64,000 nucleotides of DNA from Bacteroidales bacterium (GTDB lineage: Bacteria > Bacteroidota > Bacteroidia > Bacteroidales > UBA932): NCBI GenBank assembly GCA_017550655.1, contig JAFZOK010000018.1:1-64000 (forward strand), written 5' to 3'. The notes beneath the pieces were generated by a model. It worked only from the letters and a program-made list of their open reading frames with translations, had not been told where the DNA came from and did not search any database. Within the stretch, counting starts at the first letter, position 1, and the number at the start of each line of letters is the position of its first letter. Made by a program: the position numbers and the translations under genes. Shown here in pieces: positions 1-64,000 of this stretch.

Positions 1-101
1 GAGATTTCCTTACAGGGCCGTGGGAGACTACCACGTTGATAGGCCGCAGGTGTAAAGGCAGAAATGTCAAAGCCGAGCGGTACTAATCGCCCGAAGACTT
101 C
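1..101 (+). rRNA. 23S ribosomal RNA, 3' end (partial)
   Basis: The first 100 bases match the conserved 3' end of bacterial 23S rRNA: the AGGCCGCAGGTGTAAAGGC segment, the GCCGAGCGGTACTAAT block and the Bacteroidota-type ending CGCCCGAAGACTTC. The gene begins outside the window. It is followed after about 75 bases by 5S rRNA on the same strand, the normal rRNA operon order. The exact 3' end is uncertain by a few bases. Confidence 0.95.
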
Positions 102-177
102 AATACGAACAGATTTCAATCCTCTGTTGTGTTTTTCTCTCGGCACTATACGCGCGAAGAGCGCGATACGATATGAT

Positions 178-289
<112 letters not shown>

Positions 290-292
290 TTC

Positions 293-325
293 AAAACCTC
301 AGGAGAAATCCTGAGGTTTTTTTTT
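293..325 (+). terminator. rRNA operon terminator
   Basis: A perfect 8-bp stem CCTCAGGA (297-304) and TCCTGAGG (309-316) with a GAAA loop is followed by nine T residues (317-325). It is preceded by A residues that can extend the stem. This is a textbook intrinsic terminator immediately after 5S rRNA. Confidence 0.95.
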
Positions 326-425
326 GGCGGCTAGAGGCGGCAAGCCGCCTCATTTTCACCCCGCCGACTCAGTCGGCACCCCTCAAGGGGTATGCGGCCT
401 GCCGGCCGGGCGCTGCGCGCCTTAT
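326..425. repeat. Cluster of short GC-rich palindromes
   Basis: The gap between the rRNA terminator and the trmD 3' end holds several back-to-back inverted repeats: GAGGCGGC/GCCGCCTC (334-341 and 344-351), GCCGAC/GTCGGC (363-368 and 372-377), CCCC/GGGG around TCAA (379-390), and CCGGCCGG (402-409) followed by a GCGC-rich tail. None is followed by a convincing T-run. The stretch is far more GC-rich than its surroundings. No coding potential is supported. It may be a structured 3' flank for either transcript or a palindromic repeat element. Confidence 0.6.
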
Positions 426-442
426 TACCCACCGCACTGTTT

Positions 443-1177
443 TTATTTATTATCAAGGAGTTCCGGACGGAGGAGCCTGGTGCGCTCTATGGCCTGAGAG
501 TCAAGCCATCTGGAGATTTTCTCATGGTCTCCGCAGAGCAGGATATCCGGAACTTTCCAGCCCTTGAAATCTGCCGGGCGGGTATATACCGGAGGAGAGA
601 GCAGAGAATTCTGGAAACTGTCGCTAAGAGCTGAAGTCTCGTCTGAGAGGGCTCCCGGAAGAAGCCTTACGATTGTGTCTGTAACAGCCGCAGCGGCAAT
701 CTCTCCGCCGCTCAGGACATAATTCCCGATAGAAATTTCCTTTGTAATCAGATGGTCTCTGATTCTCTGGTCGATGCCTTTGTAATGGCCGCAGAGAATG
801 ATGATGTTTTTCATCAGGCTCATCTTGTTGGCCATTGGCTGGTCGAAGAGTTCTCCGTCGGGAGACATATAGACTATTTCATCGTATTTTCTCTGCCTGG
901 TAAGCTTCTTTATGATCTTGTATACAGGTTCTACCATCATAACCATACCTGCACTTCCGCCATAACTGTAATCGTCTGTCTTCTTGTGCTTTCCTGAGGC
1001 ATAGTCTCTAAGGTCGTGGATGAAGATGGAAACGATTCCCTTCTCTTTGGCACGCTTCACTATGGAATAGTCCAGAGGGCTTTCCAGAAGCTGCGGAACA
1101 CAGCTTATTATATCTATCCTCAGAGATCCCTTTTTGCGGATCTGTCTTTTGGCGGTTTTTGGCATTGGCTGTTTCAT
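443..1177 (-). CDS. trmD: tRNA (guanine-37-N1)-methyltransferase TrmD
   Basis: Cytoplasmic SPOUT-family enzyme that transfers methyl from S-adenosylmethionine to N1 of G37 in tRNAs reading CNN codons, preventing frameshifting. The 244-aa product shows the TrmD signatures [10 protein letters not shown] (about 129-138) and the trefoil-knot SAM loop GNYVLSGGE (about 151-159), and ends at normal family length. The N-terminus carries about 18 extra basic residues before the usual family start (a CTG-encoded L before RIDIIS). The ATG at 1177 is supported by a TATCTTTG -7 box only about 14 bases upstream. It converges on the rRNA operon, separated from it by the palindrome cluster. Confidence 0.95.
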
Positions 1178-1190
1178 TTTCTTGTAAAGA

Positions 1191-1224
1191 CAAAGATAGC
1201 GTTTTGAGAGCTATGTATTGCAAA
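1191..1224 (-). promoter_or_regulatory. Bacteroidota-type promoter for trmD
   Basis: On the minus strand a TATCTTTG box (complement of 1191-1198) fits the TAnnTTTG -7 consensus. A TTTG (complement of 1221-1224) lies 22 nt upstream, near the usual -33 spacing. The implied start leaves a leader of under 10 nt before the trmD ATG. Confidence 0.6.
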
Positions 1225-1230
1225 TTTTAG

Positions 1231-1238
1231 TATATTTG
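1231..1238 (+). promoter_or_regulatory. -7 promoter box for the DUF349 gene
   Basis: TATATTTG matches TAnnTTTG exactly and lies 28 bases before the ATG at 1267. A TTTG at 1203-1206 is the best -33 candidate, but its spacing (24 nt) is longer than usual. Confidence 0.5.
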
Positions 1239-1266
1239 TCGTCCATCAAATTTTTAATTCAGACCC

Positions 1267-3099
1267 ATGGAAGAGAACACCACCGCTTTGAATGATCAGC
1301 AGGAAGTTGAGCCAAAGCAGGAATTTGAACAGGCCGGTACTCAGGAACCGGTTATTGAACAAGGAAAGGAAGTTGAAACAGTAGAAGAAGGAGAGATAGA
1401 CTTGTCCGACAAGTCGTTGAACGAGATTCTTTCTTTGTTCGGACAGATGATTGAAGAGGGAGACCAGCAGAAGCTTTACAAGTATGCGGAGCCTATAAAG
1501 GCCGCATTCTACAAGGTTTTGCGCAAGGAGAAGATTGCCTCAGGCAATTTTGTGGAAGTCGGGAAGGAACCCCAGGACAATCCGTTCGAGGAGGTGGAGA
1601 AAGTGTTCAAGGACATGTATGCCCGCTACAAGTCTTCCAGAGCAAATTTCAATCAGGAAATACAGGCTCACAAGGAAGAGAATCTTGCTGAGAAACAGGC
1701 TATTATTGATGCTATAAACGGTCTTATGGAAAAGGCGGAGGACATGAATCACACCATGCCTGCTTTCCGTGAGCTCCAGGCCAGGTGGAAGGCTACAGGC
1801 AATGTTCCCCAGGAAAAGGCCCGCGAGGTCTGGGACCAGTATAACCGCGCTGTAGAGAGATTTTACGATTTCCTCAAGATAAACAAGGAGTTCCGCGATC
1901 TTGACTTCAAGAAGAACTATGAACTCAAGACAGAGCTTTGCCAGAAGGCAGAACTTCTGGTAGAGGACAAGGATCCTATCAGGGCGTTCAACGAATTGCA
2001 GAAACTCCACGAGGAGTGGAAGGAAATCGGTCCGGTTTCCAAGGAGCAGAGAGAGGAAATCTGGGAGAGGTTCAAGGCTGCCACTTCCAAGATAAACAAG
2101 CGCCACCAGGACTTCTTCACAAACCTCAAGGAAGAACAGAAAGCAAATCTGAAGGCCAAGACAGAACTCTGCGAACTTGCAGAAGAGATAGCTAACAATC
2201 AGGCAGTTGAGTCCAACCAGTGGAACTCCCTGTCAAAGAAAATGGAGAATCTCCAGGCCAAGTGGAAGTCTATCGGTTTCGCATCCAGAAAGGATAACCA
2301 GAAGATTTACGAGAGGTTCCGCGCAGCCTGCGACAAGTTCTACAATTCAAAGAGAGAGTTCTACTCAAAGTTCAAGGATGTGATGCAGGAGAATCTCAAG
2401 AAAAAGGAAGATCTCTGCGAGCAAGCCGAGAAGATTAAGGACAGCGAGGACTGGAAGAAGGCTACAGACCAGCTGATTAACCTTCAGAATGTATGGAAGA
2501 CAATCGGTCCTGTCGCCCGCAAGCAGTCTGATGCCGTATGGAAGAGATTTCGCGCCGCCTGTGACGAGTTCTTTGCAAGAAAGGCAAAGCACTTTGGAGA
2601 CGAGGGAGAGAAATTTGAGGAGAACCTTACCGCAAAGAAGGCTGTTATCGAGGAGATTAAGGCCTACCAGCCAAAGGGCGGTGATGCAGACAAGGAGGCT
2701 CTGAACGAGTTCATTTCCAAGTGGAATTCTATCGGATTCGTTCCGTTCAAGGAGAAGGAATCTCTGCAGAAGGAATATGACGCGGCACTCAACCTGCATT
2801 TTGCAGATATCCGCGACCTTGACGCCGAGAGGAAGATGGGAAGAATACGCCGCCTGATTTCAGACGCCAAGAATCCTGGAAAGAGCGACCGTGGCATACG
2901 TACTGAAAGAGAGAAGCTTCTGAACAAGTTCCGCAAGCTGGAAACTGATATCGCTACCCTGGAAAACAATATGGGATTCTTTGCAAAGAGCAAGAACGCG
3001 GACAAGCTTATAGAGGATATTAAATCTAAGATCGCTGCCGGAAAGGAAGAGCTCAAGTCTCTGGAGCAGAAGATCAAGATGATTGATAAAGAGTTTTAG
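1267..3099 (+). CDS. DUF349 repeat protein
   Basis: A 610-aa, highly charged, almost entirely helical cytoplasmic protein without signal peptide or membrane segment. After an acidic low-complexity N-terminus (about 1-45) there are five recognisable copies of a roughly 70-aa repeat of the form LQxxWKxxGxV...W.RFxxAxDxF, i.e. DUF349 units. The biochemical role of DUF349 proteins in Bacteroidota is not established. It precedes yidC by only 2 bases, so the two are probably cotranscribed. The C-terminus is a predicted coiled coil rich in K and E. Confidence 0.85.
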   Translation: MEENTTALNDQQEVEPKQEFEQAGTQEPVIEQGKEVETVEEGEIDLSDKSLNEILSLFGQMIEEGDQQKLYKYAEPIKAAFYKVLRKEKIASGNFVEVGKEPQDNPFEEVEKVFKDMYARYKSSRANFNQEIQAHKEENLAEKQAIIDAINGLMEKAEDMNHTMPAFRELQARWKATGNVPQEKAREVWDQYNRAVERFYDFLKINKEFRDLDFKKNYELKTELCQKAELLVEDKDPIRAFNELQKLHEEWKEIGPVSKEQREEIWERFKAATSKINKRHQDFFTNLKEEQKANLKAKTELCELAEEIANNQAVESNQWNSLSKKMENLQAKWKSIGFASRKDNQKIYERFRAACDKFYNSKREFYSKFKDVMQENLKKKEDLCEQAEKIKDSEDWKKATDQLINLQNVWKTIGPVARKQSDAVWKRFRAACDEFFARKAKHFGDEGEKFEENLTAKKAVIEEIKAYQPKGGDADKEALNEFISKWNSIGFVPFKEKESLQKEYDAALNLHFADIRDLDAERKMGRIRRLISDAKNPGKSDRGIRTEREKLLNKFRKLETDIATLENNMGFFAKSKNADKLIEDIKSKIAAGKEELKSLEQKIKMIDKEF

Positions 3100-3101
3100 A
3101 A

Positions 3102-5027
3102 ATGCAGAAGAACACTGTCTTGGGGTTTGTCCTGATTGGACTGATCCTCATAGGTTTCAGCTGGTACAATTCATATAATTACAAAAAACAGGCGAGAGAG
3201 GCCTTCGTAAAGGATTCACTTGTAAGGGTAGAGGCCCTTACCAATCCAAGAATTGCCGATTCCATCAGAGTTGCGGACTCTATCCGCAATGCCGCGTTGG
3301 GCATAGTGGAGGTTGCTCCGGCAGACTCTTCAGCCATCGTCGCAGCGGTTCCTTCCGATTCCCTTCAGGATCAGCCTGCTTTTTTCTCCGACTCTCTTCT
3401 GGAATCGGCAAGGGTGTCTGAGGGAGAATTGTACACGCTTGAGAACGAGAAACTTAAATTGACATTCTCATCTAAGGGAGCACAGTTAAGGGATGCTCTG
3501 GTTAAGGAGTATTTCACTTATGACAGTTCGGCTCTCTATATGGTTAAGGAGAATTATTCCGAGATGTCTCTTCTGTTTTTCACATCGCAGAGGATTAACA
3601 CCTCAGAGCTGAATTTCAGCCTGACAGAACAGACGGATTCTTCCCTGACGTTCCGTCTTCCATTCTCCGGCGGGGCTTATCTGGACTTTGTCTATAAACT
3701 TCCGAAAAACAGCTACATGCTGGATTTCAACATCGTGACAAACAATCTCGCATCGCAGATGAGCAACAATGCGAGCCTGTTTGACCTGAACTGGAATCTT
3801 AGGGTTTCCCGTTTCGAGAAGGGATTTGACAACGAGAAGAACTATTCCACAGTCAACTACAAGTTCCCGGACGACAAGTCAGTGGAGGATCTGGGAATGA
3901 GGAAGAACGAAAGCGAGAAAAAGATTCCTGCAAAGGTTTCCTGGTTTGCATTCCACCAGCAGTTCTTCTCTGCGATAATGCTGTGCGATGACAATTTCAC
4001 TTCAGGAAACCTGTCATACAAGTTCCTTGCACCGGATAATCCCGAGAAGGCCCTGTTCGACTGCAGCGCATCCATGCAGATGGATTACGGCAGGGGAGAG
4101 GAAGTGAACATTCCTCTTCACCTGTATATCGGTCCTAATCTCTACAAGACTCTGAAGAGTTACGGCAACGGGTTCGAGAAGATAATCCCGATGGGCGGAA
4201 GTATCATAGGATGGATAAACAGAGTGGTGATTATCAACACTTTCGACTTCCTCCGCCGCTTCATTTCCAACTACGGAATCATTATCCTGATAATGACTCT
4301 GCTGATCAAGCTGGTGCTTTCTCCGCTTACTTACAAGTCTTATCTTTCATCGGCGAAGATGAGGGTTCTCAAGCCAGAAATCGAGAAGATAAACAAGAAG
4401 TATCCGAGGAAGGAGGATGCCCTCAAGAAACAGCAGGAAACGATGGCCCTGTACCGGAAGACAGGCGTGAACATGATGGGAGGATGCCTCCCTATGCTGC
4501 TGCAGATTCCTATCCTGTTTGCAATGTTCCGCTTCTTCCCTGTATCATTCGAGCTCAGGCAGCATCCGTTCCTCTGGGCCCAGGATTTGAGCGGATATGA
4601 CTCCATACTGGATCTGGGATTCAACATCCCTATGTACGGTAACCACGTGAGCCTCTTCGCCCTCCTTATGGCAATATCCATGTACCTGTATTCCAAGATG
4701 AACCTGCAGCAGATGCCTGATACCGGCAATATGCCTGGAATGAAGGGAATGCAGCTTTATTTCATGCCAATATTCATGCTGGTCCTCTGTAACAATTTCT
4801 CAGCGGGACTCAGCTACTACTATATGCTTTCCAACTTCATATCGATAGGCCAGAACTGGGCTATCCGCAAATATGCGGTTGATGAAGAGAAACTGTACCA
4901 GCAGCTTAAGAGCAAGGCGGAAAGCAATGCCGCTAAACCACAGAAAAAATCAAAATGGCGCGAGAGGATGGAGCAGATGATGAAAGAGCAGGAGAGACTT
5001 CAGCGCGAAAGACAAAAGAGAAAATAA
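3102..5027 (+). CDS. yidC: Membrane protein insertase YidC
   Basis: Inserts and folds inner-membrane proteins, alone or with Sec. The 641-aa protein has the Gram-negative YidC plan: an N-terminal anchor helix (about 5-20), a large periplasmic domain (about 60-355), then the conserved five-helix insertase core (about 360-600) containing the IPILFAMFRFFP segment and a GLSYYYMLSN segment. A lysine/arginine-rich tail (about 605-641) can contact the ribosome. The stop codon overlaps the next ATG (TAATG), so yggS is translationally coupled. Confidence 0.97.
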   Translation: MQKNTVLGFVLIGLILIGFSWYNSYNYKKQAREAFVKDSLVRVEALTNPRIADSIRVADSIRNAALGIVEVAPADSSAIVAAVPSDSLQDQPAFFSDSLLESARVSEGELYTLENEKLKLTFSSKGAQLRDALVKEYFTYDSSALYMVKENYSEMSLLFFTSQRINTSELNFSLTEQTDSSLTFRLPFSGGAYLDFVYKLPKNSYMLDFNIVTNNLASQMSNNASLFDLNWNLRVSRFEKGFDNEKNYSTVNYKFPDDKSVEDLGMRKNESEKKIPAKVSWFAFHQQFFSAIMLCDDNFTSGNLSYKFLAPDNPEKALFDCSASMQMDYGRGEEVNIPLHLYIGPNLYKTLKSYGNGFEKIIPMGGSIIGWINRVVIINTFDFLRRFISNYGIIILIMTLLIKLVLSPLTYKSYLSSAKMRVLKPEIEKINKKYPRKEDALKKQQETMALYRKTGVNMMGGCLPMLLQIPILFAMFRFFPVSFELRQHPFLWAQDLSGYDSILDLGFNIPMYGNHVSLFALLMAISMYLYSKMNLQQMPDTGNMPGMKGMQLYFMPIFMLVLCNNFSAGLSYYYMLSNFISIGQNWAIRKYAVDEEKLYQQLKSKAESNAAKPQKKSKWRERMEQMMKEQERLQRERQKRK

Positions 5028-5698
5028 TGAGCATTCAGGAAGAATTATCCCAGCTGAGAAAAGAGCTGGCTCCGTCAGGAGCAAGACTGGCCCTGGTTTC
5101 CAAGTTCCAGAGCAACGAGAAGATTATGGAGGCTTACGAGGCCGGACAGCGCATTTTTGCGGAAAGCCGTCCTCAGGAACTGGAGCAGAAAGCTCTCAGT
5201 CTTCCTGATGATATCCAGTGGCACTTTATTGGACATCTCCAGTCCAACAAGATAAAGATGGTGGTTCCGCACGCCAGCCTGATCCATTCAGTGGATTCTG
5301 AGAAACTTCTCTACGAGATTGAGGATTACTGCATTAAGAACGGCTGTACAGCAAAGGTTCTTCTGGAAATGCACATTGCCCAGGAGGAAACCAAGCAGGG
5401 CTTTTCCTTCCAGGAATGCGAAGACCTTCTGGAGAGGATAATGAAAGAACCTCTCAAGTGCGTTACCCTCTGCGGTCTTATGGGTATGGCCACTCTCACC
5501 GATGACGACATCCAGGTACAGAAAGAGTTCTCGCTGCTCTACAGCTTCTTTGCAAGGATGAAGCAGCGTCACCTGGAAATGGGTGAGTTCCGTGAGCTTT
5601 CGATGGGTATGAGCCAGGATTACCTTTATGCTCTGCGATTGGGCAGTACAATCGTCAGGATCGGCACCAAGGTATTCGGAGAAAGGCAGGAAGGCTAG
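5027..5698 (+). CDS. YggS/PROSC family PLP homeostasis protein
   Basis: Alanine-racemase-fold protein that binds pyridoxal 5'-phosphate and influences vitamin B6 and amino-acid balance; no catalytic activity is known. The 223-aa product has the PLP lysine in ALVSKF (about residue 26), the HFIGHLQSNK segment (about 64-73), GLMGMATL, and the C-terminal phosphate-binding region SMGMSQDYLYAL...GSTIVRIGT. The ATG at 5027 overlapping the yidC stop is chosen because residues of a longer upstream reading are encoded within yidC and do not resemble the family. It converges with dapF, leaving only 3 bases between them. Confidence 0.93.
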   Translation: MSIQEELSQLRKELAPSGARLALVSKFQSNEKIMEAYEAGQRIFAESRPQELEQKALSLPDDIQWHFIGHLQSNKIKMVVPHASLIHSVDSEKLLYEIEDYCIKNGCTAKVLLEMHIAQEETKQGFSFQECEDLLERIMKEPLKCVTLCGLMGMATLTDDDIQVQKEFSLLYSFFARMKQRHLEMGEFRELSMGMSQDYLYALRLGSTIVRIGTKVFGERQEG

Positions 5699-5701
5699 CC
5701 C

Positions 5702-6502
5702 CTAGATTTCAATATCACATTCAAAGACCAGCGTTGCGGGACCTGTAAGATAGATCTCGCTGAAACTCTTTTTGTCTGGATCGAATGAAGCTTTTACGCT
5801 AAGGTTTCCTCCGCGAGCCTTAAGGTTGTAGCTGAAAGTGTTACCTTTAAGCGTATGTGGTTTTACTTTTGATGTGAAAGCGGCTATGGCAGAAGCCGTT
5901 GCGCCGGTCCCGCAGGCGAAGGTCTCGGCCTCCACGCCTCTTTCCCAGGTTTTTATCTTCAGGAAAGACGGGCACACCTCGACAAAATTCACATTGGTTC
6001 CGCCTTCGAAATAATATCTCCAGTATTTGCCTTTTGTTTCTACAGGATAGTTGTCCACGTCCTTCACGAATTCCACGTAATGGGGGCTTCCTGTGTCAAG
6101 GAAATAGGATTTGCGTCCGAACTTCGGGCAGGTGGCCACGTCGCTCATCTTAAGCCTGACTTTCCATTGCTTGTCTTTCCTGGAGATAATCTCAGCATTG
6201 TGGTAGCCGTCTATGGCTTCAAATTCCAGATGCTTGATTCCCAGGAAGTCTGCAAAGGCGGATATGCATCTTCCGCCGTTGCCGCACATTGAGCCTTCAC
6301 GCCCGTCGGCGTTGAAGTATCTCATGGAGAAATCGTACTTGTTGCTTTTGCCAAGAAGCATCATTCCGTCAGATCCAACTCCGAAACGGCGGTCGCAGAG
6401 CCTGTTTATCTGCTTGGTGGTTAGCTTGATATCTCCATTACGGTTATCTATGCAGACAAAATCGTTGCCCGCTCCCTGGAATTTATAGACGTGCAGTTTC
6501 AT
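5702..6502 (-). CDS. dapF: Diaminopimelate epimerase
   Basis: Interconverts LL- and meso-diaminopimelate for lysine and peptidoglycan synthesis. The 266-aa protein has the two catalytic cysteine motifs, MCGNGGRC (Cys73) and FACGTGATA (Cys near 206), and the N-terminal FQGAGNDFVCIDNR substrate-site segment. The PLP-independent two-cysteine mechanism is intact. It is the last gene of a tight minus-strand operon surE-lpxB-dapF, 1 base after lpxB. Confidence 0.97.
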   Translation of the reverse strand: MKLHVYKFQGAGNDFVCIDNRNGDIKLTTKQINRLCDRRFGVGSDGMMLLGKSNKYDFSMRYFNADGREGSMCGNGGRCISAFADFLGIKHLEFEAIDGYHNAEIISRKDKQWKVRLKMSDVATCPKFGRKSYFLDTGSPHYVEFVKDVDNYPVETKGKYWRYYFEGGTNVNFVEVCPSFLKIKTWERGVEAETFACGTGATASAIAAFTSKVKPHTLKGNTFSYNLKARGGNLSVKASFDPDKKSFSEIYLTGPATLVFECDIEI

Positions 6503-6503
6503 A

Positions 6504-7697
6504 TTATGATTCTTTTAGTTTTCCGTATTCTTCCACCATTGCCTCGGCTACGGCTTTGGATGCTCCGCCGCCACCCAGCATCTGGTGAACCTTTGCGTAA
6601 TCGGCCTTCATCGCTTCTATGTAAGGCTTGTCCTCAAGCAGCCTGTGAAGTTCTGCAGAGACATTTTCAATATTGGCATCGTGCTGGATGAACTCCTTGA
6701 ATATCAGCTTGTCCAGAATCAGGTTGGCCAGGCTTATGTATTTTATGCCCTTAACCAGCTGCTTGGCGATTATGTAGGAAATCTCGCTGCCCAGATAACT
6801 TACCATCTGCGGCACTCCGATCAGAGCCGCCTCCAGAGAAGCCGTTCCGGAATTCACTATCGCAGCCTGAGAGTTTTTCATTATCGGGTATGTCTGTCCG
6901 TAAACGGCAGGAAGAGAGATTTCAGACGGGTTTATGCCCCTTTTGGAGCAATATTTCTGTATCTGCTTGCGGTAGAATTCTTCAGGAATGGATGGGGCGG
7001 CCGCAAGAATGAACTTGTATGAAGGGAAAGCCCTTAACGTATCCAGCATGATAGGGAGCTGGTAGGAAATCTCGGTTCGGCGGCTTCCGGCAAGCAAGGC
7101 TATGAACTTGTCGTCCGGGGAATACTTTTCTCCGGTAATTCCGGACAGGCGGTCTATGAATGTCTGCCTGTCTTCTTTCATGTATTTGTTGCCTTCTATG
7201 CTGTCCAGCAGTGGATTACCCTTGTAGATAGCATCAATATGCCATCTGTTTTTGAAATAATCTATCTCAAACGGGAATATGATGAAGAGCCTGTCCACAT
7301 ACTTTTGGATTCTCTTTCCTCTGTTTTCTTTCCAGGCCCAGATCTTCGGTGCTATGTAGTAGAATACCTTGAAGCCTTTCTTCTTGGCGAATTTGGCTAT
7401 CCTGAAGTTGAATCCCGGATAATCAATCAGAACCACCACGTCAGGATTAAAGTCCAGTATATCCTTGTGGCATTTGCTGAAATTGCGGAAAATCTTGCCG
7501 ATTCTGGTCAATACCTCGAAGAATCCCATCACAGCCGTGTCCTTGTAATGACTCACAAGTTCTCCACCGGCCTCTTTCATAAGGTCTCCGCCCCAGCATC
7601 TTATCCGGCACTCGGGATCGGCCTGTTTCAGGCCCTTGATCAGATTAGAACCGTGTAGGTCTCCGGAAGCCTCTCCGGCTATGATGAAGTATTTCAT
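6504..7697 (-). CDS. lpxB: Lipid-A-disaccharide synthase
   Basis: GT19 glycosyltransferase that joins UDP-2,3-diacylglucosamine and lipid X to make the lipid A disaccharide at the inner face of the cytoplasmic membrane. The 397-aa product starts with the family's KYFIIAGEASGDLHG motif and carries the GSRRTEI nucleotide-binding loop (about 205) and the NSGTASLE segment (about 280-290). Length is normal. It lies between surE and dapF with gaps of 1-5 bases. Confidence 0.97.
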   Translation of the reverse strand: MKYFIIAGEASGDLHGSNLIKGLKQADPECRIRCWGGDLMKEAGGELVSHYKDTAVMGFFEVLTRIGKIFRNFSKCHKDILDFNPDVVVLIDYPGFNFRIAKFAKKKGFKVFYYIAPKIWAWKENRGKRIQKYVDRLFIIFPFEIDYFKNRWHIDAIYKGNPLLDSIEGNKYMKEDRQTFIDRLSGITGEKYSPDDKFIALLAGSRRTEISYQLPIMLDTLRAFPSYKFILAAAPSIPEEFYRKQIQKYCSKRGINPSEISLPAVYGQTYPIMKNSQAAIVNSGTASLEAALIGVPQMVSYLGSEISYIIAKQLVKGIKYISLANLILDKLIFKEFIQHDANIENVSAELHRLLEDKPYIEAMKADYAKVHQMLGGGGASKAVAEAMVEEYGKLKES

Positions 7698-7701
7698 TAG
7701 G

Positions 7702-8481
7702 TCAGAATTTCCAAAGGTTTTGAAGGCGGCTCATTTCCGTGTATGAGGTGGAATCCACCAGATGGGGAACGATGGTTATATAGCCCTTGTCCATCAGGGT
7801 GTGGTCTCCTTCCTGGTCTTCCGCCTTGTCCAGAAACTCTCCGCAAATCCAGTAGAACGGCTCTCCGTGCGGGGTTTTATAGCTCTCGAATTCATTAATC
7901 CACATTCCGTCTCCCTGATGGGCGAACTTTATGCCCTTTATCTGTTCCAGCGGAATATCGGGGAAATTGATATTGAGGTAAATGCCTTTTTTAGGCGGAT
8001 TGGCAACAAAGTTTTCAACGATTTTGTGGAACCAGGCCTTAACTGCCGTGAAATCAGCATCAGGGTCGTGGGTGTTGACGGACAGCGCGATGGCCGGAAC
8101 TTCATAAATGGCGGCTTCTGCAGTTGCTCCCAGGGTTCCCGAATAGACGGCTGCTGTAGAGGCGTTGGAGCCGTGGTTTATGCCCGAGAACATAAGGTCC
8201 GGCTTGTTCTTCTTGCTGAAGAACTTGTTCATTGCCATTTTCACGCAATCGGCGGGAGTTCCGGTGAAACTGTATATGCTTATCCTGTTCCCCGATGCCG
8301 TTGTCCTTTCATCTTCTTTATTGAGAAACAGCGGTTTGCCCATACTCAGCGCTGCGCTCATGCCGCTCTGTGCCGCCTTGGGAGCTACAGCCGTGACATT
8401 TCCGATAGTGGCGCAAAGTGAAACCAGGGTGTTGAATCCTTTGGATATGTAGGAGTCGTCGTTGGTTATCAGTATTTCCAT
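7702..8481 (-). CDS. surE: 5'/3'-nucleotidase SurE
   Basis: Metal-dependent nucleoside-monophosphate and short polyphosphate phosphatase. Shows the metal-binding ITNDDSY motif at the N-terminus (D8, D9), the SGMSAALS loop and SGINHGSNAS, and has normal family length (259 aa). An alternative ATG at 8493 adds four residues, but the TAAATTTG -7 box at 8501-8508 would then leave essentially no leader, and family proteins begin MxILITNDD, so the ATG at 8481 is preferred. First gene of the surE-lpxB-dapF operon. Confidence 0.95.
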   Translation of the reverse strand: MEILITNDDSYISKGFNTLVSLCATIGNVTAVAPKAAQSGMSAALSMGKPLFLNKEDERTTASGNRISIYSFTGTPADCVKMAMNKFFSKKNKPDLMFSGINHGSNASTAAVYSGTLGATAEAAIYEVPAIALSVNTHDPDADFTAVKAWFHKIVENFVANPPKKGIYLNINFPDIPLEQIKGIKFAHQGDGMWINEFESYKTPHGEPFYWICGEFLDKAEDQEGDHTLMDKGYITIVPHLVDSTSYTEMSRLQNLWKF

Positions 8482-8500
8482 TTTTTTCTCCATAACGAGA

Positions 8501-8508
8501 CAAATTTA
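8501..8508 (-). promoter_or_regulatory. -7 promoter box for surE-lpxB-dapF
   Basis: The complement of 8501-8508 reads TAAATTTG, an exact TAnnTTTG match, 20 bases upstream of the preferred surE ATG. It lies back-to-back with the gapA promoter. Confidence 0.55.
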
Positions 8509-8528
8509 GATAAAATGCAAAAAAGTTG

Positions 8529-9572
<1,044 letters not shown>

Positions 9573-9591
9573 ACCGCCTAAACAAAAGGCC

Positions 9592-9627
9592 AAAAAGGGA
9601 GGATGCTACATAGTCCTCCCTTTTTTT
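9592..9627 (+). terminator. gapA terminator
   Basis: A 7-bp stem GGGAGGA (9597-9603) and TCCTCCC (9614-9620), extendable by flanking A/T pairs, is followed by seven T residues (9621-9627). Confidence 0.92.
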
Positions 9628-9628
9628 A

Positions 9629-9636
9629 TAACTTTG
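9629..9636 (+). promoter_or_regulatory. -7 promoter box for the HAMP-trkH-helicase operon
   Basis: TAACTTTG fits TAnnTTTG and lies directly after the gapA terminator, 21 bases before the ATG at 9657. This also argues against a start at 9603, which would fall inside the terminator. Confidence 0.55.
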
Positions 9637-9656
9637 TACGACTATACTGTTTAGTA

Positions 9657-10436
9657 ATGCTGCTTAAAAGGAAAATATCAATAGGCTTTGTGATACTGGG
9701 CTTCATTCTGCTGCTCAGCAGTCTGATTGCGATATTCGAGTTCATCACAATGAGAAGAACCATAGAAAGGTTCGTGACGGACGATATCATCAGTATCAAT
9801 ACCACACGCCGTCTGCTGGACTTGGCTGATGACTACAATTTCCAGTTGCTCAGCACGATGGGAGATTCCACATACACGGATGTGAATACAATGCCTACCA
9901 TCGGCGACGATGACAAGTTCATAGATGCCCTGAAGAGCGTAAGGGACAATTTCACCACCCAGGGAGAAAGGGATATGGCCGATTCTATCCGTTACGCCTA
10001 CGTTTCCTACGCCCACATGCTTGAAGAGGCCAAGGGCGTTTGGAACCTGCCGCGTTACCAGCAGAAGAAAGACTGGTACTTTGAAAGGATGTATCCTGTC
10101 TATTCCAGGCTGAGGGTTTACATCAAGGACCTGAACATGTCTTCCCAGAAGGCTCTCAAGGAGAATTCAGACCGCCTGTCGGAGGGCTTCTACCGCAGTC
10201 TGATGCCTTGTGTGGTTGCAGTGGGAATAGGAATCCTGCTGCTGTTCCTGTTCAATTATTTCCTGAATTTCTATTTCTTCGATCCTGTTATAAAAATCAA
10301 CCGGGCACTTCGTAATTACAAGCTCACAAAGAAAACCTACGATGTTAACATAGATTCTGACGACGAAGTAGAAGAACTGAACGAGAACGTGAAGGACATC
10401 GTAAGGGAACATAAGCATCTGACAAAGAACCAATAG
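9657..10436 (+). CDS. Membrane sensor-like protein with HAMP domain, no output domain
   Basis: A 259-aa inner-membrane protein laid out like the N-terminal half of a chemoreceptor or histidine kinase: TM helix (about 7-30), helical periplasmic sensor region (about 31-178), second TM helix (about 182-203), then a HAMP-like linker (about 205-255) that ends the protein. No kinase, methyl-accepting or cyclase output domain follows. It sits 13 bases upstream of trkH, so a role in potassium-uptake control is an inference from position only. The start at 9657 is chosen because an upstream in-frame ATG lies within the gapA terminator. Confidence 0.75.
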   Translation: MLLKRKISIGFVILGFILLLSSLIAIFEFITMRRTIERFVTDDIISINTTRRLLDLADDYNFQLLSTMGDSTYTDVNTMPTIGDDDKFIDALKSVRDNFTTQGERDMADSIRYAYVSYAHMLEEAKGVWNLPRYQQKKDWYFERMYPVYSRLRVYIKDLNMSSQKALKENSDRLSEGFYRSLMPCVVAVGIGILLLFLFNYFLNFYFFDPVIKINRALRNYKLTKKTYDVNIDSDDEVEELNENVKDIVREHKHLTKNQ

Positions 10437-10449
10437 AAACGGCAGCTCA

Positions 10450-11898
10450 ATGAATATCAATTACATATCGAGGAATGTGGGTATCGCGCTGGTTTTCAAC
10501 GCGGCTTTTATGTTCCTGGGTGTATTGGTTTCCTTGTGCTATGGGATGGACGCTTCTTTTTCTCCGCTTCTGCTTAGCGGGGTGATCACTCTTGCAGTAG
10601 GCTTTTTCCCTCTGGTTTTCGTAAAGAAGGCGGGAAGCATAACCGTAAAGGAAGGCTTTTTCACGATAGTTCTCACGTGGCTCCTGGTTTGCGTGTTCGG
10701 GGCCTTGCCTTACATACTTTGGGGCGGTGATTTTGCCGTGATAGACGCCTGGTTCGAGAGCGTTAGCGGCTATACCACAACCGGTTGCACTTCTCTCAGC
10801 GATGTGGAGAGCCTGCCTCACGGCCTTCTCTTCTGGAGAAGCAGCACCCATTATCTTGGAGGCTTGGGAGTAGTTGTCTTCATGATACTCGTGCTCCCTT
10901 ATGCAAGAGCCACTTTCGGCCTGAGGCTCAGTTCTATGGAGATGGGATCCCTTTCCAAGCAGAACTACAAGTTCAAGGTTGCGGAAACGGCCAAGATCAT
11001 TCTGACCGTGTATGTGGGACTCACTGTACTCCAGACGATTTGCCTGGTAATTGCAGGAATGGGATTCTTCGACGCCCTGAACCACTCCATGAGCATCTCC
11101 GCGACCGGTGGTTTCAGCACAAAGAACAATTCCGCCGCCGCATTCAATTCACCGGCGGTGGAGATAATAATGATTGTGTTCATGTATCTTTCCGGATTGC
11201 ATTTCGGTCTGATATATCTGTCTTGCCGCCACCGTTCCCTGAAGATTTTCAAGGATCCGGTAATCAAGTTCTACACCTTTGTCCTGATTGGCAGCGTGGC
11301 TGTTACAACATTCAGCCTTCTGGCGGGTGGAACGGAGAAGAATTTCCTTACTGCCCTTAGGCACAGCGCATTCATGAACGTTTCCGCGGCCAGTACCACG
11401 GGATTTGCCAACGCTGATGCCCAGCACTGGCCTGTGGCAGCTATCCTGGTATTCTTCTACCTGGCTTTCCAGGGAGCCTGCAGCGGTTCGACAACCGGAG
11501 GCGCCAAGGTAGACCGTATCTGCGTTAGTTTCAGTTCCCTTAAGGCAAGGCTGAAGCGCCAGCTCCACATGAATGCGGTCATTAAGCCTAGAATGGGCAA
11601 CAGGGTTCTGGACGCTGACCTTACCGGAGAGACAAATCTCTTCCTGGTGTTCTTCAGTTCAATCATTTTTGTGGGAGCGATTCTGCTTTCCGCCACCGGA
11701 CTGGACCTTAAGACATCCGTTACCACATCCCTTGCCTGCACGGCTAACACCGGCCTTACTTTCAGCAGTTTGAGCTCGTTCGGCAATTACGAGAGCTTCC
11801 CTGTCGTGAGCAAGATTATCTTTACGATAGAGATGTTCCTGGGCCGTCTCGAAATCTATCCTGTACTGGCATTCCTTGTAATCAAAAGGTGGAAGTGA
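10450..11898 (+). CDS. trkH: Potassium uptake protein, TrkH/KtrB family
   Basis: Integral membrane ion-conducting subunit of a Trk/Ktr potassium transporter. The 482-aa protein is hydrophobic throughout and shows the repeated pore-loop motifs of the family: SGYTTTGCTS (about 113-122), SATGGFSTKN, AASTTGFANAD, and a final ANTGLTFSS. The cytoplasmic nucleotide-binding partner TrkA/KtrA is not in this window. Its stop codon overlaps the ATG of the downstream helicase gene. Confidence 0.93.
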   Translation: MNINYISRNVGIALVFNAAFMFLGVLVSLCYGMDASFSPLLLSGVITLAVGFFPLVFVKKAGSITVKEGFFTIVLTWLLVCVFGALPYILWGGDFAVIDAWFESVSGYTTTGCTSLSDVESLPHGLLFWRSSTHYLGGLGVVVFMILVLPYARATFGLRLSSMEMGSLSKQNYKFKVAETAKIILTVYVGLTVLQTICLVIAGMGFFDALNHSMSISATGGFSTKNNSAAAFNSPAVEIIMIVFMYLSGLHFGLIYLSCRHRSLKIFKDPVIKFYTFVLIGSVAVTTFSLLAGGTEKNFLTALRHSAFMNVSAASTTGFANADAQHWPVAAILVFFYLAFQGACSGSTTGGAKVDRICVSFSSLKARLKRQLHMNAVIKPRMGNRVLDADLTGETNLFLVFFSSIIFVGAILLSATGLDLKTSVTTSLACTANTGLTFSSLSSFGNYESFPVVSKIIFTIEMFLGRLEIYPVLAFLVIKRWK

Positions 11899-13316
11899 TG
11901 GGAATGGCTGAATTTCTCTCCGGCAAAATGGAGGAAAGGCTTGCCATGGAGCCTACTCCAGGCCAGAAGGAACTGTTCTCCAAACTTGGAATATTTCTTA
12001 CGGACAACGCGGACGAACGCTTTCTTATGATGGTTTCCGGCTATGCGGGAACGGGAAAGACTTCCGCAATCGCCGCCTGCATATCTGTTCTCAAAACCCT
12101 GGGAATGAAGTATGTGCTGCTTGCTCCGACCGGACGCGCCGCAAAGGTCCTGGCCGGTTTTACGGGAGAAAGGACCAGCACCATCCACCGCCATATCTAC
12201 AGGATGAAATCCCAGAGTGATCCGATGGGAGCTTTCTCCCTGAATTTCAACAAGGCCAAGGACACTGTATATTTTGTGGACGAGGTATCCCTGATAAGTT
12301 CCGGAGACGGATCCGACTCTATCTTCGGCAGCGGAAACCTTCTTGACGACCTTTTGGAATTTGTAAGGCAGAGTTCCAGCAACCGCCTGGTTCTCATTGG
12401 AGATCCGGCCCAGCTTTCTCCAGTGGGGCTGGATGTCAGTCCGGCTCTGGACGTGGCCTATATGAAGCGCTATTGCCCTAAGATTGAAACGGTAACTCTC
12501 AGGGATGTTGTCCGTCAGGCTGAGGGAAGCGGGATACTGGTCAATGCCACTCGCCTTAGACTTGAGATCTCGGATGGGGACATAGACCCTCCAATCTTTG
12601 ATGTAAGCTCATTTACAGACATTACGGCAATCACAGGGGCAACTCTCATCGATGACCTTTCAGATGCGATTTCCAGGTACGGTGCTGAGGAGGTGGTGGT
12701 GCTTTGTCGCAGCAACCAGAGGGCAAACCGCTATAACCAGGGCATTCGCTCCCGCGTGCTGTTTCTTGAAGAAACTCTTTGCCGCGGAGACCGCCTGATG
12801 GTGGTAAAGAACTGCTACAAATTTGACGGACAGGAAGAAGGATTCGACTTCATAGCCAACGGGGATATGGCCCGCCTGCTCAGAATCCACAATCATCAGG
12901 AAAGGTACGGGCTCCATTTTGCAGATGCCACTCTGGCCTTCCCAGACTACAACGATTTTGAGGTTGACGCCAAGGTGATACTGGACACGCTGGAAAGCAA
13001 GACTCCGGCTTTGGACAGGGAGGCCCAGACAGCCCTTTTCGAAGGAGTACTGGCTGATTACGAGGGCATTACTCCAAAGAAAAAACGCTTCCAGTGCGTC
13101 AGGGAAGACCCTTATTACAACGCTCTCCAGATAAAATATTCCTCCGCGATTACCTGCCACAAGAGCCAGGGCGGCCAGTGGAGATGCGTTTTCATAGACA
13201 ATATCCTTTGGAGGGACGAGATTACCATCGACGATAAAAAATGGCTTTATACCGCCCTTACCCGCGCGGTTGAAAAGGTCTTTTTGGTTAACTTTGACAA
13301 GAAATATCTGAAATAA
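11898..13316 (+). CDS. RecD-like superfamily 1B helicase/ATPase
   Basis: A 472-aa ATPase with an SF1 helicase core: Walker A GYAGTGKT (about 48-55), LAPTGRAAKVL (motif Ia), VDEVSLIS (Walker B), LIGDPAQLSPVG (motif III), and a C-terminal UvrD-like part with ITCHKSQGGQW and YTALTRAV (motifs V-VI). This is the RecD2-like or Dda-like arrangement and suggests a 5'-3' DNA helicase acting in repair or recombination. The ATG at 11898 overlapping the trkH stop (ATGA) is preferred to a GTG three codons upstream. Its coupling to trkH is probably only positional. Confidence 0.85.
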   Translation: MGMAEFLSGKMEERLAMEPTPGQKELFSKLGIFLTDNADERFLMMVSGYAGTGKTSAIAACISVLKTLGMKYVLLAPTGRAAKVLAGFTGERTSTIHRHIYRMKSQSDPMGAFSLNFNKAKDTVYFVDEVSLISSGDGSDSIFGSGNLLDDLLEFVRQSSSNRLVLIGDPAQLSPVGLDVSPALDVAYMKRYCPKIETVTLRDVVRQAEGSGILVNATRLRLEISDGDIDPPIFDVSSFTDITAITGATLIDDLSDAISRYGAEEVVVLCRSNQRANRYNQGIRSRVLFLEETLCRGDRLMVVKNCYKFDGQEEGFDFIANGDMARLLRIHNHQERYGLHFADATLAFPDYNDFEVDAKVILDTLESKTPALDREAQTALFEGVLADYEGITPKKKRFQCVREDPYYNALQIKYSSAITCHKSQGGQWRCVFIDNILWRDEITIDDKKWLYTALTRAVEKVFLVNFDKKYLK

Positions 13317-13323
13317 GACATAT

Positions 13324-15462
13324 ATGAAAAAAATTGCCCTTGCGCTTTTTCTGGCGCTGATTTGCTGGAGCGCTTCCGCCCAGAAGAAGAACCTGACTCT
13401 GGAACAGATAGCAAACGACAGGTTCCCTGCAATCCAGGATTACATAATGCCTCCTAAATGGATATCTGCAGAGGAGGTCCAGGTAACGAAAATGGACCTT
13501 TCCAACGGCAAGCGGGAACATCTCCTGTATAATGTAAAGACCGGAAAGTTTGGGGATTACACGCCTCATACAAACCAGATTGCCGCAACTACCGATATCA
13601 GGGAAGACGCCAAGAAGGCCAATGGCCTGATAGAGGGAGACGGAATGATAGCCAATCCTACCTACAGTCCGGACGGCAAGCTTATGGCCTTTACCAACAA
13701 TGGAGACCTCTATGTCTATGACAAAGAGGGGAATAGCGTTAAGAGAATTACCACTGACGGGAACCAGGTCATTTTGAACGGCCGCGCTTCCTGGGTTTAC
13801 TACGAGGAGATTCTTGGCCGCTCTTCCCAGTACAAGGCTTTTTGGTGGAGCCCGGACAGCCGCACTATCGCCTTCTACCGTTTTGACGACAGCGAGGTTC
13901 CGATGTTCCCGATCTACGACCCTTCCAAGGCAAAGGACCAGATTCTGGAAAGCCATTATCCTATGAGCGGAGAGAAGAATCCTGAGGTAAGGATAGGGTT
14001 CGCCAATGTAGAAACCGGCAATATCGTATGGGCGGACTTCGATGAAAAGGAAGACCAGTACTTTGGCATACCGTTCTGGAATTCAGAATCTTCAAGATTC
14101 ATCGTTCCTTGGATGCCTAGAGTCCAGCAGGACCTTCTTTTCTACTCCGTGAACCCTGAGAACGGAAGCAAGGAACCTATCTATAAGGAGCACCAGGATA
14201 CCTGGATTGACTGGCCTGAGCAGATGCTCTTTGACGAGCAGGGCCTGTATATGGTCAGGGACTTCACGATGTGGGAGCAGATTTATTACCTCTCCTTTGA
14301 CGGCAAAACCCAGAAATGCCTGACAGACGGCCGCAACTGGGATATAAAGCTACTGAAGATTGACAAGAAGAAGGGAGAGCTATACTTCACGTCAAAGAAG
14401 GAAAAGAGCACCCGCACAGATATCTACAAAGTATCCATAAAGAAGGCCAGGACCACCAGGATTTCTACAGGTGATTTCTCTTACAAGTCCCTGCAGCTCA
14501 GCGATGATTTCAAATATATGGCCGCTATCTGCAGCAATGCGCAGACTCCGGACAGGGCGGTTCTTCTGCCGACCGACGGAAGCGGCAAGATGACTGTCCT
14601 GGCAGACGGAAAGGGGAAGGATTTCGACTCCTACAATATAGCCCTGCCAAAGATGGTGGAAATCACAACCCCGGACGGGTACACAATCCCGGCCAAGATA
14701 ACGCTTCCTCTGAACTTTGACTCTCAGAAGAAATATCCTGTCATCATTTATATGTACGGAGGCCCTAACACTCCTGTTGTATCGGACAGCTGGAGCATGA
14801 TTTCTTCATCAAACCAGTGGTGGGCTAACCAGGATGTGATCCAGTTCACGATGGATCACCGCGGAAGCGGACATTGCGGCAAGGAGGGCTGCAACTTCAT
14901 GTACCGCAATTTCTTCAGCATCGAGCTCAAGGACTTCATCGAGTGGGCCAAGTATCTCAGAAGCCTTCCTTATGTGGATGCCGACAAGATAGGAATCTAC
15001 GGATTCTCCTATGGCGGCAGTATGGCAACTCTCTGCGTAACCGAGGGTTGCGAGTATTTCAAGTATGGAATTGCAGGTGGCGGAGTTTATGACTATATGC
15101 TCTACGATACCCATTACACCGAGAGGTTTATGGATACTCCGCAGCGCAATCCGGAGGGCTACAAGCGCACGATTATGGCAGAGCGCATACGCAAGTCTGG
15201 CTACAAGGGAGATGCCACCAACTATCTGATGCTAACTCACGGAGCCGCAGACGACAATGTCCATATCCAGAACACGATGGCTCTGGTTCTGGAACTCCAG
15301 AAGATGGGACGCCAGTTTGACCTTATGATTTATCCGAGGCAGCTTCACGGCTACCGCGGAGCCCAGGGGCAGTTCTCAAACTTCAACGATTACCGTTTCT
15401 GGTACCGCCATTTGCTTGGGAAAGAGGTTCCAAAGGAACTCTCGGACGCTTTTTCCAAATAG
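13324..15462 (+). CDS. Dipeptidyl peptidase IV-type S9 serine peptidase
   Basis: Exported prolyl oligopeptidase-family enzyme that removes N-terminal dipeptides, usually X-Pro, feeding periplasmic peptide use. The 712-aa protein has a signal peptide ending SASAQ (about residue 20), an N-terminal beta-propeller, and a C-terminal alpha/beta hydrolase domain. The nucleophile is Ser562 in GFSYGG, with the acid at D643/D644 in GAADDNVH and His675 in LHGYRG. All triad residues are present. It converges with the comEC-like gene, the two stop codons being adjacent. Confidence 0.93.
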   Translation: MKKIALALFLALICWSASAQKKNLTLEQIANDRFPAIQDYIMPPKWISAEEVQVTKMDLSNGKREHLLYNVKTGKFGDYTPHTNQIAATTDIREDAKKANGLIEGDGMIANPTYSPDGKLMAFTNNGDLYVYDKEGNSVKRITTDGNQVILNGRASWVYYEEILGRSSQYKAFWWSPDSRTIAFYRFDDSEVPMFPIYDPSKAKDQILESHYPMSGEKNPEVRIGFANVETGNIVWADFDEKEDQYFGIPFWNSESSRFIVPWMPRVQQDLLFYSVNPENGSKEPIYKEHQDTWIDWPEQMLFDEQGLYMVRDFTMWEQIYYLSFDGKTQKCLTDGRNWDIKLLKIDKKKGELYFTSKKEKSTRTDIYKVSIKKARTTRISTGDFSYKSLQLSDDFKYMAAICSNAQTPDRAVLLPTDGSGKMTVLADGKGKDFDSYNIALPKMVEITTPDGYTIPAKITLPLNFDSQKKYPVIIYMYGGPNTPVVSDSWSMISSSNQWWANQDVIQFTMDHRGSGHCGKEGCNFMYRNFFSIELKDFIEWAKYLRSLPYVDADKIGIYGFSYGGSMATLCVTEGCEYFKYGIAGGGVYDYMLYDTHYTERFMDTPQRNPEGYKRTIMAERIRKSGYKGDATNYLMLTHGAADDNVHIQNTMALVLELQKMGRQFDLMIYPRQLHGYRGAQGQFSNFNDYRFWYRHLLGKEVPKELSDAFSK

Positions 15463-16536
15463 CTAGCTGCCAAGGAAAAGCACAACCTGCCTGAGGATTT
15501 CTATTATCGCTGATGATATTTCGGAGATGATTCCTCCCACGGCAGGGATGCCTCCAAGCAGTGCAGATGCCGCGCTTCCATAGACGGAAAGTGTTACCAG
15601 AGGGGCGCTGACAAGATTGGAAATCAGGAAATTCCCGCTTACCTTCCCAAAGTAAAGGAGGATGAGCGGGAATGTTGCAATCTGGCAGGTCATTGTAATT
15701 CCCATAAGGCGGACTCCTCCCGCAGCAAACCTGAGGCCGATATTTCTCCTGGAACCGAATACTCTCTCTATGCTTTCTTCAACGGCAGGATAGAGGAAGA
15801 CTATTCCTGCAACCGCCGCGAAAGACAGCTGGAATCCTATCATTTCCACGGCCATAGGATTGAACAGCGCAATGGCGAATGCTGCAATGAGCAGAGGCCC
15901 CAGCCTGTCATCGCTTTGGCAAAGCAATCCGGCTGTTTTCCAGACGGCTATCATTATGCAGGCTCTGCTGACAGAAGGGGAGAGGCCTGTGATGATGGCA
16001 TAGGAAAATATTATCGCGATGCTAAGTACAAAGGATACAATCCTGGTCTTATGGTTCCATCTGAAGGCAGCAGTCAAGGCGCAGATTATACTCCATATTA
16101 TTCCAACGTGCATTCCGGAAAGCGCCAGGGCATGGCTGATTCCGGCATTGCGGAAGGCTGTCTTTATTTCCTTGTCCAGGCCGCTTCTGTCGCCGAGCAA
16201 AAGTGCTGCCGCTATACCCCTGGAAGATTCTCCATCCAGTCTTTCAGAGAGTTTCCCGGAGACATAATCCCTAACCTGAACAGCCTTGTTTTCAACATAT
16301 TGCTCGGTAGGGGAAACTGTCGCGGAGTAAACTGCTCTCCTTTGTGCTCCAAGGATGAAAAAGCCTGCGCAGCTTAAAAGGATGAACAATACGGCTCTTT
16401 TCCTGGCCAGATACAAGCCGCCAAGAACAGGAATCACTGTAAATGACAAATCAAAGCCGGCAAGAAATCCGCCAGCCACTGTTCCAAGAAGGAAACTAAA
16501 TGTTATCGCCACTCCCAACCGCCTCGAATCCATCAC
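15463..16536 (-). CDS. ComEC/Rec2-type membrane channel protein (core only)
   Basis: A 357-aa polytopic membrane protein matching the competence (ComEC/Rec2) channel domain: LLLGDRSGLD, the HALALSGMHVGI segment (about 132-143), GLSPSVSRACIM (about 185-196) and NPMAVEMIGFQLSF. Full ComEC proteins are around 650-750 aa, with an N-terminal OB-like domain and often a C-terminal metallo-beta-lactamase domain; here the latter is absent and the N-terminal region is short. It lies directly downstream of a hotdog thioesterase. A role in DNA uptake is inferred from the family; related shortened proteins have no proven function. Confidence 0.85.
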   Translation of the reverse strand: MMDSRRLGVAITFSFLLGTVAGGFLAGFDLSFTVIPVLGGLYLARKRAVLFILLSCAGFFILGAQRRAVYSATVSPTEQYVENKAVQVRDYVSGKLSERLDGESSRGIAAALLLGDRSGLDKEIKTAFRNAGISHALALSGMHVGIIWSIICALTAAFRWNHKTRIVSFVLSIAIIFSYAIITGLSPSVSRACIMIAVWKTAGLLCQSDDRLGPLLIAAFAIALFNPMAVEMIGFQLSFAAVAGIVFLYPAVEESIERVFGSRRNIGLRFAAGGVRLMGITMTCQIATFPLILLYFGKVSGNFLISNLVSAPLVTLSVYGSAASALLGGIPAVGGIISEISSAIIEILRQVVLFLGS

Positions 16537-16938
16537 TTAGCCTTCCAGTTTCTTCATGAATTTTTCAGGATCGATTATGAATCTCGAGTGGGTGCCTTTT
16601 CCGATTTCCCCTTTGCTGTCGTATGCCGTAACCTTGAAATAGACGGCCCTGCGGTCTATGTTTTCAATTTCCGCCTCCGCCCATACCTCCGTTCCCGGCA
16701 GGCAGGCCCTAAGGTGCTGGATATTTACTCCTGTTCCTACGCTTGCCAGCCCAAGTTTCTTAAGAAGGAGAAAAGATGCTTCTTCCATCATTGCAATCAT
16801 CGATGGCGTGGAGAAAACTCCCATAGCCCCTGTTCCGGCTGCTGCAGCGGTATTCTGGTCGGTTACCATCTTCCGTGCAGTATTCTTCATTCCGATCTTC
16901 AGATCTTCAATCATATCCGCATGATTTTTGTTTTCCAT
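16537..16938 (-). CDS. Hotdog-fold thioesterase family protein
   Basis: A 133-aa (or 125-aa) cytoplasmic protein resembling fluoroacetyl-CoA-thioesterase-like hotdog proteins: TDQNTAAAAGTGAMGVFSTP, MIAMMEEAS, SVGTGVNIQHLRACLPGTEVWAEAEI and DRRAVYFKVTAYD. It probably hydrolyses an acyl-CoA; the substrate is unknown. A TATATTTG -7 box abuts the first ATG (16938), so the second in-frame Met (16914), which fits the family start better, may be the true start. The comEC-like gene follows with no gap. Confidence 0.85.
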   Translation of the reverse strand: MENKNHADMIEDLKIGMKNTARKMVTDQNTAAAAGTGAMGVFSTPSMIAMMEEASFLLLKKLGLASVGTGVNIQHLRACLPGTEVWAEAEIENIDRRAVYFKVTAYDSKGEIGKGTHSRFIIDPEKFMKKLEG

Positions 16939-16940
16939 TA

Positions 16941-16948
16941 CAAATATA
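16941..16948 (-). promoter_or_regulatory. -7 promoter box for thioesterase-comEC
   Basis: The complement reads TATATTTG (exact TAnnTTTG). It lies two bases before the first possible ATG of the thioesterase gene, implying either a leaderless message or initiation at the downstream ATG at 16914. Confidence 0.55.
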
Positions 16949-16968
16949 GAAAAACCGAAAAAGATTGC

Positions 16969-16976
16969 TATATTTG
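16969..16976 (+). promoter_or_regulatory. -7 promoter box for the 17001 gene
   Basis: TATATTTG, an exact TAnnTTTG match, lies 24 bases upstream of the ATG at 17001 and diverges from the thioesterase promoter. No -33 TTTG is seen at normal spacing. Confidence 0.6.
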
Positions 16977-17000
16977 AATTGCACTAAAAAACACTGAGTT

Positions 17001-17759
17001 ATGAAAAAAACGTTCTTTCTTGTGGCAGCTTTACTGATATGCAGTGCTCTATCCGCCCAGAAAACCTATCCTAAAGATTGGGAGTCTTACGAAGATGGGG
17101 ATCCCCAGATGACTTTCAAGGGGAAGAGCCCGACTATCGTAGATTTCGTCAATAACTTTTTGGCAGAACCCGAGGACGAGCTGTTCGGAGGCTTGAGCGA
17201 TATGTGGGAGAAATACCGCAAGGGCAAGCCTCAGGATAAGGGAGATACCGTTATTGTGGATATCCGCAACGGCTATGTCTGCTTTAAGGACCATACCGAA
17301 GACAGTTATGCAAAGAGTTACAGCAAAACGGAAATCTGTTATTGGAACTGCTCGGACGGAAAGCACAAGCTGGTGGCTTTCTCTAATGACCTTTGGTCTG
17401 ACGGGAAATGGGTGGACGGCCAGTATTCAGGCTTGTCTTTTTATTTGTACAATAACGCCAAACGCGGAATGACTATGGTTTCCAACACCGGAGAAGAACT
17501 GGGTATAGTCGTGAAGACAGGATGGGAAGGCGAGATAAGCGGTTATGACGCTGATAACAAGACTTATTTTGTGCAACTCAACGGCAAGCGGAAAAACATG
17601 ACGCAGGAAGAGTATCACAAGTTCATTGACGAGCGTCCTGTCGTTACATATTCCCTTCCTAGGACCGGCAAGAATATGATAGTTTATATCAACACTCCTT
17701 CAAGCCGCAAGAAAGTTATCTTCGAGTGGGACGGAATGTATTTCCATCCTGCAAAGTAA
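17001..17759 (+). CDS. Exported protein of unknown function
   Basis: A 252-aa protein with a clear signal peptide (MKKTFFLVAALLICSALSAQ, cleavage near 20) and no other membrane segment, so periplasmic or secreted. The mature part is rich in aromatic and charged residues with alternating beta-strand-like patterns. I do not recognise its family. It has its own promoter and is followed 19 bases later by msrA. Confidence 0.7.
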   Translation: MKKTFFLVAALLICSALSAQKTYPKDWESYEDGDPQMTFKGKSPTIVDFVNNFLAEPEDELFGGLSDMWEKYRKGKPQDKGDTVIVDIRNGYVCFKDHTEDSYAKSYSKTEICYWNCSDGKHKLVAFSNDLWSDGKWVDGQYSGLSFYLYNNAKRGMTMVSNTGEELGIVVKTGWEGEISGYDADNKTYFVQLNGKRKNMTQEEYHKFIDERPVVTYSLPRTGKNMIVYINTPSSRKKVIFEWDGMYFHPAK

Positions 17760-17778
17760 GGTCTATTCTGCAGCAAGT

Positions 17779-18330
17779 ATGGAAAAGAAAGAGATTTATC
17801 TGGCTGGCGGCTGCTTCTGGGGAGTAGAGCATTTCTTCTCCCTGATTGAGGGTGTTATATCTGCTGAGGCCGGCTATGCCAACGGAAATGAAGAATTTCG
17901 TGGCAATCCGGAAGGAGAAGGTCCTTCCTACAAGGAAGTATATACGGACAGGACCGGATTCGCCGAGACTGTAAGGATTACCTATAGCCCTGACATTATA
18001 CCTCTTTCAGAGCTGATAAAGCTGTATTTCAAGATAATTGATCCATATTCCGTTAACCGTCAGGCTCACGATGCGGGGACAAGATACAGGACCGGCATCT
18101 ATTACACAGACCCTGAAGAACTTAGCGTTATAAACCCTGTCTATGACGAGTTGGAAAGGGAAGGCGGAAAAAAGTTTGCCGTAGAACTATTACCTTTGAA
18201 AAACTTCTTCAGGGCGGAAGAATATCATCAGGAATATCTTGACAAGAATCCTGGCGGCTACTGCCACCTGCCACTGGAAATGTTCCGATTTGCAAAGAAC
18301 TACAAACCAGACAACAATAAAAAACTATAG
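17779..18330 (+). CDS. msrA: Peptide-methionine (S)-S-oxide reductase
   Basis: Repairs oxidised methionine (S-sulfoxide) in proteins using thioredoxin. The 183-aa protein has the catalytic GGCFWG motif with Cys12, the EVYTDRTGFAE and YFKIIDPYSVNRQAHDAGTRYRTGI-type core (about 80-110), and the HQEYLDKNPGGYC segment with a likely resolving cysteine. No signal peptide, so cytoplasmic. No fused MsrB domain. Confidence 0.96.
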   Translation: MEKKEIYLAGGCFWGVEHFFSLIEGVISAEAGYANGNEEFRGNPEGEGPSYKEVYTDRTGFAETVRITYSPDIIPLSELIKLYFKIIDPYSVNRQAHDAGTRYRTGIYYTDPEELSVINPVYDELEREGGKKFAVELLPLKNFFRAEEYHQEYLDKNPGGYCHLPLEMFRFAKNYKPDNNKKL

Positions 18331-18332
18331 GT

Positions 18333-19229
18333 ATGAAAAGAGCATTTTTACTCGCAGTTGCAGCCCTGTTCTGCATAACAGCATTCTCCCAGACCAGAAA
18401 AGAACTGTATGACAGCCTGGCCAAGAGCTTTAAGGACAAAGACACCGTCCAGAGAGAAAAAATCATCGCAGACTGGGAAAGGCTATACCCGAAAGACGCT
18501 GAATTATACTCCGTTTACGCCAACCTGTACCTCAGCAAGGCAATGAAGGAGGTGGTTATCATGTCTAAGGAAAAACCGGAAGGCGAAGAATACTTTACAG
18601 GAAAGGATTCTTTAGGAAACGAGATTTATATGTACAGCACTGTAGACTATGATGGCGGAATGCTCCAAAAGTCCCTTTCAACTCTTGAAGAAGGTATCTC
18701 CAAATTCCCTGACAGGCTGGACTTCAGGTTCGGGTTGGCAAGTGTTCTTTACGATACTGACAATTACCGGGAAATGGTTAACGTGTTGTGCAAAACAGTT
18801 GAAAGGTCCCGGGAGAACGGAAACAACTGGCTTTGGACTCTGGATGAGAAAACAGATGACGGAGAAGGAGTTATGCTGGATTCCTTCCAGGATTATTTCA
18901 ATGATCTTTTTAATGAACTTGGAGAAAAAGAACATGCGGAAACCCTGGTAAACAAGGTGCTCCAATACTATCCGAACAGTATCGTCTTCCTCAACGACAA
19001 GGCCATTTTTGCATACGACAGGGGAGATCTTGACGGAGCCCTCAAAGAGTTTTTGAATATTCACAGTATGGCACCTGATGACGCTGTAGTGATAAACAAT
19101 ATCGCATATCTGTACCAGAGCAAGAATGACAAGGCCAATGCCCTGAAATACTACAGGCTGCTTGAAAAGACCGGAGACGAATACTATGCACCTCTGGCCA
19201 AGAAAGCCATCGCCGAGCTTGAAAAATAA
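18333..19229 (+). CDS. Exported TPR-repeat protein
   Basis: A 298-aa protein with a signal peptide ending ITAFSQ (about 19). The rest is helical with tetratricopeptide-like pairs, clearest at the C-terminus (IVFLNDKAIFAYDRGDLDGALKEF and VINNIAYLYQSKNDKANALKYY). Such domains mediate protein-protein contacts; the partner is unknown. It starts 2 bases after msrA and is probably cotranscribed. It converges on the WYL gene with no gap between stop codons. Confidence 0.75.
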   Translation: MKRAFLLAVAALFCITAFSQTRKELYDSLAKSFKDKDTVQREKIIADWERLYPKDAELYSVYANLYLSKAMKEVVIMSKEKPEGEEYFTGKDSLGNEIYMYSTVDYDGGMLQKSLSTLEEGISKFPDRLDFRFGLASVLYDTDNYREMVNVLCKTVERSRENGNNWLWTLDEKTDDGEGVMLDSFQDYFNDLFNELGEKEHAETLVNKVLQYYPNSIVFLNDKAIFAYDRGDLDGALKEFLNIHSMAPDDAVVINNIAYLYQSKNDKANALKYYRLLEKTGDEYYAPLAKKAIAELEK

Positions 19230-20135
19230 CTAATTGCCCTTGATGGAATTGCGCTCCAAGGCATCCTTGTAGATATCGTTTAGCCTCTGCCTTAAATGGA
19301 GAGGCTCAATTACTTCCACGGACCTGCTTCTGGAAAGCAAGGCCATCACGAAATCGTTGGTGATTCTAAGTTTGAGACTTATTATTACGGAATTCTCGTC
19401 TTCAGAAACGATTTCCTGGGACTGATGGATTGGCAGTGTTTTGATAAAACCGCCATCAAGAGAATCAAACTTCAGAAGGATTATTTCCACCGGAGTGGAA
19501 GAATCGTTCCAAATACCGAAGGATTCACGGAAAAGAGCCCTGACATCTATGCTCTTGTCCTTTACAAAACGGCTGTCCGTAACTTTAAAATCCTCAATCC
19601 TTCCAAGTTCAAAGCACTTCAGTTTAAGGTCTTTATGATCCATAGCAACAAGATACCACCTGTGCTGTGAGTTCTTGACATAGTACGGATCCACTACCTT
19701 ATGCCGTCTGCGGCTCTTTTCTCTCAGATAGACATAATCAAACTCAACGCTTTGGCATTCTTTGGCAGCCTTCATCACGTCAACAATACTGACACTGAAA
19801 ACCATACTCCTAGTTTCGGGAAGGATAACCTCATTCAAATCAGGGTCCTGCCCCAGATGGCACAGTATCATAAAGTCAGACAGCATATCCGTCATCGTAC
19901 CGGACATTTCTTCCCTGTCTGCCAGATAATAGCCCAATCCCCTTGCATATTTGATTGTGATTCCGAACAACTCCCAAATGCTGTGAAAGTCTCGCTGAAG
20001 GGTGCGGATATCCAGTTCCTTGCCGTCACACTTTTCTCTGACGGTATAAAGAAGTTCGTCCCTGGAGACATATCCGCACCTCTGCAGCTTGTCTATTATG
20101 GCAACAAATCTTTTCAGTTGAATAAGACGGTTCAT
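19230..20135 (-). CDS. WYL-domain transcriptional regulator
   Basis: A 301-aa regulator: an N-terminal winged helix-turn-helix (about 1-70, with LDIRTLQRDFHSI typical of this class), a central WYL domain (about 110-190) containing the motif in HRWYLVAMD, and a C-terminal WCX-like extension. WYL proteins bind ligands or nucleic acid and often regulate DNA-damage or phage-defence genes. It is the last gene of a tight four-gene minus-strand operon, 9 bases after the HARE/GIY-YIG gene, which suggests it regulates that operon. Confidence 0.9.
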   Translation of the reverse strand: MNRLIQLKRFVAIIDKLQRCGYVSRDELLYTVREKCDGKELDIRTLQRDFHSIWELFGITIKYARGLGYYLADREEMSGTMTDMLSDFMILCHLGQDPDLNEVILPETRSMVFSVSIVDVMKAAKECQSVEFDYVYLREKSRRRHKVVDPYYVKNSQHRWYLVAMDHKDLKLKCFELGRIEDFKVTDSRFVKDKSIDVRALFRESFGIWNDSSTPVEIILLKFDSLDGGFIKTLPIHQSQEIVSEDENSVIISLKLRITNDFVMALLSRSRSVEVIEPLHLRQRLNDIYKDALERNSIKGN

Positions 20136-20144
20136 CGGTTTCCC

Positions 20145-20933
20145 TTATTTTGCCAGATTTGCAAACGGACGCTTTCCATATTGTTTGCGGAATGCATCAA
20201 TGAGCTCAGTTTCATACTCTTCTGGCTCCTGATCCATAACAGGCTTCCAGCACAACAGCAATTCGTCGTGGTCTTCCAGCTGCCAGATGTACCGGCCTCC
20301 CCAATGCCCCACCTTGCAACCATCGCCAAACCTGAGATATTGACCAAGCCTCTTGTTCAGTGTGGAAGAACTTCCAGCCCCACCGGCCTTTCCTATGTAC
20401 ATAACGCAAGTTCCATCAACCCAATTGCTTTCAAGTTCCGCTACAGGCACATTAGGATCCTTGTCCTTGAAAAAACCTCCAGAACCCTTCTTGAGAAAGC
20501 AAGGTCTTGAGGATGATTTACGTATAACCATATACACTCCAGCGGATGCGGGAATCATTGAACGGTTTCCTTTCAGGGATGCTATTGATACAAAACCGGA
20601 GAAACCGGCTTTCTTCAAAGCTTCAACACTATTGAAGTTATTTTTCACGGATTGTTTCATAGTACTAAAGCTATCTGTTTTTGCAGGCATAGGAGCAATT
20701 GTTCTGTTTATTTTTAAACCGGATTCACTACGAAGTGAAATAGTTCTGTCTGGATTTTTGGAAAAAATATGAAGATAGTGATTAACTCTAGCACTAATTT
20801 GGCTTGAGGGAATTGGATTGCCATCGTCTCTTTGAAATAAGTGCTTTGAATTAATTCGGTTTGCGATTTCAGAGGATTTCAATGAATGTCCTGCCTCTTT
20901 AAGAACAGTCTCAATAGCTTCATGTAGTTTCAT
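20145..20933 (-). CDS. HARE-HTH and GIY-YIG nuclease fusion protein
   Basis: A 262-aa protein with two recognisable parts. Residues 1-70 match the HARE-HTH (HB1/ASXL) winged helix (LHEAIETVLKEAG, EIANRIN, IPSSQISARVNHY), a domain often linked to restriction enzymes and modified-DNA recognition. Residues about 130-262 match a GIY-YIG nuclease: GVY (132-134), YIG (179-181), Arg195 in NKRLGQY, Glu243 in YETELIDAF and Asn259 in PFANLAK, i.e. the expected catalytic set. The middle (about 75-128) is a linker with no clear fold. A DNA-cleaving role is inferred; no partner methyltransferase is present. It is followed by a WYL regulator gene. Confidence 0.8.
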   Translation of the reverse strand: MKLHEAIETVLKEAGHSLKSSEIANRINSKHLFQRDDGNPIPSSQISARVNHYLHIFSKNPDRTISLRSESGLKINRTIAPMPAKTDSFSTMKQSVKNNFNSVEALKKAGFSGFVSIASLKGNRSMIPASAGVYMVIRKSSSRPCFLKKGSGGFFKDKDPNVPVAELESNWVDGTCVMYIGKAGGAGSSSTLNKRLGQYLRFGDGCKVGHWGGRYIWQLEDHDELLLCWKPVMDQEPEEYETELIDAFRKQYGKRPFANLAK

Positions 20934-20956
20934 ATTCGTTATGTTTTATGTGTTAC

Positions 20957-21289
20957 TTATTCAATATAATCTCTGATATCTTCCTGGTCTATTCCGAGCT
21001 GGTCCATCAGTTCCTCAAAATCGACATCGGCTTCGTATGTCTTTCCACCTTTTACCTTTACCTCTATTGGAGAGTTCAAAGGAGGGAGAGTTCTGGTGTG
21101 AGGCACCGTTTCATAGGCTTTGGAGTAAATCCTGGTGTCAACAGATCCCGTATGAACTGGCTTAATGTCCTTCTTATCATAGTCACCACCCATCTGAGAC
21201 AGGACGAACAGCACCGTAGAGTATATGGCAAAACGCCTTATGCTCCTTTTGAATCTCCTATTGATATCTTCAAGTTCATATTGTTCCAT
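20957..21289 (-). CDS. Small single-span membrane protein
   Basis: A 110-aa product with a basic, charged N-terminus (EDINRRFKRSIRR), one probable TM helix (FAIYSTVLFVLSQMGG, about 18-33) and an acidic C-terminal tail (DVDFEELMDQLGIDQEDIRDYIE). The ATG at 21289 is preferred over one 29 codons upstream, which would run into the neighbouring reading frame. It lies 17 bases after the 46-aa gene and 23 bases before the HARE/GIY-YIG gene, so all are probably one transcript. Family unknown. Confidence 0.6.
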   Translation of the reverse strand: MEQYELEDINRRFKRSIRRFAIYSTVLFVLSQMGGDYDKKDIKPVHTGSVDTRIYSKAYETVPHTRTLPPLNSPIEVKVKGGKTYEADVDFEELMDQLGIDQEDIRDYIE

Positions 21290-21306
21290 TATGGTGATAT
21301 TTAAGA

Positions 21307-21447
21307 TTATGTAAGCCCCAGCCAATGAGACAGGAATGCGGTGAACAATACAGAAAATACAAGTATTACCGGCCACGGGGTATAGGCGATAATGACTTTG
21401 ATCCCGAACCAGAGGGAATCTTCGTTTTCATATACTGTGTCTTTCAT
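21307..21447 (-). CDS. 46-aa membrane peptide
   Basis: A very short reading frame beginning MKDTVYENEDSLWFGIKV with one strong TM helix (about 18-40) and ending HWLGLT. A TACTTTTG -7 box on the minus strand lies 29 bases upstream, between this ATG and any longer start, which supports initiation here. First gene of the four-gene minus-strand operon. The reading frame is otherwise too short to judge by composition, and no family is recognised. Confidence 0.5.
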   Translation of the reverse strand: MKDTVYENEDSLWFGIKVIIAYTPWPVILVFSVLFTAFLSHWLGLT

Positions 21448-21475
21448 CTTTTCCGGGATTTTCTTTGATTTTTTA

Positions 21476-21483
21476 CAAAAGTA
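21476..21483 (-). promoter_or_regulatory. -7 promoter box for the HARE/GIY-YIG-WYL operon
   Basis: The complement reads TACTTTTG, fitting TAnnTTTG, 29 bases upstream of the 46-aa ORF. A TTTG (complement of 21498-21501) lies upstream at a short spacing of 14 nt. Confidence 0.5.
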
Positions 21484-21535
21484 TATTAACTGGGCGACAA
21501 ATCTTGTCGTTGAAGTAAAATTTAGAGATATTTTA

Positions 21536-21543
21536 TACTTTTG
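21536..21543 (+). promoter_or_regulatory. -7 promoter box for the phosphoesterase gene
   Basis: TACTTTTG fits TAnnTTTG and lies 19 bases before the ATG at 21563; a TTG at 21510-21512 is a possible upstream element at 23 nt. Confidence 0.5.
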
Positions 21544-21562
21544 ATGAACAGAATCCCGCATT

Positions 21563-22912
21563 ATGAAAACTGCTTTAATAAAAAGGTTGGCTTTAATTAT
21601 TGGCTTGTTTTGTTTCCTCGGCAATTGCTGGGCAATGGCTGAAGACGAGGTGATTTATCACGTCGTTACTACCGTGAGCGAGAATCCGGCAAACGCTGTG
21701 ACCGTGAACTATCACTGTTCAAACAAGGACAGTTATGTGCTCTATGCCAAGGCACGGGACGTTGCATTCAGGAAGGCCTCAAAGGTGGAACCGGTAAGCG
21801 TTCTGTGGAGTACCCGGGGGATTGAGAAAACCGCAAAGGAAACAACCTTCTATACCAGGGAACGCTATGTATGCTCAGTAGAGCTTTCTGGTCTTGAGGC
21901 GAACACGAAATACATTTACAAGATAGTTTCAGAAGGATTTGAGTCCAAGGTTTATTCCTTTGTAACTGCCGGAAAGAAAGGCAAATGGAATTTTGTGGCC
22001 TTCACCGATTTCCAGCATCGAGGAAACAAGGAAACCCTGCCTCTAATAAAGAGCATGAAAGAAATCGCGCATCCCGCACTGGTTATCTGCAGTGGAGACA
22101 TGGTGGATGTAGCCGGAAAGGAAGAAGGATGGAACTGGCTGATGGACAATGACATCTTCCGCAATTTTGTGTACGCCGCCTCTCCGGGAGACCACGAGTA
22201 CTGGGCGGATGACAGCGGCAGGAAGTATCCGCAGTATGATAAGGCACATACATTCAATCATCTGTTCAAATTCCCGGGGAATGGTGCGCCGATGAGCCTG
22301 AACACCACCTACTGGTTCCGCTACAACAACGTTCTGTTCATTTCCCTGGACATGAACAACTCCAACGTGGCAACAGGACCGAGGTTCGATGATCAGGTAA
22401 ATTGGTTTGAAAAGACTGTGGAATCACTTAAGGGAACATTCCAGTATCTTGTTGTTTATGAGCATAAATCAATATACGGTTCAACTAAGATCGATGCAGT
22501 TGTGGCAGCAAGGCTGAGGCCTCAGTGGGCTCCGGTTTTCAAGCGGTTTGGCGTGGATCTGGTCCTCAGCGGGCACGACCACATCTATTCCAGGACAAGG
22601 GAGATATCCGGCACCTATTACCTTGATATGGGATCCAGCGGAGACAAGAGAAGGGCTCTTGATGAATCTGTTGCCGAAGGAGACGGAATCCACGGGAAAG
22701 TGCTGGACCTTAAGGGCGAAGCCCTGTGCTGCGGTGCCAATGTAGAGGTTAACAGGCGCCAAATGAAAGTAACCGTCTACAACCAGAGAAAGGAAGTGGT
22801 GGATTCTTTCATTATCAAGGCAAAAAGAAAAAGCTCTCCACGGGATAATCGCAGAGAGCAGACTTTTCATCCCAGCACCTTTGTGGGAGCGGGTGCCGGA
22901 ATAAACTTCTGA
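21563..22912 (+). CDS. Exported metallophosphoesterase with Fn3-like N-domain
   Basis: A 449-aa protein built like a purple acid phosphatase. It has a signal peptide (about 1-25), an N-terminal fibronectin-like beta domain (about 30-130), then a calcineurin-type metallophosphoesterase domain. Metal-site motifs are FTDFQ, SGDMVD, PGDHEYW (a GNHE variant with D for N), YEHKSIYG and SGHDHIYSR. It is probably periplasmic or secreted and removes phosphate from esters; the substrate is unknown. The Asn-to-Asp change in the third motif is a departure from the family consensus. Confidence 0.85.
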   Translation: MKTALIKRLALIIGLFCFLGNCWAMAEDEVIYHVVTTVSENPANAVTVNYHCSNKDSYVLYAKARDVAFRKASKVEPVSVLWSTRGIEKTAKETTFYTRERYVCSVELSGLEANTKYIYKIVSEGFESKVYSFVTAGKKGKWNFVAFTDFQHRGNKETLPLIKSMKEIAHPALVICSGDMVDVAGKEEGWNWLMDNDIFRNFVYAASPGDHEYWADDSGRKYPQYDKAHTFNHLFKFPGNGAPMSLNTTYWFRYNNVLFISLDMNNSNVATGPRFDDQVNWFEKTVESLKGTFQYLVVYEHKSIYGSTKIDAVVAARLRPQWAPVFKRFGVDLVLSGHDHIYSRTREISGTYYLDMGSSGDKRRALDESVAEGDGIHGKVLDLKGEALCCGANVEVNRRQMKVTVYNQRKEVVDSFIIKAKRKSSPRDNRREQTFHPSTFVGAGAGINF

Positions 22913-22956
22913 ATCTATTTTATTCATTAAAAGTTTCATATTTATTAAACTTTTTG

Positions 22957-22964
22957 TATGTTTG
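22957..22964 (+). promoter_or_regulatory. -7 promoter box for the MntA/HepT operon
   Basis: TATGTTTG fits TAnnTTTG and lies 16 bases before the ATG at 22981. It overlaps any longer upstream start, which fixes the start at 22981. A TTTC at 22934-22937 is at near-normal -33 spacing. Confidence 0.55.
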
Positions 22965-22980
22965 CAGAAAGATTATAGAT

Positions 22981-23481
22981 ATGGAAAAGTATGGTTTTTT
23001 AAAGGAGCTAAGGAAAAAGCGTGGGATGACACAACTCCAAGTGGGCATTCTGGCGGGTATGACCAAGTCTCAAATATCCAGGATGGAGCATGGTACTCTC
23101 GGAAGCGAGGAGACGGTTTCACGGGTACTGGCTGCTATGGGTTATGAAATGGTGGTTGATTTTAAGGATTTAAGGCAGGGAAGCAATTTGGATACACAGA
23201 AGGTTCTATCGATACTCAATGTTTATTTTCAGAGCAATAAGGATAGATATGGAATCGAGAAGATTGGGCTGTTTGGTAGTTTTGCACGGGGAGAACAAAG
23301 AGAAATCAGTGATATTGATATACTTGTCAAACTGAAGAAACCCACCTTATTCTTATATTCAGAGATTGCCGGCCAACTGGAAAATGTTTTTGGCCGTCAT
23401 ATAGACATCATTTCAGCGAACTCACACTTAAAAGATTCTTTCAGGGCTCAAATAGAAAAGGAGGTGATATATGTATCCTGA
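22981..23481 (+). CDS. XRE-HTH fused to MntA-type nucleotidyltransferase antitoxin
   Basis: A 166-aa fusion. Residues about 5-60 form an XRE/Cro helix-turn-helix (MTQLQVGILAGMTKSQISRME). Residues about 75-160 form a minimal nucleotidyltransferase with the GSX10DXD motif intact (G99-S100, D111-I-D113 in GSFARGEQREISDIDI). MntA antitoxins neutralise HepT-type HEPN toxins by adding AMP to a tyrosine near the toxin's active site. The HTH suggests that it also represses its own operon. It overlaps the downstream HEPN gene by 11 bases, the expected coupling. Confidence 0.9.
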   Translation: MEKYGFLKELRKKRGMTQLQVGILAGMTKSQISRMEHGTLGSEETVSRVLAAMGYEMVVDFKDLRQGSNLDTQKVLSILNVYFQSNKDRYGIEKIGLFGSFARGEQREISDIDILVKLKKPTLFLYSEIAGQLENVFGRHIDIISANSHLKDSFRAQIEKEVIYVS

Positions 23482-23869
23482 CAAATTACGCATTATAAAT
23501 CTTTTGGAGGGGGCTGTCAATGAGATGGAACTTCTCCAGATAATGTCTGAACCGGTTAAGGTTCCAGATGATTTCTTAAAGGATATGGCAGGAGTAATAT
23601 TGTTTAGAGCATGCAGTATGAGTCTTCAATATATAACGGAGTGTTTTGTCAAAATCAAGAATATCTGTGGACTGGATTTCTTCAATCCATATTCGTCTAT
23701 TCCGTGGAATTCGGTTTTCGGTATGAGGAATTTCTTGTCACATGGATATGGTGATGTTGATGCCGTAGGTATATTTAACACAATTAGAGAAGATATTCCT
23801 CCTTTGTTAAATACAACAAGAAAGATGCTTTCAGACATACAACACGATACTGACTCCAATCAAGAGTAA
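23471..23869 (+). CDS. HepT-type HEPN ribonuclease toxin
   Basis: A 132-aa all-helical protein with the HEPN active-site motif RX4HXY: R86-N-F-L-S-H91-G-Y93. In MntA-HepT pairs the motif Arg/His cleave RNA and the Tyr is the AMPylation target; all three are present, so the toxin looks active. It overlaps the XRE-MntA antitoxin gene. Such pairs act in plasmid maintenance or phage defence. Confidence 0.88.
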   Translation: MYPDKLRIINLLEGAVNEMELLQIMSEPVKVPDDFLKDMAGVILFRACSMSLQYITECFVKIKNICGLDFFNPYSSIPWNSVFGMRNFLSHGYGDVDAVGIFNTIREDIPPLLNTTRKMLSDIQHDTDSNQE

Positions 23870-23885
23870 TAAGAGTCGTTTTTTT
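23852..23885 (+). terminator. Possible weak terminator after the HEPN gene
   Basis: A 5-bp stem GACTC (23852-23856) and GAGTC (23873-23877) with a 16-nt loop precedes a T-rich tract (23879-23885). It overlaps the HEPN stop codon. The stem is short, so the call is tentative. Confidence 0.35.
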
Positions 23886-23888
23886 GAT

Positions 23889-23896
23889 TAAATTTG
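23889..23896 (+). promoter_or_regulatory. -7 promoter box for ackA-ptb
   Basis: TAAATTTG, an exact TAnnTTTG match, lies 57 bases before the ackA ATG. Confidence 0.55.
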
Positions 23897-23953
23897 TACG
23901 ATTAAGGCATATAATCGCTGAGAATACATTAATAAAACAATAACGTAATAAAT

Positions 23954-25162
23954 ATGATTATTCTGGTTTTAAACTGCGGAAGTTCTTCTATCAAGTACCA
24001 GGTGCTGGATATGAAGAGCGAAAGTGAACATTCTCTGCTGGCCAAGGGCCTGGTGGAGAGGATAGGAATGGAAGAAAGTGACATAACCCACTCTGTTCCT
24101 GGAGCCGACAAGTTCAAGGTGCACAAGCCTGTAGCAGACCATACGGAAGGCATCAAGGATGTGCTGGGGCTTCTGGTTGATCCGGAGCACGGGGTTCTCA
24201 GGTCTCTGGACGAGATAGAGGCTGTAGGGCACAGGGTTGTGCATGGAGGAGAGTACTTTACGCAGAGCTGCATCATAGACCAGAGGGTTAAGGACGGCAT
24301 AGAGAAATGCTCATCCCTGGCACCTCTTCACAATCCGGCTGGACTGCTGGGAATAAACGCGGTAGAGAGCATTCTGCCTAAGGTTCCTCAGGTAGCGGTA
24401 TTCGACACTTCATTCCTTCAGACTTTGCCTAACTATGCTTATACTTACGGTCTGCCTTACGAGTATTACGAGAAGGACAAGATCCGCCGTTACGGATTCC
24501 ACGGAACCAGCCACAGGTTTGTTTCAAAGGTTGGAGCTGAGCTGGCCGGCTTGGACTACAACGATTCCAAGATCATTACCTGCCACCTTGGAAACGGCAG
24601 CAGCGTAACCGCCGTAAAGAACGGAAGGGCTGTGGATACATCTCTGGGTCTCAAGACAATAGATGGTCTGATAATGGGAACAAGATGCGGATCCCTGGAC
24701 CCTGGAGTGGTAACATACATAATGAAGAAATATGACCTGACCGCAGACCAGATGGAAAACATCCTGACCAAGAAGAGCGGTTTTGCGGGAGTTTCCGGAG
24801 TGTCTTCAGATGCAAGAGACCTGGAAGAGGCTGCAGCAAGGGGAGACAAGAGGGCAAAGCTTACTCTGGAGATTTTCCGTTACGGACTGCTGAAGTTTGT
24901 GGGAGCATTCTCTGCTGCAATGGGCGGAGTTGACCTGATTGTATTCACCGGAGGAATCGGAGAGAATGACCCTAAGACAAGGGCCTATATCGGCGAGAAA
25001 TGCGCTTACCTGGGAGTTGACTTTGACAACGAGGTCAATAATGGACTCAGGGGCAAGACCGCCATCCTGACCAAAAAAGGCTCTAAGGTAAAGGTTGCCG
25101 TTGTATGCACCAACGAGGAACTGGTGATTGCAACGGACACCATGAAGCTTGTTAAAATGTAA
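23954..25162 (+). CDS. ackA: Acetate kinase
   Basis: Interconverts acetyl phosphate plus ADP and acetate plus ATP, the last step of fermentative acetate production. The 402-aa protein starts with the LVLNCGSSSIKYQ phosphate-binding signature and carries HRVVHGGEYF, GFHGTSHRFV and the second signature region around TIDGLIMGTRCGSLDPGV. Length and motifs fit AckA rather than butyrate kinase, which is about 355 aa. It is followed 21 bases later by a phosphotransacylase gene, so both are probably one operon. Confidence 0.96.
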   Translation: MIILVLNCGSSSIKYQVLDMKSESEHSLLAKGLVERIGMEESDITHSVPGADKFKVHKPVADHTEGIKDVLGLLVDPEHGVLRSLDEIEAVGHRVVHGGEYFTQSCIIDQRVKDGIEKCSSLAPLHNPAGLLGINAVESILPKVPQVAVFDTSFLQTLPNYAYTYGLPYEYYEKDKIRRYGFHGTSHRFVSKVGAELAGLDYNDSKIITCHLGNGSSVTAVKNGRAVDTSLGLKTIDGLIMGTRCGSLDPGVVTYIMKKYDLTADQMENILTKKSGFAGVSGVSSDARDLEEAAARGDKRAKLTLEIFRYGLLKFVGAFSAAMGGVDLIVFTGGIGENDPKTRAYIGEKCAYLGVDFDNEVNNGLRGKTAILTKKGSKVKVAVVCTNEELVIATDTMKLVKM

Positions 25163-25183
25163 AATCTTAAAATACAATAGAAT

Positions 25184-26086
25184 ATGAAAACATTTGATGA
25201 AGTATACGAGCTCCTTAAGGCCAATACCGTCAAGAGGAGACTGGCTGTAGCCTGGGGTGTGGACGACCACTCTGTATGCGCTGCAAGCATGGCAGTTGAC
25301 GCAGGATTCTGCGAGGCAACCCTTTACGGAGACCGCAAGATGATCGAGGCGGTTTGCGCAAAGGAAAACATCGATATCGCGAAGTTCACGATAGTGGATG
25401 TTCCTGTAGAGCTGAAGGCTATCCAGGAAGCTGTTACCGCCGTTCACGAAAAGAGGGCGGATGTTCTGATGAAGGGTCTCTGCTCAACCGACAAGTATAT
25501 GAGGGGAATCCTCAACAAGGAATGGGGACTTCTGCCACCTAAGGCCGTGCTGAGCCACATTTCCGTGATGCAGCATCCTAACTATCCTAAGTTCTTGACA
25601 TTCGGCGATATGGCAGTGATTCCGCTGCCGGACTTCAAGCAGAAGCAGGCTATCCTGAAGTATGTTGTAGGAGTCTGCCAGTCTCTGGGAGTGGAGAAGC
25701 CTAAGATCGCTATGATAGCCGCCACGGAGCAGATGCTGGACGGTATGCCGGCTTGCGTTGAGGCTGCGATGATCTCCAAGATGAGCGACCGCGGCCAGGT
25801 TTACGGTCTGGTTGACGGCCCTCTGGCACTGGACGTTGCACTCAGCAAGGAAGCCGCTGCAATCAAGAAGCTCAAGAGCGAGGTTGCAGGAGACGTGGAC
25901 GGAATGGTATTCCCTAACATCGAGAGCGGAAACGTATTCTACAAGTCCAACACCCAGCTGGTTCCGGGAACAAGGACCGCAGCCTTCGTGGCCGGTGCCC
26001 TGGCTCCTTGCGTACTGTCTTCCAGGGCAGACAGCATAGATACCAAGCTCAACTCCATAGCACTGGCCTGCCTGCAGGTAAAGTAG
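25184..26086 (+). CDS. Phosphate acyltransferase, Ptb-like
   Basis: A 300-aa enzyme of the PTA/PTB family that exchanges CoA and phosphate on an acyl group, giving the acyl phosphate used by the kinase encoded upstream. Features include MKGLCSTDKYMRGIL (about 91-105), HISVMQHPNYPKF, the MIAATEQML segment and the C-terminal NTQLVPGTRTAAFVAGA phosphate-binding region. Its length and sequence resemble phosphate butyryltransferase more than the about 330-aa phosphate acetyltransferase. Pairing with ackA suggests acetyl-CoA is a real substrate; substrate range cannot be read from sequence. Confidence 0.85.
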   Translation: MKTFDEVYELLKANTVKRRLAVAWGVDDHSVCAASMAVDAGFCEATLYGDRKMIEAVCAKENIDIAKFTIVDVPVELKAIQEAVTAVHEKRADVLMKGLCSTDKYMRGILNKEWGLLPPKAVLSHISVMQHPNYPKFLTFGDMAVIPLPDFKQKQAILKYVVGVCQSLGVEKPKIAMIAATEQMLDGMPACVEAAMISKMSDRGQVYGLVDGPLALDVALSKEAAAIKKLKSEVAGDVDGMVFPNIESGNVFYKSNTQLVPGTRTAAFVAGALAPCVLSSRADSIDTKLNSIALACLQVK

Positions 26087-26090
26087 GGCT

Positions 26091-27221
26091 ATGAAGCGCT
26101 CCTGGATTATTATTGCTATCCTGGCTCTGGCTTCCTGCCGGGGTGGGGAAGGAAATGTAAAAGGCGAGGCGGCTGCAGAAAATGCGGTCGCCTTTGCCGA
26201 TTTTCTTTCAATCCGGGGAGATACCGTAAGGTCTTTCAGCAGCTGGCAGGACAAGGGATCGCAGAGCGAAACCTACCGCCTTGTACCAAGAGACTGCACA
26301 GCAATCCTCGCATCGGATCCGATGGCAATAGGTGTCCCGCTCAGGAGCGTTATCTGCATGTCCACTACATATCTACCTCATATCAAGCTTCTTGGAGATG
26401 CTGATATTGTAAAGGGAGTCAGTGGAACCAGGTTTATTTACGACAGCCTTTACTCAGCGATGGCGGAAGAGGGGCTAATCGCCGATGTGGGAGCGGAAAC
26501 TTCTCCCGATTATGAAAAGATTCTTTTCCTGGACTGCGATGCTGTGCTTGCCTATGGCATTTCCGGCTCGGACAACAGTTACATTGATAAACTCAGGACT
26601 TTGGGGCGGAAGGTAATTGTAATCAACGATTATCTGGAGCCGTCCGTAATGGGCAAACTGGAGTATATCAAGCTGTTCGGAAGCTTGCTTGGGAAAAGGG
26701 AGAAGGCGGATTCCATCTTCCTGGCAAAGAAGCGGGAATACGAGTCCGCCAAGGACTGTTGCAGCAATGAAACCAAGACGCAAGTGCTTGTAAACCTGCC
26801 GTTCAAAGGCATCTGGTATGTTCCGGGGAAGGAAAGCTATATGGCTGAACTTGTAAGGGATGCCGGAGGGCAAATCCTGGGTGCTGAGGAAGGTGAAAAC
26901 CTTTCTTCCCAGAAGAGTTTCGAACAGATGTATTCCCTGGCGAAGGATGCCGGCGTGTGGATTCACCTTAACCAGGCAATCCGCAGGTCCGATGTCTCTG
27001 CCGAGAACCCGATGTTCAGCAAGGTACCGGCGTATAGAGAGGGGAATCTTTATAATAACAACAAAAGGGTGACCGCCGCTGGAGGAAGCGATTACTGGGA
27101 AAGCGGAGCCCTGCATCCGGACGAAATCCTGAAGGATATGATTCAGATATTCCATCCGGAAATCGCTGAGAAACATTTCCCCGGAAGGGAACTTGTCTAT
27201 TACATAAAGCTTGAGGACTGA
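26091..27221 (+). CDS. BtuF/FecB-type substrate-binding lipoprotein
   Basis: A 376-aa lipoprotein with lipobox LASC (Cys16), followed by a periplasmic binding-protein fold of the iron-siderophore/cobalamin class: YLPHIKLLGDADIVKGVSG, VIVINDYLEPSVMGKLEYIKLFG, the IWYVPGKESYMAELVRDAGG segment and a C-terminal HPEIA. No permease or ATPase gene is adjacent, so its ABC transporter must be elsewhere. It starts 4 bases after ptb and its 3' end abuts the flavoprotein gene, indicating a long operon. Confidence 0.85.
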   Translation: MKRSWIIIAILALASCRGGEGNVKGEAAAENAVAFADFLSIRGDTVRSFSSWQDKGSQSETYRLVPRDCTAILASDPMAIGVPLRSVICMSTTYLPHIKLLGDADIVKGVSGTRFIYDSLYSAMAEEGLIADVGAETSPDYEKILFLDCDAVLAYGISGSDNSYIDKLRTLGRKVIVINDYLEPSVMGKLEYIKLFGSLLGKREKADSIFLAKKREYESAKDCCSNETKTQVLVNLPFKGIWYVPGKESYMAELVRDAGGQILGAEEGENLSSQKSFEQMYSLAKDAGVWIHLNQAIRRSDVSAENPMFSKVPAYREGNLYNNNKRVTAAGGSDYWESGALHPDEILKDMIQIFHPEIAEKHFPGRELVYYIKLED

Positions 27222-27222
27222 T

Positions 27223-28482
27223 ATGGTTTATGATCTTGCGATAGTTGGAGGAGGTGCTGCGGGCCTTATGGCAGCAGCCTGGATTACAGAGCAGTACAAG
27301 GATGCCGAGTCTCGGCCTTCTGTTGTTCTTCTGGAGAAGATGCCTCGTCCGGGACGCAAGATCAATATCACGGGAAAAGGACGATGCAACCTTACAAACG
27401 CCCGTATGTGGGACGAATTCGGCGTGCACGTCCATCCTAACGCACAGTTCCTGAAAAACGCGTTCTACGGCTTTTCCTCTTCAGACACAATGGACTTTTT
27501 CAAGGCCTTTGGGCTGGACCTTGTTATTGAAAGGGGGCAGAGAGTATATCCTAAGAGCATGAGGGCAATGGATGTCACCGATTGCCTTGTGCACTGCATA
27601 AGGAACGGGGGCGTAGTGGAAGTGCTTACAGAGTGCCCTGTAGAAAGAATAGAAAAGAAGGAGGAATTTGAACTGTTTTGCGGAGACCGTACCTTTTCCT
27701 GCCACAAACTTCTTATAGCAACCGGAGGCCTGTCCTATCCTTCAACGGGAAGCTCAGGCGATGGCTATGGCTTTGCAAAGAGCTTGGGGCACAGCATAGT
27801 GCAGCCTCGTCCTTCTTTGACGGCCCTTGTTCCGGAAGGCTATGCGGACGGAGGCGGGATGAGCACTTTCGGGCGGTGGCTCTGCGGCCTGAGTCTCAAG
27901 AACGTGGCAATGAGCCTTGAAGTTGGCTCTGACATAGTCCAGGAGGAATTCGGAGACGCTGACTTTACAGATGGAGGCATCGAGGGCCCTCTGGGCTTTC
28001 GCCTGAGCCGCAAGGCTGTACAAGCTCTGGACAACGGCCAGAAGGTTTCAGTTCTTCTGGACTTGAAGCCTGCTCTCTCGGAAAGCCAGCTCTCCCAGAG
28101 AATAAAGAGAGAGGCCTCATCGGGGAACAATACTTTAAAATATCTTCTTTCCAAACTGCTTCCAAGGCAGATGATTCCGGCATTTCTGCACATTAACAAG
28201 GATATGGCGCAGATGGCTCCCGGAAAGGCTGCTGAAAGGCTTCCTTATGCCCTTAAGCACATGAAGTTCAGGATTGTCTCCTATGTGGGGTTTGAAAGAT
28301 GCGTGGTTACAAACGGCGGAGTTTCCATCAAGGAAGTATCCCAGAAGACAATGGAAAGCAAACTTGTTCCCGGTCTTTTCTTTGCAGGGGAACTGCTTGA
28401 CCTGGACGGAGATACAGGAGGCTATAACCTTCAGATAGCGTTCTCTACGGCTGTTCTGGCCGCAAGGAGTGCTCTTCTATGA
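27223..28482 (+). CDS. BaiN/HI0933-family FAD-dependent oxidoreductase
   Basis: A 419-aa cytoplasmic flavoprotein with the dinucleotide-binding start LAIVGGGAAGLMAA, the signature LEKMPRPGRKINITGKGRCNLTN (about 37-59), ATGGLSYPSTGSSGDGY and the C-terminal FAGELLDLDGDTGGYNLQ. It is a predicted NAD(P)/FAD-dependent oxidoreductase whose natural substrate is unknown in most members. The ATG at 27223 follows the upstream stop by 1 base and gives the expected family N-terminus. Confidence 0.92.
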   Translation: MVYDLAIVGGGAAGLMAAAWITEQYKDAESRPSVVLLEKMPRPGRKINITGKGRCNLTNARMWDEFGVHVHPNAQFLKNAFYGFSSSDTMDFFKAFGLDLVIERGQRVYPKSMRAMDVTDCLVHCIRNGGVVEVLTECPVERIEKKEEFELFCGDRTFSCHKLLIATGGLSYPSTGSSGDGYGFAKSLGHSIVQPRPSLTALVPEGYADGGGMSTFGRWLCGLSLKNVAMSLEVGSDIVQEEFGDADFTDGGIEGPLGFRLSRKAVQALDNGQKVSVLLDLKPALSESQLSQRIKREASSGNNTLKYLLSKLLPRQMIPAFLHINKDMAQMAPGKAAERLPYALKHMKFRIVSYVGFERCVVTNGGVSIKEVSQKTMESKLVPGLFFAGELLDLDGDTGGYNLQIAFSTAVLAARSALL

Positions 28483-28965
28483 GATAATATCGATTTTGAT
28501 CTGGTCGCAGGAAAGAGTCTGGGTTATGTCAGGCTCTATCTCGTATGCGCCGATGTCCTCAAGTTCCAGAAGCACAAGGTCTCCGCTTCTTAGGGACATA
28601 TACTCTGAAGCCCTCTGGAGAGCAGAATCGAAAGCCTCGAACCCTTCATAGGGGCCGTTGTCACCGATAGGGGTTGCCTCGGAGATGAATATGCTGGAAT
28701 CCAGTGTGTTGCCTTCGTTCACATCATAGGTGGAAAGATGGACGCCCCAGCCGCAGGTTTTGTAATGGCGGTGGGCATATTCTTCCCGGATGCACTTTCC
28801 GGCTCTCTCAATTCTGACATAGGCAAACCTGATGGCTCTCAGAGTCTCGATCTTGTCCGGAACCCAATACTTGAAGCCGCCGGAAGAGTCTTTATCTCTT
28901 ACGATTGCAGTATCAGGGCAGGTGTAGAAGTTGTCGCTCTGGTATGGAAAAATGAAGAGATTCAT
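28477..28965 (-). CDS. Degenerate fumarylacetoacetate hydrolase-like protein
   Basis: A 162-aa protein aligning by eye with FAH-family hydrolases/isomerases: PDTAIVRD near the start, YVRIERAGKCIREEYAHRHY (about 50-69, compare VVRINRLGKHIEERFAHRYY) and YMSLRSGDLVLLE near the end. The paired metal-binding glutamates (ExE) expected just before YVRI are replaced by hydrophobic residues, and the central core is shorter than the usual 200+ aa. It is probably catalytically dead or has changed function. Its ATG overlaps the exonuclease stop (ATGA), so the two are coupled. The 3' end converges with the BaiN-like gene, overlapping it by 6 bases. Confidence 0.65.
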   Translation of the reverse strand: MNLFIFPYQSDNFYTCPDTAIVRDKDSSGGFKYWVPDKIETLRAIRFAYVRIERAGKCIREEYAHRHYKTCGWGVHLSTYDVNEGNTLDSSIFISEATPIGDNGPYEGFEAFDSALQRASEYMSLRSGDLVLLELEDIGAYEIEPDITQTLSCDQIKIDIIS

Positions 28966-29738
28966 TTCTTGTATTTTTCCGGATGGACGCGGATGTCCCT
29001 TAAAATTCTCTTGGTGTATTCCGTGAATTTTCCGCCTTCCATCCAACTGTAATATCCGGGATCCTCTCTTAGGGTATCCACAACGCTTTTGTCCTTGTAT
29101 TTTCCAAATCCGAACACTGCTTCTCCCTTGTCGTTTAGGATTATGGCCCCTGCAAGGTCAATGTTCCGGTTCTTTACCGAGAAGTCTGCAAGAGCATCAA
29201 CATCGTTCTCCAGCGTGTCGCTGTACTTTTCCAGCTGTGCCTTGAGGACTTCCATAGTTGCAATGGTGTCCGCTTCGGCTCCGTGCGCTCCCTCCAATTC
29301 CTTGTGGCAGTAGAACTTGTAAGCGGCAGCCAGGGTCCTGGGCTCCATCTTGTGGTAAATGTTCTGGACATCCACCAGTCGGTGACGGCTAAAGTCAAAA
29401 TCGATTCCGCACCTTAAAAATTCCTCGGCAAGAAGAGGGATGTCAAACTTTATGGAGTTGTAACCGGCTATGTCACAGCCCTCCAGCTGCTGGGCCAGGC
29501 TCTTGGCATACTGCTTGAAATACGGGCAGTCCTTAACGTCCTCGTCCGTGATGTGGTGAATGGCTGTGGAGGCTTCCGGAATATGCATTCCCGGATTGAT
29601 TCTGCGGGTCTTGATATCAGTATGCCCGTCTGGATACAGTTTTACAAAGGAGATTTCGATTATCCTGTCTGTAGAAATATCCAGACCGGTACTCTCTATG
29701 TCAAAGAATACCAGCGGTCTTTTGAGCTTTATTTCCAT
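28962..29738 (-). CDS. DnaQ-like 3'-5' exonuclease
   Basis: A 258-aa DEDDh exonuclease resembling the proofreading subunit of DNA polymerase III. ExoI is FFDIESTGLD (catalytic D and E), ExoII has NSIKFDIPLL (D), and ExoIII is HGAEADTIA (H and D), so the catalytic set is complete. The C-terminal 80 residues add FGFGKYKDKSV and GYYSWM, an extension common in Bacteroidota exonucleases of this group. It lies downstream of dnaN on the same strand, 18 bases away. Confidence 0.92.
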   Translation of the reverse strand: MEIKLKRPLVFFDIESTGLDISTDRIIEISFVKLYPDGHTDIKTRRINPGMHIPEASTAIHHITDEDVKDCPYFKQYAKSLAQQLEGCDIAGYNSIKFDIPLLAEEFLRCGIDFDFSRHRLVDVQNIYHKMEPRTLAAAYKFYCHKELEGAHGAEADTIATMEVLKAQLEKYSDTLENDVDALADFSVKNRNIDLAGAIILNDKGEAVFGFGKYKDKSVVDTLREDPGYYSWMEGGKFTEYTKRILRDIRVHPEKYKK

Positions 29739-29756
29739 TTCTCGGCGATGATTCTG

Positions 29757-30875
29757 TTAGAGCCTCATCGGCATAAGCAGAGCGCAGATTTCCTGGTTAG
29801 GATCTGTCTGCTCGGCAGGCTGCATAAGGGCTGCCTTGGTAGGCTCAGCCAGCTTGATGCAGATCTGGTCGTAAGGCAGGTTGGCGAGAATCTCAATCAG
29901 GAACTGGGACTTGAAAGCGATTCTCATAGGCTCTCCGACATAGTTGCAGCTTATGGTCTCCTTTGCGCTCATTGAGAAGTCCAAATCCTGGGCGGTGATC
30001 TCCAGTTTTCCGTCCGCTACCTTGAAGACAATCTGTCCGGTTGACTGGTTTGCGCATACTGCAACACGTCTTGTAGCGTTGAGAATGTCTGTTCTTGAGA
30101 CGGTTATGATATTGTTGTTGTTCTTTGGAATAACCTTGGTGTAGTCCGGATATGTTCCCTCAATCAGGCGGCAGACAACCAGCTGCTGGTCGAACTTGAA
30201 GAATGCGTTCTTCTTGTCGAAGCTGATGGAAACGATCTCGTCTGAAAGCCTTGCCAGGTTGTTTTTCAAGATGTTGGCAGGCTTCTTAGGCAGAACGAAG
30301 GAACTCTTTACTCCGGCAACGTCCTTTCTCTCGAAGCATACGAGCTTGTGGGCGTTGGAGGCAACGAAAGTGGTGGATTTCTCTCCGATATCGAAGAATA
30401 CTCCGTTCATCACGGGACGCAAAGGCTCTTCCGCCGTGGCGTAGATAGTTCCGTTGAGAGCTTCGCTGAGGACCTCTGCCGGAATGTCTATCTTCTTTGG
30501 ATCCATCAGGACCGGAAGCTGCGGATACTCGTCCGGAAGGATGCAAGGGATGCTTGCCGTACCGCTTGCCCAGGTAATGGTCAGGATGTTCTTTTCCTCG
30601 TTTGTCTGGAACTGAACCGGCTGTGTAGGCAGCTCCTTGAAGGAATTTGTGAGCAGAACTGCGGGAACAGCAATCTTTCCCTCTTCTCCCACGTCCTCGA
30701 TGTTCATTATGGTTTTGAGTGTCGTTTCCTGGTCAGAACCGGTGATAGTTAAACTCTTGCCTTCCAACTCAAGAAGGAAATCCTCAAGAATAGGAAGAGA
30801 GCTCTTAGGTGGAACTACCTTGGAAACAGACAGTAAAGCCTGTAAAAAATCTGTGCTTGTTGCTGTAAACCTCAT
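29757..30875 (-). CDS. dnaN: DNA polymerase III beta sliding clamp
   Basis: Ring-shaped processivity clamp that tethers polymerases and repair enzymes to DNA. The 372-aa product has the three-domain beta-clamp pattern: MRFTATSTDFLQALLSVSKVVPPKSSLPIL at the start (quoted in part: SVSKVVPPKSSLPIL), EEPLRPVMNGVFF, LPKKPANILKNNL, and the C-terminal SQFLIEILANLP and LLMPMRL. It has its own promoter upstream and is followed by the DnaQ-like exonuclease gene, a functionally sensible pairing. Confidence 0.97.
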   Translation of the reverse strand: MRFTATSTDFLQALLSVSKVVPPKSSLPILEDFLLELEGKSLTITGSDQETTLKTIMNIEDVGEEGKIAVPAVLLTNSFKELPTQPVQFQTNEEKNILTITWASGTASIPCILPDEYPQLPVLMDPKKIDIPAEVLSEALNGTIYATAEEPLRPVMNGVFFDIGEKSTTFVASNAHKLVCFERKDVAGVKSSFVLPKKPANILKNNLARLSDEIVSISFDKKNAFFKFDQQLVVCRLIEGTYPDYTKVIPKNNNNIITVSRTDILNATRRVAVCANQSTGQIVFKVADGKLEITAQDLDFSMSAKETISCNYVGEPMRIAFKSQFLIEILANLPYDQICIKLAEPTKAALMQPAEQTDPNQEICALLMPMRL

Positions 30876-30902
30876 ATCTGTCGTTTTAAATTATACTATT
30901 TG

Positions 30903-30935
30903 CAAATATAAGAAAAAATCGGGTTTTGTAACCAA
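30903..30935 (-). promoter_or_regulatory. dnaN promoter
   Basis: The complement of 30903-30910 reads TATATTTG (exact TAnnTTTG). A TTGG (complement of 30932-30935) lies 21 nt upstream. The -7 box is 27 bases before the dnaN ATG. Confidence 0.6.
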
Positions 30936-30996
30936 TACTTTTCGTATTTCGTATAATGCTTGCATTGATTGACAAATTTCAAATATCATTATTTAT

Positions 30997-31857
30997 ATGA
31001 GACAGCTCAAAATTACAAAATCTATCACCAACCGAGAGAGTGCTTCTCTGGACAAATACCTGCAGGAGATCGGTAGGGAAGAGAGAATCACCATTGAGGA
31101 TGAGGTAGAACTCGCGCAGAGGATAAAGAAGGGAGACCAGGCCGCCCTGGAGAAACTTACAAAGGCAAACCTGAGATTCGTGGTTTCAGTGGCAAAGCAG
31201 TACCAGAACCAGGGTCTTAGCCTGCCTGACCTGATCAACGAGGGCAACCTCGGACTGATTAAGGCGGCTGAAAAGTTCGACGAGACAAGAGGATTCAAGT
31301 TCATTTCATACGCCGTGTGGTGGATCCGCCAGTCGATTCTGCAGGCTCTGGCAGAACAGAGCAGGATTGTAAGGCTTCCGCTTAACCAGGTAGGTGCCCT
31401 GAACAAGATCAACAAGATAATCAACAAGTTCGAGCAGGAGCACGAGAGGCTTCCGTCTCCGGACGAGGTTGCAGAGATGCTGGAGACCTCCAAGGAGAAG
31501 GTTGCTGATACCCAGAGAGTTTCCGGCCGCCACATTTCCATAGACGCTCCGTTTGTGGAGGGTGAGGACAACAGCCTTCTGGACGTGCTTCCAAACAACG
31601 ATTCACCGGCCGCAGACCGCGGACTGATCAACGAATCGCTGAAGATGGAGATAGAAAGAGCCCTTTCCACCCTTACAGAAAGAGAAAGGAACATCATCAA
31701 GTACTTCTTCGGAATCGGCTGCCAGGAGAAGACCCTGGAGGAGATTGGAGAGACCTTCAACCTTACTCGCGAGAGGGTAAGGCAGATCAAGGAGAAGGCT
31801 ATCCGCCGACTGAAGTCTTCCGGAAGAAAGAAACTCCTTATGAACTATCTCGGATAA
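30997..31857 (+). CDS. rpoD: Primary RNA polymerase sigma factor (sigma-70 family)
   Basis: A 286-aa group 1 sigma factor of the short Bacteroidota type without the long N-terminal region 1.1. Region 1.2 is [15 protein letters not shown], region 2 includes [22 protein letters not shown] and [10 protein letters not shown], region 3 follows, and region 4.2 is [28 protein letters not shown] (quoted in part: [19 protein letters not shown]). It directs transcription from TTTG/TAnnTTTG promoters in this phylum. Its own upstream region lacks an exact TAnnTTTG box. The symporter gene begins 1 base after its stop. Confidence 0.97.
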
Positions 31858-31858
31858 A

Positions 31859-33226
31859 ATGCAGGACGCTTTTATAAAGTTCAGCGATATGCTTTGCACC
31901 TATCCGGAGTTTGTACTCCTGATAGGTGGAGGTTTGTTCTTCCTGATATACAGCGGATTCGTCCCGATTCGCCATTTCGGTAGGGCTGTCAAGGCTCTGG
32001 GCAAGAAGGACGATTCCCCGGGACAGATCAGTTCCTTCCAGGCTCTGATGGGCGCAATTGCCGCCACTGTCGGAATGGGAAGCATTGCGGGTGTGGCCAT
32101 AGCTCTGATGCTTGGCGGCCCGGGAGCCATTTTCTGGATGTGGGTCAGCGCCATAGTCGGTATGGCAACCAAGTTCTTCGAGGGAACCCTGGCCATAATG
32201 TACAAGGGCAAGGATGACCGTGGAGAGGTTCAGGGAGGTCCAATGTACATGATAACCGAAGGAATCGGCAAGAATTGGAAGCCGCTGGCAATATTCTTCT
32301 CTGTCGTGGGTCTTATCGGTACTCTCTGCATTATGCAGGCAAACCAGTTCACCGAGGCTGTGATAACCATTTTCACCAAGCCTGCGGGCATTCCGGACAG
32401 CCTTCTGGTAAAATTCATAATCGGCTGCTGCATAGTGGCTATTGTGGCTCCGGTAATACTCGGGGGAATCAAGAGAATCGCCAGTATAGCGTCCAAGGTT
32501 GTGCCTTTGATGGTAGGCCTGTATTTTGTGCTTGTAGGGTACATTATTGCGACCAACCTTTCTGTTGTGCCTCAGGTATTCGGCGATATTTTCAGGGGAG
32601 CGTTCAACTTCCAGGCCGGAGTCGGAGGAGCCATCGGTTCGTTCTTCATGGTTGCCACAATCGGAGCCCGCAGGGCCACCCTGGTTAACGAGGCCGGCGT
32701 GGGCACCGCAAGCATGATGCACGGAGCATCCAAGAACAACGAGCCTGTAAGAGAGGGACTTGTGGCAATGCTCGGACCTTTCTGCGATTCCGGAATCGTT
32801 TGTACTTTAACTGCTGTTGCAATTCTTACCGCATCTGCTTCAGGAGGATATGTGATTCCTGCGGCGGGATCAGACGTAAAGGGTCTGGAGATTGCCCTGA
32901 ACGCATTCAGCGCCGCTGTCAATTACGGAAAGCTGGGAGGATACCTCCTTATGATAATGGTGTTCTTCTTCGCCTTCTCCACGATGTTCTCCTATTCTTA
33001 CTATGGAATGAAGTGCACGAGCTACCTGTTCGGCACCAAATACGGCAAATATTACAATTACTTCTTCCTGGCAATGCTCATAGTTTGCGCGATGATACCT
33101 CTGAAGCTGGCAGTTGCTGTGATAGACCTGGCATATCTGCTGATGGCCTGCGCTACAATGTTCACGCTTCTGTATCTGAGCCCTAGGGTAAAGAAAGCCG
33201 CCAGGGAGTACTTTAAAAAGAAATGA
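31859..33226 (+). CDS. AGCS-family sodium:alanine/glycine symporter
   Basis: A 455-aa polytopic inner-membrane protein with AGCS features: GHFxxFxR-like SGFVPIRHFGRAVKAL (about 32-47), GAIAATVGMGSIAGVAIAL (about 66-84), the GGPMYMITEGIG motif and NEAGVGTASMMHGAS (about 279-293). It probably imports alanine, glycine or related amino acids with Na+. It lies between rpoD and argS, overlapping argS by 4 bases. Confidence 0.93.
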   Translation: MQDAFIKFSDMLCTYPEFVLLIGGGLFFLIYSGFVPIRHFGRAVKALGKKDDSPGQISSFQALMGAIAATVGMGSIAGVAIALMLGGPGAIFWMWVSAIVGMATKFFEGTLAIMYKGKDDRGEVQGGPMYMITEGIGKNWKPLAIFFSVVGLIGTLCIMQANQFTEAVITIFTKPAGIPDSLLVKFIIGCCIVAIVAPVILGGIKRIASIASKVVPLMVGLYFVLVGYIIATNLSVVPQVFGDIFRGAFNFQAGVGGAIGSFFMVATIGARRATLVNEAGVGTASMMHGASKNNEPVREGLVAMLGPFCDSGIVCTLTAVAILTASASGGYVIPAAGSDVKGLEIALNAFSAAVNYGKLGGYLLMIMVFFFAFSTMFSYSYYGMKCTSYLFGTKYGKYYNYFFLAMLIVCAMIPLKLAVAVIDLAYLLMACATMFTLLYLSPRVKKAAREYFKKK

Positions 33227-35031
33227 AGATGACACCTGAAGTATTCATACGTCCACTCGTATCTGACGCAATCAAAGCCCTTTACGGAGAAGTTCCTCAG
33301 GAAAGGATGATCCAGCCGCAGCCTACAAGAAAGGAGTTTGAGGGAGATGTAACCATTATGGCCTTCCCGTTCCTGAGGCTCAGCCACAAGGGCCCGGAAG
33401 AGACTGCCGGACAGATAGGCGAGTATCTCAAGGCCAATTGCCCTCAGGTGGAGTCCTTCAACGTGGTGAAGGGCTTTCTGAACATAAAGCTTTCCCAGGA
33501 TTTCTGGAAGGGTGTGTTCGGCGATATATTTGCCGCAAAGGATTACGGGCAGCTTCCTGCCAGCGGAAAGACCGTGATGGTGGAGTTCTCTTCTCCAAAC
33601 ACCAACAAACCGCTTCATCTTGGCCATATCCGCAACATCCTCCTTGGCTGGAGCGTTTCCAAACTTATGGAGGCCAATGGCCATAACGTGGTCAAAACCA
33701 ATATAGTCAACGATCGCGGAATCCACATCTGCAAGTCTATGCTTGCCTGGAAACTGTTCTCGGGTGGAGCAACCCCTGAATCCACCGGAATCAAGGGAGA
33801 CCACTTTGTCGGGGACTATTATGTGAAGTTCAACGATCTTCTCAAGACACAGGCCGCCGGGATTCTTTCAAAGGGTACTCCTCTGGAAGACAAGGACAAG
33901 GAGAAGGAAAGGGTTAAGGAGGCCGAAAGGCAGGCTCCCGCCCAGCTGGAGGCCCAGGATATGCTCAGGCGCTGGGAGAAAGGAGACCCTGAGATCGTGG
34001 ACCTGTGGAAGACAATGAACGGATGGGTTTACGAGGGCTTTGACCAGACTTATGAAAGGCTTGGAGTAGGGTTTGATATAATCTACTACGAGTCAGATAC
34101 ATACAAACTCGGCAAGAAGACAGTTCTGGAAGGCCTGGAAAAGGGCGTTTTTGAAAAGCACGAGGACGGAAGCGTTTGGTGCGACCTTACCGGCGACGGA
34201 CTGGACAAGAAGCTTCTTCTGAGAAGTGACGGCACTTCCGTTTATATGACCCAGGATATCGGAACGGCCCAGGAAAGGTACAAGGCATACAAGTTCGACC
34301 AGATGGTTTATGTTGTCGGTGACGAGCAGAATTACCACTTCCAGGTGCTGAAGCTCATACTTTCCAAGCTCGGCTTCAAGTGGGCGGACTCCATCTACCA
34401 CATGTCTTACGGAATGGTGGAACTGCCTGAGGGCAAGATGAAATCCAGGGAGGGAACGGTAGTGGATGCAGATGATCTTCTGCAGACTATGTACGAGACC
34501 GCAAAGGAGAATTCCCTGGAGCTCGGAAAGCTCGCCGATATGGATGAGAAGGAGAAGGAGGAACTCTTTGAGATGCTGGGGCAGGGAGCCCTCAAGTATT
34601 TCATTATCAAGGTGGATCCAAGGAAGAAGATGCTCTTCAATCCTAAGGAGAGCATAGACTTCAACGGCAACACCGGTCCTTTTATCCAGTACACTCACGC
34701 CAGAATCAAATCCATTTTGAGAAGGGCGACAGACACCCCTAAGGTATCGGACGGAGCGCTGCTAAACGGCAAGGAGATTGAGCTTGTGAAGATTCTTGGC
34801 TCCTTCCCGGACAAGATCCGCGAGGCTGGCGACGCCATGAGCCCGGCCCTTGTGGCAAATTACTGCTACGACCTGGCTAAGGAGTTCAACCAGTATTACC
34901 ACGACTTCTCCATCCTCAAGGAGGAAGACGCTGCTGTGCGAAGCCAGAGGCTGGCAATCGCCTCTGCCGTGGCCAAGACTCTGGTCAAGGGAATGGATAT
35001 CCTCGGAATCCGTCTCCCTGAAAGAATGTAA
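33223..35031 (+). CDS. argS: Arginyl-tRNA synthetase
   Basis: Class I aminoacyl-tRNA synthetase charging tRNA-Arg. The 602-aa protein has the N-terminal additional domain, the HIGH-type signature FSSPNTNKPLHLGHIRN (about 125-141), the REGTVVDADDL segment following GKMKS (the KMSKS-equivalent region), and a C-terminal DALR anticodon-binding domain ending GIRLPERM. It starts within the AGCS stop (ATGA) and is followed without a gap by ygiQ-like. Confidence 0.97.
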   Translation: MKMTPEVFIRPLVSDAIKALYGEVPQERMIQPQPTRKEFEGDVTIMAFPFLRLSHKGPEETAGQIGEYLKANCPQVESFNVVKGFLNIKLSQDFWKGVFGDIFAAKDYGQLPASGKTVMVEFSSPNTNKPLHLGHIRNILLGWSVSKLMEANGHNVVKTNIVNDRGIHICKSMLAWKLFSGGATPESTGIKGDHFVGDYYVKFNDLLKTQAAGILSKGTPLEDKDKEKERVKEAERQAPAQLEAQDMLRRWEKGDPEIVDLWKTMNGWVYEGFDQTYERLGVGFDIIYYESDTYKLGKKTVLEGLEKGVFEKHEDGSVWCDLTGDGLDKKLLLRSDGTSVYMTQDIGTAQERYKAYKFDQMVYVVGDEQNYHFQVLKLILSKLGFKWADSIYHMSYGMVELPEGKMKSREGTVVDADDLLQTMYETAKENSLELGKLADMDEKEKEELFEMLGQGALKYFIIKVDPRKKMLFNPKESIDFNGNTGPFIQYTHARIKSILRRATDTPKVSDGALLNGKEIELVKILGSFPDKIREAGDAMSPALVANYCYDLAKEFNQYYHDFSILKEEDAAVRSQRLAIASAVAKTLVKGMDILGIRLPERM

Positions 35032-36771
35032 ATGCATCCTTCATCAGATATAGGACATAAGGCTTTTCTTCCCACCACCAGAGACGAAATGCGCCGTCTG
35101 GGGTGGGAACAGGCAGATATAATCCTCTTTACAGGAGACGCTTACGTAGATCATCCGTCTTTTGGTACCGCTGTGATAGCCAGGACTCTGGAGAGAGAAG
35201 GCTACAAGGTTGCGGTCGTGCCGCAGCCTAACTGGAGAGACGATCTCAGGGATTTCCGCAAACTTGGCGCACCCCGCCTTTTCTTCGGCGTTTCAGCCGG
35301 GGCGATGGACTCCATGGTCAATCACTATACGGCTTTCAAGCGCCTGAGAAGCAACGATGCCTATACTCCGGGCGGAGCGGCAGGTTTCCGTCCTGATTAC
35401 GCCGTTACGGTTTACACCAGGATACTGAAACAGCTATTCCCGGAGATTCCCGTTGTCATTGGAGGCATAGAGGCGTCGCTGAGGAGGGTTACCCACTATG
35501 ATTACTGGAAAGACTGCCTTATGCCGTCCATACTGGTTTCCAGCGGGGCGGATTTCCTGACTTACGGAATGGGAGAAAGGGGCAACATCCAGATAGCCAG
35601 GTATCTGGACGGAAATCCGGAGAGGAAGACGCTCCGCGATTTGCTGCAGACAGCCTACTTCAGCGATGAGGCTCCTAAGGACGACGGACAGACCGTTATT
35701 CTTCCTTCATTTGAGGAGTGCTGCAAAGACAAGAAGGCTTTTGTCAGGAACTTCAACCAGGTTGAGCTCCAGGCCAATCTTCTGCATCCAAAGAGGATAG
35801 TGGAGCCTTGCCAGGGCGGATATGTCTATATCAACGAGCCTTTCCCTCCAATGGAGACTCCCGAACTGGATGAGGTTTACGACCTTCCATACACTATGCT
35901 CCCGCATCCGAGATACAAGGGCAAGGCCATTCCGGCATACGAGATGATCAAAAATTCCGTTACCATCCACCGCGGATGCTTCGGAGGCTGCAGTTTCTGC
36001 ACCATAGCGGCCCATCAGGGGAAGTTCATCCAGAGCCGGAGCCGTGAATCAATAATCGCAGAGATAGAGCAGCTTAAGGCACTTCCCGGTTTTGCCGGCA
36101 ATCTTTCCGATGTAGGAGCTCCTTCCGCCAACATGTATCAAATGGGGGGAAAGAACAGGGATATATGCGCAAAATGCAAGAGGAAATCCTGCCTCTATCC
36201 GAAGATGTGCCCGAACCTGGACCATTCCCACAAGGCCCTGACAAAGCTTTATCGCGATATAGATTCCATTAAGGGAGTAAGGCATTCCTATATAGGCAGC
36301 GGGGTGCGCTACGATCTTCTGATGGATGAAAAGGGGTTTCTTGACGAAGATTCCAGAATCTATTTCAAGGAACTCATTTCTAGGCATATAAGCGGCCGCT
36401 TCAAGGTTGCTCCGGAGCATACGGAAGACCATATCCTGAATCTTATGAACAAGCCTCCTTTCTCCCTTTTTGTGGTGATGAAGAAGGAGTTTGAGAAGAT
36501 TTGCTCCCAGGCCGGGCTCAACCAGCAGATCATACCTTATTTCATCTCTTCCCACCCCGGATGCCGGCTCAGCGACATGAAAGCCCTCGCTTCCAACAAG
36601 GCCCTCAAGGGAGTGCTTACGGAGCAGGTGCAGAGCTTCACTCCTACGCCTATGACCCGCAGCTCGGTTATGTTCTATACCGGTCTGGAGCCTAATACTC
36701 TGAAACCTTTGTTTGTAGAGAAGAATATCGAGAGGCAGAGGCAGCAGAAATCCTATTTTTTCAAGAAATAG
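35032..36771 (+). CDS. YgiQ-family radical SAM protein
   Basis: A 579-aa protein of the YgiQ/UPF0313 family. It has an N-terminal B12-binding-like domain ([13 protein letters not shown] near the start), a radical SAM domain with the CX3CX2C iron-sulfur motif in [10 protein letters not shown] (about 315-324), and a second cysteine cluster [15 protein letters not shown] (about 380-394). The reaction is unknown. It begins directly after the argS stop codon. Length is slightly below the usual 600-700 aa. Confidence 0.93.
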
Positions 36772-36781
36772 GTCAAATTGT

Positions 36782-36811
36782 TTTGCGATTCAAAAAAATA
36801 CCTTATAATTG
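36782..36811 (+). promoter_or_regulatory. Promoter for the lysine/alanine-repeat gene
   Basis: TTTG (36782-36785), 18 nt, then TATAATTG (36804-36811), one mismatch from TAnnTTTG. Spacing is close to the phylum consensus of 19. It overlaps the first possible start of the downstream reading frame and so points to a later start. Confidence 0.6.
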
Positions 36812-36845
36812 CAACACAAAACATACCCGACCTATTTTTAATCTT

Positions 36846-37775
36846 TTGAAAGTGACTACTGTTAAAAAGACTCAGAAGAAGGAGACCGCCAAGGCTCCTG
36901 CCAAGAAGGCTGCCGTAAAGGCTCCAGCCAAGAAAACTGCCGTAAAGGCTACTGAAAAGAAGGCCCCTGCCAAGGCTCCTGCAAAAAAGGCTGCCGTAAA
37001 GGCTCCGGCCAAGAAAGCTGTTGCAAAGGCGCCTGTTAAAAAGGCTGCTGCCAAAGCTCCGGTTAAGAAGGTTGCCGCCAAGGCACCTGCAAAGAAGGCC
37101 GCCGTAAAGGCTCCAGCCAAGAAAACCGCTGTTAAGGCCCCTGTAAAGAAAGCCACGGCCAAGGCTCCTGCAAAGAAGGTTGCCGCCAAGGCTCCTGCAA
37201 AGAAGGTTGCCGTAAAGGCTACAGCCAAAAAGGCTCCTGTGAAGAAGGTAGAGGCAAAGGTTGAAAAGAAGGTTGAGGTAAAGGTTCCCGAGAAGAAACC
37301 GGTAGTGAAAGCTCCCGAGAAAAAACCGGAATCAAATCTGGACAAGAAAATAATCAAGCCCAATACAGTTTCCCAAAAAGCCGGGTCTCCGGTAGTAATG
37401 ACAACGGAAAGGCCTAAGAACGTGGGCGTTCCCGCTTCTATGCAGGGGAAGAGACGCCTGGTGGTAAGCTATTCCAAGATGAAGGAGGAGGTTGCCGCCG
37501 CTTTCAAGGAAAAGTATCCGAAGGGATATTCAGATTATATGGGAGACCTTTTCAGGGTAGAGCCGCCTGTAGGGGAGCCGTTTTACGCAATCACGCTGGA
37601 AACCGAGGATTCCGTATATCTGATAAAGATGGTTGTGAATGTGGACAAGGCTGAGGATGCCCAGAAGAGCCTGTTCCCGGATGCAGACGCGTCAGACGAT
37701 ATTCCAACCGAGGGCGAGACCTTCCCGGACGACAATACGGAGAACATGTCGGACTCTGACGATGACACCGAATAG
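36846..37775 (+). CDS. Histone H1-like lysine/alanine/proline-repeat protein with C-terminal globular domain
   Basis: An about 309-aa protein in two parts. The first half (roughly residues 10-160) is a tandem array of 8-10-aa units of the type KAPAKKAAV, resembling the C-terminal tail of histone H1 and likely to bind DNA or RNA electrostatically. Residues about 190-270 form a globular segment ([23 protein letters not shown]...[17 protein letters not shown]; each part is shorter than 20) seen alone in other Bacteroidales proteins of unknown role. An acidic tail ends the protein. No ATG exists before the repeats; TTG at 36846 or GTG at 36852 is likely, since the promoter overlaps anything earlier. 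It overlaps the CLC gene by 14 bases. Confidence 0.75.
36870..37290 (+). repeat. Tandem KAPAKK-encoding repeats
   Basis: Imperfect 24-30-base units encoding KAPAKKAAV-type peptides run through the first half of the preceding gene. Wobble positions differ between units (gct/gcc, aag/aaa), so the array is old or selected at protein level. It is prone to length change. Confidence 0.8.
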
Positions 37776-39549
37776 CCGTCCAAATATTTTCAAACGGATA
37801 TCACACTCTATTAGAGTATGGCTGGAGAGGATGCCCGAAACCCGGGAGGTCCTCCTCCTTGCTTTTATAGTGGGCCTTGGCAGCGGTTTGGCCGCCGTGC
37901 TGATGCTTAGGGCCATTCATCTTGTGCAATGGGTGCTGGTGGGATGGTTCAAGACCCCGTCGCAGAGCTGGCTCTATCTGGTTTATCCTGGCGTTGGTAT
38001 GCTGATTGCCTATCTGATTGTAAGATATGTGATCAAGGACAACATCGGGCACGGAGTTACAAAGGTGCTGCTGGCAATATCCAGATACGATTCCAAGATC
38101 AAGCCCCATAACACCTGGTCTTCCATACTGACAAGTGCCATAACAATCGGTTTCGGCGGTAGTGTGGGAGCCGAGGCTCCAATCGTTTATACCGGAGCTG
38201 CAATCGGATCCAACATAGGCCGCAAGGCAGGCCTGACATACAAGAATATGACGCTTCTTCTGGGCTGTGGAGCCGCCGGTGCAATCGCCGGAATCTTCAA
38301 GGCCCCTATGGCGGGAGTGCTGTTTACGCTGGAGATACTGATGTTCAATATGTCCATGACATCAATACTTCCGCTGGTGCTCAGCAGTGTAACGTCCACA
38401 ACGGTTACCTATCTTCTTATGGGAGACGCTGTTGCGTTTGACAACACGCTTACTCCGTTCAATATGGGGAACATACCTTTCTATGTCATCTTCGGAATAG
38501 TATGCGGCTTTGCCTCCCTGTATTTTACAAGAGCAACTCTCTTTACGGAAGACAAGGTCAAGGCCATCTCCAATCCATTCCGCAGATGGGCACTCTGCGC
38601 AATAGGTCTGGGAATAATGATTTTCATCTTCCCTCCGCTTTACGGAGAGGGTTACGGCACTCTTACAGACCTTCTGAACGACAACGACACGCACTCCGTG
38701 GGCAGTACCATATTTCCGTTCCTGTTTGAAAACAAGTGGTTCCTTCCTACATTCTTTGCGCTTGTATTCCTGTTCAAGGTATTCTCCATGAGCTTCACCA
38801 ATGCCGGCGGCGGAGTGGGAGGAACATTCGGTCCTACGCTGTTTATGGGCGGAATCTTCGGGTTTGTGGTTGCACGTTATTCCAACCTTCTGGGTATGGA
38901 CCTTCCAGAGACCAATTTCGTGCTTGTGGGAATGGCCGGCCTGATGGCCGGAGTAATGCAGGCCCCTCTGACCGCTATCTTCCTTATCGCTGAGATAACA
39001 GGCGGTTATACCCTTTTAATGCCTCTTATCATTACTTCCGCTATTTCCTACGCTACAATCCGCTTATTTGAGCCATATTCAATCTATACCAAGCGAATAG
39101 CCAAGAGGGGATATCTTCTAACCCACGATTCGGACAAGGCCGTCCTTACCCTTCTGAAAATTGATGATGTGTTGGAAACCAACTTCTCTCCAATAGAGGA
39201 AGGTGCCTCGCTGGGAGATTTGCTTACTGTCATATCTAGCTCAAGCAGAGATATATACCCTGTCCTGGACAAAGAAGGAAGGCTTCTGGGCACCGTGTGG
39301 CTCAACGATGTGAAGAAAGATATGTTTGACAGCTCTAATTATACCCGACCAGTTTCGGACTATATGGAAAAGGAGGAAATCTGCGCCTATAGCGATGACC
39401 GGATGGATGAGGTGATGAGCAAGTTTGAGCAGACAGGCGGCTGGAATATTCCTGTCGTTGACAGGGATGGCAAATGGCGGGGCTTTGTCTCAAAGTCCCA
39501 TATTTTCTTCGCTTACAGAGAAAGATTACACGAGGTCAGCCACGACTAA
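37762..39549 (+). CDS. CLC-family chloride channel/transporter with CBS domains
   Basis: A 595-aa protein. Residues about 25-430 form the CLC membrane domain with [20 protein letters not shown] (selectivity filter with the gating-type Glu) and [16 protein letters not shown]. Residues about 450-595 hold two CBS domains (ending [16 protein letters not shown]) that may bind adenine nucleotides. It may be a channel or a Cl-/H+ exchanger. The ATG at 37762 lies within the 3' end of the repeat-protein gene, so the genes overlap and are coupled. Confidence 0.92.
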
Positions 39550-39550
39550 T

Positions 39551-41686
39551 ATGAATTCCAAATACATAGATTACATCGCAGGCAAGCTGGGCGTAAAGTC
39601 CTGGCGTGTTGAAAACTGCATTCAGCTCCTTGAGGAAGGGGCAACGGTTCCTTTCATTTCCCGATACAGAAAAGAGGCCACTGGCTCTCTCTCTGATGTG
39701 GAGGTTGCAGAGACCAACTTCCATTACCAGAGATTCCTGGAACTGGACAAGAGGAAAGAGGCTGTCCTAAAGAGCATTGAGGAACAGGGCAAGATGACGG
39801 ATGAGCTCCGGCAGATGATAGACCTCTGCACGGAAAGCCAGAGGCTGGAGGATATCTATCTGCCTTTCCGCCCCAAGAGGCGCACAAGGGCTTCCGTTGC
39901 AAAGGAGAAAGGTCTGGAACCTCTGGCCCAGAAGATGCTTTCCCTTCAGGTTGAGGATGTGAGGAAAGAGGCTGAAAAGTTTGTCAAGGAGGGAGTTGCG
40001 GATGTGGACGAGGCCCTTCAGGGAGCACGTGACATCATCGCCGAGCAGATTTCAGAGAACATAGAGACAAGGGAGGAACTCCGTTCATACTATACAAGAA
40101 GCGGTGTCCTCAAGACAAAACTGGTCAAGGGCAAGGAGGAAGAAGGGGAGAAGTACAGCAACTACTTCAACTACTCTTCATATCTTTCCAAGATGCCTTC
40201 TCACAGGGTTTTGGCAATTCTCAGGGCGGAGAATGAGAAGATACTTTCCATCAGGGTGGAAACGGACCCCCAGGTATCTCTGAAGATAATCAACAGAATC
40301 TTCTACAAGGGTAAAAGATATCCGGCCCGCCAGCTTTTCGACGAGCTGAAACTTGCTCAGGAAGATAGCCTTACGCGTCTTCTGGATCCTTCAATCGAGA
40401 ACGAGACCCTGAAGGCGGCAAAGGAAAGGGCGGATCTGGAGGCGGTAAAAGTTTTCGGGGAGAATCTCAAGCAGCTCCTTCTTGCAGCTCCGGTGGGGCA
40501 GAAGAGGACAATGGCCATTGACCCGGGCTTCCGTACCGGCTGCAAAGTGGTATGCCTGGACGACAAGGGAGAACTCCTGCATCACGACGTGATATTCCCG
40601 CATCCTCCTGTAAACCAGAAGATGGAGGCTATGCGCAAGGTAATGGGAATGGCGGAGGAATACGGTATCGAGGTAATTGCGATAGGCAACGGAACGGCCG
40701 CAAGGGAGACCGAGGCTTTTATCCGCCGCCTGACTTTCGACAATCCTGTCAAGATATATTCTGTTAGCGAGGACGGAGCATCCATCTATTCCGCTTCTGA
40801 AACGGCAAGGGAGGAGTTCCCGAACGAGGATGTTACTGTAAGGGGAGCGGTTTCCATAGGCCGCCGCCTAATGGATCCTCTGGCAGAACTCGTGAAGATT
40901 GATCCTAAGTCTCTGGGAATCGGGCAGTACCAGCACGATGTGGATCAGGGTCTTCTGAAGGAAAAACTGGACGATGTTGTGGAGTATTGCGTGAACACGG
41001 TAGGGGTGAACCTCAACACGGCCAGCCGCCACCTGCTTTCCTACGTGTCCGGAATCGGTCCGGCACTTGCCTCTAACATAGTGTCTTATAGGGCCGCTAA
41101 CGGAACCTTCTCGTCCCGTGGAGACCTTATGAACGTGCCTCGTCTCGGGCAGAAGGCCTACCAGATGGCGGCGGGCTTCCTCAGGATTCCTCACGGAGAG
41201 AATCCGCTTGACAATTCCGCCGTTCATCCGGAGAGATATGCCTTGGTGGAGAAGATGGCAAAGGATGCCGGCTGCAAAGTTTCAGACCTTATAGGAAACA
41301 ACTCCAAGATAGATTCGATACGGCTGGAAGACTATGTCAGCGATGATGTGGGACTTCCGACATTAAAGGATATAGTCCAGGAACTCAAGAAGCCGGGGCG
41401 GGATCCGAGGGAAAGCGCCAAGGACTTTGAGTTCTCATCCGAAATCTCTACCATTGAGGATCTTAAGGAAGGTATGGTTCTCCCCGGAATAGTCACCAAC
41501 CTTACAGCATTCGGGGCTTTTGTGGACATAGGAATCAAGCAGAACGGGCTCATCCACGTATCCAATATGGGAAAGAAATATGTGCGTGACGCTTCCGAGG
41601 TTTTGAAACTTCACCAGCAGATTACGGTAAGTGTAATGGGCGTTGATCTCCGCCGCAAGAGGATACAGTTAAGGCTTGTAGAGTAG
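39551..41686 (+). CDS. Tex-family S1 RNA-binding transcription accessory protein
   Basis: A 711-aa protein with the full Tex order: N-terminal helical domain (GATVPFISRYRKEATGSL, about 31-48), YqgF/RNase H-like domain around AIDPGFRTGCKVV (about 325-337), helix-hairpin-helix motifs (ASRHLLSYVSGIGPALASNI), and a C-terminal S1 domain (GMVLPGIVTNLTAFGAFVDIG). It is thought to act in transcription and stress responses. The start at 39551 follows the CLC stop by 1 base. Confidence 0.95.
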   Translation: MNSKYIDYIAGKLGVKSWRVENCIQLLEEGATVPFISRYRKEATGSLSDVEVAETNFHYQRFLELDKRKEAVLKSIEEQGKMTDELRQMIDLCTESQRLEDIYLPFRPKRRTRASVAKEKGLEPLAQKMLSLQVEDVRKEAEKFVKEGVADVDEALQGARDIIAEQISENIETREELRSYYTRSGVLKTKLVKGKEEEGEKYSNYFNYSSYLSKMPSHRVLAILRAENEKILSIRVETDPQVSLKIINRIFYKGKRYPARQLFDELKLAQEDSLTRLLDPSIENETLKAAKERADLEAVKVFGENLKQLLLAAPVGQKRTMAIDPGFRTGCKVVCLDDKGELLHHDVIFPHPPVNQKMEAMRKVMGMAEEYGIEVIAIGNGTAARETEAFIRRLTFDNPVKIYSVSEDGASIYSASETAREEFPNEDVTVRGAVSIGRRLMDPLAELVKIDPKSLGIGQYQHDVDQGLLKEKLDDVVEYCVNTVGVNLNTASRHLLSYVSGIGPALASNIVSYRAANGTFSSRGDLMNVPRLGQKAYQMAAGFLRIPHGENPLDNSAVHPERYALVEKMAKDAGCKVSDLIGNNSKIDSIRLEDYVSDDVGLPTLKDIVQELKKPGRDPRESAKDFEFSSEISTIEDLKEGMVLPGIVTNLTAFGAFVDIGIKQNGLIHVSNMGKKYVRDASEVLKLHQQITVSVMGVDLRRKRIQLRLVE

Positions 41687-41705
41687 GAATTGGCTTCTTT
41701 CTGCT

Positions 41706-41713
41706 TATATTTG
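41706..41713 (+). promoter_or_regulatory. -7 promoter box for the glycosyltransferase operon
   Basis: TATATTTG (exact TAnnTTTG) lies 20 bases before the ATG at 41734. No -33 element at normal spacing. Confidence 0.5.
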
Positions 41714-41733
41714 TAAGATTAAACAAGAGAATT

Positions 41734-42462
41734 ATGTCAGACAAGCTGGTTGTCATACCTACCTATAACGAGAAGGAGAATATTGAGAAGATTACCCGCA
41801 AGGTATTTTCTCTGGACGGAGATTTTCATATCCTGGTTGTTGACGACGGCTCTCCGGACGGGACGGCCGACATCGTCAAGGGCCTTCAGGCTGAATTTCC
41901 ACAGAGGCTTCACCTTATCGAGCGCAGCGGAAAGCAGGGCCTCGGAACCGCATATATAACCGCGTTCAAATGGGCCATAGAAAAAGGATACGGCTTTGTG
42001 TTTGAGATGGATGCGGACTTCTCCCATAATCCGGACGATCTGATCCGCCTGTACAAGGCCTGCGCTGAAGACGGGGCGGACCTTTCCATAGGTTCCCGCT
42101 ACTGCAACGGAGTAAGCGTAATCAACTGGCCTATAGGAAGGGTGGTGATGAGTTACTTTGCTTCTTACTATGTGCGCAAGGTGCTCAGGATGAAGGTGTA
42201 TGACTGCACCGCAGGCTTTGTCTGCTACACCCGCAAAGTCCTGGAAACCCTGGATCTGGACAAGGTCAAGATGAAGGGCTACGGATTCCAGATAGAGATG
42301 AAGTATTCCACCTATAAGCTGGGCTTCAAGATAAAGGAGGTTCCAATCATCTTCGTGGACCGCAAGGAGGGAACATCCAAGATGAGTTCCGGAATCTTCG
42401 GGGAGGCCTTCTGGGGTGTTATCGCGATGAGATTCAGAAAAATACGGCCTAAAACCCAATGA
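41734..42462 (+). CDS. Polyprenol-phosphate mannosyltransferase-like GT2 enzyme
   Basis: A 242-aa GT-A fold glycosyltransferase resembling dolichol-phosphate mannose synthase. Key motifs are VIPTYNEKENIE at the start, VVDDGSPDGTAD (about 36-47), EMDADFSHNPDDL (the DXD-type metal site, about 92-104) and IGSRYCNG. It probably transfers a sugar from a nucleotide donor to a lipid phosphate carrier at the inner membrane for glycan or lipoprotein glycosylation. No TM helix is fused. It is followed 1 base later by dihydroorotase. Confidence 0.92.
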   Translation: MSDKLVVIPTYNEKENIEKITRKVFSLDGDFHILVVDDGSPDGTADIVKGLQAEFPQRLHLIERSGKQGLGTAYITAFKWAIEKGYGFVFEMDADFSHNPDDLIRLYKACAEDGADLSIGSRYCNGVSVINWPIGRVVMSYFASYYVRKVLRMKVYDCTAGFVCYTRKVLETLDLDKVKMKGYGFQIEMKYSTYKLGFKIKEVPIIFVDRKEGTSKMSSGIFGEAFWGVIAMRFRKIRPKTQ

Positions 42463-42463
42463 T

Positions 42464-43840
42464 ATGGACCTGCTGCTCAGAAACGGAACCATTGTAAATG
42501 AAGGCGAAGTCTTCAAGGGCAGCATTGTCATAAGCGGCGAGCGTATTTCCCGGATAATCAGGGAACCGGAAAGCCTTCAGCTTGAGGCTTCGGGAATGGA
42601 GGTTCTGGATATGACCGGTCTCCACATCTTCCCTGGCGTAATAGATTCCCACGTTCATTTCCGCGAGCCCGGAGACGGGTGGAAGGGGAACATAGAGAGC
42701 GAGAGCAAGGCCGCTGTCCTGGGAGGCGTCACTTCTTTTATGGATATGCCAAACAACACTCCTCCGGCCCTGACTCTGGATCTTCTGGAAGACAAGTTTG
42801 GCTCAGCGGAAGAAACGTCGTATGCCAACTATTCCTTCTATCTTGGGGCCAGCAATTCCAACCTTAATGAAATCAGGCGGTTAAGGCGCAAGGATATCTG
42901 CGGCGTAAAGCTTTTTATGGGAGCTTCTACCGGAGGTCTCCTGGTGGATGACGAGAGTGCCCTGGAAAATGTCTTCCGCTACAGCCCGGCTCTGATTGCC
43001 GTCCATTGCGAAGACAGTTCATTGATATCCGCAAACCTCAAGAAGGCAATTGACAGATACGGGGCCGATATTCCGCCGCAAATGCATCCGGAGATACGAA
43101 GCCGCATCTGCTGCCTGAAAAGCACGGAAAAGGCCGTTTCTTTGGCAAAAAAGTACCATTCCCGCCTGCACATACTCCACGTTACCACAAAGGAGGAGGC
43201 TGAACTTATTTCCACCCTACCTGAAAACATCACGGCAGAGACGGCTCCTTCATATCTCTGGTTCTGCGACAAGGATTACAGGCGATATGGAAACCTTATC
43301 AAGTGCAATCCATCAGTAAAGGCCAAGTCTGATATGCTTGCCCTGCGCAAAGCCTTGAAAGAAGGAGTGATAAAGACAGTTGGAAGCGACCACGCCCCGC
43401 ATCTTCTCGGAGATAAGCTCAAGCCTTACACCGAGGCACCTTCTGGCATCCCGCTAATGCAGTACACCCTGATGATGATGCTTACCCTTGCAAAAAGGGG
43501 AGAGTTCTCGCTCGCCGATATCGCCGAGCATCTTAGCCACAGCCCTGCAAGGTGTTTCAGGGTTGAGGACAGGGGATTTATCCGCGAGGGCTATTTTGCC
43601 GACCTTGCAATCGTTGACCTTGAAAAGCCTTTCCCTTCAATTGGCTATCCTGCTGCCATGTGCCGCTGGAGCCCGTTCTCGGAAAAGGGAATTGTTTTCC
43701 ATCCTGAAAGCGGGAAGGACGAGATTCTGGAGACTTTCCCGGCCTCTGTGGTACACACTATCATAAACGGATGCGTTACGGTCAAGGACGGCCGCCTTAC
43801 CCCAAACCGCAACCCTCGGCGCTTAAGATTTGACAGATGA
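42464..43840 (+). CDS. pyrC: Dihydroorotase
   Basis: Amidohydrolase that cyclises carbamoyl-aspartate to dihydroorotate in pyrimidine synthesis. The 458-aa product has the zinc motif GVIDSHVHFREPG (about 51-63), GVKLFMGAS with the lysine position of the bridging carbamate, HCED, HILHVTT, and SDHAPH with the catalytic Asp. These fit the long class I-like form used by Bacteroidota. It overlaps the downstream exporter gene by 4 bases. Confidence 0.94.
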   Translation: MDLLLRNGTIVNEGEVFKGSIVISGERISRIIREPESLQLEASGMEVLDMTGLHIFPGVIDSHVHFREPGDGWKGNIESESKAAVLGGVTSFMDMPNNTPPALTLDLLEDKFGSAEETSYANYSFYLGASNSNLNEIRRLRRKDICGVKLFMGASTGGLLVDDESALENVFRYSPALIAVHCEDSSLISANLKKAIDRYGADIPPQMHPEIRSRICCLKSTEKAVSLAKKYHSRLHILHVTTKEEAELISTLPENITAETAPSYLWFCDKDYRRYGNLIKCNPSVKAKSDMLALRKALKEGVIKTVGSDHAPHLLGDKLKPYTEAPSGIPLMQYTLMMMLTLAKRGEFSLADIAEHLSHSPARCFRVEDRGFIREGYFADLAIVDLEKPFPSIGYPAAMCRWSPFSEKGIVFHPESGKDEILETFPASVVHTIINGCVTVKDGRLTPNRNPRRLRFDR

Positions 43841-44748
43841 CACAGAGCAAAGGCAGAACAGCGGCATATATTCTGGCTATCATAGCCATTACCTGTTGGG
43901 GGTTCTCCTTCATCTGGGAAGACTTTCTGATAAAGAACAACATAGAGATCTTTACCTTCATATTCGAAAGGATGATTCTTGCCGCTGTCATTATGTGGAT
44001 TGCCGGTGGAATTCTCGGAAAGATCCAGAAGATTCAGAAAGGGGACATGAAGTGGATGTTCCTTCTGGGCTTCGGAGAGCCGTTCATTTATTTCCTTGGA
44101 GAAAACTTCGGAATCAAATATACATCGGGAGTGATGGCGGCCATAATTATCGCCACCATACCGCTTTTCTGCACGGTTGTAGACCGTATTCTGTACAAGT
44201 TCAAGCTCTCGTTTCCAAAGGTCATGGGATGCCTGCTTTCCCTGATCGGCATTGCCCTTTTCATGATGGAGAAGGCGGGAAATGGCTCTTCCCAGCTCAA
44301 AGGCATTCTGCTGCTGCTTTTCTTTGCAGTTGGAGGGGCCCTTGTTTACGGCTATGTAACCAACAAGATGATAAGCCGTTACAATCCTATGACCATTGTG
44401 ACATACCAGTTCTCTTTCGGTGCGCTTCTATTTCTTCCGTTCTTCCTGATCTTTGGCCTGAAAGGCCTCACTCCGGAGTTCTTTTCCCTGCCCGTCCAGT
44501 CAAAAATCCTGGCGCTGGCAGTGCTTTGCTCCTGCGTATGCTTCGGGCTTTGGGCATTCTGCACCGGAAAGCTTGGAGTCACGAGGGTGAACATTTTCTC
44601 AGCCCTTATCCCTCTGGTCAGCGCCGGAGCGGCTTATTTCCTGTATCCGGGGCAGGAAACTTTCACTCCACTGAAATTCGTGGGAATTGCGCTCACCATC
44701 CTGGGAGTGATTGTCGTTCAGGTAGTCAAGGATATCAAAAAGACATAA
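43837..44748 (+). CDS. DMT-superfamily (EamA) transporter
   Basis: A 303-aa protein with about ten TM helices in two EamA repeats. The first begins AAYILAIIAITCWGFSFIW and the second follows about residue 155. It probably exports an amino acid or metabolite; the substrate cannot be inferred. It starts within the pyrC stop (ATGA overlap). Confidence 0.9.
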   Translation: MTQSKGRTAAYILAIIAITCWGFSFIWEDFLIKNNIEIFTFIFERMILAAVIMWIAGGILGKIQKIQKGDMKWMFLLGFGEPFIYFLGENFGIKYTSGVMAAIIIATIPLFCTVVDRILYKFKLSFPKVMGCLLSLIGIALFMMEKAGNGSSQLKGILLLLFFAVGGALVYGYVTNKMISRYNPMTIVTYQFSFGALLFLPFFLIFGLKGLTPEFFSLPVQSKILALAVLCSCVCFGLWAFCTGKLGVTRVNIFSALIPLVSAGAAYFLYPGQETFTPLKFVGIALTILGVIVVQVVKDIKKT

Positions 44749-44770
44749 AAACAAACAAAACACAATAATT

Positions 44771-46003
44771 ATGAAAAAGATTCTTGTAATTATCGCAGCT
44801 TTGGTTCTTCTTGTTTCCTGCAAGGAGGAGAAGAAATTTGCCGTAAATCCGGCAGACTATGACTTTTCGGAGGTTTTGACCAATGGAACACCATTCGGTC
44901 TCGGCATTATCGGTGAAGACTTTACCAGGCTTCAGATGCATTTTGCCTCAGTCACAAAGACTGATGCTGAGCACTATGCCGTAAAGGGTTTCTCAAAAGT
45001 GTGGGACGAAGTCCAGCCATTCGAGGGCACAATCCAGGTGATCTCCATTGAGAAGGAAGAGCCTGAAAAAGATGAAAACGGAGAAATTATTACATCGGAC
45101 CATATAGATAATCACGATGTGTATGTCCTTGAATGCCAGTATGAATTCAACCAGGCAGACGGTGTTTTTGAAGGCAAGTGCATCAATGAGATCTATTTCA
45201 AGGACGGCAAGGCATTTACGGATGAGTGCTATTTGGTAGCGGATGGCTATGACAACAATGACTACATAGGTACTTTCACCTCCAATACCGGTTTGAAAAA
45301 AGGCCAGAAGACAGTTGCCAACTGGGGTGTTTACCGCATTCCGGACTGTGGTGACCTTGACCAGGGAGTGGGGGAATTCGTACCTAGTGAAAAATACCGC
45401 GATAACGGCTGGGGAACATTCTACAATTCCCGCTTCAATTACGAAGAAGGTGAGTTGAATCAGCTTATCAGGGCTAACAGCATCTTTGAGGAATGCAGAC
45501 AGTGGTGGGATCCTGAGGCTCCAAAACTCGATCTTGAGGTTGTGGACAATCATTTTGAAGTGGCGGTGACAACCCCGGCCGGCAAAAGGACATATCATTT
45601 TTCATCTTTGGAGCAACCTGAGTACCAGGACATAAACTTTGACGGTTACAGAGATCTTTATCAGGCTGGCGACGAGGAACGCCACGACGATGGTGTCTGC
45701 TATCTCTACATCCCTCAGACAAAGGAATTTGAAGATTGCCCTTCCTTCCATGACATCCTTTACCAGGGCAACATTGCTCTCTTCCCAAGCGAAAAGGTCA
45801 TCATGACCAGCCATAATTTCATTGAAAAGGGAGAATTCTTCTACTATCTCTACAGATTCGAGGACGGCAAGTTTGTCCATGCCGGAACCGTGATGGAAAA
45901 AAACAACATCTTTTATGAATACGACAAAGACGGCAATCTCATCCATCAGGGAGAATATCCGACAGACCTTTCCAGAATCTGGGGTGTATGCTTTGCCGAT
46001 TAA
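44771..46003 (+). CDS. Lipoprotein of a tandem paralogous pair (copy 1)
   Basis: A 410-aa lipoprotein with lipobox LVSC (Cys17). It shares its layout with the next gene: KFAVNPADYDFSEV at the mature N-terminus, FGLGIIGEDFTRLQMHF, a FEGTIQVISI segment, and the most conserved block NWGVYRIPDCGDLDQGVGEF (about 180-200) followed by PSEKY. The C-terminal half has YQDINFDGYRDL, an EF-hand-like Asp loop. Function unknown; surface or periplasmic. Confidence 0.75.
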   Translation: MKKILVIIAALVLLVSCKEEKKFAVNPADYDFSEVLTNGTPFGLGIIGEDFTRLQMHFASVTKTDAEHYAVKGFSKVWDEVQPFEGTIQVISIEKEEPEKDENGEIITSDHIDNHDVYVLECQYEFNQADGVFEGKCINEIYFKDGKAFTDECYLVADGYDNNDYIGTFTSNTGLKKGQKTVANWGVYRIPDCGDLDQGVGEFVPSEKYRDNGWGTFYNSRFNYEEGELNQLIRANSIFEECRQWWDPEAPKLDLEVVDNHFEVAVTTPAGKRTYHFSSLEQPEYQDINFDGYRDLYQAGDEERHDDGVCYLYIPQTKEFEDCPSFHDILYQGNIALFPSEKVIMTSHNFIEKGEFFYYLYRFEDGKFVHAGTVMEKNNIFYEYDKDGNLIHQGEYPTDLSRIWGVCFAD

Positions 46004-46021
46004 TATCAGAAAACCAGGATT

Positions 46022-47257
46022 ATGAAAAGGATAATAATAGCATTGGCTATATTGCTGGCCCTCCCTTTCTCAGCGATATCGCAGAGCAAATTTGCGGTAA
46101 ATCCCGAGATATATAATTTTACTGAGGTATTCATGGCGGATTCTCCTTTCCGCCTTGGAATTTTAGGAAAGGAATACAAGAGACTCCAGATATATTACGA
46201 GTCTGTAACAAGGCAATCATCAGATACTTACAGGGTTAAAGGCTACTCTAACGCAGCCGGCAATGTATGCCCGTTCGAGGGAACAATCAAGATTGTTTCC
46301 ATCACCACCCAGAACCCGGAGGAATTTGAGGCAGACCATTCTGTCTATCTTCTCAAGGCTTCCTACAGTTTCAAGGAAACCGGCGGAATAGGCACCGGAA
46401 CTTTCTCCGGTACAGCAGATTTTGATTTCTGGATTCACAACAAAACCCCGTTGATTGAGGATGGTATGTTAGGTGCAGACGGCTACTGTAACAGCCAGTA
46501 CACGGGTGTGTGGACCTCAGACAAGACCAAGACAAAGAAGATTGCCAACTGGGGCTCCTGCCGTATTCCTGATTGCGGAGACCTTGATCAGGGCGTAGGG
46601 GAATTCATACCAAGCGAAAAGTACCACGCCAAGGGCTGGGCGGATTACTTCAATTCCATCTATGGCAAAACCGATGAAACCAGGGCCAATGCCTTCTTCA
46701 GCGAAAGCTCCAGATGGTGGGTCAAGACAGATCCTATACTTGTTTTCAAGCAGACTCCTAAACCTGTGATCAGCGTTTACAGGAAATCTGCAAAAAATGT
46801 CACCACACCAGGCGCACTTATCCAGACCCTTAGCCTCAAATCAGATGTTATGCCCGAATACAGGGACATCAACGATGACGGCTGTCTGGAAGTCTTCCAG
46901 GTCTGCGACGACGGCCTTATGTTTGTCTGGAGTCCTAAGGACGGCAAGTTCTATAACGTTCCTTCCTACAACTTTGTAAAGTACAGGGGCAACCTCTGCT
47001 ATTATAAAGAGATCAGGAAGTTTGTCACCACCCACTACGACAATGACACCCAGGCTCATTACTTCTATATGTACTATTATAGTAGAGGAAACGATCCTTC
47101 CCAGGACGCCATTGTATTTGAAGGCAGCGTAACTGAAAAGGACGGCATCTGGACAGAACTCAACCAGTACGGCCAAATTCTCCACAACAAGGTCAACACC
47201 CCGGAGAAACTCTCCAAGGTCTGGAATGACTACATCCGCCTGTCCATGGCCCTGTAA
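46022..47257 (+). CDS. Exported protein of a tandem paralogous pair (copy 2)
   Basis: A 411-aa paralogue of the preceding gene over its whole length: KFAVNPEIYNFTEV, FRLGILGKEYKRLQIYY, NWGSCRIPDCGDLDQGVGEF (the same block) and YRDINDDGCLEVF in place of YQDINFDGYRDL. Its signal peptide ends ISQ and lacks a lipobox cysteine, so this copy is soluble whereas copy 1 is lipid-anchored. They are 18 bases apart on one strand. Family and role are not recognised. Confidence 0.75.
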   Translation: MKRIIIALAILLALPFSAISQSKFAVNPEIYNFTEVFMADSPFRLGILGKEYKRLQIYYESVTRQSSDTYRVKGYSNAAGNVCPFEGTIKIVSITTQNPEEFEADHSVYLLKASYSFKETGGIGTGTFSGTADFDFWIHNKTPLIEDGMLGADGYCNSQYTGVWTSDKTKTKKIANWGSCRIPDCGDLDQGVGEFIPSEKYHAKGWADYFNSIYGKTDETRANAFFSESSRWWVKTDPILVFKQTPKPVISVYRKSAKNVTTPGALIQTLSLKSDVMPEYRDINDDGCLEVFQVCDDGLMFVWSPKDGKFYNVPSYNFVKYRGNLCYYKEIRKFVTTHYDNDTQAHYFYMYYYSRGNDPSQDAIVFEGSVTEKDGIWTELNQYGQILHNKVNTPEKLSKVWNDYIRLSMAL

Positions 47258-47285
47258 CACCATCCTTACTTGGCAAATCAGAAGA

Positions 47286-47453
47286 TTATTCAGACCATTT
47301 TGCTAGCGTCAGCAAAATGGTCTGAAATACTTTGTCCCAGTACATTATCACTCGGCTGAAATTCACGCTCCTTACAGCCCCTTCTCTTGCTTTGTCGATA
47401 ATTCCCTTTATCTCCCCGACAAAACCCTCTTTAATGGTCTTCACTTCTTCCAT
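47286..47453 (-). pseudogene. Truncated DUF1016 N-terminus
   Basis: A 55-aa reading frame starting MEEVKTIKEGFVGEIKGI and continuing IDKAREGAVRSVNFSRVIMYWD resembles the beginning of DUF1016/YhcG_N proteins (helical pattern with AR...A...VN...YW). It then runs into a 16-bp inverted repeat and stops, whereas full proteins are 300-400 aa. It has its own copy of the TAGATTTG promoter cassette 20 bases upstream. It appears to be the remains of a second DUF1016 gene; a translated small peptide cannot be excluded. Confidence 0.6.
47289..47326. repeat. Perfect 16-bp inverted repeat
   Basis: Arms 47289-47304 and 47311-47326 (TTCAGACCATTTTGCT and its exact complement) flank a 6-base loop. No T-run follows on either strand, so it is not a standard intrinsic terminator. 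It forms the broken end of the DUF1016 fragment. Confidence 0.85.
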
Positions 47454-47472
47454 AACAATTCTTTCACTCCCG

Positions 47473-47527
47473 CAAATCTACCACCTCATTTACCCACCCC
47501 GGACAAAGATTTTGACGATTCCGGAAA
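47473..47527 (-). promoter_or_regulatory. Promoter cassette copy R1 (shortened)
   Basis: On the minus strand: a 39-base block (complement of 47489-47527) identical to one at 48824-48862, then a TAGATTTG -7 box (complement of 47473-47480). Compared with copy R2 about 30 bases are missing, removing most of the GGTAAA-N-TTTACC palindrome and the normally spaced TTTG. It precedes the DUF1016 fragment. Confidence 0.75.
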
Positions 47528-47546
47528 TTCCCGTACAGTCCTGGAA

Positions 47547-48734
47547 TTATATCTTTATCAAGGTCTTCTTCATAAGCCGTTTTTTCTCCAGCAATTCTTT
47601 TTGCAATACCTTAACTCTCTCTGTCAATTGCTCTCTGCTTGGAAGTGCATCCTTGATTTTAATGTTGTTATAGGTTGCCACTCCCATAGGTGTTTCAATA
47701 CCTTTGAAAGCCCATTGCACCTCAGTCGTATTTAGATCAGAGCAAACCAGAAGTCCAATTGTTGGGTTATCATCGGCTTGTTTCAATACATTGTCAATAG
47801 CATTCACATAAAAATTCAGTTTTCCGGCATATTCTGGTTGAAATGGTTTTGCTTTTAGTTCACAGACTATATAACAGCGCAAACGTATGTGATAGAAGAG
47901 TAAGTCTATTCTACGAGCATGACCACCGGCAATAAATTCCTTTTGCCTGCCTATAAAGGCAAAACCGTTTCCCATTTCGAGTAATAAATTTGTGATGTTC
48001 TTTGTAAGGGCTTCTTCCAGTTCGGTTTCATCGTATATCTCATGTTCAACTGCAGCAAATCCAAAATCATAGTTCTCCTTTAGCACTTCTTGAGCAAGTT
48101 TGCTGTGTGGTGCTGGTAAAAGATTAGAAAAGTTATTGATAATCTTTCCTTTGTGTAGATACAAGTCGGCTTTGATACAATTGACAAGTGCGGCTCTACT
48201 TAATCCATGCTCTATAGTTTGGTTAATATAGAACAAAGCTTCTTCAATGGTTTTACATTTCGTTATTATCTCAATATGATGCCTCCATGGAACCTTAGCA
48301 AATGGCATCGGCAATTCTCCACCAACTTGGTGGAGTTTTTGTCCACTTTCATTTTGAGGTACTTTGAATTCTCCAATAAGTCGTTGGAGAATTGTTGGAT
48401 TCATTTTGGCAGATGTGTAAAACAAATACCATTTCTTCATATACCACAGATTTGAAGTAGAAAACCCATCAGTGGGAAATTCCCGCCTTAAATCAAGACT
48501 GATCTGTTCCACGACACCTGATCCCCAACGTTCCTCTGCTTTCTTTTGAACAAGATCCCTTCCAAGTTCCCAGTTAAATATCAGTTTTTCCGCATTTACC
48601 CTAACAGCGGCCTTAATCTGTGCCGAGCGGTACCTGTGTTTTACATCAGCTATCCATTTTGCATAATCCGCATCAATGTGTATGTCGTGAGACTTAACAA
48701 CATAAGGCTTCTCAATAGCTTCTGTTCCTTTCAT
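47547..48734 (-). CDS. DUF1016/YhcG-like PDDEXK nuclease domain protein
   Basis: A 395-aa protein. Residues about 25-170 match the helical YhcG N-domain (AVRVNAEKLIFNWELGRDLV, LSLDLRREFP-like QISLDLRREFPT, FSTSNLWYMKKWY). Residues about 215-360 match the YhcG C-terminal PD-(D/E)XK nuclease: GHARRIDLLFYH with the catalytic Asp and YIVCELK with the E-x-K pair (about 273-300). The nuclease residues are intact. Role unproven; such genes are common in mobile and defence regions. It is transcribed away from the BREX operon from cassette R2 and flanked by the 39-base repeats. Confidence 0.9.
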   Translation of the reverse strand: MKGTEAIEKPYVVKSHDIHIDADYAKWIADVKHRYRSAQIKAAVRVNAEKLIFNWELGRDLVQKKAEERWGSGVVEQISLDLRREFPTDGFSTSNLWYMKKWYLFYTSAKMNPTILQRLIGEFKVPQNESGQKLHQVGGELPMPFAKVPWRHHIEIITKCKTIEEALFYINQTIEHGLSRAALVNCIKADLYLHKGKIINNFSNLLPAPHSKLAQEVLKENYDFGFAAVEHEIYDETELEEALTKNITNLLLEMGNGFAFIGRQKEFIAGGHARRIDLLFYHIRLRCYIVCELKAKPFQPEYAGKLNFYVNAIDNVLKQADDNPTIGLLVCSDLNTTEVQWAFKGIETPMGVATYNNIKIKDALPSREQLTERVKVLQKELLEKKRLMKKTLIKI

Positions 48735-48777
48735 TCTTACCCTTTATTTATCTTGAATCCACACGGTTTCTCTTCCG

Positions 48778-48862
48778 CAAATCTAACCACCTAACTCCCT
48801 CTCCACCAAACCATCCGGTAAATTTTACCCACCCCGGACAAAGATTTTGACGATTCCGGAAA
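48778..48862 (-). promoter_or_regulatory. Promoter-operator cassette copy R2
   Basis: Minus-strand promoter for the DUF1016 gene: TTTG (complement of 48807-48810), 21 nt, TAGATTTG (complement of 48778-48785), about 44 bases before the ATG. Just upstream of the -33 site is the palindrome GGTAAA-T-TTTACC (48817-48829), a likely repressor site, then the 39-base block shared with R1. Confidence 0.75.
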
Positions 48863-48907
48863 AACATCAACAATTCCAGGATAGTATTAGCTAATCTTGG
48901 AAAAGTA

Positions 48908-48938
48908 TTGACAAACAACGGTAATTTTGTTATATTTG
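48908..48938 (+). promoter_or_regulatory. Promoter for the structured leader and BREX operon
   Basis: TTG (48908-48910), 20 nt, TATATTTG (48931-48938): an exact -7 box at consensus spacing. The start would be near 48945, about 310 bases before the brxP ATG. Confidence 0.7.
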
Positions 48939-48944
48939 TTTGTT

Positions 48945-49250
48945 GGGCAATTATCAGCGATGCCATTGTTCCCTCAGGCCTCTCCTGAATTCCCCACTGG
49001 TTCTTGAAAAAAGAACCAAGACATATTGATAAGAAAGCGTTTAACGCTATTCTCCGATAGTGAATCTGGACAATTCAAGCAAAGGAAGAATAGAGCGAGA
49101 CGCTCGCACTGGCTATATCTCGGGCCTCGGTCCGCGCTATAGTGGAAGTGCGGGCTATTTCTCATTCACTTTGCTGGCAGTCCAGAACCAGGTTCGCCTG
49201 GTGCCTACTATCTGAATGAGTTAATTGGCTCGCACTTTCTTTTTTTGTTT
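48945..49250 (+). ncRNA. Structured RNA leader upstream of the BREX operon
   Basis: The non-coding stretch between its promoter and brxP contains many local stems: TCAGG/CCTGA (48974-48978 and 48984-48988), GGTTCTT/AAGAACC (48999-49005 and 49011-49017), CTAT/ATAG (49047-49050 and 49057-49060), GCGAG/CTCGC (49095-49099 and 49103-49107), and a two-part hairpin GCACT...CTATA/TATAG...AGTGC (49106-49151). It ends in a long hairpin and T-run. It may be an attenuator/riboswitch-like leader, or a free small RNA with its own promoter and terminator (a 6S-like RNA is one option). I cannot assign a class. Confidence 0.6.
49146..49250 (+). terminator. Long terminator-like hairpin just before brxP
   Basis: Nested pairs AAGTGCGGGC/GCTCGCACTT (49146-49155 and 49228-49237, one G-U), CTCATTCA/TGAATGAG (49161-49168 and 49213-49220), GGCA/TGCC (49176-49179 and 49202-49205), CCAGG/CCTGG closed by a TTCG tetraloop (49188-49201). 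A seven-T run (49240-49246) within a T-rich tract follows. Its first arm overlaps the AGTGC arm (49147-49151) of an alternative upstream hairpin. Confidence 0.75.
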
Positions 49251-49254
49251 TATT

Positions 49255-51831
49255 ATGTCTTCGGGCCAGACAACAAGTAAGATTGTGTTTAAGGTAGTCT
49301 GGGACAAATACAACACAGTGAGACTTACGATGGCCTCAATGGGGGAAGCATTAAATGTTTCTCCCCGTCCGGTTTTCTATGAGGAGCTTAATCTTCTAGG
49401 TTTAGATAAGAAAGGATGGAGATATCCTGAAAGCAAGAAACCTCTAATGTGGGCGTGCGACCGCAGATATTTTTACAATGGTGAACTGGTAATGGAGGTG
49501 AAGGGTGGTAATATTTTCGATGCTCCCACGGTCAATATCATCCCCGGTAAAGAGTATCTTGATATCACTCCAGTTGACATGGACTACCTCCACCAAAGGA
49601 ATGAAGATTCACTCTTCCTTTTGGAACACGAGGCGATGGATTTCATTAACCAGACCTACCGGAGATACAAAGGATTGAAGACGGTAACAGAAAAAAATCC
49701 GGATTTGGATTTTCAACAGCTGGCTGACCATCTTGAAAAAAAGACAAAGGAAAAACACGTTGTTGTCAAGGAAGACTGCGATAGTTTTGACATAATGCCA
49801 CTATCCGAGGCCGAGGCTCAAGGCAAGGCACCTATTCTTAGCAGTAAGGTCGATCTCTTTATTTCTTCTTTCTCCGGCGGTAAAGATTCGCAGGTTGTCC
49901 TTGACCTCTGTGCCAGAGTTATTCCAAGCGAGGACTTTTTGGTGATATATTCTGATACGGGATATGAGTTACCTACCTCGTTACTATTATATGAGGAAAC
50001 TAAAAAATATTACAGTCAAGCTTACCCAACACTTCGTTTTTACACAGCCAAGAACCATCAATCCGTTCTTCAGTATTGGGATAAAATGGGGGCTCCAAGC
50101 CGGATTCACAGATGGTGTTGTAGTGTGATGAAATCCGCTCCGCTAAACAGATTAATTAAAGATATATATGGACAAGGGAAACAGCCTACTTCAGTTCTCG
50201 TTGATGGTGTTCGAGCTGAAGAGAGTGTGAGCCGTGCTTCTCGGTCAAGGATTGGGAAGAATGTTAAGCACAATAATGTAATTAACATTAGCCCGATACT
50301 CGATTGGAACTCAACAGAAGTCTATCTATACCTCTTATTAAGAGACTTACCTTTCAATCGTTCATATAGACATGGTTTATCCAGGGTTGGCTGTGTTATA
50401 TGCCCTTATTCTTCTGGTTGGAGCGAGGATTTATGTGGTCAATTGTATCCGGAAACAGTAGAACCATTTGTTGATAGGCTTCGCAGTACACTTTCTTCAG
50501 CAAAAGTATCTGGAGTGGAGAACTACATAAAAGAGGGAAAATGGAAAATGAGGGCTGGAGGCAGGGATGTCCCGTGTGAAGCGAGCATGAATATCGTATC
50601 AGTCACACCAGACCTTCAGTTCACAATACAAATGCCCAGAGAAAACATTCTCACTTGGATGAGAGTGCTAGGAGAAAACAAATATTACGAAGACGAGAAA
50701 GGTGAGATATCGGGAGATATTAGATATCAAAAGACACTGATTAGATTCTCTTTGACAGACTCTAGAGACGGGAATATAGTATTAACTTTCTATAATGTCG
50801 GCAATGACATAATAATGAGTAGCCGGATAAAGAAGGTCGTTTATAAGTCTGTGTACTGTATACATTGCGAGGTGTGTGAGGTTGAATGCCCAACAGGGGC
50901 GTTGTCGGTTGCTCCAAGGGTTAGAATCGATAAGGACAAATGTGTTCATTGCATGAAATGCCTTGATTTTGACGGAAAGGGATGTTGGTCAGCCAGTTCT
51001 GTGAGTGCATCATTCGGAGAAACAATCAATAAGCCAAATATGAAATCAAGTAAATCAGGAATCAACCGCTATAACGATGGCATGGGACTAAGGGATATTT
51101 GGTTAAGTAAATATTTCAGCTCAAGCGACTCGTTTTTTGATAACGATGATCACGGGCTTAATATTCGTTATCAGATACCTCCTTTCACAAATTGGATTAG
51201 GGAGGCTTGTATTCTGAATTCCCAAGACAAGTCTATTTCTGAGACAGGAAAACTACTTCAATTCATATATCAAACAAGGCCGAAGGTGGTTTGGGAAATC
51301 ATTTTCATAAACCTTTGTGAAAATTCCGAGATTTGTAGTTGGTTCTTTTCTAGCGTCGGATTTAACAGATTTTATACCCGTGCCGAACTGGATGTGATTC
51401 TTCAAGAATCATATCCAGAACTCAAGGATAGAACTCTCAAGAATCCTCTTAATTCTCTGATTAATACTTTCAAGGAGAGTCCACTCGGTACTCAAATGAA
51501 AATAGCAAATCCTGTCATACAGGATAAGAAAGTCGGAATAAAGAGGGAGCCATATAATGAGATTTCTTCTATTGCAGTTGCCTATTCTCTTTACAAATAC
51601 GCTGAAAAGCAGGGGCGTAGGTCGCTTACTGTATCCGAGTTCTACAACGACAGTCAGACTGAGGGGATCTATCGCCAATTCGGAGTAGACCGAGTGTCTC
51701 TCGAAAAGATTCTCCGCTCGTTGCAAGAGGAATCGCACCAAGTCTTGACAGTCGAACTCAATATGGGACTCGATAACATAAACCTTCGTGATGACCTCAC
51801 CTCATTCGATGTGTTAAAAGCTCTGTTATAG
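49255..51831 (+). CDS. brxP: BrxP: PAPS-reductase/ferredoxin/DUF4007 protein of type 4 BREX
   Basis: An 858-aa multidomain protein. After a roughly 190-aa N-terminal region comes a PAPS reductase-like ATP-pyrophosphatase domain with the P-loop SFSGGKDSQ (about 205-213), HRWCCSVMKSAP and GCVICPY. A 4Fe-4S ferredoxin domain follows (CIHCEVCEVECPTGAL and CVHCMKCLDFDGKGC, about 534-575). The C-terminus (about 610-858) looks like DUF4007. This is the order expected for BrxP. By analogy with DndC the enzyme may handle activated sulfur for DNA modification; that is inference. The ATG at 49255 lies just after the leader T-run; an earlier in-frame start would fall inside the hairpin. brxC follows after 4 bases. 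Confidence 0.9.
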   Translation: MSSGQTTSKIVFKVVWDKYNTVRLTMASMGEALNVSPRPVFYEELNLLGLDKKGWRYPESKKPLMWACDRRYFYNGELVMEVKGGNIFDAPTVNIIPGKEYLDITPVDMDYLHQRNEDSLFLLEHEAMDFINQTYRRYKGLKTVTEKNPDLDFQQLADHLEKKTKEKHVVVKEDCDSFDIMPLSEAEAQGKAPILSSKVDLFISSFSGGKDSQVVLDLCARVIPSEDFLVIYSDTGYELPTSLLLYEETKKYYSQAYPTLRFYTAKNHQSVLQYWDKMGAPSRIHRWCCSVMKSAPLNRLIKDIYGQGKQPTSVLVDGVRAEESVSRASRSRIGKNVKHNNVINISPILDWNSTEVYLYLLLRDLPFNRSYRHGLSRVGCVICPYSSGWSEDLCGQLYPETVEPFVDRLRSTLSSAKVSGVENYIKEGKWKMRAGGRDVPCEASMNIVSVTPDLQFTIQMPRENILTWMRVLGENKYYEDEKGEISGDIRYQKTLIRFSLTDSRDGNIVLTFYNVGNDIIMSSRIKKVVYKSVYCIHCEVCEVECPTGALSVAPRVRIDKDKCVHCMKCLDFDGKGCWSASSVSASFGETINKPNMKSSKSGINRYNDGMGLRDIWLSKYFSSSDSFFDNDDHGLNIRYQIPPFTNWIREACILNSQDKSISETGKLLQFIYQTRPKVVWEIIFINLCENSEICSWFFSSVGFNRFYTRAELDVILQESYPELKDRTLKNPLNSLINTFKESPLGTQMKIANPVIQDKKVGIKREPYNEISSIAVAYSLYKYAEKQGRRSLTVSEFYNDSQTEGIYRQFGVDRVSLEKILRSLQEESHQVLTVELNMGLDNINLRDDLTSFDVLKALL

Positions 51832-51835
51832 TCTT

Positions 51836-54800
51836 ATGGAAAAGTATTCTGATTACTTAGAACTTCGTAACTTCCTCCCAGTTTATGATATAACTGATGA
51901 ACAGGAAGGTCATTGGACATCATTTATCCCTACAAAACAATTCTCTGAGCTTCTAAGCAAGTCGCTTACAGCCTTGACCTCTTCCGATGTATCCAAACGG
52001 AAGAGCATGTGGGTCAGAGGTACGTTTGGTACGGGAAAGAGCCATGCAAGTGCAGTCATCAAACACTTGCTGTGTGATGACCTCGACTCAATTTCCGGCT
52101 ATCTGAATACGATAGATAATGTCGTAATTCGGGAGAAAATCCGTTCCTTCCGGAAAGAGAAGCGCTTCTTCCCTGTAGTCTTAAAGGGAGTGGAGGGGGC
52201 CTACGATATTCCTCGTTTCTCTCTGTCGCTCCAGAAGTACACAAAGAAAGCTCTTGCGGCTGCCGGATACGGAGATATCGTTGTGGCTTCTGATTATGAG
52301 AATGCTATAGCCTATATTGAGAAGCATCGTCAGATTATCGAGGATGTCATTGAGCAGAATGATTCCTTGAAGATGCTGGCTTCTACTCCGGAAAAAGTGG
52401 TTGCAAAACTCCAAATCAACGATACCGATACCTATCTTGCCCTCGAAGAAGCTCTTGATAGAGTTTATAAAATACACCTAAACTCGGAAGCAGCTACGAT
52501 AAGCGATTGGCTTGTAGAAATTGAAAAAGAGATTGAAGCCAATGGAATAGCAGACGGTATCATTATTTTCTGGGATGAGTTTACTTCTGTCATGGACACC
52601 ATCAAGAGTGACCGAATCAATGTCCTCCAGAACATTGCCGAGAAGTCTCAGAACAATAACTTGTTCCTCTTCTTGATTTCTCATAGAGCAGAAGCACAAA
52701 GCTCTGACAGCAAGGGGAAAGATATTACCAAGATGAGTGATCGCTTTGAGAATGTGGAATACAAGATGGATGACATTTCCGCATATCTGATTATGCGTCA
52801 CACCTTTGGTCTCAAGGACGGCGTTGAAGAAACGGCTCTTCACATCCTCAAATACAATGGCACGCACAATCTTACCGGTCTCCTTGATTACCTCTGTCCA
52901 TCTAAAAACGAAGAAGAGCAAAACTACATCAGCGACCTGTTCCCGATGCATCCGTATACGGCTTACCTTTGCTCTATTCTTTCCAATCTCATTGGCTCGG
53001 CTAATCGCAGCGTTATCCGGTTTATGAATGATGAGACAGATGGTTTCAAAGCATTTTTGGACAACGAGGCATACTTCGACTCTAAGCAATTAGTTACAGC
53101 CGAATGGCTGTGGGATTTCTTTGAGTCAGAATTCGACAATGATACCCAGTGCAGTATATTCACCAACGTATATCGTACCGAGAGTGTTCACTTGCAAGGA
53201 ATGAGCGACGATTACTTCCGGGTTTTCAAGGCTATCTTGCTGCTCAATGCCCTCCAGACAAAATTCCCAGATGACAGGGCTCCTGAGCGTATTGCCCCGA
53301 ACGACAAGAATCTCGAATATATTTTCCTTGGCGATCGTCTCTACGATAAGCTGCATGTTATTCTGGACTATATAGATCACAACAAGATAGTCGCTCGTAA
53401 TGTTTGGGGAGAGTTCAAGATTTCTGCCACATCTTATAACGCCAACGAGGTGGCTGAAGAGAAGAGCAATCTCTATAGAATGTATAAGACCGCGTTGAGT
53501 ATTCTTGATTATGACGGAGGTAAGAAGAGCGATCTTTTAATTCCTTTCCAAGTGGGTGAATCTGTAATCCGTAAGGTAGAAGTTCAGTTCTACTCGTGCG
53601 AAGATTCTGAGAGTCTTATAAGAAGTAAACTCAAGAAGTTTATATCCGAGAAACCGAATGTTCTACATGTCGGGTTATTCCTTTCAATTACGGAGGAATC
53701 CCGTGATACTATGATAAATAAGGTCAAGGAACTTTCGCTTGAATGTGAGAACTCCATTCTCATTATTCCAGATGAGGTATTTACCAACGATGCCCAAACC
53801 AAGTTCATTGACTTTATTGCTATCTATGCTCTGGCCAAGAGGTATTTTAATGATACACAGGCTTCGGACAGCGAGAAGAGCGCTAAGAAATATATAGAAA
53901 AGTGGGTTCAGCAGATTCTAGCTGGAGCCTATCAACTCTATTTCAGGGGCGATTCATATAGTGATGGTATATTTAAAGATATCGGCAAGTTACTTAATCG
54001 TAAAATTAGTCGACAGATTTTTTTCCATGGTTTGGAAAGTAATAAGAAGCTTCAAAGCTCTGTCCCAATGACATTCTTCAAGAATAAGAATTATCCTGCT
54101 GTTGTTGAAACAATTCTTCAAGCGCAGAATCGTGACCAGCTGATTACATTCACGGGTGAGAATACTCCAATAAAACAAATATTTCAAGAAAATGACACCT
54201 TCCTTGTCCGGGATGATGGTGAACTTACTGAGGCTGCTCTTGCCGGGAATTCATGGCTTGTACAGATTTGCAAGAAGATGGATAAATGTATGGAAGAAGC
54301 ACACAAGAAGTATCAAGATAGATTTTCCCTTTCCGAAATTCTTGCTCAGTTCATGATGCCTCCATACGGATTTTTCCCGAGTAAGGCAAATTGGGCCGCT
54401 CTATCTTATGCCCTCAGAAAGCATAAAGGGGATCTTTTCCAGCCAAGCACATCACAACCTGTATCAAATGAAGGTCTGTCTGATATGATAGTCACGCTTT
54501 TCAAGATGTGGGATGAAGGCAATTCCGAAAGTAGTAATAAACTATTGCTACGCTTTGGCTCACCGGAAGAGAGTAAACTAACTAAGCAGATAGCTGAGTT
54601 CTTCTATTTGCGTGATGTTGTGAATATCAAAGAAATAAAGAGTCTTCACAATGCTCGTTGGGGTGTTCAAGAATTCTGCAAAAAGATATCGAAACAACCT
54701 CTATGGACTTTAAACTATTGCGACAAGGTTTCTCACAATGAGAAATACCTTAAGGCCATCAAGAGTTTAATCAGCTTATTTGAACAGGAGTCTCCGAAGA

Positions 54801-55267
54801 TTGATCGTATCAAAGATATTTCAAATATGCTTGAGTCTCTCAAGCTGGAACTTCCTGTTATTCTAAAAAATCCAGAGAATTACAATCAAGGCTTCATGAA
54901 GTTTGTGGAGAAGATTGAGGAAGAAGATGATGTATCCATTAAGAAGGATTGGTGGGCTGAGCTTGTTGAAGAGCTCTCCATTCTTCAAGAGGAGGTAGCT
55001 TTCCGCAAGGAAAGCGATGTGGAAAATATCATTCTTAAATTCTATAATAGGAAGAGTAAACCTAACGTTACTCCAGACATCCCAAATCCAGTCCGCCCAG
55101 TATCCCCAATCTTTCCTAAACCTGTAATTCCCGAAGATGAGATTACAAAAGCTAAGAGCATTGTAAAGGGGATGAATATGCCTAATATGATGTGGCAGCA
55201 GATGCTACTGGAACTCATCAATGAGCATCCGGCAGTATCTGATTATATTATAAAGTATCTGTCTTAG
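51836..55267 (+). CDS. brxC: BrxC/PglY-type ATPase of BREX
   Basis: An 1143-aa P-loop ATPase, the large core component shared by BREX systems. It has Walker A GTFGTGKSHAS (about 60-70), IIFWDEFTSVM as Walker B (about 241-251), and SHRAE, then a long mostly helical region without recognisable catalytic motifs and a proline-rich linker (TPDIPNPVRPVSPIFP, about 1080-1095) before the C-terminus. Length is typical for the family. It lies between brxP and pglZ with gaps of 3-4 bases, so the operon is tightly coupled. Codon use is AT-richer than in the flanking housekeeping genes. Confidence 0.92.
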   Translation: MEKYSDYLELRNFLPVYDITDEQEGHWTSFIPTKQFSELLSKSLTALTSSDVSKRKSMWVRGTFGTGKSHASAVIKHLLCDDLDSISGYLNTIDNVVIREKIRSFRKEKRFFPVVLKGVEGAYDIPRFSLSLQKYTKKALAAAGYGDIVVASDYENAIAYIEKHRQIIEDVIEQNDSLKMLASTPEKVVAKLQINDTDTYLALEEALDRVYKIHLNSEAATISDWLVEIEKEIEANGIADGIIIFWDEFTSVMDTIKSDRINVLQNIAEKSQNNNLFLFLISHRAEAQSSDSKGKDITKMSDRFENVEYKMDDISAYLIMRHTFGLKDGVEETALHILKYNGTHNLTGLLDYLCPSKNEEEQNYISDLFPMHPYTAYLCSILSNLIGSANRSVIRFMNDETDGFKAFLDNEAYFDSKQLVTAEWLWDFFESEFDNDTQCSIFTNVYRTESVHLQGMSDDYFRVFKAILLLNALQTKFPDDRAPERIAPNDKNLEYIFLGDRLYDKLHVILDYIDHNKIVARNVWGEFKISATSYNANEVAEEKSNLYRMYKTALSILDYDGGKKSDLLIPFQVGESVIRKVEVQFYSCEDSESLIRSKLKKFISEKPNVLHVGLFLSITEESRDTMINKVKELSLECENSILIIPDEVFTNDAQTKFIDFIAIYALAKRYFNDTQASDSEKSAKKYIEKWVQQILAGAYQLYFRGDSYSDGIFKDIGKLLNRKISRQIFFHGLESNKKLQSSVPMTFFKNKNYPAVVETILQAQNRDQLITFTGENTPIKQIFQENDTFLVRDDGELTEAALAGNSWLVQICKKMDKCMEEAHKKYQDRFSLSEILAQFMMPPYGFFPSKANWAALSYALRKHKGDLFQPSTSQPVSNEGLSDMIVTLFKMWDEGNSESSNKLLLRFGSPEESKLTKQIAEFFYLRDVVNIKEIKSLHNARWGVQEFCKKISKQPLWTLNYCDKVSHNEKYLKAIKSLISLFEQESPKIDRIKDISNMLESLKLELPVILKNPENYNQGFMKFVEKIEEEDDVSIKKDWWAELVEELSILQEEVAFRKESDVENIILKFYNRKSKPNVTPDIPNPVRPVSPIFPKPVIPEDEITKAKSIVKGMNMPNMMWQQMLLELINEHPAVSDYIIKYLS

Positions 55268-55270
55268 CAT

Positions 55271-57703
55271 ATGGAAGCATCAGAGAAAATAAATAAATAT
55301 CAGTCATTTGAGGAGTTGGTAGATGCTATAAAGGAGGATATCAAAACCCGTGATTTCCTGTCAAGAAGGTATGGCGTAAGGTTTATCATGCTTAATAGCT
55401 TTGACATTCTTCGAAAACTTGTGCTGGAACTACAGAATCTTGATGTGGAAATGGTGACGCTTGATGGCCTTATTTCATATGAAGAGCCAGATAGTTGGAT
55501 TTCAACTGACACTCTCAAGGAGAGAGTGTTCAGTTGTACAAAACCTTCTCTAATAACTCCTTTTTCTGAATTAGTGCGTTTCTATCCAGATGAACAGTTC
55601 CGTGGTTTTTTTAGCGAAATAATCCTTTCCGAACGCAGTAAAACAAACCGTATATACATTCCCATTATTGGCCTTGAGAATCGTTTCATAGATTTTTTGT
55701 CTCATTTTGGACGTTTGAGTGAGAGTGCTCCTATATGGCAGTATAATGAACCAGAACCTCAGTCTGTAGAAGTCTATGTTATTAAAAAGTATAAGGATTT
55801 GAATCCTACAGTTGTCGGGAAGCGTTGCCACTTGCGCACTCTCTCCGAATGGCTGCAATTCTGGAAGGAAGCACCGAAAGAGAAGATTATTTGCTCTTCT
55901 CTGCCCATTATTGTAAATCATAAAAATGCTCGTCCAGACAATATCTTCAAATTTCAGCCTATCACAAATGCGTATGATTACATAACGCAGTTTATGGATG
56001 TAAACTTGGACTTCCTTCATAATCCAGAGGATGACAAGTATCTTGATATCCTGCTTGCTAGTATAGTGGAGAAGGCAAAGGAGAATTTCAGTCTTTGGGA
56101 TTATGTTCGGAATCGCTTCAATATGGCCAGACTTACGGCAAATGCGGCTCTTCGAGTATGGGGGCAGGAGGAGCGTTCTGCTTACGACCGTTGGCTCATC
56201 AAAAAGTATCTTGAACATCTCCCAGAGCTCAAATCCCATGAATATCTGTTGACTTGTCTAGCGGAAACATCCGATTTGGAGAATCCATACGACTTGTTTG
56301 TTCAGCTGGCCACATACATTTTCTATTTTCCGGCAAATGCCCAGAAGTATCATGACGAACGTGAACAGCTGATGAAAGCACTTTCTTCTGAGTTTAAGAA
56401 AAATGTATCAATTGTAAAGCAGGAGTGGATTAGAGATCAAATAGTAGAGTTAGGTCAGACATCCACGGATACTGCTGTTTTCTTCTGCACCGGTACATTC
56501 GATTTTGAGAAGGAGTACTTGATGGGTATTTTTGCCACCCATGAAAAGGAAGCCTGCGCAAAAACTGCGCTTGAATTGTATCCCGATTTAAAGGCATATG
56601 TTTCAGAGGCGATTCCGTCTAACTTTGTCAAGAAAGGAGGGGTGACACCTCAATGGGTGAATGACTATTTTATCGCATATCGGCATGCCAAAATCAAAGA
56701 TTACCTTACTGGTGAAGTGCGGACAACGGTAAAGGAAATGAATGCCAGCAAGGATGTATTTTATAGCTGGTATTTCAATTTTGTCAACACTAAAGAACGA
56801 TTACGCTCAATTTCTGCGGACAAGCGGCTCAAGCCTGATAAGATATATTGGATTGACGGATTGGGCGCAGAGTACCTGCCATTGATAAAGAGCCTTGTTG
56901 AGGGTTCTGAATTCCAGATTGCTTATTCCGAATATACACGGTCAAATCTTCCCACAGAGACTACCCTAAATGGATTCTATGAGGAGGAAGTCAATAAAAG
57001 AGATGGGATTGATAAGTTAGGTCACGAAGGAGGACAATACAAGCCCTATGGCACACTTGTCAGAGAGATTGATATGATTCGGGAATATGTGCAGGAGATA
57101 ATCAAGAGTAATCAAGGAACTCCTACAAATATAGCTATCGTGTCCGACCACGGCATGAGTGCCCTTTCAAGAAAAGCCGACTCCCGTAAACTTGAAGGAA
57201 AATACGAGCACGAGGGTCGTTTTATTGAGGTTCAGAAGGATAAATTCGCTGATGATGACTTCTTTTTTACCCATCAGAATGAAGATGACGGCAAGTATTA
57301 TAGGGTCGCTTTGACTCACTCTTCGCTTTCTAAAAAGCCCACTCATGAAGTGCATGGAGGTGCTCTTCCTGAGGAAGTTATTGTACCTTTTATTATTCTG
57401 ACGAATAAAACTACCTCCAAGAAGCAGGATTTTCATATCATCCCGGTTAACGATAAAGTTGCTGTTTCTGAAGCTTTGGTGGAGGTGACAATAATACCAC
57501 AGCCAACAGCTGCCTTTATCTCATTCAATGGGGTTGAGTATGAGATGAAACGAAAAAACACACAGTGGACGGCAAAGATTGATGGTGTGAGCGAAGGAAT
57601 CAATAACTTTATAATTATTCCAGAGGCTGGAGAGCCCCAGAACATCTCGATTGAGTTCTTTGGCTTTGGAGCTGGAAGCATTGATGACGAATTTGATTTA
57701 TAA
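55271..57703 (+). CDS. pglZ: PglZ phosphatase-domain protein of BREX
   Basis: An 810-aa protein. The N-terminal half (about 1-480) is helical and poorly conserved. The PglZ domain of the alkaline phosphatase superfamily follows, with IYWIDGLGAEYL (about 524-535), AIVSDHGMSAL (about 619-629) and HEVHGGALPEEVIVPFI (about 695-711), carrying the metal-binding Asp and His expected. A beta-rich tail ends the protein. PglZ is the hallmark BREX component and is required for defence, although its substrate is not known. brxL follows after 3 bases. Confidence 0.93.
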   Translation: MEASEKINKYQSFEELVDAIKEDIKTRDFLSRRYGVRFIMLNSFDILRKLVLELQNLDVEMVTLDGLISYEEPDSWISTDTLKERVFSCTKPSLITPFSELVRFYPDEQFRGFFSEIILSERSKTNRIYIPIIGLENRFIDFLSHFGRLSESAPIWQYNEPEPQSVEVYVIKKYKDLNPTVVGKRCHLRTLSEWLQFWKEAPKEKIICSSLPIIVNHKNARPDNIFKFQPITNAYDYITQFMDVNLDFLHNPEDDKYLDILLASIVEKAKENFSLWDYVRNRFNMARLTANAALRVWGQEERSAYDRWLIKKYLEHLPELKSHEYLLTCLAETSDLENPYDLFVQLATYIFYFPANAQKYHDEREQLMKALSSEFKKNVSIVKQEWIRDQIVELGQTSTDTAVFFCTGTFDFEKEYLMGIFATHEKEACAKTALELYPDLKAYVSEAIPSNFVKKGGVTPQWVNDYFIAYRHAKIKDYLTGEVRTTVKEMNASKDVFYSWYFNFVNTKERLRSISADKRLKPDKIYWIDGLGAEYLPLIKSLVEGSEFQIAYSEYTRSNLPTETTLNGFYEEEVNKRDGIDKLGHEGGQYKPYGTLVREIDMIREYVQEIIKSNQGTPTNIAIVSDHGMSALSRKADSRKLEGKYEHEGRFIEVQKDKFADDDFFFTHQNEDDGKYYRVALTHSSLSKKPTHEVHGGALPEEVIVPFIILTNKTTSKKQDFHIIPVNDKVAVSEALVEVTIIPQPTAAFISFNGVEYEMKRKNTQWTAKIDGVSEGINNFIIIPEAGEPQNISIEFFGFGAGSIDDEFDL

Positions 57704-57706
57704 TAT

Positions 57707-59182
57707 ATGAGCGAATTAGGACGCAAAATTCAGCAAGTCTTCGGGTCGGCTGCGGTATATAAGAATCCGGCCAATTACGATGTGTTCACTGGAAGAAATC
57801 TTCCTTCATTCATAAAGGATTACTTAATTTCTACCCATGTAGCTGTCGATGGAACATTCTATCGGGAAAAACTGATACGTTTCCTCGATTCGCATATTCC
57901 TGCCGACAATAATTCGGTGAAGTCTCGTCTGCTCCAAGGTGAGGCATTAACCCTGCTGACAAGGTTTATTGTATCCACAAATATTAGTAAGGGTCTCATA
58001 CAGTTCCAGATCCCAGACATGGGTATCAAGTTTGGTGATACAGAAATTCCTCGTTATCTCGTTGAGGAATATCCTAATGACCTTATTGATGGAGAACGTT
58101 GGGGTATTTTGAAGATTGTCTACATGGCTCCAGAAAATGGGAAATCTGGTGGACACATTGTGATGGTAAAGTTTAAGCCTTTCCGTCCTTTGGAGCACAT
58201 AGATATTAATTTCTTTCGCGAGTGTCGTAAGAAGTTCACCACGGATGAGTGGATTGATGTCCTTATTTCTGCGATGGAATATAATCCGGACTCTTTTGAG
58301 GGCAAAACCCAAAAGTTGGAGTTTCTAACTAGACTACTTCCATTCATTGAACCTAGGCTGAATATGATAGAACTTGCCCCTAAAGGCACGGGAAAATCGT
58401 ATGTGTTCAATAATCTATCAAAATTCGTCTGGCTTATTAGCGGAGGAAAAATATCCCGAGCCAAGTTGTTCTACGACAAGCAGAAACAGTTACCGGGTAT
58501 AATGCGTTACTATGATGCCGTTGCTTTTGATGAAATACAAACTATCAGCTTTACAGATGGAACGGAAATGCAGTCTTTTTTGAAAGCTTATCTTGAGGAT
58601 GGCAAGACAAAGGTTGATAATTATGAGTTTATGTCCGAATGTGGTTTGATGCTACTGGGAAATATTAAACTATCTGATGCTGGCTATCCGATGAGCAATC
58701 GCTATTTTGAAGAGTTGCCGGAGAATTTTAGGGAGTCAGCTTTGCTCGACCGATTCCACGGTTTCATTGAGGGATGGTTCCTTCCACGTGTTAAGAATAA
58801 TATGATTCTTAAGGATTGGACTATCAACGTTGAATTTTTCTCAGAGATTATGCACCAACTTCGTACAGCTCCTGAATACAGCGTAATTGTCAATCGGTCT
58901 ATCGAATATCCAGAAGATGCCGATACACGTCATCTAAAGGCGGTAAAAAAAATAGCCACCGCATATTTGAAACTCCTCTATCCTCATATTACTTCTGTGA
59001 ATGATTTGCCTAAAGAAGAATTTGAAATGTATTGTCTCAATCCTGCTATTCATAGAAGGGATATCATTCGCCAGCAGTGTAACAACATAGACTTTGAGCC
59101 GACCTATGCTAAGCCTATGCCCGATATAAGGGTTAAACAGCAGCCTATGGTTACATCTCCAGAAGACCTTGTCAACCTCTAA
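57707..59182 (+). CDS. brxL: BrxL AAA+ ATPase of BREX (short form)
   Basis: A 491-aa protein with the BrxL N-terminal region and an AAA+ core: Walker A LAPKGTGKSYVF (about 222-233), FDEIQTISFTDGTEM (about 274-288) and MLLGNIKLSDAG. In type 1 systems BrxL is about 680 aa and ends in a Lon-like protease domain; here the protein stops after the ATPase part and a short tail (NNIDFEPTYAKPMPDIRVK), so no protease domain is visible. A decayed second copy of that tail lies at 60401-60481. Last gene of the four-gene operon. Confidence 0.88.
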   Translation: MSELGRKIQQVFGSAAVYKNPANYDVFTGRNLPSFIKDYLISTHVAVDGTFYREKLIRFLDSHIPADNNSVKSRLLQGEALTLLTRFIVSTNISKGLIQFQIPDMGIKFGDTEIPRYLVEEYPNDLIDGERWGILKIVYMAPENGKSGGHIVMVKFKPFRPLEHIDINFFRECRKKFTTDEWIDVLISAMEYNPDSFEGKTQKLEFLTRLLPFIEPRLNMIELAPKGTGKSYVFNNLSKFVWLISGGKISRAKLFYDKQKQLPGIMRYYDAVAFDEIQTISFTDGTEMQSFLKAYLEDGKTKVDNYEFMSECGLMLLGNIKLSDAGYPMSNRYFEELPENFRESALLDRFHGFIEGWFLPRVKNNMILKDWTINVEFFSEIMHQLRTAPEYSVIVNRSIEYPEDADTRHLKAVKKIATAYLKLLYPHITSVNDLPKEEFEMYCLNPAIHRRDIIRQQCNNIDFEPTYAKPMPDIRVKQQPMVTSPEDLVNL

Positions 59183-59236
59183 TATGTTATTGTTTTTAAA
59201 AAGCGTGTTCCTAAATAGAAAAATTTAAGACATTAT

Positions 59237-60370
59237 ATGAAGAAAAAGATACTTTTTTTGCTTGCTATAATATTTTGTAATGCAGGTATTTATGCACAAA
59301 ATGCCGTTCATTTTGCATTTGATACCAATGGCCCAATGGGAGAATGCTTGTTTCCTCAAGACGCAAGAGGACAGGTGAGTTATACAGGTATAGTAGAAGT
59401 GTCTGGAAGTGCTTCTGAAATAATGGATGCATTGTTAGATTATGTTGCAACTCAAAAAGTTAAGATAGGTTTTGATTTCAAAGAGCAGGCTAAATCTCCA
59501 AAAAGTTGTGTGTTTTCAATTAAATGTCCAGTAGGTAAGCAATTGAGATCTATAACTGTTATGGGAAGTCCTGTTTATTCTGCACTTAAGGATGCAAGTG
59601 AGATTTCTTTTACTTGTTTGCTGGAAGTTCTTGATGGGAAGTTTAAATATACTCTGAAGGATTTTGTGACTAAGAGAAATATGCTTCCAGGAGAAGCGAA
59701 GAATGATGGTTCCCCGAATATTATTCACTGGCAGAGAGTTAACAGTTTGATAAAGGAAAGAGATTTATATTTGGCAAAACACAATCCTGAGAAACGTTCT
59801 ACAAGGGAAGAGATGTATGAATATGACTCAAAAATAAAGTTTGAGCATACTTTATATGTTGAAGAGAATAAGAAAGTCAATCAGTTCGTGAAAGGATTGG
59901 AATCGTTGAAAATAGATAAAGGTAGTGATTTTGAGTTGGATATAGAGGCAAAGATATATGAGAAGGAGGACGAGTATGAAGTGCTAGACTTATCTGGATA
60001 TAGAGGCAACCTGCTAGAAAAAGGCAATAGTGTATTTGTTTGTGGAGATGAAATATATGAAATGGCCGGAGCTGCAGAATTAGTAAAACAGATAAGTATT
60101 GATTCTCTTTGGAATACTGTTACTTTTCCTGAGCAAGCTCACTTTATTATTGAATATCATGTTAATACTGTTGGAAGCGATAAGGCATACATAGTTGTAC
60201 GAAGCCGAGATGGAAAAATATCTTATACAAGTCCTAAACGCTCTACAAGTGAATCATTTGAAGATAATCGATGGCAAGCTAATTCCTTTTATAAAAATCT
60301 GTACTCAAAGATTAAACGTTTAGAGGAGGGGAAAGGTGACAGGGATTTGGAAAAGTTCATAATCAAATAA
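59237..60370 (+). CDS. Exported DUF4468-like protein within the BREX island
   Basis: A 377-aa protein with a signal peptide ending IYAQ (about 21). The mature N-terminus (GQVSYTGIVEVSGSASEIMD...YVATQK) has the TBP-like pattern of DUF4468, and later segments (YTLKDFVTKRNMLPG, ISIDSLWNTVTFPEQAHFIIEY) look like repeated beta-alpha units. Being exported, it is unlikely to act directly with the cytoplasmic BREX proteins. It sits between brxL and a duplicated brxL tail, which suggests insertion into the operon. It is very AT-rich compared with the chromosome around it. Confidence 0.65.
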   Translation: MKKKILFLLAIIFCNAGIYAQNAVHFAFDTNGPMGECLFPQDARGQVSYTGIVEVSGSASEIMDALLDYVATQKVKIGFDFKEQAKSPKSCVFSIKCPVGKQLRSITVMGSPVYSALKDASEISFTCLLEVLDGKFKYTLKDFVTKRNMLPGEAKNDGSPNIIHWQRVNSLIKERDLYLAKHNPEKRSTREEMYEYDSKIKFEHTLYVEENKKVNQFVKGLESLKIDKGSDFELDIEAKIYEKEDEYEVLDLSGYRGNLLEKGNSVFVCGDEIYEMAGAAELVKQISIDSLWNTVTFPEQAHFIIEYHVNTVGSDKAYIVVRSRDGKISYTSPKRSTSESFEDNRWQANSFYKNLYSKIKRLEEGKGDRDLEKFIIK

Positions 60371-60400
60371 ATTTTCATCGCTGAGAATAGTCTCCAAATT

Positions 60401-60481
60401 CTCTAATAATGCCACAATATAGACTTTGAACCAACTTTTGCGAAGCCAATGCCACAAATTATAGTAAAAGCCAATGTTTGA
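60401..60481 (+). pseudogene. Decayed duplicate of the brxL 3' end
   Basis: Read in the brxL frame, 60419-60481 encodes IDFEPTFAKPMPQIIVKANV and a stop, matching the brxL C-terminus IDFEPTYAKPMPDIRVK closely. Homology extends weakly back to about 60401, but two in-frame TAA codons break it. Its TGA overlaps the ATG of the next gene (60474). Confidence 0.8.
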
Positions 60482-60827
60482 GAACTATACAAATAAGATA
60501 CTTGCCGATCTTGATATTCTTCTCAGGATGTATAAATATGATGAGTTAGAGAGAAATGGGGGAGATATTTACAAGATTGAGTGTTTTCTGAATAAGGTGT
60601 TGGATCATGTAGATATCCTAAAGAGTAATCTTCCTTATGAGGAACATATGTCTGAAGATGTTGAGGATGAGGTAGTATTATGTGAGAAACTAATGGATAT
60701 GGCACTGAAGTGGGTGGATATGGTTAAGCCGTTATATTACTTGGATAATTCTTTTGATAGATTCCATGTTGAGCCGGAATTTGAGGAGTCATACTTCAAT
60801 GGCAAGATAAATAAACGGAAAAGATAA
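60474..60827 (+). CDS. Small acidic helical protein, possible ancestral BREX-operon gene
   Basis: A 117-aa protein beginning MFENYTNKILADLDILLRMY; strongly helical and acidic, with a basic last patch (NGKINKRKR). No signal peptide or known motif. Its ATG overlaps the stop of the decayed brxL tail by 8 bases, so it was probably once translationally coupled directly to brxL, before the exported protein gene was inserted. That makes a role linked to BREX plausible, but no function is recognised. Confidence 0.6.
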   Translation: MFENYTNKILADLDILLRMYKYDELERNGGDIYKIECFLNKVLDHVDILKSNLPYEEHMSEDVEDEVVLCEKLMDMALKWVDMVKPLYYLDNSFDRFHVEPEFEESYFNGKINKRKR

Positions 60828-60948
60828 CCTGTTGCGTGCGGATATGAATAAGGAGAAGAATAAACAGGGCGCATTGTAAATATTTCATCGCTGAGGAAAC
60901 TCTTTCCGGTTAGGGCGTTTCTTTTGAAAATAGTTGTTCATTTCCGTA

Positions 60949-61020
60949 CGATTCCAGAATCGCACAGGGTAAATTTTACCGGATGGTTTGGAAATGAGGA
61001 GGATGATGGGGTAGATTTGC
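60949..61020 (+). promoter_or_regulatory. Promoter-operator cassette copy R3
   Basis: Plus-strand counterpart of R2: the palindrome CGATTC-CA-GAATCG (60949-60962), then GGTAAA-T-TTTACC (60968-60980), TTTG (60987-60990), 21 nt and TAGATTTG (61012-61019). The -33/-7 spacing equals that of R2. It drives the gene starting at 61050. Confidence 0.75.
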
Positions 61021-61049
61021 GGGATGTCACTAATGTTACATGGTTGGGA

Positions 61050-61670
61050 ATGGAAAAACAGGAGAAACAGGAGAAACAAGACACACAGGAGAAACAAGAC
61101 ACACAGGAGAAACAAGACACACAGGGCAATCCGATAAATAATGAAGGCAAGTTGGTTATCTGTGAAGTTCAGAGTGTAGATGAAATAACAGATTTAGATT
61201 TTGTTAATGGGGAGAGAAATATAGGTCTTCCTAAACTTTCCGACCAATTAGCGGATGCTTTGCAAACGAATGGCAGAAGGGTTGTTATTAAGCGTAATAT
61301 ATTTATTAAAAACGCTTTATCTCATCCGGATTTAACTCCATCTATGAGCAGGGATATTCTTCGTCAAGCATTATATGAGACGAATATTATTGGTGCAACA
61401 CAACCAATAGCTAAACCAGATTATAGGATTGTAGTTCATACTGGGGCTTTGAATTCGATAGTTGTTGTGGATTTATACGCGGGAAAGGAAAATATAGAGG
61501 TTGTCGGATGGAGACAAGTAGATGAAAGTGGGTGGAAAAAAATGAAAAGACAAGCTGCTCGTGAGGACGGCCAGCTCCTCATACTTTCTCCCATAACTGG
61601 GTTGGCGGCAGACCTTTCCACTCTTCCGGGCAACTTGTCTTCTGACGGCAAAGATAATCGGAAAAAGTGA
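61050..61670 (+). CDS. Island gene with possible PBECR-like nuclease domain
   Basis: A 206-aa protein. Residues 2-26 are a repetitive EKQDTQ tract. The middle (NIGLPKLSDQLADALQTNGRRVVIK, here split as NIGLPKLSDQLADAL and NGRRVVIKRNIFIKNAL) is helical. The C-terminal part DYRIVVHTGALNSIVVVDLY...NIEVVGWRQV...REDGQLLILSP resembles the phage-type barnase/EndoU/ColicinE5-D/RelE-like (PBECR) domains from memory; this is tentative. The ATG at 61050 is chosen because the TAGATTTG promoter at 61012 excludes earlier starts. It is transcribed from cassette R3. Confidence 0.55.
   Translation: MEKQEKQEKQDTQEKQDTQEKQDTQGNPINNEGKLVICEVQSVDEITDLDFVNGERNIGLPKLSDQLADALQTNGRRVVIKRNIFIKNALSHPDLTPSMSRDILRQALYETNIIGATQPIAKPDYRIVVHTGALNSIVVVDLYAGKENIEVVGWRQVDESGWKKMKRQAAREDGQLLILSPITGLAADLSTLPGNLSSDGKDNRKK
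61071..61124 (+). repeat. Three perfect 18-base tandem repeats
   Basis: GAGAAACAAGACACACAG occurs three times without change (61071-61088, 61089-61106, 61107-61124), encoding EKQDTQ in the N-terminus of the 61050 gene. Perfect identity indicates recent expansion. Confidence 0.95.
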
Positions 61671-61696
61671 AGTACACAATAGTTTATCATTACTAA

Positions 61697-61731
61697 AAAG
61701 AAATACTCGCCCAGATTGAGCGAGTTTCTTT
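61697..61731. terminator. Bidirectional terminator between the island and htpG
   Basis: AAAGAAA (61697-61703), a two-base bulge, CTCGC (61706-61710), loop, GCGAG (61720-61724), TTTCTTT (61725-61731). The A/T arms give a U-rich 3' side on both strands, fitting the convergent genes on either side. Confidence 0.75.
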
Positions 61732-61752
61732 CATAATGTGGTGTTGAATAAG

Positions 61753-63807
61753 TTATTTTAGGAGGTCAAGGCTTCTTGAGACGAAGTCGGAGAGTTGCTT
61801 GCCCTTAAGCATTCCGTTGGAAAGAAGGGCAAGGTCTGCGATTTGCTTGAGCAGAGTGTTGCTTCTTCCGAAGTCCTTCATCAGGTCACGCTTCTGGTTC
61901 TGTAGGTCCGTGAGGGTGGAATTGAGCTTAGTGCGCTTGTCTTTCATCTCCTGAGGAATGTCCTCGTCTTTCTTGTCCTTTGTGTCCTTGTTTATGAGGT
62001 CCAGAGCGTCTTTGACGTTGGCTATCTGGGCTCTAAGGTCATTTGCCTTTTCTTCGGTAGTTTCGTCTTTTTGTTTTATGATCTGCTTTACCAGAGGGTT
62101 TTCCACGTTGAGCTTGATGGTGTAAGAATCAGGCATTTCCCCGTAGAAGTTAAGGCCTCCGCCCAGGGCGCTCATCTCCTTGTAACGCCTCATGAACTCG
62201 TTCTGGGTAAGAAGCATAGGGGCGGCCTTTTCTCCCATATTCTCTGCCTGGAGGGTATATCTGCCTTCCTCAGGAAGAACGGCAGCGAAAGCATATTCGA
62301 GATCCAGCTCCTCGCCTTCCTTGAGGGTTGGTTTCTGGGTGTCTTCCTTCTTGATGAGGTTATCTATGCTGTCTGAATCCACGCGGGCGAACTTGCTGTC
62401 CTTGATCTTGGTTTCCAGCAGGTTGACAAAGTGGGCATCCAGCTGGCTGTCGAAGAGAAGAACCTGGTAGCCCTTGTTCTTGGCCGCCTCGATCCACTGG
62501 TACTGGTCGGTCTTGTCTGTAGCGTAGAGATAGACTATTTTCTTGTCCTTGTCTTTCTGCTCTTTTTCGATGAGTTTTCCAAAGTCCTCATAGTTAAGGT
62601 ATTTATCGTCTGTAGTCTTCATAAGGGCGAACTTCATTGCCCTTTCGCAGAATTTCTCGTCGGTGAGCATACCATACTCTATGAAGAGTTTGAGGTTATC
62701 CCACTTGCTCTCGAATTCCTCTTTCTTTTCCCTGGAGATTTCTTCCAGGCGGTCTGCCACCTTCTTTGTGATGTAGGTGGAAATCTTCTTGACATTGGCA
62801 TCCTCCTGGAGGTAGCTTCTGGAAACGTTCAGAGGAATGTCCGGCGAGTCGATTACTCCGTAGAGCAGGGTAAGGAACTCAGGAACTATGTTCTCCACCT
62901 GGTCTGTTACGAACATCTGGTTGCAGTAGAGCTGGATACGGTCTTTGGAGATATCCATACGGTCCTTGATCTTAGGGAAATAGAGGATTCCGGTAAGGTT
63001 GAAAGGATAGTCCACGTTAAGGTGGATCCAGAACAGAGGGTCTTCCTTCATAGGGTAGAGCTTGCGGTAGAAATCCAGATACTGCTCGTCCGTGATTTCA
63101 CTCGGAGTCTTTGCCCAAAGAGGCTCGGAATCGTTGATTATCTTGTCCTTGTCCGTATCAACGTACTTGCCGTCTTTCCATTCGGTTTCCTTGCCAAAGG
63201 CAATCTTGACAGGCATGAACTTGCAGTATTTGTTAAGGAGTTCCTCAACTTTCTGTTTGGTGGCGAATTCCTTGCTGTCATCGTCCAGATAGAGGGTAAC
63301 GGTTGTTCCGCGGTCTTCTCTCTTGCACTCGTCCATAGTGAACTCAGGGCTACCGTCGCAGCTCCACTTAACCCCCTTGCTGCCTTCCTTGTAGCTCAGC
63401 GATTCGATTTCCACCTTCTTTGAAACCATAAACGCGGAGTAGAATCCCAGGCCGAAATGGCCTATGATATTGTCCAGCTGGTCCTTGTATTTTTCCAGGA
63501 ACTCTCCGGCGGAAGAGAAGGCTATCTGGTTGATGTACTTGTCTATTTCCTCGGCCGTCATACCGATACCGCGGTCAGTGATGGAAAGAGTGTGCTTCTT
63601 TTCGTTGGCCTCGATGTGGATGGTATCGTCTCCGATTTCGCCTTTGAAATCTCCCTTGCCGGCAACGGCCTTGAGTTTCTGGGTTGCATCCACTGCGTTG
63701 GCTACCAGTTCCCTGAGGAATATCTCGTGATCTGAATACAGGAATTTTTTAATGACCGGGAATATGTTCTCCGTGGTTACCCCGATCTGTCCTTTTGTCT
63801 TTGCCAT
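61753..63807 (-). CDS. htpG: Molecular chaperone HtpG (Hsp90)
   Basis: A 684-aa cytoplasmic Hsp90-family chaperone. The GHKL ATPase domain carries ELVANAVDATQK, the ATP-lid region DRGIGMTAEE and GHFGLGFYSAFMV (about 100-125); middle and C-terminal dimerisation domains follow. The ATG at 63807 starts the family sequence MAKTKGQIGVTTENIFP; a longer frame to 63897 reads through a terminator hairpin and is rejected. It converges with the BREX-side genes across a bidirectional terminator. Confidence 0.96.
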   Translation of the reverse strand: MAKTKGQIGVTTENIFPVIKKFLYSDHEIFLRELVANAVDATQKLKAVAGKGDFKGEIGDDTIHIEANEKKHTLSITDRGIGMTAEEIDKYINQIAFSSAGEFLEKYKDQLDNIIGHFGLGFYSAFMVSKKVEIESLSYKEGSKGVKWSCDGSPEFTMDECKREDRGTTVTLYLDDDSKEFATKQKVEELLNKYCKFMPVKIAFGKETEWKDGKYVDTDKDKIINDSEPLWAKTPSEITDEQYLDFYRKLYPMKEDPLFWIHLNVDYPFNLTGILYFPKIKDRMDISKDRIQLYCNQMFVTDQVENIVPEFLTLLYGVIDSPDIPLNVSRSYLQEDANVKKISTYITKKVADRLEEISREKKEEFESKWDNLKLFIEYGMLTDEKFCERAMKFALMKTTDDKYLNYEDFGKLIEKEQKDKDKKIVYLYATDKTDQYQWIEAAKNKGYQVLLFDSQLDAHFVNLLETKIKDSKFARVDSDSIDNLIKKEDTQKPTLKEGEELDLEYAFAAVLPEEGRYTLQAENMGEKAAPMLLTQNEFMRRYKEMSALGGGLNFYGEMPDSYTIKLNVENPLVKQIIKQKDETTEEKANDLRAQIANVKDALDLINKDTKDKKDEDIPQEMKDKRTKLNSTLTDLQNQKRDLMKDFGRSNTLLKQIADLALLSNGMLKGKQLSDFVSRSLDLLK

Positions 63808-63833
63808 ATTATTGAATTTTATAAGTTCTTGTA

Positions 63834-63878
63834 ATAAAAATACTCCCGATGGTGTTTCAATCTTTGTACCATCGGGAG
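63834..63878 (-). terminator. Terminator of the gene upstream of htpG
   Basis: A perfect 11-bp stem CTCCCGATGGT (63843-63853) and ACCATCGGGAG (63868-63878). On the minus strand it is followed by a T-rich tract (complement of 63834-63842). It separates htpG from the partial gene at the window edge. Confidence 0.85.
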
Positions 63879-63882
63879 AGAG

Positions 63883-63897
63883 GTGACAAATTGTCAC
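63883..63897. promoter_or_regulatory. 15-base palindrome upstream of htpG
   Basis: GTGACAA-A-TTGTCAC, two perfect 7-base arms around one base, between the upstream gene's stop and its terminator. Such a site could bind a dimeric regulator. It does not match CIRCE. Role unknown. Confidence 0.4.
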
Positions 63898-63919
63898 TTA
63901 TGGAGAACTTTGTTTTGGC

Positions 63920-64000
63920 CTATTTGCGTGATACTGAGGCCCCGCGGCTTCTTTCAAGGATTACTTTGTCCGGGTCTCCGATGTAGATGAGATTTGAGGC
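63920..64000 (-). CDS. 3' end of an unidentified gene (partial)
   Basis: On the minus strand the last 81 bases form an open frame ending NLIYIGDPDKVILERSRG then ASVSRK and TAG at 63920-63922. A strong terminator follows 42 bases later, which supports a real gene end. Too short to identify. Confidence 0.6.
   Translation of the reverse strand, partial: ASNLIYIGDPDKVILERSRGASVSRK

Follow-up and report, generated by a model that had tools for sequence, protein, structure and literature searches.

The window analysed here, a 64,000-nucleotide stretch of DNA from a Bacteroidales bacterium, carries the operon brxP-brxC-pglZ-brxL, which, judged from its sequence, is an intact and complete type 4 BREX system, together with a structured leader RNA directly upstream, on which the first-pass annotation of this locus was silent (Table 1). 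That annotation had described four consecutive plus-strand genes separated by 3-4 nt, as the ORF coordinates confirm, and had recognized in them the type 4 BREX order of a PAPS reductase/ferredoxin/DUF4007 protein, BrxC, PglZ, and BrxL, an assignment borne out by BREX profile matches of all four proteins. BrxP matches PADLOC PDLC02510 over almost its whole length (838.5 bits) and contains the Pfam domains PAPS_reduct, Fer4, and DUF4007, the last at 29.6 bits against a cut-off of 27. BrxL contains BrxL_ATPase and BrxL_N, scoring 657.3 bits on PADLOC PDLC02505 and 457.2 bits on NCBIfam TIGR02688 (cut-off 329.3). The 1143-aa and 810-aa proteins, for which profile searches had been proposed as a check, fall into BREX families, BrxC through PDLC02472 and PglZ through both PDLC02542 (237.6 bits) and the BREX-4-specific NCBIfam profile BREX_PglZ_4 (NF033445, cut-off 140). 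Neither protein has any Pfam match at E<=0.001, PglZ included; an absence of PF08665 and DUF4007 had been named as an argument against the assignment, and of the two DUF4007 is present, whereas PF08665 is missing but overruled by the BREX-4-specific PglZ profile.

The operon occupies the span first proposed, 49255..59182, except that brxP, called as an ORF from 49225/49255 to 51831, probably starts at the GTG at 49285, because the alignment with its relatives L002-L006 begins at residue 21, where the relatives' own starts read MFK or MYK. The alternative ATG reaches into the margin of a small hairpin. PglX methyltransferase, already said to be absent, was not found among the ten proteins scanned between 46022 and 63897 with Pfam, PADLOC, and NCBIfam profiles, nor was a cysteine desulfurase, an optional feature of type 4 BREX, among the same ten. 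Aminotran_5 proteins, presumably the family that holds cysteine desulfurases, are present elsewhere in the window's genome (best 401.5 bits).

Table 1. Features of the operon, its leader RNA, and the surrounding site in the window
Feature	Position	Strand	Basis or remark
Promoter-like site, Bacteroidota-type: TTG (48908-48910) and TATATTTG (48931-48938)	48908..48938	+	sequence
Structured leader RNA, model R1 family, ~217 nt	49031..49247	+	no Rfam match; covariance model
5' strands of covarying helices P1 (49056-49061), P2 (49065-49071), P4 (49079-49084)	49056..49084	+	
Hairpin-like GAATCTGGACAATTC	49062..49076	+	contains P2 5' strand
Upstream copy GCTCGCACT, putative alternative partner of terminator 5' strand	49102..49110	+	direct repeat D3 with 49228-49236
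Putative terminator 5' strand T5'	49148..49155	+	T helix covariation
PKa (49161-49167), P4' (49169-49174), P2' (49180-49186)	49161..49186	+	covariation
P1' (49207-49212), PKb (49214-49220)	49207..49220	+	covariation
Putative terminator 3' strand T3' (49228-49235), then U-run	49228..49247	+	
Small hairpin, G-rich loop, between RNA and start codon	49256..49272	+	sequence
brxP, PAPS-reductase + 4Fe-4S + DUF4007	49285..51831	+	GTG start inferred from homologues; ATG 49255 possible
brxC, ATPase, 1143 aa	51836..55267	+	PDLC02472, 479.7 bits; weaker SspC matches
pglZ, BREX-4 type, 810 aa	55271..57703	+	NF033445, 513.4 bits
brxL, 491 aa	57707..59182	+	Pfam, PADLOC, NCBIfam matches
Remaining variable cargo of the site	59237..61670	+	377-aa protein (signal-like N-terminus), 117-aa ORF, 248-aa LPD13 protein
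htpG-like gene, right flank of the site	61753..63897	-	NF003555, 616.3 bits

The operon is a further member of an already published, phosphorothioation-based type, with which it shares gene order, spacing, profiles, and the BrxP layout of PAPS-reductase, ferredoxin-like, and DUF4007 parts; it differs in having no adjoining cysteine desulfurase among the neighbours scanned and in standing behind the leader RNA, where the novelty lies. According to passages of PMC11931770, brxPCZL (BREX type 4) is one of the gene families through which DNA phosphorothioates are synthesized. Passages of PMC12839542 handle type 4 as a phosphorothioation system whose BrxC, PAPS-reductase, and DUF4007 are homologous to SspC, SspD, and SspB; there, 255 of 457 taxa have a cysteine desulfurase next to the operon, so the feature is not universal. 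Because of these sources, the proposed marking of self DNA by BrxP sulfur chemistry, first suggested by analogy with DndC, goes beyond analogy. BrxP matches SspD and DndC profiles over its PAPS-reductase part and BrxC weakly matches SspC, but both score far higher on BREX profiles, and the BREX proteins PglZ and BrxL are present. By homology and according to these published passages, BrxP together with BrxC would install phosphorothioate marks on host DNA, with sulfur probably supplied by a cysteine desulfurase whose gene lies outside the operon, while PglZ and BrxL may act against unmarked phage DNA.

The leader RNA scores 205 bits in cmsearch against covariance model R1, for which the window itself supplied a training sequence. 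No known Rfam RNA matches it in the window or at 11 further loci: Rfam 15, searched over 40000-64000 at E<=1, returned a sub-threshold snoRNA (59780-59889) as its sole hit, and at the further loci no family fell on the leader at E<=0.5. The Bacteroidota cis-regulatory RNAs of Rfam, such as RF03081 DUF805 RNA, have a leader position before genes in common with it; at L176, RF03081 is placed between leader RNA and gene, its model matching beside the leader and not on it. The literature searches bearing on the leader listed no specific description of it. Passages of PMC8040213 present 3161 candidate structured human-microbiome RNAs, Bacteroidetes leader-like and terminator-like ones included, and the leader RNA may or may not belong to these candidates.

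For the comparative analysis, 124 instances were assembled from 44 of the 45 places found in the genus, leaving out the second tandem copy in G006, and from 80 chosen places, 40 from each of two wider searches, mainly the better-scoring ones, with some near contig ends skipped. A set of 118 was obtained by dropping the truncated L042 and five near-identical 3' ends. In an alignment of 35 sequences, fitted to the model that holds the tested helices, compensatory changes occur in all 23 counted pairs, each P1, P2, and P4 pair included; 94.5% of 788 cells are paired, compared with 62.4% after shuffling, and the covariation score reaches 0.823, compared with 0.219 for shuffled and at most 0.098 for slid controls. 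Of the five measures, further pair types is the one on which shuffles attained the observed level, in 15 of 500 cases. Helices T and PK, both lying outside that model, exceed all 300 strand-swap shuffles. Across the 118 sequences, 90.2% of the 933 cells of T are paired, strand-swap shuffles never exceeding 83.1%, and all 8 of its pairs show double changes. G-U cells outnumber A-C cells by 71:17 in T and by 63:18 in PK, the polarity of a plus-strand RNA. Covariation measured against slid and shuffled controls rules out chance structure, and the aligned sequences show a conserved structure with plus-strand polarity.

The motif TAnnTT(T/C)G, which with TTG we take to be the Bacteroidota promoter consensus, lies at most 130 nt upstream of the RNA in 116 of 121 instances (three of the 124 being too near a contig end). 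The corresponding control figures are 7 of 115 for stretches taken from within cargo and 20 of 121 when the upstream stretch is read on its reverse strand. The downstream ORF is on the same strand in 111 of 121 instances, three of the 124 having no called downstream ORF, with a median start at +45 nt. It starts 20-80 nt beyond the RNA in 83 of 121, compared with 42 of 314 random control points (225 of 314 same-strand), with mechanical ORF calling and a single rule that places the start codon after the RNA or, likewise, after the random point. These counts show that a promoter motif precedes the RNA and that a gene, mostly on its strand, follows closely. An independent small RNA that acts in trans and lies before accessory genes by coincidence would share the promoter motif, the terminator-like end, and a rod shape that is presumably 6S-like, but the closeness of a same-strand start codon at many unrelated loci fits a cis element better, leaving this explanation improbable.

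The JUMPstart/ops leader, acting with RfaH, likewise stands before diverse accessory operons. An RfaH/ops- or UpxY-like system, in which the leader recruits a dedicated NusG paralogue, would presumably follow a similar logic, with one leader before diverse horizontally acquired operons, and G006 and G013, with four RNA matches each, do have two NusG proteins. However, in these incomplete draft genomes a single NusG was detected in G009 (five matches), in G029 (four), and in the window's own genome G000, and none in G023 (two matches). These counts lean against such recruitment, a reading given a low probability. JUMPstart is entered as a table row in PMC2864571; its structural comparison with the leader RNA covers the Rfam non-match.

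What lies behind the leader differs at one site, which holds BREX-4 in the window; a second genome has a complete Hma system there, and a third has a truncated copy. The window, L040, and L042 have this site in common and carry different cargo. In G029, Hma (helicase, methylase, ATPase; PADLOC HmaABC) sits at this chromosomal site too, preceded by an RNA of 94% identity, and, its defence machinery being unrelated, it represents alternative cargo rather than a relative of BREX-4. Homology between the window and L040 stops at the RNA 3' end, and the htpG-like flank is common to L042 (85% over 2241 nt). At L041 the cargo is BREX-4 again within unrelated flanks, homology with the window beginning 11-12 nt before the RNA and ending where brxL ends. 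The proteins encoded between brxL and the htpG-like gene have no BREX profile match. Together, these alignments show different modules behind the leader at one site.

Such break points would also be produced by a DNA recombination site, an attC-like folded single strand serving mainly for cassette exchange, to which promoter and gene positions would be secondary. Cargo changes near the RNA 3' end and flanks change near the 5' end in several pairs, and recombinase-like genes, their translations judged by eye, occur near some loci. Yet the G-U excess has the polarity of a plus-strand RNA, the promoter motif is nearly constant, the right ends of the few cargos inspected have no shared sequence, and homologous recombination within a conserved leader would leave the same break points, all of which makes a recombination site very improbable.

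Since six other BrxP loci (L002-L007) have no R1 match and unrelated genes follow the leader RNA elsewhere, it is no component specific to BREX-4. In the cargo gene sets, comprising 113 first genes minus three (L083, L137, and L180) and 165 later genes minus 47, Pfam matches include BspA-type LRR, Big_2, BACON, fimbrillin, Por_Secre_tail, FHA, and Tubulin_2; genes upstream, taken as controls, have PADLOC matches as well, among the 25 commonest families listed. A leader dedicated to defence alone is unsupported by this diversity and by these controls; the cargo as annotated from sequence shows a mixture of many unrelated modules. Mixed cargo also suggests no riboswitch ligand.

The reading preferred here, with a probability of roughly 0.6, is that the complete type 4 BREX operon lies behind a cis-acting transcription attenuator that leads interchangeable modules. 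The T5' strand, the T3' strand, and the U-run would form a terminator, and the terminator strands would have alternative partners in the upstream copy and the RNA 5' end, as part of a rod-like structure that P1, P2, and P4 hold together; some signal would shift the balance so that polymerase enters the module, and through this leader accessory modules of different kinds would come under a single regulatory input. In 103 of 118 instances, the T helix outperforms at least 95% of shuffles. At least 7 T occur in the 9 nt after T3' in 94 of 118 and at most 5 T in 14, and the alternative partners exceed at least 95% of shuffles in 86 of 118 (P0) and 66 of 118 (upstream copy with terminator strand), these frequencies being biased upward among R1 hits because the U-run, P0, and the upstream-copy helix are parts of the model. 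At the sequence level, T and at least one alternative partner are both above 95% of shuffles in 92 of 118. The stretch 48935-49250 folds better than shuffles on the plus strand (z=-4.8) and, speaking against attenuation, on the minus strand too (z=-3.1).

Two near-equal nested folds are predicted in the window, at -79.9 and -79.2 kcal/mol. Across instances, the rod, which pairs the 5' with the 3' end, beats the terminator fold in 67 of the 74 scored (the reverse in six, a tie in one; median 9.3 kcal/mol), 44 of the 118 being unscored, so that the terminator is perhaps minor or kinetic, or T coexists with P1, P2, and P4 as a pseudoknot. The favoured rod, the poor U-runs just mentioned, and the small hairpin between U-run and start codon could equally belong to a structured leader acting after transcription, through mRNA stability, translation, or the binding of a protein or small RNA. 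This alternative deserves consideration but is unlikely, given that the T helix and U-run are kept with covariation in most instances and that other partners are available to T3', as is usual for attenuators. The small hairpin past the U-run would be needless for a pure terminator and counts against the attenuator reading; lookalikes were seen by eye in many instances, with a weak energy signal (mean z -0.44 versus 0.01; z<-2 in 9 versus 4 of 116).

Within the genus, R1 has matches in 23 of 39 genomes, and eight of these 23 supplied training sequences and match by construction. Under stricter filters than those of the genus search, matches occur in at least 126 of 299 genomes from the family, 47 of 295 from the order, and 4 of 296 phylum-wide, the window's own counted. 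A phage- or plasmid-borne RNA was considered and rejected: three exact patterns had no match in IMG/VR, two queries had none in plasmids, and matches of 72% and 77% came from two gut contigs that are labelled 'Bacteriophage sp.' and lack annotation. It may tentatively be proposed, with the odds somewhat against it, that bistable leader RNAs of a new class, spread throughout the Bacteroidales, gate interchangeable modules that form a scattered regulon under a common signal. If so, BREX-4, Hma, restriction-modification, tubulin-like, and surface-protein operons would be among its modules, and any module landing behind the leader would at once be wired into the host response.

The attenuator reading bears on how bacteria silence costly defence or surface modules until needed and control newly acquired ones at once, a question that would be directly answered by a constant leader before modules that differ, as BREX-4 and Hma do at one site. 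The leader RNA would then also provide a handle on uncharacterised defence and conflict operons, which could be sought downstream of it. Two pairs of RNA copies lie in close tandem, with ~150-170 nt between copies.

Upstream of brxP, the first gene of a type 4 BREX operon, lies a structured RNA, here termed the leader RNA, which is with a probability of roughly 0.93 a real structured cis leader. The operon itself is a further example of an established system: PMC12839542 presents type 4 as phosphorothioation-based BREX in an analysis of 457 taxa, and PMC11931770 counts brxPCZL among phosphorothioate-synthesis families. The first-pass annotation had described a complete brxP-brxC-pglZ-brxL operon without PglX, a description borne out by matches of all four products, in that order and with gaps of 3-4 nt between the ORFs, to BREX profiles of PADLOC and, for PglZ, to NCBIfam BREX_PglZ_4 (513.4 bits; cut-off 140), and by the lack of PglX among ten neighbours scanned. 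The DUF4007 match it anticipated was recovered in BrxP, along with PAPS_reduct and Fer4, and BrxL carries both BrxL domains; the expected Pfam match of PglZ was not, neither BrxC nor PglZ having a Pfam family at E<=0.001. Its start at 49255 belongs to a genuine ORF, but the likelier start codon is GTG 49285, since BrxP relatives at five other loci (L002-L006) align from residue 21, where they begin with MFK or MYK. No cysteine desulfurase was detected among the ten neighbours scanned; proteins of Aminotran_5, a family that includes cysteine desulfurases, are encoded elsewhere in the genome (best, 401.5 bits).

Features of the window around the type 4 BREX operon
Feature	Coordinates	Strand	Evidence
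YhcG/DUF1016 nuclease-family gene	47547-48734	-	PADLOC PDC-S02
leader RNA	49031-49247	+	
brxP	49225/49255-51831	+	ORF; PADLOC BrxP 838.5 bits
brxC	51836-55267	+	ORF; PADLOC BrxC 479.7 bits
pglZ	55271-57703	+	ORF; PADLOC PglZ 237.6 bits
brxL	57707-59182	+	ORF; PADLOC BrxL 657.3 bits
LPD13 domain protein	60924-61670		large polyvalent protein-associated domain

The 300 nt upstream of brxP contain inverted repeats and fold with z=-4.8 on the plus strand and -3.1 on the minus strand. In a second genome (G009), an element with 94% DNA identity precedes a brxP whose product is 59% identical, and the element (94%) also occurs in G029, which lacks a full BrxP. A consensus fold from eight copies, in which 24 of 58 pairs are compensated, provided the covariance model R1. 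Within the genus, this model found the RNA at 45 places (E<=0.01; up to 5 per genome), spread over 23 of 39 genomes; eight of these 23 were the source of its training sequences. Matches extended to 126 of 299 genomes and 19 of 25 genera in the family (E<=1e-4), and to 47 of 295 genomes and 37 of 184 genera in the order (E<=1e-6), while a phylum-wide draw of 296 yielded four, the window's own genome and three from the same class. Full-length BrxP is present in 3 of the 39 genus genomes, including that of the window; BrxP matches at E<=0.001 occur in 38, those beyond the three being short. The Rfam 15 families gave no match and literature searches returned no specific description; the RNA may be one of the thousands of candidate RNAs in PMC8040213.

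In 35 sequences aligned to a model already holding helices P1, P2, P4 and a fourth helix, these helices paired in 94.5% of 788 cells (62.4% when shuffled), all 23 pairs had double changes, and the covariation score was 0.823, against 0.219 for shuffled and at most 0.098 for slid alignments; on a single measure of the five used, that of further pair types, the observed value was attained by 15 of 500 shuffles. For the putative terminator helix T and for helix PK, both outside the model, an alignment of 118 3' ends was made separately. T paired in 90.2% of 933 cells, with maxima of 83.1% in strand-swap shuffles and 65.0% when slid, and PK in 83.1% of 645 cells, with corresponding maxima of 76.6% and 50.0%; the G-U to A-C ratios were 71:17 and 63:18, respectively, indicating plus-strand RNA polarity. 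A U-run of at least seven T in 9 nt follows helix T in 94 of 118 instances, and alternative partners of its strands, at the RNA 5' end and in an upstream copy, beat at least 95% of shuffles in 86 and 66 of 118, frequencies biased upward because all three elements are part of R1. By eye, short complementary stretches flank P2 on both strands and may allow a pair of kissing hairpins as another form of the core, and the interval from U-run to start codon often holds a small hairpin with a weak energy signal.

Of the 124 instances analysed further, 44 came from the genus and 80 were selected in the family and the order. A downstream ORF was called for 121 of them, on the same strand in 111, compared with 225 of 314 random points in the same loci under the same rule. 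The start codon lies at a median of 45 nt past the RNA, and falls 20-80 nt on in 83 of 121 instances versus 42 of 314 random points. In 116 of 121 instances, the motif TAnnTT(T/C)G stands no more than 130 nt ahead of the RNA; control stretches had it in 7 of 115 cases and the reverse strand in 20 of 121. At one locus, L176, two Rfam DUF805 RNAs (1104-1169 and 2068-2136) each stand just ahead of a called ORF. The first of them follows the U-run of the leader RNA and precedes the start codon, so that leaders of two families can be arranged one behind the other. Close tandem leader RNAs, about 150-170 nt apart, were seen at L083 (8151-8334 and 8486-8681) and G585:C8 (72494-72695 and 72863-73059).

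We think that the leader RNA is a cis-acting attenuator, in which a promoter would be followed by a leader whose rod and terminator folds compete, and then by the module. Nested-fold energies of 74 scored instances favour the rod in 67 and T in 6, with one tie; the window's leader is near balance (T -79.9, rod -79.2 kcal/mol). We lean slightly towards termination as its mode of action. Reliance on a dedicated NusG paralogue is not supported and seems unlikely: two NusG proteins were detected in G006 and G013 (four R1 matches each), and one in G009 and G029, with five and four matches.

The cargo behind the leader RNA consists of mixed accessory genes. Among the 25 most frequent Pfam families listed, the 110 first genes scanned included BspA-type LRR (6), Por_Secre_tail (6), helicases (3-4) and PAPS_reduct (2), and the 118 later genes Big_2 (5), FHA (4), Tubulin_2 (3), fimbrillin (3) and DUF1156 (2). 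Direct scans identified a complete Hma set (HmaA, HmaB, HmaC) at L040, type I methyltransferase and specificity genes at L100, a type III methyltransferase at L153 and a Snf2-type helicase at L170. By eye, proteins of the operons behind the RNA at L043, L046 and L079 resemble tubulin-like and vWA-like conflict or signalling systems. In the window, the LPD13 protein is encoded at the right-hand end of the variable cargo and has a short repeat close to its N-terminal region, and the YhcG/DUF1016 gene directly upstream of the leader RNA is one of 4 PDC-S02 matches among 105 upstream genes scanned.

Different modules can stand behind the RNA at a single site. Pairwise comparison revealed one chromosomal site, with common upstream synteny, for the window, L040 and L042, the htpG flank being common to the window and L042. 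At this site the window carries BREX-4 and L040 carries Hma, whereas in L042 other genes accompany a truncated RNA. The window and L040 are homologous over a stretch that begins about 256 nt ahead of the leader RNA and breaks off at the RNA's 3' end, and the pairs L153/L170 and L160/L161 diverge at the RNA end or about 34 nt beyond. The window's BREX-4 cargo recurs at L041 between flanks without detected homology, the shared segment reaching from 11-12 nt ahead of the RNA to the 3' end of brxL. L042 (9905-10083) is probably a deletion product, or scar, at the same site: it retains the 5' ~109 nt of the RNA, and what follows them corresponds to the distal end of the cargo that is complete in L040. 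As a tentative proposal, the RNA could act as the shared switch of a dispersed regulon whose modules are exchangeable.

The archaeal plasmid record NZ_CP118754 (Methanosphaera sp. ISO3-F5) encodes a BrxP relative (99% query coverage, 35% identity). Upstream of a more distant brxP in G001, L048 13025-13265 (-) holds an element of similar architecture and very different sequence (fold z=-6.0; only 33.9 bits against R1). Two unannotated human-gut 'Bacteriophage sp.' contigs, MT838511.1 and MT836914.1, carry sequence with 72% and 77% identity to one leader RNA, which may stem from bacterial DNA present among the virome reads.
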